From Urechis unicinctus (Eukaryota; Annelida; Polychaeta; Xenopneusta; Urechidae), in the NCBI GenBank assembly GCA_034190875.2, contig CM067350.1, positions 20,668,855 through 20,732,854 on the forward strand: DNA of 64,000 nt. The letters run 5' to 3'. The notes beneath the pieces were generated by a model, which did no database searches, was not told where the DNA came from, and worked only from the letters and a program-made list of their open reading frames with translations. Each line of letters opens with the position of its first letter. Position 1 is the first letter of the stretch. This document shows, piece after piece, positions 1 to 64,000 of the stretch. The position numbers and the translations under genes were made by a program.

Positions 1-696
1 ATATTCACCAATTGCCGATGTTTGAAAATATCAGGGGATGTTTTTGTTCATTAGGTGTATGCGATATGTGAACTGGATCAGAAGTACAAGAAAAGCGCAC
101 TCGCAGTTCTTCATGCGGTTGCCATTGTCACAAACGATGCCGATGTATCGGCTGGGCTACTGAGTCAAGCCAACTGCAACCATCAAAGCCTCTTAAAGCG
201 GGCAGTGACAGCCTGTGTCTTATTTTAAGTCATCCATCCTGATTATACAGCTGTTGGCTTAAACTGTAGACAAACAGATGTGCTTCAAGGAACGATTAAT
301 TGTGATTAACAGCTGTATTTAATGCATTGGTCCATCAACGACGAGTTTATTTTTAAACAGTTGGTATCATTGGAACGGCCCAATTTAGGGTTAGGTTTCA
401 CATGGATAGCGGCGAGATTGTCATATATGGAAGGTATATTGTTTTGAATTTGGTCAGATTTTGTACTTCTCATCTTACGAGATTACATCGATTTCTTATA
501 ACCGCTAAGCAATACAGAGCATTGCGGACATTGATTTGATATTATTGCCACTTAATTATCTTACAACTCGTCCTTGAGCAAGACACGCATACCATCTTGT
601 TAATTAAAAAGTGCGTACTTGTTATATTCTCATGTCAGACAAGCCGTATGGTCCACGAATTCGATTGAACATTGATTTATGCCGCTATTCGGGGTA

Positions 697-1235
697 AAAA
701 CGTCGGGGACAGAGATTACACAGCGCTACGACAGGAAAAGTGAAAAGTCGGATTTCTGTCCACTAGAAGGTCCTATCATTGTCTGAAAGCAGCCGTATAT
801 ATTCGTACCTACGTACCGGAAAAGGTCCAGAGAGGTCGGCCAAGCACTGCTGACAGTGGGTGCGTCTCGTTACATGTCGTGACAGGTTCTGCTGCATCGG
901 ATCAAAATTGTAGCAATGTCCTGTGTTGTCTGGACGGTGTCTAGACGGTGTCTGGACGCTGTCGTGATGAACAAGCATTATCTGAAGAATTGTTTTCATT
1001 GCCGTTTTATACCGATTGATTCCAGTCTGTGTCCAGATCTTGCCGAATTCGTACCGTCAGCGCCCGTTCATTGTTCGGTCACGGTCGGATCTCTCTCTGA
1101 TCGCAAGCAGGAGAATCGGGACGCTGTCGGTACAGATTCGGTCGTTTTTTTTACGAAGATACAAATCGGATCAGATTCGGATTGATAACGGGAGAATTTG
1201 GACGAATTCGGCTGGAAATGGCTGATTAGGTATGC
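697..1235. repeat. CpG-rich conserved core of the 6-kb unit
   Basis: This half-kilobase is visibly richer in CG dinucleotides than the rest of the unit and is one of the best conserved parts in all three copies (about 6,738-7,295 and 12,778-13,334). It contains the 11-bp minirepeats and several related cagattcgg/gaattcgg words. It has the look of a regulatory or promoter-like core, but no TATA box, tRNA box or gene start can be demonstrated. Confidence 0.5.
929..963. repeat. 11-bp minirepeat, short allele
   Basis: Three 11-bp blocks of the type ggacggtgtct / agacggtgtct / ggacgctgtcg lie end to end. The other two macrosatellite copies carry one extra agacggtgtct block, so the units differ in minirepeat number. 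Confidence 0.75.
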
Positions 1236-4200
1236 TTCAGGATTAATCTCTGATTTTTTCGTGATTAAATCAATGTGGTTAACTTTTGTTTGGAATTTCC
1301 CGCCACCAATCACACAGGATCTAGATCAGAATTTTGGCACACTTGAATCAGAAATGGTCCTATCAAGGACGGCAGTAAACATGCTGAATGTCTGACTGAA
1401 GCTTTACCAATGGTAAGGTATTTTTTCTAATATGATAGGCTTCAGACGACAGCTATGACGGTTGTAACGCACGAAGCCTCTCACCATTCTAGCTCCTCAT
1501 GTACACCGCCATAATAAATGCATACATTGATATCATCAAAAGGTTAGCAAATGAGCTATTGCTCAAATTAACTCAAAATCCATAACTATTTTACTTTTGT
1601 GTGGCAGAATGCTTATGCAGCAGATAGACGGTCATGATAAATTCCGAGCGCATCGAGTGTTGCATAGCCAACAGATTGAAAACAATTAATGGAGGTAATA
1701 GGGCATGGCTGATGTAACGGTGGCTTCATTAGCGAAAGAGCAAGATGATGAGGCAGTCTGTGTAAAAGAGGTGGCATCTCCTTGCCTGCTGATTCACCAC
1801 ATTATTCGCCAGACTACATACAGGAATAGAGACTGTATATCATCTAAGCTTTTGTAAGTTGTATTCAGTGCAATGTAGTCATTCCCACTTAAGGTTAGCA
1901 GAAGTGCTGAGCGACTCACTTAAGTCGTTATTTGTATATATGCTAGATTGTATCACTTGAGTTGTCGGCTGCATCATTAGCACTTGCATGAATTCAACGA
2001 TAAAAAGCTTTGGTATATGCTTTCATGAAACAATACCAACATATTTGTCAGGCAGGTTATTTACGCATGCTGAAGCGGCATAACTGGTCTGGGAGCATGC
2101 AACCTTTGTGTATTGGTGCCATCATCTTATCTAGTCCGTACATTCAACATTTTCTATGGAAATGAATACCTTTACCATCTGGACTTTCCTCGAGTGAAAT
2201 ATGATCATCAGGCTATTACCGTTTGTTGGTCAGGGAGAGTTCGTAGGGATTCTCAGAAACTGTGCACCATTCACTGTTTGCTCTTCGGCTGTAAAAGAAA
2301 GGGATTTCGCGTGAAGCAATCTTAGTTTACATGTTCTTACCAAGTACCAAGTATCGCAGAAAAATTATGCAAAATTCGATATGATTTAAATTATTATATC
2401 AAAGATGAATACATTATACAAATAAACATCGGAAGAAAAATTGATGACTATGGCATCCTCAACTTATCGTCAGATGGCGAAATCCCCCTCCCCGTCCTAC
2501 CAAACGCAACACTAACAAACCCCTATTTTTCTTACCGTGTAAATAATCCAGCGGGAAATAGGGTTGCTCATATGTAGACCGTTTTGCATGTAACGTGCTT
2601 TGGCCACGTTCGATAAAACTGATAGAAGCAAAGCATATTAACTTGGAACTTAAAGGCTACATAATAGGGCATTGTGTTCCGAACCGATAGTAGTCCACAC
2701 CTATATGTTACGTTCAATAGGTTACATAAGCCGTAATGATTCCTTTGTGGAGGTACATTGGTTTTATTCATAGCAAACGACTAGTCCATAAAAGTGATGG
2801 AAAAGGCTATTAATATGCCAACTGAATAGCCATAATCCAAAACAAATGACACATGGCATTTGATGCTGCTAGAGAAAAACACTTAATAGCCGACTTTCAT
2901 GAAATTGATTAAGGGAACTTCCATGACACTGATCAGAATGAAAGTGGGCATAGCAATGCTGAATGACAGTTCACCATGCGTCTTTACCATGCGGTACTGA
3001 TGTATTCCCAGGTCTCAGCATTCTACATTTGTAAAAAAAACACATACGAGTAAGCAATTTTCAACTATAGTCACATACGTTCTTCTTCTTCACTGTTTAT
3101 CATCCCGGCCTGCATAACAATGAACCTGCTTAACTCAGCACGTGGTGGCTTTCTGCACGCGCCCATCGCGGCCAATACTGCGCCCATCGTGTCGTATATC
3201 TATAACATCCAACGTTCAGTTCACCAATACAGTGATAACATTTGGCGCAGAAAACCTTATGCTTAGGTTCAGATCTGCACCGAATTAGACATCATTTACC
3301 TATACTATGTATTTGCATTCCAACAACGCCCGAGCGGAGTCGTGTGGATAAAAACGGCCGTCTTTATGCTTTGGTAGTTACAATCCCAGAGCGACAACTG
3401 AAACTATTAATGTTTCTGCACATGGTTTATGAATAATCATTATGACAAGATATATTTTCACACGACAGCATATTCAGCTGCAATGAAACGTCAGCAGTAT
3501 GCAGTCTTTTACTTTGGTATGCATTGATTTTTCGTGGCAAGACAATTCTTGTTGTGTGTAGTTCCGCTCCCATTTTGAGCTAAGTTTGTGTACAAATGTA
3601 AGATAAAGATTTAAACGAAAAACATGGCTGGCTTTGGTATGCGCCAGTCATATTTATACCTTGTAAGTAGATAAATCACGGTTCATCTTCGGTATGACAT
3701 TTGCGTACGAGGCCGTCGTTTGGCATTCATCTGTTATGAGGAGTTTGTAGCATCGGCGTGAAACCTTGTTCGTGAATGGCAGTAGTATCAACTTACTGTG
3801 TTAATAAGCGCATACTGCTTTGAGGTGGCGACTTATGGCTTAGATAAAACGGCAATTTATTTAATCTCTATATTCTTCCACGACTAGGGGATATGATAAT
3901 GTTGAGGGTATACTCGAATGCATTCAAGTGTTATGGCTTTAATATATTGTAAATAAGCCCGATAACCTATGAGCTTTAATTATGTTTGTCATAATCATTT
4001 TACCTCATGACATATCTGGCAACTGCTGAGCGATCAATAGACCGCTGATCAAGCCTAATTAGCCTCAATGATGAAGCGATTTTATTGGGAAATCATTGTT
4101 CCCAAAAGACATCGATACCCAATAATTTCCATGACGCATTATCTGAAAGACGCGATGTAGATTCCAACAGTCATCCAATTGCAGCAATGCTCTCACGTCA

Positions 4201-6019
4201 GTCGCCTTTAATAATAGTATAACCCCTCTTGAATGCATGTAAGTTTTATTTTACAATGAGAGTGTGGTTTGCGGAAGCTACAAAAGGATGAATTAACACG
4301 GAACACAGGGATGGTATTAAATATTTGGTGTATATGTAACTCACTTGTAATTATCCAGAACAGCTATTGATGAATGTAAGTGTATTTTGATACCGCCTGT
4401 GGGAGTACAAATATGAAAAGTAAAAACGCTCATGGAGAAATAATTAAGTTGAAACCTTTGCTTTGCAGGGAAACATCTATCTTACTTAACTGTTTCCATG
4501 GTGAGTGTATAGCTTGCCTCCTTGAATTTGTTCATGGAAGACAACACACACTGCACATTTGCTATCTTGTCGTATTTGGTATAGGTGACAAAATCTTCAA
4601 TTTGTGGACATAACTGACAGTTACTTGAGTTTGAAAACTGAACAATCAATAATCTTTCGGTCATGAAGTACAGTTTTGGTCTGATGATATTGCTTAACTT
4701 GAATAAATTTTATCTAAGCTTCATTATCGTTGGAGTGAATAGCACAACAGAGTATTTACGGTAGGTGAGCATGCCTATTCTAAGTGGTTGTAATTGCAAT
4801 CGGCACAATATTCATGAAATATTATCGTGTTCTGCTTGTACCAGAAGCCTTAAATAATTGAATATCATCGGCCTAAAGTTCTCTGTCGACACCAACAAAT
4901 CCTATTGACTATCATTGTGAATCATTTTAAGATCGTTTGCAGATGAGCTGTACTCTGTTATCATTCATGGATACGATACTGTGTAGCCAAAGTCGACATG
5001 AAATCATCTCTGCTAAGCATAAATAAATCAGCCGAGTGCTCCAAAATGCATGGAAATATTCCAGGTACCTTGTAAAGATAAAGACAGCAATGATGCTTTC
5101 GATATGGAATGCTTGAGTGTTCTATACCGAGACCACGTTTACGCGAAGCTAGATAATCGAGTAAATCAGTAAATCCACTCCGGTTCTCGCGCACCGTAAC
5201 CCGGTAGAGCAGGTAACCGAACTATTAACGACAGTCATTTGACAAACTAGCCCAGGAGACCCAATGGAATGGGGCAAGTCGAAATGTTTTGCATACGTAC
5301 AAGAGGTAAGTTAATGTCGTTACGACTTGATGCTCTACCTGTATCAGCTAACGCTATTATCATAATCATGAATGTTAGACCGATCATTTGTAAGAGTATT
5401 AAAGCTCGAAACTACGTAGCTAACGGCTTTCTGATGTCAGGAAAGATCATGCCCCCAAGAAGTCCTTTGCTAATCAATGGGTAATTCAAATGCCAAAGGA
5501 CAATTGCATTGTCAGTAATCTTTCCGAATTAATGGACATTCGTCTTGTTCAAGAAACCAAATTTAAGCAAACAGACCAACATTTAGCGTTGATTTAGTAC
5601 AAGCAAGGGCAGAAGTCGTATCGATTATTTGACCCTTTTCAATTCCGTATGATCATTTAGTCGTGACTTGTACAGTATATATTCTTTATATGATTAGAAT
5701 AATATATGTGTGAATTTACAAGCACATTTTTGAATGGATCATACTTCGAACAAATAAAAAAAACCCTCTGACATTTAAAGCAAATACTTAATAATCGGCA
5801 GGTGGAAGCGACTATCGACATTTTGACTTTACAACCTTAATAATTATGCATGCCATATAAATAGACACAGGATTACATGTGACCCATTCCATGATAACAT
5901 TTATAGAAGCCAATGTTGCAATTGGATTACCTTGTTAAAGACAAATACATCATATTTCATTACAAATAGAATGAACGCTTCATATTTGCGGCTCATGCTT
6001 ATTTCCTTTTTTTTATTAT

Positions 6020-9000
6020 ATATTCACCAATTGCCGATGTTTAAAATATCAGGGGAAGTTTTTGTTCATTAAGTGAATATGACATGTGAACTGGAATCAA
6101 TCGGCATTAGGTGTATGCGATATGTGAACTGGATCAGAAGTACAAGAAAAGCGCACTCGCAGTTCTTCATGCGGTTGCCATTGTCACAAACGATGCCGAT
6201 GTATCGGTAGGGCTACTGAGTCAAGCCAACTGCAACCATCAAAGCCTCTTAATGCGGCAGTGACAGCCTGTGTCTTATTTTAAGTCATCCATCCTGATTA
6301 TACAGCTGTTGGCTTAAACTGTAGACAAACAGATGTGCTTCAAGGAACGATTAATTGTGATTAACAGCTGTATTTAATGCATTGGTCCATCAACGACGAG
6401 TTTATTTTTAAACAGTTGGTATCATTGGTACGGCCCAATTTAGGGTTAGGTTTCACATGGATAGCGGCGAGATTGTCAAAATATGGAAGGTATATTGTTT
6501 TGAATTTGGTCAGATTTTGTACATCTAATCTTATGAAATTATAACGATTTCTTTTAACCGCTAAGGAATACAGAGCATTGCGGACATTGATTTGATATTA
6601 TTGCCACTTAATTATCTTACAACTCGTCCTTGAGCAAGACACGCATACCATCTTGTTAATTAAAAAGTGCTTACTTGTTATATTCTCATGTCAAACAAGC
6701 CGTATGGTCCACGAATTCGATTGAAACATTGCCGCTATTCGGGGTAAAAACGTCGGGGACAGAGATTACACAGCGCTACGACAGGAAAAGTGAAAAGTCG
6801 GATTTCTGTCCTCTAGAAGGTCCTATCATTGTCTGAACGCAGCCGTATATGTTCGTACCTACGTACCGGAAAAGGTCCAGAGAGGTCGGCCAAGCACAGC
6901 TGACAGTGGGTGCGTCTCGTTACATGTCGTGACAGGTTCTGTTGCATCGGATCAAAATCGTAGCAATGTCCTGTGTTGTCTGGACGGTGTCTAGACGGTG
7001 TCTAGACGGTGTCTGGACGCTGTCGTGATGAACGAGCATTATCTGAAGAATTGTTTTCATTGCCGTTTAATACCGATTGATTCCAGTCTGTGTCCAGATC
7101 TTGCCGAATTCGTACCGTCAGCGCCCGTTCATTGTTCGATCACGGTCGGATCTCTCTCGGATCGCAAGCAGGAGAATCGGGACGCTGTCGGGACAGATTC
7201 GGTCGGGTTTTTTACGAAGATACAAATCGGATCAGATTCGGATTGATAACGGGAGAATTGGGACGAATTCGGCTGGAAATGGCTGATTAGGTATGCTTCA
7301 GGATTAATCTCTGATTTTTTCGTGATTAAATCAATGCGGTTAACTTTTGTTTGGAATTTCCCGCCACCAATCACACAGGATCTAGATCAGAATTTTGGCA
7401 CACTTGAATCAGAAATGGTCCTATCAAGGAAGGCAGTAAACATGCTGAATGCCTGACTTAAGGTTTACCAAAAGTAAGGTATGTTTTCTAATATGATAGG
7501 CTTCAGACGACAGATATGAGGGTTGTAACGGCCGAAGCCTCTCACCATTCTAGCACCTCATGTACACCGCCATAATAAATGCATACATTGATATCATCAA
7601 AAGGTTAGCAAATGAGCTATTGCTCAAATTAACTCAAAATCCATAACTATTTTACTTTTGTGTGGCAGAATGCTTATGCAGCAGATAGACGGTCATGATA
7701 AATCCAGAGCGCATCGAGTGTTGCATAGCCAACAGATTGAAAACAATTAATGGAGGTAATAGGGCATGGCTGATGTAACGGGTGGCTTCATTAGCGAAAG
7801 AGCAAGATGATGAGGCATTCTGCGTAAAAGAGGTGGCATCTCCTTGCCTGCTGATTCACCACATTATTCGCCAGACTACATACAGGAATAGAGACTGTAT
7901 ATCATCTAAGCTTTTGTAAGTTGTATTCAGTGCAATGTAGTCATTCCCACTTAAGGTTAGCAGAAGTGCTGAGCGACTCACTTAAGTCGTTATTTGTATA
8001 TATGCTAGATTGTATCACTTGAGTTGTCGGCTGCATCATTAGCACTTGCATGAATTCAACGATAAAAAGCTTTGGTATATGCTTTCATGAAACAATACCA
8101 ACATATTTGTCAGGCAGGTTATTTACGCATGCTGAAGCGGCATAACTGGTCTGGGAGCATGCAACCTTTGTGTATTGGTGCCATCATCTTATCTAGTCCG
8201 TACATTCAACATTTTCTATGGAAATGAATATCTTAGACCATCGAGACTTCCCTCGAGTGAAATATGATTATCAGGCTATTACCGTTTGTTGGTCACGGAT
8301 AGTTCGTAGGGATTCTCAGAAACTGTGCACCATTCCCTGTTTTCTCTGTGCCTGTAAAAGAAAGGGATTTCGCGTGAAGCAATCTTAGTTTACATGTTCG
8401 TACCAAGTATCAAGTATCGCAGAAAAAATTATGGAAAATTCGATATGATTTAAATTATTATATCAAAGATGAATACATTATACAAATAAACATCGGAAGA
8501 AAAATTGATGACTATGGCATCCTCAACTTATCGTCAGATGGCGAAATCCCCCTCCCCGTCCTACCAAACGCAACACTAACAAACCCCTATTTTTCTTACC
8601 GTGTAAATAATCCAGCGGGAAATAGGGTTGCTCATATGTAGACCGTTTTGCATGTAACGTGCTTTGGCCACGTTCGATAAAACTGATAGAAGCAAAGCAT
8701 ATTAACTTGGAACTTAAAGGCTACATAATAGGGCATTGTGTTCCGAACCGATAGTAGTCCACACCTATATGTTACGTTCAATAGGTTACATAAGCCGTAA
8801 TGATTCCTTTGTGGAGGTACAATGGTTTTATTCATAGCAAACGACTAGTCCATAAAAGTGATGGAAAAGGCTATTAATATGCCAACTGAATAGCCATAAT
8901 CCAAAACAAATGACACATGGCATTTGATGCTGCTAGAGAAAAACACTTAATAGCCGACTTTCATGAAATTGATTAAGGGAACTTCCATGACACTGATCAG

Positions 9001-12000
9001 AATGAAAGTGGGCATAGCAATGCTGAATGACAGTTCACCATGCGTCTTTACCATGCGGTACTGATGTATTCCCAGGTCTCAGCATTCTACATTTGTAAAA
9101 ACACATACGAGTAAGCAATTTTCAACTATAGTCACATACGTTCTTCTTCTTCACTGTTTATCATCCCGGCCTGCATAACAATGAACCTGCTTAACTCAGC
9201 ACGTGGTGGCTTTCTGCACGCGCCCATCGCGGCCAATACTGCGCCCATCGTGTCGTATATCTATAACATCCAACGTTCAGTTCACCAATACAGTGATAAC
9301 ATTTGGCGCAGAAAACCTTATGCTTAGGTTCAGATCTGCACCGAATTAGACATCATTTACCTATACTATGTATTTGCATTCCAACAACGCCCGAGCGGAG
9401 TCGTGTGGATAAAAACGGCCGTCTTTATGCTTTGGTAGTTACAATCCCAGAGCGACAACTGAAACTATTAATGTTTCTGCACATGGTTTATGAATAATCA
9501 TTATGACAAGATATATTTTCACACGACAGCATATTCAGCTGCAATGAAACGTCAGCAGTATGCAGTCTTTTACTTTGGTATGCATTGATTTTTCGTGGCA
9601 AGACAATTCTTGTTGTGTGTAGTTCCGCTCCCATTTTGAGCTAAGTTTGTGTACAAATGTAAGATAAAGATTTAAACGAAAAACATGGCTGGCTTTGGTA
9701 TGCGCCAGTCATATTTATACCTTGTAAGTAGATAAATCACGGTTCATCTTCGGTATGACATTTGCGTACGAGGCCGTCGTTTGGCATTCATCTGTTATGA
9801 GGAGTTTGTAGCATCGGCGTGAAACCTTGTTCGTGAATGGCAGTAGTATCAACTTACTGTGTTAATAAGCGCATACTGCTTTGAGGTGGCGACTTATGGC
9901 TTAGATAAAACGGCAATTTATTAATCTCTATATTCTTCCACGACTAGGGGATATGATAATGTTGAGGGTATACTCGAATGCATTCAAGTGTTATGGCTTT
10001 AATATATTGTAAATAAGCCCGATAACCTATGAGCTTTAATTATGTTTGTCATAATCATTTTACCTCATGACATATCTGGCAACTGCTGAGCGATCAATAG
10101 ACCGCTGATCAAGCCTAATTAGCCTCAATGATGAAGCGATTTTATTGGGAAATCATTGTTCCCAAAGACATCGATACCCAATAATTTCCATGACGCATTA
10201 TCTGAAAGACGCGATGTAGATTCCAACAGTCATCCAATTGCAGCAATGCTCTCACGTCAGTCGCCTTTAATAAATAGTATAACCCCTCTTGAATGCATGT
10301 AAGTTTTATTTTACAATGAGAGTGTGGTTTGCGGAAGCTACAAAAGGATGAATTAACACGGAACACAGGGATGGTATTAAATATTTGGTGTATATGTAAC
10401 TCACTTGTAATTATCCAGAACAGCTATTGATGAATGTAAGTGTATTTTGATACCGCCTGTGGGAGTACAAATATGAAAAGTAAAAACGCTCATGGAGAAA
10501 TAATTAAGTTGAAACCTTTGCTTTGCAGGGAAACATCTATCTTACTTAACTGTTTCCATGGTGAGTGTATAGCTTGCCTCCTTGAATTTGTTCATGGAAG
10601 ACAACACACACTGCACATTTGCTATCTTGTCGTATCTGGTATTGGTGACAAAATCTTCATATTAAGGACATAACTGACAATAACTCGGGTTTGATAGCTG
10701 AGCAATCAATAACCTATTGACCATGAAGTAGAGTTATGTTCTGACGATGTTGCTTAACGAAGCTGCATTATCGGTAGGCGAGTAAGCCTATTCTAGGTGT
10801 TGTAATTGCAATCAGCACAATATTCATGAAGTATAATCGCATTCTACTTGTAACAGAAGCCTTAAATGATTGACTAGCATCGGCTTAAAGTTCTCTGTGG
10901 ACACCAACAAATCCTATTGACTGTCATTGTGAATCCTTTTAAGATCGTTTGCAGAAGAGCTGTACTGTTATCATTCATAGATATGATACTGTGTAGCCAA
11001 AGTTGACATGAAATCTTCTCTACTAAGCATAAATAAATCAGCCGAGTGCTCCGAAATGCATGGCAAAAATCAAGTACCTTGTAAAGATAAAGATTGTTAT
11101 GATGCTTTCGAAATGGAATGGTTGAGAGTTCATTACCGAGACCACGTTTGCACGAAGCTGATAATCGAGTAAATTATCAAATCCACTCTGGTTTTAACGC
11201 GGCGTTATCCGCGCCAGCAAGTAACTGAGCTATAAACGACGGCTGAGTCGTTTGACAAACTAACCGAGTAGACTGTAGGAAATGAAGCAAGTCGGAATGT
11301 TTTGCATGCGTACATGGGCTACGTTCGCCTTATTGAATGTATATGGCCGAATTGAAATGCCCGCCGTAATTAATGTCGTTCTACAGTGATCAGCTAACGC
11401 TATTTTCATATCCATGAATGTTGGACCGATTATTTCTACGACTTTAAAGGCTCGCAACTACGCAGCTAACGGCTTATTGAGGTTAAGAAAGATCGGGTCC
11501 CGAAGAAGTCCTTTGTTAATCAATTTGTAATTTAAATAGGACATTTATAAATAAGCAATAGGACAATTGAATAGTTAGTAATCTTCCCGATTTAATGGAC
11601 ATTGATCTTGTTCAAGAAACCAAATTTACGGAAACAGACCAACATTTAGCGTTGATTTAGTACAAGCTATGGCTGAAGTCGTATCGATTATTTGACCCTT
11701 TTCAATTCCGTATGATCATTTAGTCGTGACTTGTACAGTATATATTCTTTATATGATTGGAATAATATATGTGTGAATTTACAAGCTCATTATTGAATTG
11801 ATCATACATTGAACAAAAAGAAACTCCCTCAGACATTTAAAGCAACTACTCGGACAAGTATTTCTTAATAATCGGCAGGTGGAAGCGACTATCGACTTTA
11901 CAACCTTAATAACTATGCATGCCATATGAATAGACACAAGATCACATGCGACCCATTCCATGATCACATTTATAGAAGCCAATGTTGCAACTGGATTATC

Positions 12001-12080
12001 TTGTCAAAGACAAATACATCATTACAAATAGAATGAACGCTTCATATTTGCAGCTCATATTTATTTCCTTTTTTTATTAT
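6020..12080. repeat. 6-kb macrosatellite unit, copy 2
   Basis: Complete copy of the tandem unit. Near 6,060-6,110 it has a small internal duplication of the segment around tgtgaactgga that copies 1 and 3 lack. Positions 6,110-10,672 match copy 1 almost base for base; 10,673-11,600 is clearly diverged from copy 1 with several small indels. It has three 11-bp minirepeats where copy 1 has two variants fewer (see 6,979). The segment 10,701-10,823 reappears inverted in copy 3. Confidence 0.9.
6979..7022. repeat. 11-bp minirepeat, long allele (copy 2)
   Basis: Four 11-bp blocks, one more than copy 1. Contains two TCTAGA palindromes spaced 11 bp apart. Confidence 0.75.
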
Positions 12081-13018
12081 ATATTCACCAATTAGCGATG
12101 TTTGAAAATATCAGGGGATGTTTTTGTTCATTAGGTGTATGCGATATGTGAACTGGATCAGAAGTACAAGAAAAGCGCACTCGCAGTTCTTCATGCGGTT
12201 GCCATTGTCACAAACGATGCCGATGTATCGGTAGGGCTACTGAGTCAAGCCAACTGCAACCATCAAAGCCTCTTAATGCGAGCAGTGACAGCCTGTGTCT
12301 TATTTTAAGTCATCCATCCTGATTATACAGCTGTTGGCTTAAACTGTAGACAAACAGATGTGCTTCAAGGAACGATTAATTGTGATTAACAGCTGTATTT
12401 AATGCATTGGTCAATCAATGACGAGACATGATGTTTATTTTTAAACAGTTGGTATCATTGGTACGGCTCACTTTAAGGGTTAGGTTTCACATGGATAGCG
12501 GCGAGATTGTTCAATATGAAATGTACATTGGTTCGAATTCGGTTACATTGTGTACTTCTAATCTTACGAGATTACATCGATTTCTTTTAACCGCTAAGCA
12601 ATACAGAGCATTGCGGACATTGATTTGATAATATTGCCATTTAATTATCTTACAACTCGTCCTTGAGCAAGACACGCATACCATCTTGTTAATTAAAAAG
12701 TGCGTACTTGTTATATTCTCATGTCAAACAAGCCGTATGGTCCACGAATTCGATTGAACATTGATTTATGCCGCTATTCGGGGTAAAAACGTCGGGGACA
12801 GAGATTACACAGCGCTACGACAGGAAAAGTGAAAAGTCGGATTTCTGTCCTCTAGAAGGTCCTATCATTGTCTGAACGCAGCCGTATATATTCGTACCTA
12901 CGTACCGGAAAAGGTCCAGAGAGGTCGGCCAAGCACTGCTGACAGTGGGTGCGTCTCGTTACATGTCGTGACAGGTTCTGCTGCATCGGATCAAAATCGT
13001 AGCAATGTCCTGTGTTGT

Positions 13019-13062
13019 CTGGACGGTGTCTAGACGGTGTCTAGACGGTGTCTGGACGCTGT
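13019..13062. repeat. 11-bp minirepeat, long allele (copy 3)
   Basis: Same four-block arrangement as copy 2 at the equivalent position of the unit. Confidence 0.75.
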
Positions 13063-14352
13063 CGTGATGAACAAGCATTATCTGAAGAATTGTTTTCATT
13101 GCCGTTTTATACCGATTGATTCCAGTCTGTGTCCAGATCTTGCCGAATTCGTACCGTCAGCGCCCGTTCATTGATCTGTCACGGTCGGATCTCTCTCTGA
13201 TCGCAAGCAGGAGAATCGGGACGCTGTCGGTACAGATTCGGTCGGTTTTTTTACGAAGATACAAATCGGATCAGATTCGGATTGATAACGGGAGAATTGG
13301 GACGAATTCGGCTGGAAATGGCTGATTAGGTATGCTTCAGGATTAATCTCTGATTTTTTCGTGATTAAATCAATGTGGTTAACGTTTGTTTGGAATTTCC
13401 CGCCACCAATCACACAGGATCTAGATCAGAATTTTGGCACACTTGAATCAGAAATGGTCCTATCAAGGACGGCAGTAAACATGCTGAATGTCTGACTGAA
13501 GCTTTACCAATGGTAAGGTATGTTTTCTAATATGATAGGCTTCAGACGACAGCTATGACGGTTGTAACGGCCGAAGCCTCTCACCATTCTAGCACCTCAT
13601 GTACACCGCCATAATAAATGCATACATTGATATCATCAAAAGGTTAGCAAATGAGCTATTGCTCAAATTAACTCAAAATCCATAACTATTTTACTTTTGT
13701 GTGGCAGAATGCTTATGCAGCAGATAGACGGTCATGATAAATTCAGAGCGCATCGAGTGTTGCATAGCCAACAGATTGAAAACAATTAATGGAGGTAATA
13801 GGGCATGACTGATGTAACGGTGGCTTTATTAGCGAAAGAGCGAGACGACGAGGCATCTCCTTGCCTGCTGATTCGCCACATTATTCGCCAGACTACGTAC
13901 AGGAATACAGACTGTATATCATCTAAGCTTTTGTAAGTTGTATTCCGTGCAATGTAGGCATTCCCACTTTAGGTTAGCAGAAGACAGTGCTGAGCGACTC
14001 ACTTTAGTCGTTATTTGTATGTATGCTAGATTGTATCACTTGAGTTGTTGGCTGCATCATTAGCACTTGCATGAATTCAACGATTAAAAGCTGCCATGTC
14101 ATAAATGTTTTTCAAGAAACAATACCAACATATTTGTCAGGGTATTTACGCATGCTAAAGCGGCATAATTGGTTTGGGAGGATGCAACCTTGTGTATTGG
14201 TGCAATCATCTGATCTAGTCCGTACATTCACCATTTTCTATGGAAATGAATATCTTAGACCATCGAGACTTCCCTCGAGTGAAATATGATTATCAGGCTA
14301 TTACCGTTTGCTGATCAAAGATAGTTCGTAGGGATGCACAGAACTGTGCACC

Positions 14353-14475
14353 ATATTGTGCTGATTGCAATTACAACACCTAGAATAGGCTTACTCGCCT
14401 ACCGATAATGAAGCTTCGTTAAGCAACATCGTCAGAACAGAACTCTACTTCATGGTCAATAGGTTATTGATTGCT
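14353..14475 (-). repeat. 123-bp inverted patch copied from another part of the 6-kb unit
   Basis: This stretch is the reverse complement of 10,701-10,823 in copy 2, over the same 123-bp length with only a few mismatches. It replaces the sequence found at about 2,263-2,336 of copy 1. It matches the diverged copy-2 version of the donor rather than the copy-1 version at 4,640-4,805, so the source was a copy-2-like unit. Sequence on both sides (gtgcaccat to the left, cttaccaagtacc to the right) returns to the normal unit. Confidence 0.88.
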
Positions 14476-16216
14476 CTTACCAAGTACCAAGTATCGCAGA
14501 ACAATTATGCAAAATTCGATATGTTTAAAGTTGTTATATCAAAAATGAATTCATTTTGCATATTAACATAAGAAGAAAATGGCAAAATCCCCCTCCCCAC
14601 CCCACAAAACGCAATACTAACAAACCCAATTTATTTTATTTTCAAACCATGTAAATAATCCAGCGGGAAATAGGCTTGCTCATATGTAGACCGTTTTACA
14701 TGTGAAGTGCTTTGGCCACGTTCGATATAATGGATAGAAGCAAAGCATATTAACTTGGGACATAAGGGCTACATAATAGGGCATTGTGTTCCGAACCGAT
14801 ACTAGTCCACACCTATATGTTACGTTCATTAGGTTGCAGAAGCCGTAATGACTCTTTTGTGGAGGTACAATGGTTTTATTCATAGCAAACGACTAGTCCA
14901 TAAAAGTGATGGAAAAGGCTATTAGTATGCCAACGGAATAGCCATAATCCAAAACGAATGCACATGGCATTTGATGCTGCTAGAGAAAAACACTTAATAG
15001 TCGACTTTCATAATATTGATTAAGGGAACTTCCATGACACTGATCAGAATGAAAGCGGGCATAGCAATGCTGAATGCGGTACTGATGTATTCCCAGGGCT
15101 CAGCATTCTACATTTGTAAAAACACATACGAGTTAGCAAACTTGTGATTTCCACTTAAGTCACATACGTTCTTCTACTTCACTGTTTATCATCCCGGCCT
15201 GCATAACAATGAACCTGCTTATCTGAGCACGCCCAGGGTTTATGTACGCGCCCTTCGCGGCCATAACTGCGCCCAATATCGTATATATAATAACATTCAA
15301 CGTTCAGTTCATGGATGCAGTGATTACAGTTGGCCCTTATGCCTAGGTTCAGATCTGCACCGAATAACATATCCTTTACTTTGCCTATGTATGTGCATTC
15401 CAACAAAGTACGAGCTGAGTCGTGTGGTTAAAAATGGCTTTGTTTATGCTTTGGTAGTTACAATCCCATAGTGACAGCTAAAACTTTTAATATTGAAATA
15501 AAGAACTTAAAACTGATCTGATGTGCCGAACGTGTAATTGTTTCCGCACATGGTCTATGAATTATCAATTATGACAAGATATATTTTCATACGACAGCAC
15601 ATTCAGCTGCAATCCAACGGCAGCAGTATGCAGTCTTTTACTTTGGCATGCAAATAAAATTTTCGTGGCAAGACAATTGTTGTTGTGTGTATTTAAGCTT
15701 TCATTTTTTTGCGTACAAATGTAAGAAAGCTTTAAACGGAAAACGTGGCTGGTTTTGGTATGCGCCAGTCACACTCATAACATAGAAGTAGAAAAATCAC
15801 CATTCACCTTACGAGGCCGTCTTTTTGGCATTCATCTGTTATGACGAGCTTGTATCATCGGCGTATTCTCTTGTTCGTGAATGGCAGTAGTATCATTTTA
15901 CTGTGTTAATAAGCGCATACTGCTTTGGGATGGTGACTTATGGCTTGGATAAAACGGCAATTTATTAATCACTATATTCTTCCACGACTAGCGGATATGA
16001 TAATGTTGAGGGTATACTCGAATGCATTCAAGTGTTATGGCTTTAATATATTGTAAATAAGCCCGACAACCTAAGAGCTTTCATTTTGTTTGTCATTGTC
16101 ATATACCTCATGACATAACTGGCAATTGCTGAGCGATCGATAGACCTCTCATCAAGCTTAATTACCCTTAATAATTTTGCCATTTTATTGGGAAATAATT
16201 GTTCCTAAAACATCGA

Positions 16217-16627
16217 ATATATAATGTGGATACCTGAGCAAACACCATCGCCGAAAGCATTGGCATATGCAGAACCTATGAGGCATAATATTCGCTTCGG
16301 TACGTAATGCCAGTGCTCATACTTTCAGTTACGATATACTTAATATATATCAGTCACTTAAGGGTGTAGATCACGTTAGCATTCGTAATACCACCTCGTT
16401 TTTATTTGCTGATTTGTGCCGCTTCATAGATAAGAATGAAGTGCTATTCCAATACAAGGCAACAAGATGCGGCCATGCGTTTATTATTTAGCAGCGTCAG
16501 TTGTAATAAAAGTAGACATCTACCTCGATATGTTGCTCATAATCTAAAATATATAATCGGGATTCGAAGAGTACACCACGAAGGTTGCAATCGTGGTGGC
16601 TGCCGTCTGCCGGATGTCCTGGTTTGA
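16217..16627. other. Spacer with nothing recognised
   Basis: Non-repeated in this window; no coding, RNA or repeat feature that I can support. Confidence 0.5.
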
Positions 16628-17098
16628 TCACATTGTCAGCGATACCTGTAACACTAGGAAGGTCTCCGGCTTACAGGTAAAGTATAGCTTATGTTGATAC
16701 GACTCTACTAACTTCTTTGTTAGACCTTGGTTGTCCCTGTAAATGGTGTTGTGGTGAAGGTTTCCAATCGCAGGTGTGTCAAGGTATAGTTCACTGTTCT
16801 GGTTGTCATCTGTGGCTTCGCTGATCATCTCGTTGACATCTGATTTGAGCATTCCAGTCATTTGCCTTGTTCCCTGGGAGCGGCAGATTCGTTTCCAATG
16901 ATTGGTCTTACCGCATGCCGTTTTTGTCGGTGCTAGTGATGGCGAGGATGTGGTTGCTGACGAGATTTGCTGCGCTTTTCTTTGAGCTGTTTTTCCCTTG
17001 TGCACCTGGGCTGGTCCGCAGCGCATTGACCGTTTGTCATCCTTTAAATCTTGCAGCTGCTTTCTGTGAGCTGCATATCGGCATTAACAGTAATTAAA
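16628..17098 (-). pseudogene. LTR-retroelement gag fragment (zinc-knuckle end)
   Basis: A 132-codon minus-strand frame starts with ATG at 17,026 and ends at 16,628. It contains CGKTNHWKRIC, which resembles the second half of the CCHC-type knuckle of Gypsy-type gag-pol polyproteins (C..CGKTNHW...C). An acidic spacer follows, then a stretch ending KPETF near where an aspartic protease (D-T-G) would begin. The first cysteine of the knuckle is not clear and the frame stops before any protease motif, so I read it as a decayed fragment. It lies immediately outside the tandem duplication that starts at 17,099 and is a different family from the Gypsy pair at 23-31 kb. Assignment rests on one motif. 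Confidence 0.4.
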
Positions 17099-17805
17099 TC
17101 AGTATCTGAAATATTCGTGTTCATTTTTTTTGTGGCGAAGGTGATTAGTGCAGGTTAATTAATTTTTTTATTAACTATTTTCTCACATCTCAAAGGCTAA
17201 ACGTGATGTACTTTCGCGGAGCAAGTTAATTCATCTATCTTTTCCATTGACAAACATTCAGGTTATTGACACGATTCATTCGTAGAAATACACGATCGTC
17301 TTCCATAATGGTCAGCCATGTTCAATGTAATTGATTCAGCAAACGAACGATGTACTCATATCAAATCATATTTGTATTGTGAGAACATCTTATCTCAAAC
17401 TTTTATACTCTAAACACAACAATCACAACCTTAAAACTTTAATTAGCCCAGGTATTCTACTTGTGTAGTAGTAAGTCTGTTGATTGAGAGACAATTGCAT
17501 AGCTGATCTCTCGAAGCGATGAACTGGTATCAATAAAAGAACGACGCAGGGTGCTGTTGGTTGACTGGGGCTAAGCGGCTGGCAATGGCGCTGCGCCCGC
17601 ACGTAGTGGCGTCTGGCGTTGGGGATTTCCATTTTGGCTGCTGGAAAAAAAAGTGGTGCCTTGTGTGAGGTTGCCAAAGGTAGTCGTAAAGAATTGTAGC
17701 CTCTTATAAAGGTCACAAGATATATTGTCAGTGTGCTAACAAGCCGTCACTCTCCCGTTTGAGCAGTGGACAGCCGCGAACGATGTAGACACCTTTACCT
17801 ATGGT

Positions 17806-17971
17806 CACGTTAGTTTACCAGCAAACTAACGTGGCGGAGTCGGACCCGTTGGAAGATAGAAGCTCACCCAAAGTGAGCAGGGAGCAAAAAAATCTAAATT
17901 TTGTTTAAGCATAATTTAACGTGTAGTATAGATAAGTGGTGGTGTGCCACAACCGCCATTTTCTATACTAC
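17806..17971. repeat. Cluster of three hairpins in block A
   Basis: Three inverted repeats lie within 166 bp. First, 17,806-17,833 has perfect 11-bp arms cacgttagttt/aaactaacgtg around a 6-base loop. Second, near 17,865-17,881, has 6-bp arms gctcac/gtgagc. Third, 17,923-17,971, has perfect 10-bp arms gtagtataga/tctatactac with an inner ggtg/cacc pairing. All are kept in block A' (32,746-32,911). They lie next to a degraded gag-like frame and may belong to the same element. Confidence 0.7.
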
Positions 17972-17999
17972 TCAAACAGAAAAAAATCAAAGATGTGTA

Positions 18000-18877
18000 G
18001 TTGTTGCAAAGGACCCGGAGTTCTTCTATCAGATCTTGAAAGCCGTTCGACGGCGAATGTCAAGCTCATTCAACGCCTCATAGAGTGGGCTGATCGCATA
18101 GGGCAGCCAGTCATTACTTGATCAGCGCTCGAGGCATCTCCTTCTTCAGCCGCAGCTTGCACATGTGTGTTCACAACCTTTGCCACAGCTATAATGCCTC
18201 CTTGCAGGGTGTGTTGAATCTTTTGGAGGACGAAATCATGGTTCCTCGAACTGCGTCGAATCTCTGGGTTAAGCCGCACCACTTTCAGCCTGTCATAGTT
18301 ACCCGGCTTCGCCAGTTTCTGCAACAGGCTTTCTTTTGTGTCAACGTCCATACCCTGCTGTAAAAGGTCATGAAGCCAACTTAGGGTGGATCGGGGGTCC
18401 GTCGCTCTCAGCACGTTTGTCTGAGTTGTAAAGCTTAGTTTAGACTGTTGGGGAGGAGGGTGTATGTGGCCCACTTACAGCACACATCATCCATCCCCAA
18501 AGTATGCTGCAGTAAGCCCGCTCTTGTTCCTCGTTATCTCTCTCGTAATCGTCGTATGTAGATTTAAGTTGCTATACAACTGGGACGATGGCGTCCATAG
18601 AGACCGTGAGGGAGGCCATTGTTTGATGACTGGTCTGCGTGATCTGGCCTGGATCGTTTCTTCTAAGGTTTAGAAGGTTGCGCAATGACGTCTTTGGTAG
18701 CCTTGTGCAGCTGTGTATTGCTGCGTCTTTTGGAAGATTTTCCATTTTCTTTGATGATTTCCTTCCTGGTTAACTCAGAAACGGCAGAAGATTCCTGACG
18801 GGACTCCTCTGTATATCGCGCGATGATACGTCATACTGAGCTTGAGATGAGCCACAGGTAATAATCATGGACGCCAT
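18000..18877 (-). pseudogene. Degraded retroelement gag-like sequence (possibly DIRS/Ngaro type), block A
   Basis: Minus-strand frames hold a 134-codon stretch (18,474-18,070) with LNPEIRRSSRNHDFVLQKIQ. This resembles the pattern PENC..L..P.VN.EIW....R..D..LQ..Q seen in capsid-like proteins of tyrosine-recombinase retrotransposons. Upstream (18,877-18,572) is an N-terminal part with ATG start whose frame carries a TAA stop near 18,770; the paralogous copy in A' has a lysine codon there. Frames do not connect, so it is broken. No recombinase or reverse transcriptase is recognisable nearby, and the family call is from memory of the motif only. Confidence 0.35.
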
Positions 18878-20138
18878 GATGTCACCTACAAAGTGTAAAT
18901 TTGTTCACCAATGACATAGCTCCTCATTTACTACGCAGACTGCAATAAAACACTGCTCATTATATAATGATTATTGGTCGCCCAGAAAAGCCTCAAGAGT
19001 TCAAAAGCGCAAATCAGACAATTTGACATAGATAATCAGCTTTTTAAGTCAATGCCATTTTCATTTTCCACCGTAACCTGCTTATGATTTCTGAATAGGA
19101 AAGTATTATGCTGTGGGATGCCTCGAAGTGTTATGTACTGGGCATATCACAGAGAGTCCAATTATTTGCATATAGGGATAAAGATATACACAGTCAGGCG
19201 CCACATGGCAATTCATGTTCACTAAACTTCTAAGATAAGGATACCATCATGTGTTCAATGAGACATTAGAACTTCGCCATTCACGTTTCCATTCATGATA
19301 TAATTAAATCTCCTGGTACACTGTGCTTTCTATATTTATAAGTATTTTAGATGCAGCGTTGTAACGTTTTAGCCCGTATGGGCTCTCTTTATGAATTTAT
19401 CTGTAATATTCACCATTGTGTGAGGTTATCAGAAGGGATGAGCTGTCGTGTTGGGTGATATCATTGCAGAATTCTATTCCCCAGCTGTCAGTAAATTCAA
19501 ATTCCAACTGATATTTTAACGGTGCGTTATTGGCCTTTATACTTATCAACTCCATGAAAACCTCCGTAATCTATACGTACGACCATTGTATCTGCGCACC
19601 AATAACAGTCTTATGGTTTCTAGCTTATACCCGTTTATATATGGTATGATATTCCATCACCATAAGGAAAGCCCTTGCAGGTTATTTAATCGTTTGAACA
19701 TATTGTTCAGGGGCAGTATTGTTATTTCGAGAAATATGATTCTTTGTAGTGCAAAATGGTCGTGTTTGTCCTTTTCCCGAATGCCATTCTCATATTAGTG
19801 TTGTCAAAGGAAGCTTGAAAACCTGATGTATAAGGTATAAGGCCCGTCATATATTAAATTCATTGCCAAGGTAAATAGTACAATGGTAATGAATATAGTC
19901 GCATCAAGTCGTAACCCAAACGTTATAGCAACACCAAGATGCTTACCGTCCAGCTTAGTTTATATAGTACATTATTATTATTGGTTGCTTAGACTATCGA
20001 CATGTAATGCTAAAGAACCGTCAAAGCTCTGATTAATGCACGCTCCCTCCAATCTGAGGGATGAAATATCACAAGTGGTTAGTGTATTCATTAAACGAGG
20101 CATGCAAAGCTAATAAGCGTAAAGCTCAAGCATTCATT

Positions 20139-21110
<972 letters not shown>

Positions 21111-22908
21111 GGCAAAGTGGTCAGCCAGAGGGAAGGGAAGAAAATAAAGGCAATACGTTAAAAGCGTGATGTTCTATTTTCTCTTATCTTCAGTCGTTAT
21201 GTTACACCACATCGTATAATGCATGTTCAGAGTAATTATCTACAGTGTATCGCTACCGGCAGCAACAACTGAGCATCCTCTAAATCATTAAATAGGCCGG
21301 TTTATTTAATTGTTTAAAAGGTCCTATCCACTTTATATAACCTTATTGATTGCCGGATTCAATAGATCTGCGAACGCGGAGGAATGCCTAATCAAATGGC
21401 ACAGATAGCAGTTGCATTTTATGGGACGTTTAATCTGATGTCAGCATGTATTGGAAACGTAGGAGTAGACATCAACAATACCATGTGACATTTGATTGAA
21501 TTTCTGACTAATGGCAATAATATACGGCATGATCATTTTACAACTGCTGCTCTGTTTCTAAATTACCCTTATGTTGATAGCCATTAGGCGCTAACTGCAT
21601 ATGCGCTGCCCATAATATCTAACGCGTGATTTACTTAACCAAACATAGCACCGAGCAAATTCCATAGTTTAACAATAAAGACAATATTCAAGGCATAAAT
21701 ACTATATTACCTTCATTTCCATCGGAACTAGGTGTCGTCTTATGTAACTTAAGCCCAAAAAGACATTCCAGTGCTCATTTACAAAGAGTTGTCTGCTTAC
21801 GGAAGCAATTGTAAACCTGACAGCGATATCGTGTAACTATCATAGTTATTTAAGACTGAATTAAGACACCACACTTCATGTACACAAACTTTTTTTTCCA
21901 CTTTCGATTGTAATTCCATAATTTAAACACACCATAACGCAATGTGGTAGATGTTCTTTCAATCCGGTTGTTTGTCATGAAATGGTATAACTAAGTCCGT
22001 TGTTGACAAGCACACCTCCACCAAAGTTACCAATTTGTTTAGATACTATGGTGAAGCTTCTGCTCGTTAAGTTTGTATTGCTATAACACAAAGGCGAGTT
22101 CGATAATTTGATATAATAACCAGTAAGCAATATGCAAAACCTTGATGTTTTCTGTATTCTTATACTAAATGAAGTTGATTACCTGTAAGAGATTTTCGCA
22201 AGTAGATATAATGCGCACCCCGGATCATTATGTTTGGTTTGTTTTCAAAACAACCGAACCAAAACGCATGTATTTTCTCGTACCCAAAATTAACATTGGA
22301 ACGATGAGGTACATTAAGTTAGACACTCAGAAATTACACATAAGAAATCATTTGATTATCCTTTACTGAAACATCAGTTAGGAAGACCATGGTTGTTGTG
22401 ACTGAGGGTAATGACACCGCTGCCCCTGTCTTGCAATCGTACCTTTATTCGTAATCCACTGCCTCTCACCAGCCGCATAAAAGATAACTTTTGCTTTACA
22501 AGGATTGATTGCTTTGTTGAAAAACTTTTCCTATTTCATCAACACGAAATATTCAGATGTGATGACGTCATGCAATGCTCCGCATGGCTCAATAGATATC
22601 AATTCGTGAAAACATCAGCTTTATAGAAGATTATAATAGAGGGCCTGTCAAACAGTGGAGCTACGCCACGTGGTTAAATGCGAATATTTTGAAATACGCG
22701 ATGATGAAGGTAATCGGATCACGATGAGTGAGAAAAGAAAGGCAATATAGGTGTATTGTATGATATATACTTTCCTATGTGCATATCACTGTACGTGTTA
22801 CTATGTGAACCAAATAGATAGGTGAGGTTTGGCTATTCTTAGATGCACTGCAGCTTTACTTCTTAGGGGGAAAAGGCGACACGCACTACTAAAAGCTGCA
22901 TTTCATTT

Positions 22909-23173
22909 ATGCTGTCTATGTGTCACTGCTGTTCTCATGTTTATAAGCGCATAAGCATATTCCAGTCTGCTATTATACCGATAATCAAAAATAGCAATGG
23001 GGATATAAGCGATATAAATAACCACCGGCCCATTGCTGTCGTCACATCTTGTTCGAAACTTTTTGAATTAGTGCAACTCGATATCACAGACGGGTATCTT
23101 ACTACCTGTGATAATCAATTTGGCTTCAAGGCCGGTCACGCAACCGATTTATGTATTTACACCGCTAAGAGCA
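22909..23173 (+). pseudogene. LINE reverse transcriptase fragment, 5' part (interrupted by Gypsy)
   Basis: The frame encodes PIIKNSNGDISDINNHRPIA, a serine-rich SKLFELVQ segment and DNQFGFKAGHATDLCIYTAK. These match the fingers region of reverse transcriptases of CR1/jockey-type non-LTR retrotransposons (P..K...GD..d..NyRPIA...S..SKlFE; dnQFGFk..h.Td). No ATG-to-stop gene exists here: the fragment lacks the endonuclease and is cut at 23,173 by the Gypsy 5' LTR; the remainder resumes at 30,707. The uninterrupted paralogue is at 50,721-51,715. Confidence 0.8.
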
Positions 23174-23337
23174 TGTGGTGTATTTGTGTTTCGTATGCTG
23201 TTTGCAGATTGCACTTGTAAATCTCACTTTCACGCATATGCCCCGCGCTCACGTGTTGTTGACTGCCTCCATTTTGAATTAAAGTTTAGTATTAAATTAC
23301 CAGTGTTATTTGCCTTCACGCAACCAGAAACGCTACA
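23174..23337 (+). repeat. 5' LTR of Gypsy element 1
   Basis: Starts TGTGGTG directly after the genomic gagca and ends cgctaca, about 164 bp. The start is fixed by the repeat after the polypurine tracts at 27,137 and 30,690. The end is inferred from the primer-binding site, because no complete second LTR exists here. A possible poly(A) signal-like attaaa lies near 23,280. Confidence 0.75.
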
Positions 23338-23340
23338 AAT

Positions 23341-23357
23341 TGGCTGACGAGGATGTG
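23341..23357 (+). other. Probable primer-binding site (serine-tRNA-like)
   Basis: The sequence tggctgacgaggatg matches the complement of a metazoan tRNA-Ser(GCU) 3' end (tggcgacgaggatg) apart from one inserted t. That primer is typical of Mag-like Gypsy elements. It lies 3 bases after the LTR. Confidence 0.55.
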
Positions 23358-23487
23358 TGCTATTCTTTGCTAAAGTACCCGCTACCATTTCCCACGGATG
23401 TTGGACGCTGTCATCGCCTAGGTGAGCCCAGGATCGCCGATGATCCCAGCAGCAACGGTACCGTAGCAACTTCCCACTCATTTCAAA

Positions 23488-25587
23488 ATGGAGGACCATG
23501 TCAATCTGTCGCTGCCCCCATTCAACCCAGAGCCGCACGACTCGTGTGCGACACGCTGGGACCGCTGGCTGAAAAGATTTAACAACTTCGTTGTGGCCAA
23601 AAATATCACAGACGACAACCGAAAACAGGCCATGTTACTGCACTACGGGGGAGAAGAGGTATTTGAGATTCATGAAGCACTGTCCGTCAAGGGTCAAACG
23701 ATCGACTCGTATACAAGCCTCACCGCGAAACTCACAGAATATTTTGCGCCAAAGCGAAATGCCGAGTACGAGGTATACCTGTTCCGACAGACGACACAAC
23801 AGACTGGTGAGACGCTCGACAAATTCTATGCGCGATTACTGCAAATGTCGAAAAATTGTGACTTTACTGATGCTGCCCGCGAGATAAAGTCTCAGATTAT
23901 CCAGAAGTGTGTTTTATCGAAAATTCGCGATAAGGGACTTCGTGAACCAAATCTATTGCTGTCCGACCTGCTACAGTATGGCCGTACACTCGAAGCGACC
24001 ATGACCCAAGTGAAGTCCATGGGTGGATCGACGGAACACTCCAAGGCTACGCCTGTTGTTCACCGTGTCGATGCTTGTCCCGGATTGTTCAAGCAACGTT
24101 TCAACAATCCGAAACCACATAAACGTGTGCCAAACCAGCCGTCTACGTCAACGGGCCAAGCCAAGACTTGCTGTCCTGGTTGTGGCAATGCAAAGGGTCA
24201 CATGAATCGAGCCAAGCATTGCCCTGCTTGGGGTAAGCAGTGCGGGAAATGCAGCAATTACAACCATTTCGCATCAGTGTGCCGTGGAGGTGCACCAGCC
24301 CCGCAGCGTCAATCACCTGCCGCTAACGCTCACGCCCGTACTCACTTTGTGCAAGATGCGTCAGCAGTTCTGGATAGTTCCGAGTACGCTGTGTTCACTG
24401 TCCAGTCTCGCTCACCGCGAGGTCCTTATGTGTGCGAGATCAAACTCAATGGTTTTCCGACCCATATGGAGATAGACACTGGTGCCGCGCTCAGTCTCGT
24501 AAGTGCTCAGCAATACGATCGATTACCCCGTTCGGTACCACTCGACACAAGCAACCTACCAAACCTGAAGACATATTCAGGCGACGTGATCCAGCCATTG
24601 GGACGTTGTGTTGTGCATGTCGAACATGAAGGCCAGAATTATGATCTCCCTTTACTTGTCGTCCCCGGCGATGGTCCAAACTTGCTTGGGAGAGATTGGC
24701 TGCAGTGTGTTAGGCTTAACTGGCCTCACCTCCACCGTGTAGAGGCTGCGCCATTCGGCAGTCTTCCTAAACTCTACCCGCAGTTGTTCTCAAATAAACT
24801 TGGTTGTGTGAAAAACGTCTCCGCGAAACTTGTCGTGGATGAGAATGCAACACCGCGATGCTACAAGCCGCGCCCCGTTCCCTACGCGCTCCAAGCGAAG
24901 GTCGAAGCGGAGTTGGAACGTCTTCAGTCCGAAGGAGTCATCCGTCCTTTTGAATTTGCCGACTGGGCTGCGCCCATCGTTCCGGTGCTGAAGTCAAACG
25001 GTGACATCAGAATTTGTGGTGACTACAAGCTCACTGTGAACGCCGCCACGAAAGTCGACAAATATCCGATTCCGAACATCAAAGACTTGTACGCGAAACT
25101 TGCTGGTGGTAAATACTACTCGAAACTCGACTTGAGTCACGCTTATCAACAGGTTCCACTTGATGAGGGATCCCAGAGACTCACCACCATCACTACCTCA
25201 AAAGGTCTATTTGCTTATACGCGTCTGTGCTATGGTGTCTCGTCGGCTCCGGGAATCTTTCAGAGGATAATGGAGCAGGTTCTTCAAGGGATGCCGATGG
25301 TAGCCGTCTACCTAGACGATATCCTGGTGTCAGGCAATACGTACGAGGAAGCTCGCCGCAATCTCCATGTAGTGCTGCAGAAGCTTCAGGATGCTGGTCT
25401 CACGCTAAAATTGGAAAAATGCCAAAGCGATATCACCGACAGCCAGCGCCCGTATTCAGCGTTGGGCCCTGATTTTAGCAAACTACCGCTACCACTTACG
25501 CTATCGCCCTGGTTCCCAGATAGCCAACGCAGACGGTCTCAGCAGACTACCCGTCAATACTGGTTTGACGTCCGTGCCAGTCCCTGA
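23488..25587 (+). pseudogene. Gypsy gag-protease-reverse transcriptase, element 1
   Basis: A 699-codon frame from an ATG at 23,488. Residues 1-200: capsid-like region (WDRWLKRFNNFV, TLDKFYARLLQM). About 227-265: two zinc knuckles (CCPGCGNAKGH and CGKCSNYNHFASVC). About 329: protease motif DTGA. About 489-640: reverse transcriptase with DWAAPIVPVLKSNGDIRICGDY, KLDLSHAYQQ and catalytic YLDD at about 607. After KLEKCQ the frame is wrong: the connection domain and most of RNase H are missing. The DNA from about 25,450 encodes the RNase H end (QRWAL, then NADGLSRLP) in another frame, so the last 50 or so residues are out-of-frame read-through. The polyprotein therefore cannot continue into integrase. 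The break is shared with element 2, so it predates their separation. Confidence 0.9.
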
Positions 25588-27006
25588 AGAGACAATTCTA
25601 GCCCTCTCAAGTCTCGACAACACTCCAGTTACGGCAAAACTGGTGGCTCAGTGGGTTGCCAAGGACCCCATACTCTCGCTTGTGGCCAAGTACTTGCGCG
25701 AAGGGTGGCCATCTGCCGCAGGAGAAGAGTTAGCGCCGTATTTTCATCGAAGAAATGAACTTTCAATCGAGCAAGGATGCATTTTGTGGGGATCCCGTGT
25801 CGTTATCCCACCCCCAGGCAGAGACACTATTCTTGCCGATCTCCATGAAACACACCCCGGAATAGTCCGGATGAAATCCCTTGCCAGAAGCTATATCTGG
25901 TGGCCCGGGATGGACAAAGAAATGAAGCTACCGTACGTTCGTGTCACTCTTGTCAGCAACAAGCTGTCAGCCCACCGAAAGGTAACCTACACCCTTGGGA
26001 GTGGCCGGGAAGGCCCTGGCACCGCCTCCACATTGACTACGCTGGGCCCGTGGAAGGCAAGATGCTGCTAGTAATCGTGGATGCACACAGCAAGTTCGTT
26101 GAGTGTCATATCGTGCCCTCTGCAAACTCCGCGAACACCATCATCAAGCTACTACAGACGTTTGCTACCCACGGTCTTCCTGCACAACTGGTCAGCGATA
26201 ATGGTACGCCCTTCACCAGCGAAGAATTTGCCCAGTTCTGCAGGAACAATGGCATAAAGCACATCCGCAGTGCGCCATACCATCCCGCCAGCAACGGTTT
26301 AGCAGAACGTGCAGTCCAAACCGTCAAGAACGGCTTGAGGAAAACAGTCGGTCCCAATCTCGAGACTCGCTTGTACCGTTTCCTCGCAACATATCGTCTC
26401 ACACCCCAGACAACTACTGGTGAATCACCCGCAGAGCTACTGCTTAAACGACGCCCGAGGTCTCGGCTTGACCTTCTGTGTCCTGACGTCCAAGGAAAGG
26501 TACTTGCCAAGCAAGCTAGTGGTCTCCGTGATCACGGCGATGAACGCTCGTTCATCTGTGGCGACGCTGTCTGGTCAATGAACTTTGCTGGCACCCCTAA
26601 ATGGTTACCAGGCGTGTTAGAGACTCAAACAGGCCCTGTTTCGTTCACGGTACGTCTGTCAGATGGACGCCTATGGAAGCGACACATCGATCACTTGCGT
26701 CAGCGACTGCCGCATGAGCCGCAACCCGAGCCGCTTGATACTGACGAACCAGTTGTTCAACTGCCGCTGCCGCGACCGGACGCCATAGGTCGACACATTG
26801 TTACAGAATCGTCTGCGAGCCGAGTTCCCGCAAACGCCAAGTCAGTTTCGCCTCCAGCTGCCCTAACGCCTCAACGGAACGTTAGCAATTCGGCAACACC
26901 ACCGCCATCTGAACATACCAGACCACCCGATGCTCGTATCACCACCACACCCCGCGAATCGACATCAGCCGCAACTCCCCCTACGACGATCATCACGTGT
27001 GATTAA
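25560..27006 (+). pseudogene. Gypsy integrase, element 1 (frameshifted)
   Basis: Begins with the linker after NADGLSRLP and runs through the zinc-binding H-H part, then shifts frame at about 25,922, where one base is missing compared with 29,500 in element 2 (gaaatgaag against gaaatcgaa). The remainder (25,923-27,006) reads on in a second frame with the D, D and E catalytic core and the proline-rich C-terminus. The end is shifted again by an extra c near 26,985. Element 2 keeps the same region open, so this copy is the damaged one. Confidence 0.85.
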
Positions 27007-27123
27007 ACCACCCGCTAGGTTAAACCTGTGAAATACTGTACAGGGTGTACGCCGAACGCTGCCCTTCTGTGTCTGTACTTTCTGAATTATAAAGACATTT
27101 TATGATTCGCCCCGCTCTAAGCT

Positions 27124-27136
27124 AAATGGGGAGGAA
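27124..27136 (+). other. Polypurine tract of element 1
   Basis: aaatggggaggaa immediately precedes TGTGGTG, as expected for plus-strand priming; the same tract occurs at 30,677-30,689. Confidence 0.8.
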
Positions 27137-27252
27137 TGTGGTGTATTTGTGTTTCGTATGCTGTTTGCAGATTGCACTTGTAAATCTCACTTTCACGCAT
27201 GCGCCCCGCGCTCACGTGTTGTTGACTGCCTCCATTTTGAATTAAAGTTTAG
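27137..27252 (+). repeat. Shared central LTR, 3' truncated
   Basis: Matches the first 116 bases of the 5' LTR with one or two changes, then jumps to the sequence equivalent to 23,607 of element 1. The last ~48 bp of the LTR, the primer site, the leader and the first ~40 gag codons of element 2 are therefore deleted. Confidence 0.85.
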
Positions 27253-29060
27253 CACAGACGACAACCGAAAACAGGCCATGTTACTGCACTACGGGGGAGA
27301 AGAGGTATTTGAGATTCATGAAGCACTGTCCGAGGGTTAAACGATCGACTCGTATACAAGCCTCACCGCGAAACTCCAGAATATTTTGCGCCAAAGCGAA
27401 ATGCCGAGTACGAGGATACCTGTTCCGACAGACGACACAACAGACTGGTGAGACGCTCGACAAGGATGCGCGATTACTGCAAATGTCGAAAAATTGTGAC
27501 TTTACTGATGCTGCCCGCGAGATAAAGTCTCAGTTATCCAGAAGTGTGTTTTATCGAAAATTCGCGATAAGGACTTCGTGAACCAAATCTATTGCTGTCC
27601 GACCTGCTACAGTATGGCCGTACACTCGAAGCGACCATGACCCAAGTGAAGTCCATGGGTGGATCGACCCACTGCCAGGCTACGCCTGTTATTGTGTCGA
27701 TGCTTGTCTCGGATTGTTCAAGCAACGTTTCAACAATCCGAAACCACATAAACGTGTGCCAAACCAGCCGTCTACGTCAACGGGCCAAGCCAAGACTTGC
27801 TGTCCTGGTTGTGGCAATGCAAAGGGTCACATGAATCGAGCCAAGCATTGCCCTGCCTTGGGGTAAGCAGTGCGGGAAATGCAGCAATTACAACCATTTC
27901 GCATCAGTGTGCCGTGGAGGTGCACCAGCCCCGCAGCGTCAATCACCTGCCGCTAACGCTCACGCCCGTACTCCTTTGTGCAAGATGCGTCAGCAGTTCT
28001 GGATAGTTCCGAGTACGCTGTGTTCACTGTCCAGTCTCGCTCACCGCGAGGTCCTTATGTGTGCGAGATCAAACTCAATGGTTTTCCGACCCATATGGAG
28101 ATAGACACTGGTGCCGCGCTCAGTCTCGTAAGTGCTCAGCAATACGATCGATTACCCCGTTCGGTACCACTCGACACACTCAACCTACCAAACCTGAAGA
28201 CATATTCAGGCGACGTGATCCAGCCATTGGGACGTTGTGTTGTGCATGTCGAACATGAAGGCCAGAATTATGATCTCCCTTTACTTGTCGTCCCCGGCGA
28301 TGGTCCAAACTTGCTTGGGAGAGATTGGCTGCAGTGTGTTAGGCTTAACTGGCCTCACCTCCACCGTGTAGAGGCTGCGCCATTCGGCAGTCTTCCTAAA
28401 CTCTACCCGCAGTTGTTCTCAAATAAACTTGGTTGTGTGAAAAACGCTCCGCGAAACTTGTCGTGGATGAGAATGCAACACCGCGATGCTACAAGCCGCG
28501 CCCCGTTCCCTACGCGCTCCAGCGAAGGTCGAAGCGGAGTTGGAACGTCTTCAGTCCGAAGGAGTCATCCGTCCTTTTGAATTTGCCGACTGGGCTGCGC
28601 CCATCGTTCCGGTGCTGAAGTCAAACGGTGACATCAGAATTTGTGGTGACTACAAGCTCACTGTGAACGCCGCCACGAAAGTCGACAAATATCCGATTCC
28701 GAACATCAAAGACTTGTACGCGAAACTTGCTGGTGTAAATACTACTCGAAACTCGACTTGAGTCACGCTTATCAACAGGTTCCACTTGATGAGGGATCCC
28801 AGAGACTCACCACCATCACTACCTCAAAAGGTCTATTGACCTATCGTCTGTGCTATGGTGTCTCGTCGGCTCCGGGAATCTTTCAGAGGATAATGGAGCA
28901 CTTCTTCAAGGGCAAGTCTACCTAGACGATCTCCGTGTCAGGCACGGCGATGAACGCCGCAATCTCCATGTAGTGCTGCAGAAGCGACGTCTGCTAAAAT
29001 TGGTCAATGAACGATATTGCCAGCGCCCGTATTCAGCGTTGGGCCCTGATTTTTAAACTA
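27253..29060 (+). pseudogene. Gypsy gag-protease-RT, element 2, broken by many small indels
   Basis: Aligns to 23,607-25,465 of element 1. Substitutions are few, but one- to several-base deletions are frequent (for example near 27,413, 27,570, 28,445, 28,521 and 28,735), plus larger losses in the RT palm at 28,895-29,010. The protease DTGA and the zinc knuckle can still be read in separate frames. The YLDD region is disrupted. No functional product is possible. Confidence 0.9.
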
Positions 29061-29218
29061 CCGCTACCACTTACGCTATCGCCCTGGTTCCCAGATAGCC
29101 AACGCAGACGGTCTCAGCAGACTACCCGTCAATACTGGTTTGACGTCCGTGCCAGTCCCTGAAGAGACAATTCTAGCCCTCTCAAGTCTCGACAACACTC
29201 CAGTTACGGCAAAAACTG

Positions 29219-30598
29219 GTGGCTCAGTGGGTTGCCAAGGACCCCATACTCTCGCTTGTGGCCAAGTACTTGCGCGAAGGGTGGCCATCTGCCGCAGGAG
29301 AAGAGTTAGCGCCGTATTTTCATCGAAGAAATGAACTTTCAATCGAGCAAGGATGCATTTTGTGGGGATCCCGTGTCGTTATCCCACCCCCAGGCAGAGA
29401 CACTATTCTTGCCGATCTCCATGAAACACACCCCGGAATAGTCCGGATGAAATCCCTTGCCAGAAGCTATATCTGGTGGCCCGGGATGGACAAAGAAATC
29501 GAAACTACCGTACGTTCGTGTCACTCTTGTCAGCAACAAGCTGTCAGCCCACCGAAAGGTAACCTACACCCTTGGGAGTGGCCGGGAAGGCCCTGGCACC
29601 GCCTCCATATTGACTACGCTGGGCCCGTGGAAGGCAAGATGCTGCTAGTAATCGTGGATGCACACAGCAAGTTCGTTGAGTGTCATATCGTGCCCTCTGC
29701 AAACTCCGCGAACACCATCATCAAGCTACTACAGACGTTTGCTACCCACGGTCTTCCTGCACAACTGGTCAGCGATAATGGTACGCCCTTCACCAGCGAA
29801 GAATTTGCTCAGTTCTGCAGGAACAATGGCATAAAGCACATCCGCAGTGCGCCATACCATCCCGCCAGCAACGGTTTAGCAGAACGTGCAGTCCAAACCG
29901 TCAAGAACGGCTTGAGGAAAACAGTCGGTCCCAATCTCGAGACTCGCTTGTACCGTTTCCTCGCAACATATCGTCTCACACCCCAGACAACTACTGGTGA
30001 ATCACCCGCAGAGCTACTGCTTAAACGACGCCCGAGGTCTCGGCTTGACCTTCTGTGTCCTGACGTCCAAGGAAAGGTACTTGCCAAGCAAGCTAGTGGT
30101 CTCCGTGATCACGGCGATGAACGCTCGTTCATCTGTGGCGACGCTGTCTGGTCAATGAACTTTGCAGGCACCCCTAAATGGTTACCAGGCGTGTTAGAGA
30201 CTCAAACAGGCCCTGTTTCGTTCACGGTACGACTGTCAGATGGACGCCTATGGAAGCGACACATCGATCACTTGCGTCAGAGACTGCCGCATGAGCCGCA
30301 ACCCGAGCCATTTGATACTGACGAACCAGTTGTTCAACTGCCGCTGCCGCGACCGGACGCCATAGGTAGACACATTGTTACAGAATCGTCTGCGAGCCGA
30401 GTTCCCGCAAACGCCAAGTCAGTTTCGCCTCCAGCTGCCCTAACGCCTCAACGGAACGTTAGCAATTCGGCAACACCACCGCCATCTGAACATACCAGAC
30501 CACCCGATACTCGTATCACCACCACACCCCGCAAATCGACATCAGCCGCAACTCCCCTACGACGATCATCACGTGTGATTAACCACCCGCTAGGTTAA
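29219..30598 (+). CDS. Gypsy integrase, element 2 (open 459-codon frame)
   Basis: The longest intact domain in the window, but not a complete gene: it lacks an ATG and opens after a one-base insertion near 29,215 that disconnects it from the upstream polyprotein. Numbering from 29,219: zinc-binding residues H68, H71, C101 and C104 (HETHPG ... RSCHSC), and catalytic D132 (HIDYAG), D186 (SDNGTPF) and E222 (LAERAV), the D-D-35-E spacing of retroviral-type integrases. A proline/threonine-rich C-terminal region follows, ending RRSSRVINHPLG, typical of Gypsy polyproteins. The enzyme family inserts element cDNA into the genome; here it could only be made by an unusual initiation. Confidence 0.85.
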   Translation: MAQWVAKDPILSLVAKYLREGWPSAAGEELAPYFHRRNELSIEQGCILWGSRVVIPPPGRDTILADLHETHPGIVRMKSLARSYIWWPGMDKEIETTVRSCHSCQQQAVSPPKGNLHPWEWPGRPWHRLHIDYAGPVEGKMLLVIVDAHSKFVECHIVPSANSANTIIKLLQTFATHGLPAQLVSDNGTPFTSEEFAQFCRNNGIKHIRSAPYHPASNGLAERAVQTVKNGLRKTVGPNLETRLYRFLATYRLTPQTTTGESPAELLLKRRPRSRLDLLCPDVQGKVLAKQASGLRDHGDERSFICGDAVWSMNFAGTPKWLPGVLETQTGPVSFTVRLSDGRLWKRHIDHLRQRLPHEPQPEPFDTDEPVVQLPLPRPDAIGRHIVTESSASRVPANAKSVSPPAALTPQRNVSNSATPPPSEHTRPPDTRITTTPRKSTSAATPLRRSSRVINHPLG

Positions 30599-30676
30599 AT
30601 TATAAATACTGTACAGGGTTACGCGAACGCTGCCCTTCTGTGTCTGTACTTTCTGTAAAGACATTTTATACTAACT

Positions 30677-30707
30677 AAATGGGGAGGAATGTGGTGTATT
30701 TGTGTTT
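30677..30707 (+). other. Polypurine tract and 18-bp LTR stub of element 2
   Basis: aaatggggaggaa followed by TGTGGTGTATTTGTGTTT, then host sequence. The 3' UTR just upstream (30,599-30,676) has lost several short blocks relative to 27,010-27,123. Confidence 0.8.
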
Positions 30708-31393
30708 GTATCTTTATGCACTTGTCTAAGGCGCTCCGACAATGTAAATCATTAGTTGCTGTTCAAAAAGCTCATCAACCATGGTATACCATTGAGCTTA
30801 GTCAGAATTTTAATGTTTTGGTATCAAAAACAGTTAATCTGAGTGAAGTGGGATGGTGTATCGTCTCGATATTTTACTGTATCAATTGGCGTTTGACAAG
30901 GTGGAATTTTATCCCCTAATTTATCTCATGTGTATGTCGATGATCTTTCAAATCATGCATCGGCTGTTATATTGATGATATTTTTACTAACCATGGATTT
31001 AATGCGGACGATCTATGGCTGATGTAACCTTGAGGAAATGGATTGCAAAAATGTCTTGACCTTTGTTCTCGATTCGGAGCTCAACATGATGAAGTGTTCA
31101 ATCCATCCAAATCCGTTTGCATTGTGTCTCAACCAAAGACCCGTTAACTGTTCTGTTCATAAGTATCGTCGAATGATATACAATTGCAGTATGTTGAAAA
31201 AATGGAAATATTTAGGTCTTATGGTAAATGCAAACAGTGTCGCAAGATTTCAAGCATATGTCGGAATATCGCATTTATGAAGTGGATAGAGCTGTCCAAT
31301 AACTTATTAATACAATCTTCGAATGATTGTTCTATAGTTGGGTCTGGTGCCATATGGACCCATTGGTACCGTATTTTATATGCACCGCATTGA
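30707..31393 (+). pseudogene. LINE reverse transcriptase fragment, 3' part (after Gypsy)
   Basis: Continuation of the fragment at 22,909. In shifting frames one can read a QGGILSP-type motif near 30,905, a degraded catalytic site NADDLWLM near 31,005 (YADDL in the family), KYLGLMVNAN near 31,207 and the C-terminal HWYRILY near 31,370. Stops and frameshifts throughout. Compared with the paralogue at 50,986-51,715, 41 bp at the Gypsy junction and 9 bp near 31,273 are missing. Confidence 0.75.
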
Positions 31394-31699
31394 ACGCTTA
31401 CTTAATGCATGTCTTGTATACTCTGTGACTGAAATCAACTATAATTATTATATCGAATAGCTTTAATACATATGTTGTGTACTCCATGCTTTTTTTTATT
31501 AATTACAGCATTGATAGATATAATACTTATTTCAGAGAGAGAAGAAAAACATAAAGCCCTTATAAAATCACCGTTTATTTCATACACCGACAACAAATAT
31601 AATCATGTAAATAGACACAATCACTCTCTATATTTCTGTTTGATCAAAAAGTAAACAGTCCTGAGAAAAGTCCTATATATCAATTTAAGTAAAGACCAC

Positions 31700-32040
31700 T
31701 AACTTAACAGTCCCATATAGTTCCATATGACCGCACGGTAATGGTACTAGACCGGAACCCTGGGGTTCGAAACGTTGGCGATTATATATACGCCCCAATG
31801 ACGCAACAAAATGGCCGTATTGAATAATACGGGGCCTACCTGTGTCTGAAAGTAGTGCATGTTCAACTGTTGGCCACGAGCTGCACGGGGCCCCTACGGG
31901 GCCAACAATCGTCACACAATCGTAAGGCCCCGCAAAGGGGAAACGCTGCACGCCGTGCTGCTGGGGCTCGCAGGGTTTAGGCCCGTATGGGGCGCATAGG
32001 GAGCCTGTAAACAGCCCGTCAGTCTCTTGAGACCTAGGCA
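31700..32040. repeat. GC-rich repeat with Pol III B-box-like word, block C end
   Basis: A GC-rich island with repeated ggggcccc/ggccccg words and the motif ctggggttcgaaac at 31,761, close to the tRNA/SINE B-box consensus GGTTCGANNC. About 20 bases upstream is ggtactagaccgg, which resembles a tRNA anticodon-arm relic. It might be a tRNA-derived SINE, but no clear A box or tail is visible. It is repeated at 52,025-52,368 and ends at the palindrome gtctcttgagac. Confidence 0.35.
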
Positions 32041-32745
32041 TCAGTATCTGAAATATTCGTGTTCATTTTTTTTGTGGCGAAGGTGATTAGTGCAGGTTAA
32101 TCAATTTTTTGATTAACTATTTTCTCACATCTCAAAGGCTAAACGTGATGTACTTTCGCGAAGCAAGTCAATTCATCTATCTTTTTCATTGACAAACATT
32201 CAGGTTATTGACACGATTCATTCGTAGAAATACACGATCGTCTTCCATAATGGTCAGCCATGTTCAATGTAATTGATTCAGCAAACGAACGATGTACTCA
32301 TATCTAATCATATTTGTATTGTGAGAACATCTTATCTCAAACTTTTATACTCTAAACACAACAATCACAACCTTAAAACTTTAATTAGCCCAGGTATTCT
32401 ACTTGTGTAGTAGTAAGTCTATTGATTGAGAGACAATTGCATAGCTGATCTCTCGAAGCGATGAACTGGTATCAATAAAAGAACGACGCAGGGTGCTGTT
32501 GGTTGACTGGGGCTAAGCGGCTGGCAATGGCGCTGCGCCCGCATGTAGTGGCGTCTGGCGTTGGGGATTTCCATTTTGGCTGCTGGAAAAAAGTGGTGCC
32601 TTGTGTGAGGTTGCCAAAGGTAGTCATAAAGAATTGTAGCCTCTTATAAAGGTCACAAGATATATTGTCAGTGTGCTAACAAGCCGTCACTCTCCCGTTT
32701 GAGCAGTGGACAGCCGCGAACGGTGTAGACACCTTTACCTATGGT

Positions 32746-32911
32746 CACGTTAGTTTACCAGCAAACTAACGTGGCGGAGTCGGGCCCGTTGGAAGATAGA
32801 AGCTCACCCAAAGTGAGCAGGGAGCAAAAAAATCTAAATCTTGTTTAAGCATAATTTAACGTGTAGTATAGATAAGTGGTGGTGTGCCACAACCGCCATT
32901 TTCTATACTAC
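32746..32911. repeat. Hairpin cluster in block A'
   Basis: Same three inverted repeats as 17,806-17,971, with arms unchanged. Confidence 0.7.
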
Positions 32912-32929
32912 TCAAACAGAAATAAATCA

Positions 32930-33810
32930 AAGATGTGTAGTTGTTGCAAAGGACCCGGAGTTCTTCTATCAGATCTTGAAAGCCGGCGAATATCAAGCTC
33001 ATTCAACGCCTCATAGAGTGGGCTGATCGCATAGGGCAGCCAGTCATTACTTGATCAGCGCTCGAGGCATCTCCTTCTTCAGCCGCAGCTTGCACATGTG
33101 TGTTCACAACCTTTGCCACAGCTATAATGCCTCCTTGCAGGGCGTGCTGAATCTATTGGAGGACGAAATCATGGTTCCTCGAACTGCGTCGAATCTCTGG
33201 GTTAAGCCGCACCTCTTTCAGCCTGTTACAGTTACCCGGCTTCATCAGTTTCTGCAACAGGCTTTCTTTCGTGTCAACGTCCATACACTGCTGTAAAAGG
33301 TCATGAAGCCAACTTAGGGTGGATCGGGGGTCCTTCGCTCTCAGCACGTTTGGCTGAATTGTAAAGCTAAGTTTAGACTGTTGGGGAGGAGGGTGTATGT
33401 GGCCCACTTACAGCACACATCATCCATCCCCAAAGTATGCTGCAGTAAGCCCGCTCTTGTTCCTCGTTATCTCTCTCGTAATCGTCGTATGTAGATTTAA
33501 GTTGCTATACAACTGGGACGATGGCGTCCATAGAGACCGTGAGGGAGGCCATTGTTTGATGACTTGTCTGCGTGATCTGGCCTGGATCGTTTCTTCTAAG
33601 GTTTAGAAGGTTGCGCAATGACGTCTTTGGTAGCCTTGTGCAGCTGTGTATTGCTGCGTCTTTTGGAAGATTTTCCATTTTCTTTGATGATTTCCTTCCT
33701 GGTTTACTCAGAAACGGCAAAAGATTCCTGACGGGACTCCTCTGTATATCGCGCGATGATACGTCATACTGAGCTTGAGATGAGCCACAGGTAATAATCA
33801 TGGACGCCAT
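32930..33810 (-). pseudogene. Degraded retroelement gag-like sequence, block A'
   Basis: Paralogue of 18,000-18,877. The N-terminal part is open from ATG at 33,810 to a stop at 33,505 (101 codons). The frame that follows from 33,407 to 33,153 contains KPGNCNRL and LNPEIRRSSRNHDFVLQ, closer to the assumed family pattern than the A copy. The two parts are in different frames, so this copy is also broken. Confidence 0.35.
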
Positions 33811-35127
33811 GATGTCACCTACAAAGTGTAAATTTGTTCACCAATGACACAGCTCCTCATTTACTACACAGACTGCAATAAAACACTGCTCATAATATAA
33901 TGATAATTGGTCGCCCAGAAAAGCCTCAAGAGTTCAAAAGCGCAAATCAGACAATTTGACATAGATAATCAGCTTTGTAAGTCAATGCCATTTTAATTTT
34001 CCACCGTAACCTACTTATGATTTCTGAATAGGAAAGTATTATGCTGTGTGATGCCTCGAAGTGTTATGTACTGGGCATATCACGGAGAGTCCAATTATTT
34101 GCATATAGGGATAAAGATACACACAGTCAGGCGCAACATGGCAATTCATGTTCACTAAACTTCTAAGATAAGGATACCATCATGTGTTCAATGAGGTATT
34201 AGAACTTCGCCATTCACGTTTCCATTCATGATATAATTAAATGGTGCACAGTGGAATTATATCTTAGCTAACATAAGATGGCAGTCAATTACCCAAATCT
34301 CCTGGTACACTGTGCTTTCTATATTTATAAGTATTTTAGACGCAGCGTTGTAACGTTTTAGCCCGTATGGGCTCTCTTTATGAATTTATCTGTAATATTT
34401 ACCATTGTGTGAGGTTATCAGAAGGGATGAGCTGTCGTGTTGGGAGATATCATTGTAGAATTCTATTCCCCAGCTGTCAGTAAATTCAAATTCCAACTGA
34501 TATTTTAACGGTGCGTTATTGGCCTTTATACTTATCAACTCCATGAAAACCTCCGTAATCTATACGTACGACCATTGTATCTGCGCACCAATAACAGTCT
34601 TATGGTTTCTAGCTTATACCCGTTTATATATGGTATGATATTCCATCACCATAAGGAAAGCCCTTGCAGGTTATTTAATCGTTTGAACATATTGTTCAGG
34701 GGCAGTATTGTTATTTCGAGAAATATGATTCTTTGTAGTGCAAAATGGTCGTGTTTGTCCTTTTCCCGAATGCCATTCTCATATTAGTGTTGTCAAAGGA
34801 AGCTTGAAAACCTGATGTATAAGGTATAAGGCCCGTCATATATTAAATTCATTGCCAAGGTAAATAGTACAATGGTAATGATTATAGTCGCATCAAGTCG
34901 TAACCCAGACGTTATAGCAACACCCATATGTTTACCGTCCAGCTTAGTTTATATTGTTCATTATTATTATTGGTAGCTTAGACTATCGACATGTAGTGCC
35001 AAAGAACCGTCAAAGCTCTGATTAATGCACGCTCCCTCCAATATGAGGGATGAAATATCACAAGTGGTTAGTGTATGCATTAAACGAGGCATGCAAAGCT
35101 AATAAGCGTAAAGCTCAAGCATTCATT

Positions 35128-37928
35128 ATGTTTTGGTAGGTTCCAGCAAATGTGTGTTAATTCATCGGGTTTACTAACTTGACATATAAAAATAAATTGA
35201 TGTACCGCTGCAGGATGTCGTCACATGAAGTGATAAATTCTTTAAAATCAAACCTGGTCGTTGTTATTGAGTTAAATACTGTAACTTCTTATTCAACAAT
35301 CCAATAATCAAATTATCTGTGCACTTCTCTTGTGTCCCATGTTCTTTGGAGCCATCGCATGCCGTGTGCCACGTCACCGGATAATGACACAGCTTTATTC
35401 TCACCAATGGGCCTTGACAATAAAAACGGTCTTAACAAAACCTATCTACAACCTCAATGTTGTACTCCAATATCAATGATCCAATCAATGATGCCCGACG
35501 CTCATTAATATAATGTGCTTGAAAAATGGGAGGCAATGAGATTAATTTCTCAAATTGAAAACAATATGCAGGGATGGGTGCTTTGGTGGACTGCCATATC
35601 GAAACACGCGTCGGAAATACATCGAGAAATTACCTTTATATTCTTACTTCCAACAAATGATACTTTTGCTCGGCTTGTGACGTATAATGTTTGTTAAACA
35701 CTGTACCGCATGTTTTCAGGCGTTATTTACATATGTCAGTGCCCGTTATGTGCTTGTACAGTTAACCTGAGTAAATCAGATTGCATTTGCTCATTATTAA
35801 GTCCGACAGAATGTGTATGTGAACGGGGCATCAGTTTAGGGTTTGTCATGATTAAAACCACGAAGTCGATCTATATCGCAAATATGGCATAATGTTAGGA
35901 GACAATGAAGACACGAAGTGCGAACTATGGTAGCTTAAATTACATCGTGCAGGAGCGATTTTCAGAATTGCAAAGTCAGTATAATTATGCGTTAAGGTGA
36001 GGATGTTGTAGACTGGCCCCGAGAATCTCACATCCACAAATAACTGTGCATGTCCCCGTGACTATCCGGGTCAATAGTTATTTTCTATGGATCATAACCC
36101 AAAACTCTATACAGTATGTAAAACAACACCGCAGTCACAATAAATACCTCCTAAGCACTTTGTGTATCTACGACATAACGGTATTTCCATTCCTACCAAA
36201 TACCTATACCTTATTATTGTATCTAATAAATGAGTTGCGGTCAGGGTTCTGTAGACTCACCTTAAGTTATTGTATCTGCTGGGTTAGGAATCAATTGATA
36301 TGGCCTTCTTTTTAAATGAGCCTCATATTCATGTGGTAAGTTAAATGGACCGCTGTCATATTCATGATCCGCACACAATAAAGACGCATGACGATTGAAG
36401 GAGTAATGAGTCGAGAATTTGGGAGTTTATAGCTGTGCTAAGGGGTTTCACCTAAAGCTCCTCCCGGGGACATGTGTAAAGTCGCCATCTGGGAGCAGCG
36501 TGTTGCTTTATTAAAGCATCATTAAATACTACATGGAATTCTCTGATTTATTCGGGATCTCCTCGACCTATCAGATGACTCCATATCTTTACTGTCTCCG
36601 AGCCCCTAGATGTCAGATCAGCAGTCCGATGTGCTTTTGTTGACTTCATGGTATCGTCGTCTAATGGCGGGCGTGTATTGCATCTAGTTTCATAATCACC
36701 ACACCGCTTGTCGGAGTGAGCCCTGTAGGTGTAGATATACACTCCATCGTGTTATCCCAAAACAATAACAAAGTATTGTTTCCATCTCAAAAAGGCCCCT
36801 TCGAATATTTATATGTTTCCTGGTAGCCACATTAAAATGGACTAAACGCCAGATCACAAATATTATATAGATGTGCAAAATATGTAACAATGTTGGCATA
36901 GTCTTATTGCTATGGAATTTAACTCTCTCATGCCTTACCGATTGACCGCCTTCCAATAATGATAACATGATTTGAATGTCCATCCTGCCGTCATCTTCCA
37001 ATAGCCCCGAATGACAATGTAACAAAGTCTATTCTGCTGTGTATATCGCGGATGGTGCACTTATTGATAGAAGGCCATAAATATATAAAGCGATTATTCA
37101 TGTTTACCACACGTCTGACATTAGAACACTATACCACATAAAATGTGTCCTTTCTGCACCTTACATTGTTGTTATGCACATAAGTTGAAAGATAATATTT
37201 TGGGCACAAAGGGCTTTGCTCATTTTTTCTATACACATGTTTTCATTCATGGCTATATCAGAGAGTCTTAAGTGGCACTATATTTCAGCTAACATATAAA
37301 TAGGCAATTATACAAGGTATCCTATAACACTGCATTTTCCAAATTTAAAAGCGTTTGAGACAAAAGACGCAACGCTTTAATCCATATGGGCTCTCTAAGG
37401 TAATCCACCTGAAATATTGCCCATTATGTGCGGGTCTTACAGAAAGGTAAATTGTCGTTATGGGCGTTATCATAGTAGGTTTATAATCCCATGTGGTCAG
37501 TTAATTCAAGTTCTAACTGATATTCATACCATTTCATTATTAACCTTTATTATGAATACTGTCCTATGAACCTCAGGCCCGTAGCCAGGGGGGTTCGAGG
37601 GGTTCGAACGAACCGCCTACTTTGCCCAGAAAGGTCAGCCTTACTCTAGCGCATTTGTGTATATGTAGATATATCATGTGTCGATGGTGCCTTTAATAAT
37701 GGTCTTATAGCGCATCAGTATGAGCCAGGAGATATGTCCACTATTGAGGGGAAAAGAACTCCCCCCCCCCTCCCCACTTAAAATCCTGGCTACGGTCCTG
37801 AACCTCCTTTATCTATACTCTGGAGTCAGTTTACAGGCAACAATTGTGTGATATTGCCTAGCAACATCAAATCAATCCAATGTTGGTACTGTGTGTGGAA
37901 GAACTAATATCATAAATACGACCTTCTT
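35128..37928. repeat. 2.8-kb segment absent from unit 1, with a diverged second A-type copy
   Basis: Located where unit 1 reads straight from block A to tail (20,138/20,139). Its right part is a diverged direct copy of block A: 37,250-37,560 aligns with 34,243-34,550 and 19,300-19,560, and 37,900-37,928 with the end of A. This suggests unequal exchange between related units rather than a simple transposition. 36,545-36,790 and 37,400-37,530 reappear inverted at 53,280-53,640. 35,128-36,540 has nothing that I recognise. Confidence 0.7.
37574..37800. mobile_element. 227-bp MITE-like element with CAGG...CCTG terminal inverted repeats
   Basis: Terminal repeats are caggcccgtagccagg at the left and, reversed, caggaccgtagccagg at the right (one mismatch). 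A five-base duplication aacct flanks it (37,569-37,573 and 37,801-37,805). The related block A sequence at 19,551-19,565 shows the unoccupied site with a single aacct. There is no coding capacity. A run of ten c residues lies near the right end. The superfamily is not assigned. Confidence 0.85.
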
Positions 37929-38773
37929 GTAGACGTAAACAACCTATGCAGTGCTTTGCAGGGAAATTACTCGGACGCATAGGATGCTTATGAACGCTAA
38001 AGTGAGTATAATGACAGCGGTGTCCATGGTGTTTGCAATATACCCTGCGGCATAGTACATATGTATGTAACCATAACACTCAGTTTGCCTCCTTAAATCG
38101 ACTCGTAAAAGACCACACACGCACATATCAGATTCACGTTCTCATCTTATTCGGTATAAGCGGCAGTGTGTTCCGTTAGTAACCTTTGCTGACGATAGTA
38201 CTGATTTGATACAAGATCAGTCATCGATATTTTGGCCTTGATGGAGGCTAATGACTCAATGAAGTTGTTGACCACATTGTGCTTCACCAAATCACAACGT
38301 ATCTAACGCATTTATCATGCATATTATAGAACATTGTAACCCATGATAAATGATATTCAATATATGTTGGCACCAATGCAAGTGACATACTTGAGTAAAT
38401 TTGCTGCATAACTTTGCAATTGGTTCCAGCGTCAAACGTATTGATAGCAGATGTACTGTGAGCAACATGCAATCTGTTAAATACACCCAAACAAAATAAT
38501 CAGGTATGTTTGGTGCACTTGATTTAGGTCACAAGTACATTATTGATATCGAATGTATTCACGATTATCACTTAATAGCACATTCAACAACATACTTGCA
38601 TTTGCAAAGATCAGTTTGACACATGCCAATTATAACAAGCATGCACGATAGCTCATCGCATAAAACGTATTGCACCCCCGAATCTGGCAGTTTGAGTCAA
38701 ATAAGCCCAGAACTAGAACAGTTCTATAAGGGGTTGCTGTACGTTTTATACGATTAGCTATCATGCATGTTTG

Positions 38774-38774
<1 letters not shown>
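37929..38774. repeat. 'Tail' block of unit 2
   Basis: Close match to 20,139-20,988. Non-coding; leads into the left half of the split (AT)n array. Confidence 0.75.
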
Positions 38775-38865
<91 letters not shown>

Positions 38866-38872
38866 ATATTTA
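38775..38872. repeat. (AT)n microsatellite 2 (left half of split array)
   Basis: About 98 bp of TA repeats with two ttta interruptions at the right. Bounded on the right by the inverted repeat at 38,873. Confidence 0.95.
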
Positions 38873-39140
38873 TACAAGTCCGACCATTTTGGTACAATTC
38901 ACCAACCATCTTGGCCCATACTTACATTTTGGCCGATGATCATGGGGCCAAAATAGTCAGCGTCATCCCATAGGCTTACACAGCTGCGCTTCCCCCAAAA
39001 AATCGTAACTTTATTTGCTTCTACTCCTCCTAAGGTTGGAATCTTATTATTCGGGATAACTATCCACTTTTTTTCTTGGCGTTAAATGCATTTGCCTGAA
39101 TTTACATTTTGGCCTAAACGACCATTTTGGCCATGTTGAA
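38873..39140. repeat. Left terminal region with ACCATTTTGG-type motifs
   Basis: Motif words are at 38,883, 38,906 (accatcttgg), 38,927 (acattttggcc), 39,104 (acattttggcc) and 39,119 (accattttggcc), plus one reversed (ggccaaaatag, 38,945). Confidence 0.65.
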
Positions 39141-41529
39141 TAATCGGTCATTATATGGCTTTGTTCGATGTATATTTGCTCCAAACTTATATTCATGATT
39201 TGTGTGACTTTTAACTTCAATGAACAATTCTTTGTTTTAAATTATCGCTTGAAATGAAAAAACATACAAATTTTGAATGAATATATAAATCAGCAGATTA
39301 AAGAATAACGGGCGGCACACGCTCAAATATCTTTACGGAAGGATATAAAAAAAATGGCGATTGTACTGGGAAATCCGTGGTTGTAAGTCTTTGTCAACTC
39401 ATTTTGGGTGTTTTTTTCTCAGTACATATCCGTCTGATAATGTTTAATTTAGATAAATAAGAACAAATGTAGTTCTTAAGCTGGGAATTCTAGAAGCAGA
39501 TCAACATTTAAAATGTTTTGAGAATCTCACTGAAATGAAATACCGGTTTTTTCGATCTATGATGTGTAAAGTTTCGAGTAATCAATGAAAGCATATTGTA
39601 TCAACGGACTGTTTTTATCAAGTGATTAATTAAAAAGATTGTTCTGTGTTATCAGTTTGCTCGTGTCGTAAAATCCAAATGTTCCCACTAACGCACCCGC
39701 GGGCTCAAGCTGAGGTATATTTTGGGATTGTAACTATTCCAGCCTGCCATACCTCGTGGAATTTCCGGTACACGAGCGAACATAAACAAGACGATCGGTC
39801 AGCCATGACAATTTTACACGCAGTTTCCATGTGATTCTCGCTCGGTCAGTATGATTCTAACGTTTATAGATTGAATATCATTCATGTAACAATGAACGTT
39901 ATTGTTGCGGAAAGAAATTTCATGTACGACAAATTACGAAATACCCGTAGTTTACAGTGGTTAGCGAGCTTCACCGGGCAGTTCCGCACGTGGGCTCTAC
40001 CGTTTCACACTCACACTTTCCGATCACGAACACCATTCCAAGGGCCAACAATACCCAGATACCATGTTAATGTGACTAGATGCCTGCAGGGTTGGATAGA
40101 TCTATCGATTACCAATGATTTTTTTTTAAATGTATTTCCTTACGTTCATTAAACCGTATCGACTATTGCCTACGGCTTTTGCTGTCATCTGTCAGATGTA
40201 AACATTGCCTAATCGGTAATCCGCTCCGGTATCACAATAACCCAAACAGACTTCAGACTTTATGCCCTGTAACTAACAATGTTGTATGGTGGACTATGAC
40301 ACTAGCCACCCCTAGCCTAGTGTCATAGTACACCATATAAGTTATAACTACTCTGGTGGTAGTGCGTTAGTGGGGTGGGGTTACTCTTTCAATGTTTTTT
40401 CAAAGGTTGAAGATTGATAATTTGCTCTCAACATTCTTGAATAATATACTTACTTGCATCAGTAATGTGACCTTTAACCTACCTTCTAGTACTTTTATTG
40501 GACATGGAAATAGCATGATCTGCTAATATTATGTATCATTGTAATACACTAAAACATGAATTCTTTATTACATTCCTATAAGTTTGATTATGTGTTATAT
40601 GATAGTCACAACTTTTGTTATCAATAAGTCAGGATAATGATCCTATCTGTATCTCAATAATAGCTATCCAAAACAAACTGTGCTAGTTTTTTTAGCTGCC
40701 AGCCAAGTTCAACAGTGGCTTGCCAAATAATTAGAACCTAGGTGGGTTTTTGAAGTCCAGAGCCTCTTTTGTCAGGGTATCTGCCACATCAATATTGGTA
40801 GTAAAATTGTTGTCAAATGTTCAATGTTCAATAGTACAATCACATCATTTGAATATGTCATGCATAAGCTATAAATGCCATGGTCATCTGTCAGTTAGTC
40901 TTAAACGCTGTGCATCTGATCTAGTGTTGATAGGGGTATTAAGCATATCTGAAATCCCAAATCACACATGACACAGTACAGTTTTGCCCTGTCAATCTGT
41001 CTGCTTGTAAACGTTTGGTGTCACATTTTCTTAATAATGCAAGTCACTCATATATTGATTGTGACATTATTGAAAAAACATTTCTTAGCTATGTTAACCA
41101 AATAGGGAATACCTGTCTCAAATTAAACATGAACCACTCTTATATTGATTATCGCTTACAAAGTAAATATCAGCGCTGCATGACCTTTTGTTCCTGAGTG
41201 ATTTACTCAATGGGGAATAATTCTTGATGGCACGTTTTCTTATAATGCAAGCTTGCAACTTCACATTGACCAAATCTTGCAAACTTTAACTCATAGCTTT
41301 ATGGCTCTTGACCTCTGACTTGCTAAATAAAAGCAAATTAAAATTGCTTGTTCCAGGAAAATGTAGCTAAGTTATTATTATTATTATTATCTACATTACT
41401 GACAGTAATGTAGATGAAGCCACATGACCTACTCACTATTCTACATAATGAGTTGCATGTGCAATATTAAGGTCCATGTGCTTAACCACCATGAAAACAA
41501 ATTTTATGTTAATGGTAAATTCACAACTT
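39141..41529. other. Interior left part of the insert, no gene recognised
   Basis: AT-rich DNA, not repeated elsewhere in the window. Frames of up to 93 codons (39,871-40,152) have no recognisable motif. 41,020-41,260 has a loose internal repetition (ttttcttaataatgcaag and ttttcttataatgcaagc about 215 bp apart). Confidence 0.4.
40284..40338. repeat. 24-bp-arm hairpin
   Basis: Left arm 40,284-40,307 and right arm 40,315-40,338 pair at 21 of 24 positions, around a 7-base loop. The core is ctatgacacta/tagtgtcatag. It could be a relic of a small foldback element; no target duplication is evident. Confidence 0.8.
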
Positions 41530-44500
41530 CGTCAATATTGTGGTTTCATCAGTTTTGTGGCTTTACAATATTGTGGCTTCACCAATATTGTGGCTTCACA
41601 AATACTGTGGCTTCAATAATATTGTGGCTTCATCAATATTGTAGTTTTACCAATGTTGTGACTTAACCAGTGTTGTGGCTTTACCAATATTGAGGCTTCA
41701 CAAATACTGTGGCATCACCAATGTTGAAGCTTCACTAGTGTTGTGTTTTCACCAATGTTGTGGCTTCACCAATTCTGTGGCTTCATCAATATTTTGGCTT
41801 CACCAGTGTTGTGGCTTCACCAGTGTTGTGGCTTTACCAATATTGAGGCTTCACAAATACTGTGGCATCACCAATGTTGTGGCTTCACCAGTGTTGTGTT
41901 TTCACCAATGTTGTGGCTTCACCAATACTGTGGCTTCATCTATATTTTGGCTTCACCAATGTTGTGGCTTCACCAGTGTTGTGGCTTTACCCTTATTGTG
42001 GGCTTTACTGTGGCAAATACTGTGGCTTCACCAGTGTTGTGTTTTCACTAATGTTGTTGCTTCACCAATACTGTGGCTTCATTAATATTTCGGCTTCAAC
42101 ATTGTTGCGGCTTCTATAGTGTTGTGGATTTAATGATATTGTGGCTTCATCAATATTGTGACTTCACCAATATTGTGGCTTTACCAATATTGTTGCTTTA
42201 AAAAAACTGTGGCATCACCAATGCTATGGCTTCATAACATTTTAGCTTCAACATTGTTGTGGCCTCACCAGTGTTATGGATTCAATGATATTGTGGCTTC
42301 ATCAATATTGTGACATAAATATTGTGGCTTCACCAATACTTTGGCTTCACCAAATGTTGTGGCTTCATTAATACTGTGGCTTCACCAATATTGTGACTTC
42401 ATCAATATTGTGGCTTTATACATCTGTGGCTTTTCCAATACTGTGGCATCATCAATATCGTGACTTAACCAATATTGTGGCTTCACCAATACTGTGGCTT
42501 CATCAATTTCTTGACTTCAACAGTGTTGTGGCTTCACCAGTGTTGTGGCTTCACCATTGTTGCGGCTTCACCAGTGTTGTGGATTCAATGATAATGTGGC
42601 TTCATCAATATTGTGACATCAATATTGTGGCTTCACCAATACTGTGGCTTCACCAATGTTGTGGCTTCACCAATACTTTGGCTTCACCAATATTGTGGCT
42701 TCACTAATACTTTGGCTTCACCAATATTGTGGCTTCATCAATATTGTGGCTTTACCAATTCTGTGGCTTCTCCAATACTGTAGCTTCATCAATATTTTGG
42801 CTTCACCAATGTTGTGGCTTCACCAGTGTTGTGGCCTTACCAATATTGAGGCTTCACAAATACTGTGGCTTCACCAATATTTGTGGCTTCACAAGTGTTG
42901 TGGCTTTACCAATATTGTGGCTTTACCAATATTGTGGCTTCACAAATAATGTGGCATCACCAAAGTTGTGGCTTCACCATGTTGTGTTTTCACCAATGTT
43001 GTGGCTTCACCAATACTGTGGCTTCATCTATATTTTGGCTTCACCAATGTTGTGGCTTCACCAGTGTTGTGGCTTTACCCTTATTGTGGCTTTGCAAATA
43101 CTGTGGCTTCACCAGTGTTGTGTTTTCACTAATGTTGTTGCTTCACCAATACTGTGGCTTCATTAATATTTCGGCTTCAACATTGTTGCGGCTTCTATAG
43201 TGTTGTGGATTTAATGATATTGTGGCTTCATCAATATTGTGACTTCACCAATATTGTGGCTTTACCAATATTGTTGCTTTAAAAAAACTGTGGCATCACC
43301 AATGCTATGGCTTCATAACATTTTAGCTTCAACATTGTTGTGGCCTCACCAGTGTTATGGATTCAATGATATTGTGGCTTCATCAATATTGTGACATAAA
43401 TATTGTGGCTTCACCAATACTTTGGCTTCACCAAATGTTGTGGCTTCATTAATACTGTGGCTTCACCAATATTGTGACTTCATCAATATTGTGGCTTTTA
43501 CACATCTGTGGCTTTTCCAATACTGTGGCATCATCAATATCGTGACTTAACCAATATTGTGGCTTCACCAATACTGTGGCTTCATCAATTTCTTGACTTC
43601 AACAGTGTTGTGGCTTCACCAGTGTTGTGGCTTCACCATTGTTGCGGCTTCACCAGTGTTGTGGATTCAATGATAATGTGGCTTCATCAATATTGTGACA
43701 TCAATATTGTGGCTTCACCAATACTGTGGCTTCACCAATGTTGTGGCTTCACCAATACTTTGGCTTCACCAATATTGTGGCTTCACTAATACTTTGGCTT
43801 CACCAATATTGTGGCTTCATCAATATTGTGGCTTTACCAATTCTGTGGCTTCTCCAATACTGTAGCTTCATCAATATTTTGGCTTCACCAATGTTGTGGC
43901 TTCACCAGTGTTGTGGCCTTACCAATATTGAGGCTTCACAAATACTGTGGCTTCACCAATATTGTGGCTTCACAAGTGTTGTGGCTTTACCAATATTGTG
44001 GCTTTACCAATATTGTGGCTTCACAAATAATGTGGCATCACCAAAGTTGTGGCTCTACCAGTGTTTTGTTTTAACCAATGTTGTGACTTCAACAATATTT
44101 TAGCTTCAATATTGTTGTGGCCTCACCAGTGTTGTGGATTCAATGATATTGTGGCTTCATCAATATTGTGGCTTCACCAATGTTGTGGCTTCACTAATAC
44201 TGTGGCTTCATCAATATTGTGGCCTTTACCTATACTGTGGCTTCTCCAATACTGTGGCTTCATCAATATTTGGCTTCATAAGTGTTGAGGAGTTACCCAT
44301 GTTGTGGCTTCATCAATATTTTGACTTCATCAATATTGTGGCTTCACCCATTCTTTGGCTTCATCAATATTTTGACTTCATCAGTATTGTGGCTTCATCA
44401 ATACTGTTCCTTTTCCAATAATGTGGCTTCATCAATATTTTGGCTTCACCAGTGTTGTGGTTTCACCAATATTGTGGCTTCATCAATTTTGTGACTTCAC

Positions 44501-44851
44501 CAATTTTGTGGCTTCACCAGTGTTGTGGCTTCATCAATATTTTGGCTTCACCAATGTTGTAGCTTCATCAATGTTATCCCTTCATCCAAATTTTGGCTTC
44601 ACCAATGTTGTCGCGTCACCAGTGTTGTGGCTTTACCAATATTTTGGCATTACCAGTGGCTTCACCAATATTGTGGCTTCAGCAATATTAAAACTTCATC
44701 AATATTGTGGCTTCACCAATATTGTGGCTTCAACAATACTGTGGCTTCACCAATATTGTGGCTTCACCAATACTGTGGCTTCACCAATTTCGTGACTTCG
44801 TCAATGTTGTGGCTTCATCAATGTTGTGGCTTCATCAAGGTTTTGGCTTCT
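41530..44851. repeat. 3.3-kb minisatellite, 17-bp unit (CAATATTGTGGCTTCAC)
   Basis: About 190 tandem, slightly degenerate 17-bp units; variable positions are CACC/CATC and AATATTG/AATGTTG/AGTGTTG/AATACTG. Three units make 51 bp, so each frame repeats a 17-residue pattern such as LWLHQYCGFTNIVASPI. The long apparent open frames (up to 145 codons) are explained by this and not by a gene. A higher-order repeat is embedded: 42,013-43,093 recurs at 43,094-44,045 with the same series of variants (period about 1,081 bp). Confidence 0.95.
42013..44045. repeat. Higher-order duplication inside the minisatellite (~1,081-bp period)
   Basis: Rare variants recur at the same order and spacing: gcaaatactgtgg at 42,013 and 43,094; aaaaaactgtggc at about 42,201 and 43,282; catctgtggcttttcc at 42,421 and 43,503. 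Similarity extends leftwards to about 41,860/42,948 with a period near 1,088, the difference being a few bases around 42,000. Confidence 0.9.
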
Positions 44852-45164
44852 CTTGTTTATCATATTCCGTTGAGATATATCAATCACTGTGGCTTAAAAA
44901 GACATATTATGTCTAAATGTAATTTTTGTTAAAACCATCAGAATGACCAAAATGACCGAAACAATGAGTATTATCTGTATTTGTTGTGTGTGGGGTATGG
45001 CTTCAACAATCTGTTAATGTAGAAGTTTTTTATCAGAAGTTCTGTTTACCCAGTATGATTGTTAAGCTCCACCTGGTCCTAATTGATGGTCTTGCAGTTA
45101 TGATGTATGCACCTGTGTATAGTGTCTCATTGTTGTACACTTAATCTGCTCTGTATTTATCGCC

Positions 45165-45270
45165 AGCCCAGCATGACACAGACCTGGGGTTCTTTTTATT
45201 ACAAGCCAGTCGTTACACTGACCTGGGGTTCTTGTCACCAGCCCAGTATGTCACCGACCTGGGGTTCTCC
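45165..45270. repeat. Short tandem repeat of a 35-40 bp unit
   Basis: Three copies of gacctggggttct at 45,181, 45,219 and 45,255, with partly repeated linkers (ccagcccagtatg). Confidence 0.7.
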
Positions 45271-45326
45271 TAACATGGCATCATTTTTGTTTGGAGGGGT
45301 AGTTTTTCTTGAGGCCAGTTAACATG

Positions 45327-45375
45327 TAAAATGGCCACCCGTCACCAGGACAGGTCAGGACGGGTGGCCATTTTA
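45327..45375. repeat. Perfect 17-bp-arm hairpin
   Basis: Arms taaaatggccacccgtc (45,327-45,343) and its exact reverse complement (45,359-45,375), with a 15-base loop. Confidence 0.9.
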
Positions 45376-46854
45376 GTTAAGTTCCAGCCCTGTTACTGAT
45401 GACTGAACTAAGCTCTCTGGGCTGTAGACTTATTCTGAACATCTGGCTTTGTCACATAATCAACTCCAGATGAACATCAGATATGTATGTCCTCATATTC
45501 ACTATATACTGATTTTCAGATGTGTACAATTGTAAATGTAACCTCGGGTTAAGGGTGGAGAGAGCTGGCTTATGTGGATGAGACACCATTTTATTAAGTG
45601 ACAGAAGGAAGTGCACCATAGCCAACCCAGGGGAGCAGTCAAGCATTGAATTCGAGTATATTTATCAATGCTAAGCTCCATAGCAACCTTCCTGGTGGTC
45701 ACTAGTCAATGCCTGTTATCTGGATACCCAGAAAGAGAATGTTAAAGTTGCCATCAGTGGTCAATGAATGAAGGTAACATTAATTATTGATGGGTGGGCG
45801 GTTTTTGTTATTGGTTATATAATTGCAGTGCATATTGATAATATCAGGCTTACGATGTGTTTTACCAATATTCTATTAGTTTATATTCAAATGTAGATTC
45901 AGTTTCTGCCACACAGAGGGATTAGTTTTTACTTCCTTTACTTAATTACAAGAGATTGATTCATGTGACATGTTGTATTGATATTCAACCTTATCAGGTT
46001 GGTAAGAATTAATGTTGTGTAATGTTTTACATAGACTTCCTTTTGTTCTTATGATATAAGACTGATTGGCAGTTTGACAAGTTAACTTAGTGTGTGTAAC
46101 AGAATGTGCAACTATAGCTGGGGCACAGCAGGAGAATCATCTTTAGCTGAATCATATGGACAAGCTGTTGTATGGATTCACTAATTGTGTCCTAATGGAA
46201 ACCCACCAAGACTGGCCCTATTGAAAGTTTATTACTGATAGTGCAACATAAGACGCTGTTGTCAAAGTTCCTGCTGATCATGTTCAAATTTACCTGTAGA
46301 TATGCTTTGCTTGATAATGATATCCTTATAATTGATTTCCTTATATTGTTAACCCTTATGAGGTCAATACATTCAGTCCATTAAGTCAATTTATTCAGCT
46401 GAATCAACGCTATGTGATGCTGCCTCCACTGGTCCGTGTCATTCAGTGTATAGCTAGCTGGCTGATCAGAACTTCACAGAAGCCTGTCAACGCGACCGAT
46501 TTGGGAAACACCCAAATAGCTTCAGTCGAAAGTCATTTTCTCTCAAATTACCATATCTTATTCACCTTTCATTTACTATAAATGAACACTTCTTTCATTT
46601 AATTGGAACTGATTTAAGATTACACCTTGTTGTTTTGTTGCACCAAATTTAAGCGGATTTTGCAACTTTGGCCATGTGCGGCAAAACTGTCGCCATGTCG
46701 CACGAAGATAAATACACCCTCCATGGCAGACATGTTTGACGCAATGCTAACATAACATCTCTGCAATAGTTCACGGAGCGCATGCGATTTGACCCGGTTG
46801 TAACCTCTGACCGGGCGATAACAAGCAGCGCGCGTCAAACATAAACAAACAAGA

Positions 46855-46893
46855 ATGGTCAACATGAATGGAGCTTATCGGGGAAGCTCGGAA
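46855..46893 (+). other. Possible first coding exon with splice donor
   Basis: A CpG-containing stretch (46,640-46,850) precedes two ATGs (46,855 and 46,864). The short open frame then meets GTAAGC at 46,894, a good donor match. No protein family can be recognised from so few codons. Very tentative. Confidence 0.2.
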
Positions 46894-47073
46894 GTAAGCT
46901 GTGTTTACTGTCCACAAAGGCCGCATTTTGATGTCTTTGATTATGAACTTTCTTTACTTAATACGCTGCAGTTATTTCGGTTATATAACCAAGGCCCTGC
47001 AGTCACAAGTATTAAATTTGGGCAAATCTTATTCTAACATTAGCAGTCCAAGTTTTTTTGGTTGTGTGTCTTT

Positions 47074-47373
47074 TTATTTTTTTCCATAAAACATGTGAAC
47101 TCCCATCGGAGGGCTGGGGGGAGCAGCAAATCTGGGAGCAAATGGTATATCAGGCTTTTCCCATACCCCGTTGGTAGATAAGTTTCCAAAGAACAACTTC
47201 TCCAAACACTCTCGCTGCTTGTCTGTCATTTCCAATCCCGGCGTGTAACTTTCTATTTCTTTTTTCAGTCGATTTTCGTTAACAAATTCGTCTTCACATC
47301 TGACTGCCGCCAATTTTAGAAACGCTTGACGGCCATGAAACGTCCGCGGAACTACTTTTTTTCGATAAATGCC
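47074..47373 (-). other. Exon-like open frame, unidentified
   Basis: Open on the minus strand for about 100 codons between a stop at 47,374 and TAA at 47,074. Composition is protein-like (charged helix NENRLKKEIES, then MTDKQRECLEKLFF, then a proline-rich end APRFAAPPSPPMG). There is no ATG near the start, so it would be an internal or terminal exon, or a gene fragment. A possible acceptor (ttttatag) lies at about 47,390. A run of seven T (plus strand) at 47,356-47,362 separates it from another protein-like frame; one base more would join them, suggesting either decay or a homopolymer error. No family recognised. Confidence 0.3.
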
Positions 47374-47496
47374 TCATAATGGGCCTATAAAAAGTTTTTC
47401 ATAACAAAATGATTATTATTATTCTAATCACACACAACAGAAAATGTTTTTGTAATATTTAACAGATGACATTCCGTAATAATATTTCGTCGCGTA

Positions 47497-47868
47497 ATGG
47501 CCCGAATTTGGCCCAAAGCGATCAGAGTATTGCAGAGGCGAATCCCAGCCTGCGCAGAAGCCGATGCGCAGGAGATCGAGATAAATAGTGACAGCTGTTT
47601 GGACTCTCCCGATTCAAGGGACGAGGGATGTTGTCCAACATCGTTGACAGACAGATTACAGTGTTCAGAGTGGTTAAATAACATTAATCTGCCCAGAGCA
47701 ATCGAAATGTATAATAGTTACAGCAATTACTTCAATGATGGCAGTTTAATTATCCATGAATCAGAATATAAATACTTTAAAATATATGACCTACGAGCAT
47801 TTTTGACTTGGAATCGTCCGTGCTCCAATATTAGAGACGACAATCTTCAGAATGTTAGGTATCACTAA
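47497..47868 (+). CDS. Hypothetical 123-residue protein
   Basis: ATG at 47,497, stop after 123 codons. The first half is rich in charged residues and cysteine, the second contains EWLNNINLPRAIEMY, faintly like the start of a SAM-type domain but too weak to claim. It runs opposite to the neighbouring exon-like frames and overlaps a minus-strand frame, so it may be chance. No splice or promoter evidence. Confidence 0.25.
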   Translation: MARIWPKAIRVLQRRIPACAEADAQEIEINSDSCLDSPDSRDEGCCPTSLTDRLQCSEWLNNINLPRAIEMYNSYSNYFNDGSLIIHESEYKYFKIYDLRAFLTWNRPCSNIRDDNLQNVRYH

Positions 47869-47913
47869 TTCTTGTTAAAACTCGCAGTACCTAAGTATAA
47901 ACTTGTAACCAAA

Positions 47914-48201
47914 TTAATAACGAGTACGTTGAAGAACTCCCTTCCTTAAAATAGGTGACTTTAATGCATATTTTCTCCGTTCGACCGGTACACCTGCCGC
48001 TCGGCAAGGTTCGGAACTTTTCGGAGCAAGACATTGCGTCAGCATTTCGTGGAATCGCGCCGATAATTTAACTTCACTTTTTTCTTCATGGCTCGTTGAA
48101 TATTGTGAATGTACAGTTCGAATTATGTTTAAACAATGAGAAATCGAAAAAAGTTTCTTTCGGTTCCCGAAAGACCTAAAAACGCGCAATACTTTGTGCA
48201 A
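47914..48201 (-). other. Exon-like open frame with basic N-terminal part, unidentified
   Basis: 95 codons on the minus strand without an ATG at its start. The beginning is basic and aromatic (KVLRVFRSFGNRKKLF), resembling a mitochondrial presequence. The end is also basic (RRKYALKSPILRKGVLQR). A possible acceptor (ttttag) precedes ggtctttcgg inside the frame. It may be a captured or decayed exon. Confidence 0.25.
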
Positions 48202-48404
48202 GCTTGTTTGTAGGAATTAAATTTAAGTCGTTTATGGTTTCATTGACCTAAGCTTTTTCATTGACTAAGCTTTGTAACCCTAGGTTGTATAAACGATGGT
48301 CTGTCAGTAGTAGGTTGGTTGGGATAATAAATGTTAGTAATATCGGAAGGCAAAAAGGGCTGGTCGGCTCATTTGTTTATTCTAATCGCCAATATGGGTA
48401 GATA

Positions 48405-48714
48405 TGTAAAATGGTCAAAATGGTTGGTTATATAAAAAGGCCAAAATGGTTGGTTTTATAAAGAAATTCCAAAATGGTTGGTTTTTTGCATGACAAAACT
48501 ATCATGACTATTTTGGTACAACCATTTTGGCCTAGGATTTTTATAATCTTCTAAAATAAGTTATGAATGAAGATATTAACTGAAAGCTGTACAAGGCAGA
48601 TGTATAATGTTTTGCATCCGTGATATCACATAATTTGAGCTCCAAAAAGCGAAATAATCGAATGACCCAAAATGGTCGGTTTTGTCGATATTGTCCAAAA
48701 TGGTTGCAATTGTA
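48405..48714. repeat. Right terminal region with CCAAAATGGT-type motifs
   Basis: ccaaaatggttggtt occurs at 48,442 and 48,470 with a partial copy near 48,416; inverted forms lie at 48,513 and 48,525. cccaaaatggtcggtt is at 48,666 and the terminal ccaaaatggttgcaatt at 48,695. Orientation is mostly opposite to the left end. Confidence 0.65.
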
Positions 48715-48875
<161 letters not shown>

Positions 48876-50720
48876 TTGGGCAAAGTGGTCAGCCAGAGGG
48901 AAGGGAAGAAAATAAAGGCAATACGTTAAAAGCGTGATGTTCTATTTTCTCTTATCTTCAGTCGTTATGTTACACCACATCGTATAATGCATGTTCAGAG
49001 TAATTATCTACAATGTATCGCTACCGGCAGCAACAACTGAGCATCCTCTAAATCATTAAATAGGCCGGTTTATTTAATTGTTTAAAAGGTCCTATCCACT
49101 TTATATAACCTTATTGATTGCCGGATTCAATAGATCTGCGAACGCGGAGGAATGCCTAATCAAATGGCACAGATAGCAGTTGCATTTTATGGGACGTTTA
49201 ATCTGATGCTGCTTTGTGGAAGAGAAAGATGTCAGCATGTATTGGAAACGTAGGAGTAGACATCAACAATACCATGTGACATTTGATTGAAACTGAGGCA
49301 GGCGACACTGCTCTTGCAAAACTTTCTGACTAACGGCAATAATATACGGCATGATCATTTTCAACTGCTGCTCTATTTCTAAATTACCCTTATGTTGATA
49401 GCCATTAGGCGCTAACTGCATATGCGCTGCCCATAATATCTAACGCGTGATTTACTTAACCAAACATAGCACCAAGCAAATCCCATAGTTTGACAATAAA
49501 GACAATATTCAAGGCATAAATACTATATTACCTTCATTTCCATCGGAACTAGGTGTCGTCTTATGTAACTTTAGCCCAAAAAGACATTCCAGTGCTCATT
49601 TACAAAGAGTTGTCTGCTTACGGAAGCAATTGTAAACCTGACAGCGATATCGTGTAACTATCATAGTTATTTAAGACTTAATTAAGACACCACACTTCAT
49701 GTACACAAACTTTTTTTTCCACTTTCGATTGTAATTTCATATTTAAACACACCATAACGCAATGTGGTAGATGTTCTTTCAATCCGGTTGTTTGTCATGA
49801 AATGGTATAACTAAGTCCTTTGTTGACAAGCACACCTCCACCAAAGATACTATGGTGAAGCTTCTGCTCGTTAAGTTTGTATTGCTATAACACAAAGGCG
49901 AGTTCGATAATTTGATATAATAACCAGTAAGCAATATGCAAAACTTGATGCTTTCTCTATTCTTATACTAAATGAAGTTGATTACCTTTAAGAGATTTTC
50001 GCAAGTAGATATAATGCGCACCCCGGATCATTATGTTTGGTTTGTTTTCAAAACAACCGAACCAAAACGCATGTATTTTCTCGTACCCAAAATTGACATT
50101 GGAACGAAGAGGTACATTAAGTTAGACACTCAGAAATTACACATAAGAAATCATTTGATTATCCTTTACTGAAACATCAGTTAGGAAGACCATGGTTGTT
50201 GTGACTGAGGGTAATGACACCGCTGCCCCTGTATTGTTATCGTACCTTTATTCGTAATCCACTGCCTCTCACCAGCCGCATAAAAGATAACTCGTCAGCA
50301 TTTTGCTTTACAAGGATTGATTGCTTTGTTGAGAAACTTTTCCTATTTCATCAACACGAAATATTCAGATGTGATGACGTCATGCAATGCTCCGCATGGC
50401 TCAATAGATATTAATTCGTGAAAACATCAGCTTTATAGAAGATTATAATAGAGGGCCTGTCAAACAGTGGAGCTACGCCACGTGGTTAAATGGGAATATT
50501 TTGAAATACGCTATGATGAAGGTAATCGGCTCACGATGAGTGAGAAAAGAAAGACAATATAGGTGTATTGTATGATATATACTTTCCTATGTGCATATCA
50601 CTGTACGTGTTACTATGTGAACCAAATAGATAGGTGAGGTTTGGCTATTCTTAGATGCACTGCAGCTCTACTTCTTAGGGGGAAAAGGCGACACGCACTA
50701 CTAAAAGCTGCATTTTATTT

Positions 50721-51715
50721 ATGCTGTCTATGTGTCACTGTTGTTCTCGTGTTTATAAGCGCAAAGGCATATTCCAGTCTGCTATTACACCAATAATCAA
50801 AAATAGCAATGGGGATATAAGCGATATAAATAACCATCGGCCCATTGCTGTCGTCACATCTTGTTCGAAACTTTTTGAATTAGTGCAACTCGATATCACA
50901 GACGGGTATCTTACTGCCTGTGATAATCAATTTGGCTTCAAGGCCGGTCACGCAACCGATTTATGTATTTACACCGCTAAGAGCATCATCAAATATTATA
51001 AATATTTTAGCAGCTCTGTGTACACATGTATCTTTATGCGTCTAAGGCCTCCGACAAGGTCAATCATTAGTTGCTGTTCAAACAGCTCATCAACCATGGT
51101 ATACCATTGAGCTTAGTCAGAATTTTAATGTTTTGGTATCAGAAACAGTTAATCTGAGTGAACTGGGATGGTGTATCGTCTCGCTATTTTACTGTATCAA
51201 TTGGCGTTTGACAAGGTGGAATTTTATCCCCTAATTTATCTCATGTGTATGTCGATGATCTTTCAAATCATGCATCGGCTGTTATATTGATGATATTTTT
51301 ACTAACCATGGATTTAATGCGGACGATCTATGGCTGATGTAACCTTGAGGAAATGGATTGCAAAAATGTCTTGACCTTTGTTCTCGATTCGGAGCTCAAC
51401 ATGATGAAGTGTTCAATCCATCCAAATCCGTTTGCATTGTGTCTCAACCATAGACCCGTTAACTGTTCTGTTCATAAGTATCGTCGAATGATATACAATT
51501 GCAGTATGTTGAAAAAATGGAAATATTTAGGTCTTATGGTAAATGCAAACAGTGTCGCAAGATTTCAAGCATATGTCGGAATATCTACTTACGCATTTAT
51601 GAAGTCGATAGAGCTGTCCAATAACTTATTAATACAATCTTCGAATGATTGTTCTATAGTAGGGTCTGGTGCCATATGGACCCATTGGTACCGTATTTTA
51701 TATGCACCGCATTGA
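50721..51715 (+). pseudogene. LINE (CR1/jockey-like) reverse transcriptase to C-terminus, uninterrupted copy
   Basis: Contains the same reverse transcriptase motifs as 22,909-23,173. It then continues through YYKYFSSSVYTC and, in shifted frames, FKQLINHGIPLSLVRILMFWY, QGGILSP, the active-site remnant FNADDLWLM (51,330), KYLGLMVNAN (51,530) and the terminal SNNLLIQ...HWYRILY (to 51,715). Frameshifts and in-frame stops make it non-functional; the endonuclease and first RT blocks are missing. Because it is continuous it documents the unoccupied site of the Gypsy insertion at 23,174-30,707. Confidence 0.82.
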
Positions 51716-52024
51716 ACGCTTACTTGATGCATGTCTTGTATACTCTGTGACTGAAATAAACTATATTTATTATATCGAATAGCTTTAATACATATGTTGT
51801 GTACTCCATGCTTGTTTTTTATTAATTACAGCATTGATAGATATAATACTTATTTCAGAGAGAGAAGAAAAACATAAAGCCCTTATAAAATCACCGTTTA
51901 TTTCATACACCAACAACAAATATAATCATGTAAATAGACACAATCGCTCTCTATATTTCTATTTGATCAAAAAGTAAACAGTCCTGAGAAAAGTCCTATA
52001 TATCAATTTAAGTTAAAACCACTA

Positions 52025-52368
52025 ACTTAACAGTCCCATATAGTTCCATATGACCGCACGGTAATGGTACTAGACCGGAACCCTGGGGTTCGAAACGTTG
52101 GCGATTATATATACGCCCCAATGACGCAACAAAATGGCCGTATTGAATAATACGGGGCCTACCTGTGTCTGAAAGTAGGGCATGTTCAACTGTTGGCCAC
52201 GAGCTGCACGGGGCCCCTACGGGGCCAACAATCGTCACACAATCGTACGGCCCCGCAAAGGGGAAACGCTGCACGCCGTGGTAGCCTGCTGGGGCTCGCA
52301 GGGTTTAGGCCCGTATGGGGAGCATAGGGAGCCTGTAAACAGCCCATCAGTCTCTTGAGACCTAGGCA
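52025..52368. repeat. GC-rich repeat with B-box-like word, block C' end
   Basis: Paralogue of 31,700-32,040; an extra ggtagcc is present near 52,280. Ends at cctaggca, the right boundary of the tandem duplication. Confidence 0.35.
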
Positions 52369-52384
52369 TATGGAGGTCAGGTGG

Positions 52385-52610
52385 TAACGATTAATGCTCC
52401 TCATGTTGTGGCATCACGTAATGCTCCTTATGTCAGTACATCTTATTATGGTTCCTCTATCATTGCATTGCCTTTAATGAAATGACAAAGTGCAATGATG
52501 TAAGTGCAACTACCTCATGCAATGGTCCTGATGTCATGACATCGTGCAGTGTTAGATCATTGATGACAAGTGATGACATCGCGTAGTGCTCTTTGTGCTA
52601 CTATTTGAAG
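52385..52610. repeat. Degenerate ~27-bp tandem repeat
   Basis: Units of the type gtaatgctccttatgtca..acatc recur at about 52,391, 52,418, 52,519 and 52,580 with intervening decayed units. Confidence 0.5.
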
Positions 52611-52879
52611 CCTGCGGGTGTATTGCTGCTTTCTTTGCCTCATAAATATATATGTATTGTGGTGAATACAATAAACACTGGCGATATTCCATCCCTCGGA
52701 CCACAGCGTTCGGTGGGTTACTCAGAGTGTTTTTTGCCACGTGTTTGACCTTGGTTACTATCACACGTAATTTTATTCGCAGAGAATGTGTCTTGTGCTT
52801 CTTTAAAATATCGCATCATCGAAAGCATTATTAACCTTGGAAATTTGTGTTATCAATGAAAGAATTGATGGCGTATCTT

Positions 52880-53215
52880 ATGCATCAGGCGTTGTAGCTT
52901 CCTTTGACCCCACGAGTCAGAGAATGCAACTGGGGGAAAGAATACACAAAGACATTTTCCACAGTCAGATATCTTGTTTTCTGAAATAACTTTCCATTCC
53001 TGACCATCAATTGCAAAAGATTAAGTAAGCCCCAATGACATCCTCTTTTGTAGTACAATATGAGACCATACATTAACAGGGCATAAGTTACAGCCATATA
53101 ACAGTGATCGAAAGGCTATTGGTAAGCAAATACAAAAGTCGGTATCCTTTATACAAGCGCACATGTGGCATTTGACGTTGTTAGGCAACAACACACATTT
53201 GCTACCTCTAAACTG
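52880..53215. repeat. Diverged relative of the 6-kb unit (part around 2.7-2.95 kb)
   Basis: Direct-orientation similarity: gtgatcgaaaggctattggta and gtggcatttgacgttgttag here correspond to gtgatggaaaaggctattaat and atggcatttgatgctgctag at 2,798 and 2,853. Confidence 0.6.
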
Positions 53216-53279
53216 ATCTCTGAGTGCAGATAAAGCAGATTCTTAGGACAGGGTCCAGATTAAGGTAAATAATGATGTT

Positions 53280-53640
53280 GAAAATCAGTCAAAGCTCGAA
53301 TTAACTGACCGCTTCGCAATAGAATCTCATATTAACGCCCATAATGACAAGTTACCCTCACACAACGAGCAATATTTCAGGTCGATTGATACAGATACTT
53401 TTTGGGATAGAAAAATACTTTGTCATTGTTTTGGGATAAAACCATGCAGTGTTATAGCTACACCTAGAGGGCTCGCTCCGACAAGCTGTTTGTTGATTAT
53501 GAAACTACATGAATACACGCCCGCCATTAGTCGACGATACAATGAAGTCGCAAAAAGCATATAGGACTGCTGATCTGACATCCAGGGACTCAGAGTCAGT
53601 TAGAGATATGGAGTCATCCGATAGGTCGAGGTGACCACGC
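53280..53640 (-). repeat. Inverted relative of 36,545-37,530
   Basis: Reverse complement of this segment aligns with 36,550-36,790 (ggatgactccatatc; cgacgatac/gtatcgtcg; aacaaagtatt) and with 37,400-37,530 (cctgaaatattg; taacgcccata). The 600 bp lying between those two parts in the 36-37 kb copy is missing here. Confidence 0.75.
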
Positions 53641-54560
53641 CCCCGAATGAATCCATGTGGTTTTAAATGACGTTATAACAAAGCTAACTGGTTGCTACCG
53701 GCCTTTGCGGCAATAAACGAGATCCAATTGTGGCTGGTGCATTGAACGTCTATTTGTATGTTATAATGGATGCTCAGCTGAAAAGTACAGCTCTGTACTG
53801 AAAGACCTACGCGAGCAGACCCGCTGGATCATGACTCATTTGAAGACGCCCTGTGTGACAATGATGTGATCCCGACAAGATGGGACGAAAGCTACTAGCA
53901 GAGAACAAATACACAAAACTACTGCTGAAGACTGAGCAACCTACCGTCTATGCTGTTTTTCGCGATTGAAAGTATCTTGCTTCTGACCAGCTGGACAGCA
54001 GCTGGGTCAACGGTTGCCGACGTTGACCTAGATGATGTACTTAAGTAAGCAACATGACCTCGATTGCGCCGTTTGGTAGAGATGTCCTTGTCCGCTCCCT
54101 TACATTCTCTGGAAGCAGCTTCTTATTCTCTGGTTACGAAGCTGTCAAGTGGATGCGGAACGTAAAAGTCATGATATGACAATCCAGCAGCTTCAGTGTT
54201 CACAGGCAGCATGGGCCAGAAGCGAACATAGCGAATACACTTCACCAACGAGGAGCTTATCTGCCAGGGTAATGCCGGACATACTTTCCGGAAAGTCGAC
54301 GATGCTATGCGTGAGAACTACAGGCAAATCCGTGGACCCACTGAACTCTGAACTGGTCACACAGGTGCACTGGTCGCGTACAGGCTTCCTTAGTTGGCCA
54401 AACGTATCAGCGGGTATTTGGAGACTAGTGCTAGTTAGCATATCTAATGGATCGCACGACTGGTGGCATGCAAACCATCTACTATAGTCCTAAGGGCTAT
54501 TGGAAATGCATAACAATAACCAAAAAGCTTACAGCAGCGGCGAGGGTTTTCGAGGAAGTT
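53641..54560. other. Moderately GC-rich stretch, unidentified, probably part of an element
   Basis: More GC than its surroundings, with frames up to 112 codons (54,149-54,487) but no recognisable motif. It lies immediately upstream of the integrase remnant and may be the decayed upstream part of the same element. Confidence 0.3.
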
Positions 54561-54840
54561 GTCAGGGGTTAAACAAAAAAGCACGATACATGGTAAATAT
54601 ACCTGCCAATCCCGAAACACATTCCCAAGCCAAAACTTGATATGTGTTTAGGCCTAATGAGATTTAGGTCAGCCCTGGACGGGAGTTCATGGGAGCAGTG
54701 AACCAACTGATGGCCAAGCATGGGGTCTCCGTCAGGCGTGGCCGTGTGGATGTGCATTGAGAACAGGCTATTTTGGAACGCTTTAACTTTGGACACCAGT
54801 ACGCTGTGGAGTTTAAACTTCCATCTGGGGAATGATCAAC
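54561..54840 (+). pseudogene. Retroviral-type (rve) integrase remnant
   Basis: In shifting frames one reads IYLPIPKHIPKPKLD, then PGREFMGAVNQLMAKHGVSV, RRGRVDVH and, after a stop, EQAILERFNFGHQYA. This is the pattern of integrases of Polinton/Ginger-like elements (DpGrEF.g....L..H.V..RRGR.d.Hr.Q.ivERFN). The second catalytic D is replaced by serine (SPGREF), while the final E (ILERFN) remains. About 40-60 residues between the PKPKLD block and PGREF are missing, and stops interrupt it. It is unrelated to the Gypsy integrases at 25.6-30.6 kb. Confidence 0.65.
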
Positions 54841-54899
54841 CATATGGGTTTATGAAAATGGCATCATGATAATTTACTCTGCCTCTGTCAGGGGTACGG

Positions 54900-57800
54900 G
54901 CGTTATGTGTCAAAGTTCTCGTTCTAATTCGATTTACTACGTAAATAGTACTGACTTAACCGGATACTGGTACTGGCTACAGTGTCACATCAAACTAGTC
55001 ATTAGTGAGATATAACGCGGCAATGAGATCCGATTGGAACAAACGCAAGGCAATTGTCTGGAGCCAACCATGCTTGCCATGTCGGCAGTATCTTATTGAC
55101 GCTGACATGAGTTGAAACAATGAAATGACTTTCACTGGGGACGGGGTGTCCATAAAACATGTTTATCGGTCTCAGTCCAATTAGTGCACTCATATATCAG
55201 GAAGGCAATGTTTGAGAATGATCTAGTCATATAATTGTAAGTTACTGGCACCATGGAACCTTAGCATGCAAGACGATAGATCGAGTTAATTCTCGCCTCA
55301 AGTGTCTGCTGACATCAAGGATAAACAGGCAACAAAAAATTCCCAATCTTCCTTTGCATAGAATGCCGCGCGTCAACATCATTCTTTTCGTAAGGCATTG
55401 CCATAATGACTTATAATTGCATGTTGCTACAAAAGCGTCATTATGGTCAACCCATGAATAATAACACGGGGCATTTGTTGTTTGACTCGAGTATGTAGGA
55501 TTAACTTTGATCTTATTTAACAATATTAGAACTCCTTCCACGAAACTTTGATGACCAGTAAGCCCAATAACGAGTTGAAAGCAGGTGCCTCACTAACGTC
55601 TGAAATGTTGCACAGTAGCCATTTGGTTAAAGTCTTCAGAACAACTATTGTATATGCGTATGTAAGTATATTTGTGGGAGGACCAATTTGGTGAACATCA
55701 TCTTTCATGTAGTCCTAAATCAATCCCAAGGGGTGCATGGAAGGGAAGTATAAAGCTTTTATAGGATGCTAAGGAACTCCAAAAGCGGGTATTATGAACT
55801 TATGGGCCGCCGCTGACCGTTTGTCTATCGTCGTGTATTGTACCCCCGAGTACCATATATACCTGTATGTAGCCATTACGCCAAGGTGACCTCCTTCAAT
55901 CAGCCCGTGAAAGACAACACACGGCACGTAAACTTCCATTTTATCTGATATAGACGACAATGTGCTCCTTTAGTCATCATTACAGGCAATGTTGATGGCT
56001 TAATAACGATACAGTCGTTCCCCTGAGGGCCAAGACGAATGTTCGTGGCCTGATGCTGTGGCTGGTTTGACAGTTATTCTATCGATGGAACAATCACAAG
56101 TTTAACTTGAATTGACTTTATTAAAGCTTTTAATCTGGTAATCATGTCAGTCAATTGCACAGCAGAACATCAACGGAAGGCGAGGTTTTCCTGGTGTGGT
56201 GGAATGAAACGTATCCTATCATGTATAAAGCCAAATATCACTTGACCCAAAAACTGGGAGAGCATTCCCCAACGACATTTCTCAACCCTTACGATGATAA
56301 TTTTGAATCGTCTACGCTCTGTTGACTAACGAAACGGCGCTTAATGTTCTGAAATGTGTTGACATATTCCAGTTTGATAGCTGTAATTATGTAAGCATCA
56401 GGACACCCATGATGCAATGTTTCTTATATAAAATAATCGAGCGAATCTGCTGTGACCACTCTCGCTCGAGGCCATTCTAGCGAACTATTATATATACAAA
56501 TCCTCGTGGCATTGGGAGCCCGGTTACCCGATTGGTAACTCGCTAATATGACAAGCAAGGTAGACAGGCCGTAGGCGTAAGATAGGTAGGGGGGTGCTCG
56601 GTGTGGGGTTCGTTAGAAAAGAAAAAAAGGATAATAACATATTGCTAGTTACATACAACGCATTTTCAATTGGTCGACACTGATTGTTAGTTGATATGTT
56701 GACGCCAAAGAGATAAAAAATTGGTAATATGTCATTAAATGTAAAACAATTATACGCAGGTGTTGAGCTACTTATCAAGTTTACCTAGTGGAATGTTGAT
56801 GACTGATCATCAATGCTATAATTATATGTTGTTATAACCTGATATTCTACCATGTTAAGCTAACAAGGTACAATAAAAATGTATGAGATTGATTTTCTTA
56901 AATGCAGAATCGTTCATTCCTATCAGAGATAGTTTTGGTTCGTCCTTGCACAGTAAATGCGATGCTAGGGTCAAGGAGGATCAGGTAGGTCCAAACGAAT
57001 TCTCGTTTATATTCATGTGTTGTTTAGCCAGCATAGGCAAATTACATTAGTCATTCCGATTCAGTAAACATTTAGCCTGCTCAAGGACAATAATATATAA
57101 TCAATGCAAACGAACCAATTAAGTAGGCTTTATTCAGAAATGGAAAGTACTTATCGCATTGATTATTTGGCCTCATGTTAATTGGTTTTGCTCATATGTC
57201 TACAGATGCGGTTTACATGTATTCTTGATTAGTTTTGAATGAATACTTGTGTTTGAATTGAGCAAGTATTTGTTGCATGACCCCTACATCGTTCACGATT
57301 CACATATACAGCAACTGCAAGTATGAGTTTACGGATTGGCTGTAGTATGTAAAAACATTTTAGACATATATTTCAGCCTTTATTGAATATGTTGATTTAA
57401 GGCGAGATACGACTGATATCATGATGATTTCAGTAGAAACGAATCTTGTTACTTCACAAAACTTGCTTACTGTCTTGAGTCTTCACCTAACAATAATTTT
57501 ATACCCGCTGTGTCTGTTGATGCTCTTATGATTGGGTGTTAAGGTGATTCAGACTAAGTTAAAAGCATCAAGGAGCACTCAATCACTTCTTCATGCGATC
57601 TCCATTGTCAGAAATGATAACAATATTGAGGCTACGAAGCCTCTTTTGGTAGGTATTGAAAAAACCCTCAACTAATTTTCCGTCACCCATCATGATTTTT
57701 CATCAATTCGGTAAGTCTGTAGACAGCAAGTGTGCTTCAGGGAACGTTTAAACTGACAGCTTCCTTTAATGTTGTTGTCTCAGGAAACTATCAACCCATG

Positions 57801-58000
57801 AGGAGTCACCGAGGTATAAAATTAAAGGGTGACCTGATTTATCTCATAAGCTAGAAATACCCTACATCAACTTGTGATTCCCAACTAAAAATATCGCCAC
57901 TACCACTACAAATTGCACCTTACAATGTGGCATAGAGCATATCATAAAAGAGCTTACATGTCAAGGTCATAAATATCGACAATTGTGTAGTGACATGCGT
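54900..58000. repeat. Diverged tandem duplication, first copy
   Basis: Aligns in order with 58,020-62,100. Anchors: gagccaaccatgcttgccatgt (55,058) with gagcaagccacgctttccatgt (58,126); cgtcattatggtcaac (55,436) with tgtcattatggtcaat (59,084); tgtagccattac (55,867) with tgtagccatac (60,020); gcagaatcgttcattcc (56,905) with tagaatcgatcgctcc (61,179); catttagcctgct (57,069) with catctagcctgct (61,320); cttcatgcgatctccattgtc (57,589) with gatgcgatcgccacagac (61,909). Spacing grows from 3.1 to 4.3 kb through indels. 57,570-57,770 also resembles 90-330 of the 6-kb unit. No genes recognised. Confidence 0.65.
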
Positions 58001-62100
<4,100 letters not shown>

Positions 62101-64000
62101 AATCCAGAATATATCATATATTATAAAGGTATGATCAATTAAAAGCCATAGTTCGACACGAGTGTTGTAGTGCATCATGAAATGAATACAGAATAATTAC
62201 TCACGTTGTTCGGTAAAAAAAATCTGCATCACTACAATGTGTTAAAAAAACAGACCGGTCAGCGGGGGAAGCTTTAAAAACAATTGACCTCTTCGTGCAA
62301 GTTACATTACTCAATATAGTGACCATAACGTTGTACGTTTACACACTAGTCGGACCACACTGATGTTGATGACGTCTACCACATATATTTGAGCGCGTCG
62401 ATGTTCTTCTGCCAATGAGGAAGTGGTCTATATATCCAGTATCAGAGATGAGCATGCAATATCAATAACATATGAACAATTCCCGATGAAAAGAGCCATA
62501 TGACTGTTCAAAGTTGCGTGGTAACGTCAATTATAGAATACCATGATATCAGCTTTAAAATCTACATGATCGATTGAAATAACATTTTATTTACTATTGG
62601 TATTCATTTTACTGAATGCTGTCTGGTGCACATTATCAAACTGCTAGAGACCGATCGAATGATTGTTAAAGTGTTGTTCAAAGCTAAAATTGCAACGTTT
62701 TGATGTTTGTTGATAAATTGTGTCTGTTCCCGCGAAGGGTTACCGAGCATTCTCTTAATCAAAATATAGCGTCGTGCTTATTTGTCGTCAGTACCTCTTT
62801 GAGCTTCGTATTTGGTCGCCACAAACCCAATGGTTGGATACTGGCAACTTGAGAGTATCTGGGTTTGCCATTCAAGTGTTTTGCATGCCATAGTTTATTC
62901 GAACGTATCGATTGAACATCCTGTAACATGGGAACAGAAAGATTGCTCAACATAGCACCCTAAGGACATTGCGTCATGGGGTCAAATATTTATCTGATGC
63001 AAACATGAACAATGTCGCGTCCCCGTGGTTCAATAATATCCCATATCATAGAGACTACGAGGAGAGAGTTCGCAAGAGATTATGGGTAGATGGTTTGGTC
63101 AAAGTGCGATAACATTTAGTGTGCCGTATCGATGAAATCAACTCATCCAACAACTGCGAAAGTTGAGAGCGACATTAAAACCCAGTGTAACATTTAATTT
63201 CTTCCTATGAAATAGCATTTTCTAGTTTACAGATAACAATGGATCCTGGCCAAGCATGAATGTGCTATAGGGTTGTACATCTTAATGTCAGAATATTGGC
63301 TTATGGGGTGGTATTGCGCCATCATACCAATCAATGCGCAGTGCCGCTGCTCTATCAAAGACGTCACATTCACGACAGCGCTGATCAGATATAGAAACGA
63401 CTCGAGTCATGAGAATGCTGAATTATCGTTCGAATATTGACGACACATAACTGATTCTTTCGTTTCTATTTCAGTAGAAGTCTTTTCATACAGCTGTTTT
63501 GCGTCGTAGTGATTAACATGAGGTTCCCTACTTGAATGATATAAGTAGGTAATCACTCAATATTAGATAGCGCACTATTTCTTACGACTTTCGGGATATA
63601 TAATTCACTAATATTTTCCTAAAATGTAAAGACTTCCATATATCAACAAGGTTTACAGCCGTTATTTTTGTGTATCTGCCAGGTTCCGATAAAACAATGA
63701 TAACAACAGCACAGTAAAAAAATTAAAAGAATTATGAAAGTGGTATATATATATATTTCTCCTGCGCTACCACACACACGCATTCGATATGCATTAACAC
63801 TGTAAGGATGATACTGGCACTGCTGAAAGGTTTTAACATCATAAACAGTATGGTGAGATACCATATGCAGGGTGGTAGCTACTGATACATTGTCCACAGG
63901 TGTACTAAGTGACATGCCACATATCACATTGTGACCATTCAGGCGTGCTGTTAAAATCCCATTTCATATGGTGCACAACCCGAAATATCCACGATAACAT
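62101..64000. other. AT-rich DNA, nothing recognised
   Basis: No coding, RNA or repeat feature that I can support, apart from a short (TA)8 at about 63,742. Confidence 0.4.

Follow-up and report, generated by a model that had tools for sequence, protein, structure and literature searches.

The 9.84-kb insert that splits an (AT)n microsatellite in the window, the 64,000-nucleotide stretch of Urechis unicinctus DNA analysed here, is best explained as one copy of a multicopy, recently spread and apparently non-autonomous DNA transposon of ~9 kb, a reading to which we assign a probability of about 0.88. The initial annotation had proposed a large, possibly non-autonomous DNA transposon that targets TA repeats, and the paired ends, the TA flanks and the lack of a recognised transposase all agree with that proposal.

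The window contains a tandem duplication (unit 1, ~17098-32041; unit 2, ~32040-52369) whose aligned parts differ at 131 of 7261 bases (1.8%). As first described, the (AT)n array is unbroken in unit 1 and split by the insert in unit 2. This is borne out by the array coordinates and by the collinearity of both flanks of the insert with unit 1 (mismatches 1.6-2.0%).

38869-48716, plus strand: the element, one copy of the family, supported by genome-wide end counts and conserved junction letters
38775-38874: left half of the (TA)n target array in unit 2, 100 bp
48717-48875: right half of the (TA)n target array in unit 2, 159 bp
20986-21107: unoccupied paralogous site in unit 1, an unbroken (TA)n of 122 bp (~61 TA units)

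Unit 1 supplies, at this one site, the unoccupied target expected of a transposon with terminal inverted repeats (TIRs); the site could be an excision remnant. Units 1 and 2, being 1.8% apart, could also be two haplotypes placed in tandem; the paralogue would then become an allele, with the element itself unaffected.

The two ends of the insert carry the following features.

38873-38892, plus strand: left terminal inverted repeat, TACAAGTCCGACCATTTTGG
48695-48714, minus strand: right terminal inverted repeat, TACAATTGCAACCATTTTGG, 17 of 20 positions identical to the left one
38883-39131, plus strand: left subterminal cluster of ACCATTTTGG-type words
48413-48704, minus strand: right subterminal cluster of ACCATTTTGG-type words, mostly inverted

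The previously noted 20-bp inverted ends were reproduced, and their 17/20 match, of the kind that defines TIR (class II) DNA transposons, was not reached once in 19,604 pairs of window positions drawn at random. The conserved ends extend slightly beyond their first description (left, ..TTTATACAAG; right, ..TTGTRAG). At the left junction the letters ATTTATACAAG are fixed in 14 of 16 copies, and at the right junction TTGTAAG or TTGTGAG is found in 27 of 29. Words of the ACCATTTTGG type (at most one mismatch) occur 20 times in the window, 11 of them within the 661 terminal bases. The opposite orientation of these words at the two ends, also reported initially, holds for eight of the 11 and fails for three (38948, minus; 48507 and 48521, plus). 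With the word set taken from the window copy, and in raw counts uncorrected for base or CpG content, subterminal words were changed in 11 of 3518 cells, compared with 125 of 12,941 elsewhere in the ends (p 5e-5). Such conservation would be in keeping with words that bind a protein made by another locus.

Genome-wide (1.19 Gb), 520 left ends and 483 right ends were counted with at most two mismatches, whereas the backward controls gave 2 and 0, respectively. The left 528 bases as a query yielded 912 first-look candidates, and the best 40, which were scored, all matched along their whole length at 98-100% identity. Likewise, the right 430 bases yielded 773 first-look candidates; 40 of the best 41 that were scored matched over the full or near-full length at 98-100%, the remaining one being a match of 184 bases at 89%.

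The ends do occur as pairs elsewhere in the genome. On contigs C1 to C6, 82 perfect left and 83 perfect right ends were found, and 44 of the 82 left ends have a correctly oriented perfect right end no more than 25 kb away. A right end within this distance lay on the wrong side of four left ends and on the other strand for three; for 38 left ends no perfect partner lay inside 25 kb. Since this count covers perfect ends on these six contigs, it can miss pairs as well as short derivatives whose ends have changed. The 44 spans range from 5,473 to 18,780 bases with a median of ~9.2 kb, and 26 fall within 8.4-9.7 kb. MITEs are short, usually below ~1 kb, and the perfect-ended pairs, at 5.5-18.8 kb, exceed that size throughout. 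The 18.8-kb paired copy was considered as a candidate autonomous element and set aside, as the 5 kb read from it proved to be known core followed by N.

Sixteen copies, chosen from the best-scoring left ends, were also fetched as 10-kb stretches. Nine contain the right end inside the stretch, at 8.58-9.47 kb; by coordinates, the right ends of L015 and L014 lie 10.57 kb and ~10.1 kb away. Eleven of the 16 dispersed copies therefore have both ends in a fixed orientation. Among copies drawn from the best-scoring 40 of each search, the mean difference was 1.6% over 1 kb of the left arm (17 copies; 0.3-2.7%) and 1.9% over 1.2 kb of the core (13 copies). As this divergence is about that of the local units 1 and 2, the compared copies spread recently on the genome's own scale.

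The interior is common to the family, and the window copy departs from the other copies at several places.

41527-44852: 17-bp minisatellite, ~196 units, with a second-order repeat of ~1.09 kb
41380-41389: place of a ~640-bp segment missing from the window copy and held by 15 of the 16 other copies
46406-46408: place of a ~605-bp segment missing from the window copy and held by 13 of the 16, the other three being unreached or rearranged

The 3.3-kb minisatellite pointed out in the initial annotation is family-wide, being present in all 16 fetched copies at lengths of ~2.0-3.9 kb. Core sequence lies, at least in part, on both sides of it in all 16 (partial in L011, L016, L018, L019 and L022). 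The captured DNA suggested earlier is therefore not supported as something private to the window copy, although the family may have captured DNA when it arose. Copies combining the same ends with different interiors did not emerge either: the 16 copies show just indels and one rearrangement (L022). One copy (L016) carries a nested LTR retrotransposon with repeats 99.8% identical and a gag domain, another (L011) is truncated at its right end with TA repeats next to it, L019 contains 2,299 N, and L024 runs past the fetched stretch.

Pfam searches of six-frame translations, with stops written as X, returned a single row with E of at most 1 for the window copy outside the minisatellite (FhbB, 0.26; below the cut-off) and nothing above the cut-off for L010 outside the minisatellite. 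The ten single open frames of the insert gave three rows with E values of 0.09-0.2, all below the cut-off. As no transposase was recognised in the window copy or in L010, in agreement with the initial description of the insert, the family looks non-autonomous.

Among frames of at least 110 codons outside the minisatellite, two recur. The first, of 115-126 codons, spans the minisatellite end in five of 16 copies; the other, of 125-132 codons, occupies one place in the right arm of five (L009, L012, L017, L018 and L020). The residues of the right-arm frame are nearly alike in its five copies, and it may be coding or an exon. Its L009 version had no Pfam match, and a one-base gap inside the frame sets other copies apart from L009. 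The window version, which is partly different and starts in a nested repeat, had no homologue in the protein database (two candidates, none scored). The long frames of L019 correspond to runs of N and that of L016 to the gag of its nested retrotransposon. Rfam and tRNA scans gave no result, and the exact left TIR and the minisatellite unit were each found 0 times in viral contigs.

CpG content divides the element into two arms and a CpG-starved core, the latter with TpG and CpA in excess.

38875-40232: left arm, CpG observed/expected (o/e) 1.16, 18 aligned rows
40233-46488: CpG-starved core, CpG o/e 0.144 (0.202 without the minisatellite)
46489-48716: right arm, CpG o/e 1.10, or 1.04 over 46407-48714 once the nested repeat is removed

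Change points were located at 40233 (interval 40224-40265) and 46488 (46355-46644), with a likelihood gain on a coarse grid of 84, compared with a maximum of 11 in 50 permutations. Without the minisatellite the gain was 41.5, compared with a maximum of 9.8 in 100 permutations. Outside the insert, one of 529 windows of 600 bases fell below a CpG o/e of 0.5 (0.497). Each of the four other copies tested (L009, L010, L020 and L023) has two narrow CpG borders of 41-166 bases at corresponding places. CpG was low beside the minisatellite in 16 copies, more weakly so before it in L018 (0.52) and after it in L022 (0.72).

Singleton C>T/G>A changes at CpG affected 8 of the 404 core cells (16 sites) and 31 of the 5875 arm cells (Fisher p 0.003); at other C/G sites, core and arms did not differ in singleton changes (44 of 15,510 and 85 of 22,523, respectively; p 0.13). 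With shared changes included, 25 of 135 CpG dinucleotides were changed in 1.2 kb of core, compared with 16 of 659 in 1 kb of left arm. The core seems to be still losing CpG faster than the arms, judging from eight changes at 16 sites. However, the 605-bp segment near its right border, with 0 of 272 singleton CpG changes, runs contrary to continuing loss. As methylated CpG is lost through mutation (PMC8857923), these few sites can reasonably be read as a sign of germline methylation in the core.

Such a core could also have been acquired. A Pack-TIR origin, in which a shorter element captured 6-7 kb of methylated host DNA (e.g., a gene body or an intron) before the combined element multiplied, is compatible with the transposon reading favoured above. 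We regard it as a tentative proposal. The left core border is sharp in the window copy (~40 bases), those of L010, L009, L020 and L023 are similarly narrow (41-166 bases), and the core is without a recognisable gene, all of which would suit an acquired block; animal TIR elements are known to capture DNA (PMC8277862). A query made of the joined arms, however, matched with its right half alone at each of the best 40 of 1412 candidates, and no core-less relative was among them. The core itself as a query gave 41 rows from 1095 candidates, of which 40 were family-like at 95-100%, and no source locus. As about the best 40 of these candidates were scored, a weaker source locus could be hidden. Furthermore, methylation of the core alone could also give the CpG contrast. 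Young transposons are described as methylation targets in cnidarians (PMC8857917). A capture of methylated host DNA by the window copy alone was dropped as an explanation, the core being common to other copies.

All 16 fetched copies have (TA)n as their left flank in a strict 40-base test, and 24 of 29 right flanks pass it (the 29 include L034 and L035, which correspond to copies L015 and L017), compared with a background of 57 of the 9138 40-mers of the window. This is the insertion pattern of MuTAnT/SaTar-type elements. The right flanks of L029, L032 and L049 are TA-rich and below the cut-off, while L048 and L054 have altered right ends adjoined by TA repeats. None of the copies read lay outside TA repeats, so that the length of the target duplication is hidden by the TA flanks.

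Alternatively, elements could bring TA repeats with them or expand them, as described for maize TAFT, so that long arrays would follow insertion; the arrays beside the window copy measure 100 and 159 bp, compared with 122 bp in unit 1. Expansion after insertion was reported in maize (PMC5907723), and in MuTAnT a mean of 15 TA repeats per flank was given for occupied sites compared with nine at empty sites (PMC4486113). Yet unit 1 holds ~61 TA units with no element, and the length of pure TA at the left end ranges from 8 to 152 bp across the 16 copies. In addition, a second element end lies within the same TA array in L018, L040 and L050, much like the chains of elements in guayule (PMC5907723), as would be expected if a target already present were used more than once. 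Arrays arising through the element are unlikely in our judgement.

Joining of circles or broken ends to (TA)n by homology or template switching would require no transposase and would leave the inverted ends as a relic. It would account for the meeting of the examined copies with (TA)n at both ends and for the lack of a transposase in the window copy and L010, but end recognition is indicated by the inverted ends, whose subterminal words are conserved and whose junction letters are fixed (left, 14/16; right, 27/29), making this route very improbable. An assembly join or local duplication artefact, suggested by the difficulty of assembling long TA arrays and by units 1 and 2 (just 1.8% apart and possibly tandem-placed haplotypes), is refuted for the element by the occurrence of both ends and the same interior on many contigs, and its probability is negligible.

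Under the favoured explanation of a non-autonomous DNA transposon, a transposase encoded elsewhere would bind the repeated ACCATTTTGG words, pair the ends and insert the element into pre-existing (TA)n. Germline DNA methylation of the core, but not of the arms, would add a further layer, and each copy would thereby carry its own CpG pattern. A more far-reaching version, which we consider doubtful, pictures a gene-less transposon that spreads at its full length of 9 kb, resides in TA microsatellites and, wherever it inserts, sets up a methylation map of its own, with open ends and a methylated core. The core and minisatellite would in this case be required in cis, perhaps as a non-coding domain that is transcribed, and the lack of short derivatives among the perfect-ended pairs would thereby be accounted for.

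The closest precedents are the plant TA-microsatellite MULEs (MuTAnT, Micron/SaTar). Like the Urechis family, the Mutator-like MuTAnT of Medicago inserts mainly into (TA)n, has inverted ends, is mostly non-autonomous, was recently active and reaches hundreds of copies (218), with a target duplication that is hard to read in TA (PMC4486113). In contrast, 90% of MuTAnT copies are 200-300 bp long, compared with ~9 kb in Urechis. MuTAnT also has a putative autonomous copy of 4.87 kb with a mudrA-like gene, whereas the Urechis family is without a known partner, and a 9-bp duplication, which is not measurable in the Urechis TA flanks. Micron/rSaTar of rice and gSaTar of guayule are likewise microsatellite-targeted and non-autonomous and form chains of elements that share arrays. 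They differ in being plant elements of 0.38-1.9 kb among the sizes given, and guayule gSaTar makes 10-bp duplications at non-microsatellite sites (PMC5907723). Several short TA elements of the MuTAnT/Micron/SaTar type have been tied to MULEs (PMC4486113, PMC5907723). Compared with the sizes given there for non-autonomous copies, the Urechis family is ~5-30 times longer.

Animal Pack-TIRs are also TIR elements with a long non-transposon interior, a likeness that applies if the core was captured. They are mostly single-copy and mostly hAT or Tc/mariner in PMC8277862, whereas ~500 copies of the ends are present here. ISL2EU/PHIS elements share a short AT-rich target with the Urechis family. Their TIRs, however, usually begin with GG (PMC4482050). 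The ends of the Urechis element begin instead with TACAAG and TACAAT (or CAA), and no DDE/THAP or YqaJ gene was recognised in it.

Among the papers listed in a literature search of titles and abstract openings, no animal TA-microsatellite family of such size was noticed. Non-autonomous DNA transposons with hundreds of copies are normally short. A family with ~500 copies of its ends, a length of ~9 kb and no short members among the 44 perfect-ended pairs on C1 to C6 is contrary to this usual shortness. Targeting of TA microsatellites is described for plant MULEs in PMC4486113 and PMC5907723, and the Urechis family adds a further system in which natural insertions are numerous. A CpG contrast within one repeated element at many sites would furthermore allow a direct test of whether methylation follows the sequence or the place of insertion.

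The right part of the window copy holds a further repeat.

46715-47578 (or 46714-47577), frames on the minus strand: nested high-copy repeat of 864 bp with decayed helicase-like frames
46706-46714: left-hand copy of the 9-bp target duplication of this repeat, AGATAAATA
47579-47587: right-hand copy of the 9-bp target duplication of this repeat, AGATAAATA

Two minus-strand frames in this repeat contain LFFGN and, four bases on in another frame, LPTGYGKS (from 47177), which together we take to resemble the start of an SF2/RecQ-like helicase. Such motifs appeared in none of 40 simulated windows. The helicase-like pieces gave no result against PDB sequences and Pfam, and the frames gave 25 and 2 candidates in the protein database, none of them scored. 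The exon-like helicase frames of the initial annotation are thus present in the right part of the insert, but they belong to a separate nested repeat that is absent from the 13 copies reaching its site. A helicase exon captured by the element was rejected, the 864-bp piece being a separate repeat with a 9-bp duplication of its own. Used as a query, the repeat gave 1730 first-look candidates in the genome, and the best 40, which were scored, were 98-100% identical. It was matched by none of the 16 fetched copies; its place is reached and unoccupied in 13, and L016, L019 and L022 do not reach it. In the comparison with L010, AGATAAATA stands on both sides of the repeat in the window copy and L010 represents the unoccupied site, so that a second mobile element evidently jumped into the window copy.

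Element ends were found to share single target arrays in several members of the family. In each of three copies (L018, L040, and L050), one TA array carries two element ends, in either the same or opposite orientation, making chains of elements with a common target. Other mobile sequences were nested within family members, as follows.

L016 2958-6896: LTR retrotransposon inside this fetched family copy; its repeats are 580 bp long, and it contains a gag domain
Window 46715-47578: distinct 864-bp repeat in the right arm of the element, flanked by a 9-bp target duplication and containing helicase-like frames on the minus strand

The 580-bp repeats of the LTR retrotransposon are 99.8% identical. 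A search across the genome returned 1,730 first-look candidates for the 864-bp repeat, whose target duplication reads AGATAAATA. Its minus-strand frames are decayed, and no inverted ends were seen in its first 40 and last 40 bases.

The right arm also contains a recurrent frame, common to 5 of the 16 fetched copies, with almost identical residues among them.

L009 8445-8825, and the corresponding place in L012, L017, L018, and L020: right-arm frame of 125-132 codons

A Pfam search with the L009 version gave no matches, and the frame may be either an exon or a chance frame. The CpG-starved core of the element holds three strong hairpins.

Window 40282-40340, plus strand: hairpin 1, z-score -4.5
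Window 41389-41415, plus strand: hairpin 2, z-score -6.1
Window 45327-45375, plus strand: hairpin 3, z-score -7.6

Two further segments distinguish the units of the tandem duplication.

Window 23175-30706: Ty3/gypsy-type retrotransposon sequence with reverse transcriptase and integrase domains, unit 1 only
Window 35128-37923: 2.8-kb insertion, unit 2 only

The Ty3/gypsy-type sequence, which contains an internal duplication, has no counterpart in unit 2, where ~40 bp are missing at the corresponding site. The matches flanking the 2.8-kb insertion share a 6-bp overlap, and no exact inverted match of at least 8 bp was found between its ends.

The tandem units (window 17098-52369) could be two haplotypes set side by side in the assembly. 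Divergence was alike (~1.6-2.0%) between unit 1 and unit 2, between the gypsy duplicates, and between the first two units of a tandem array of ~6.05-kb units occupying window 1-16600. In this array, the first copy diverges from the second by 1.9%, and the third matches both at ~84-94%.
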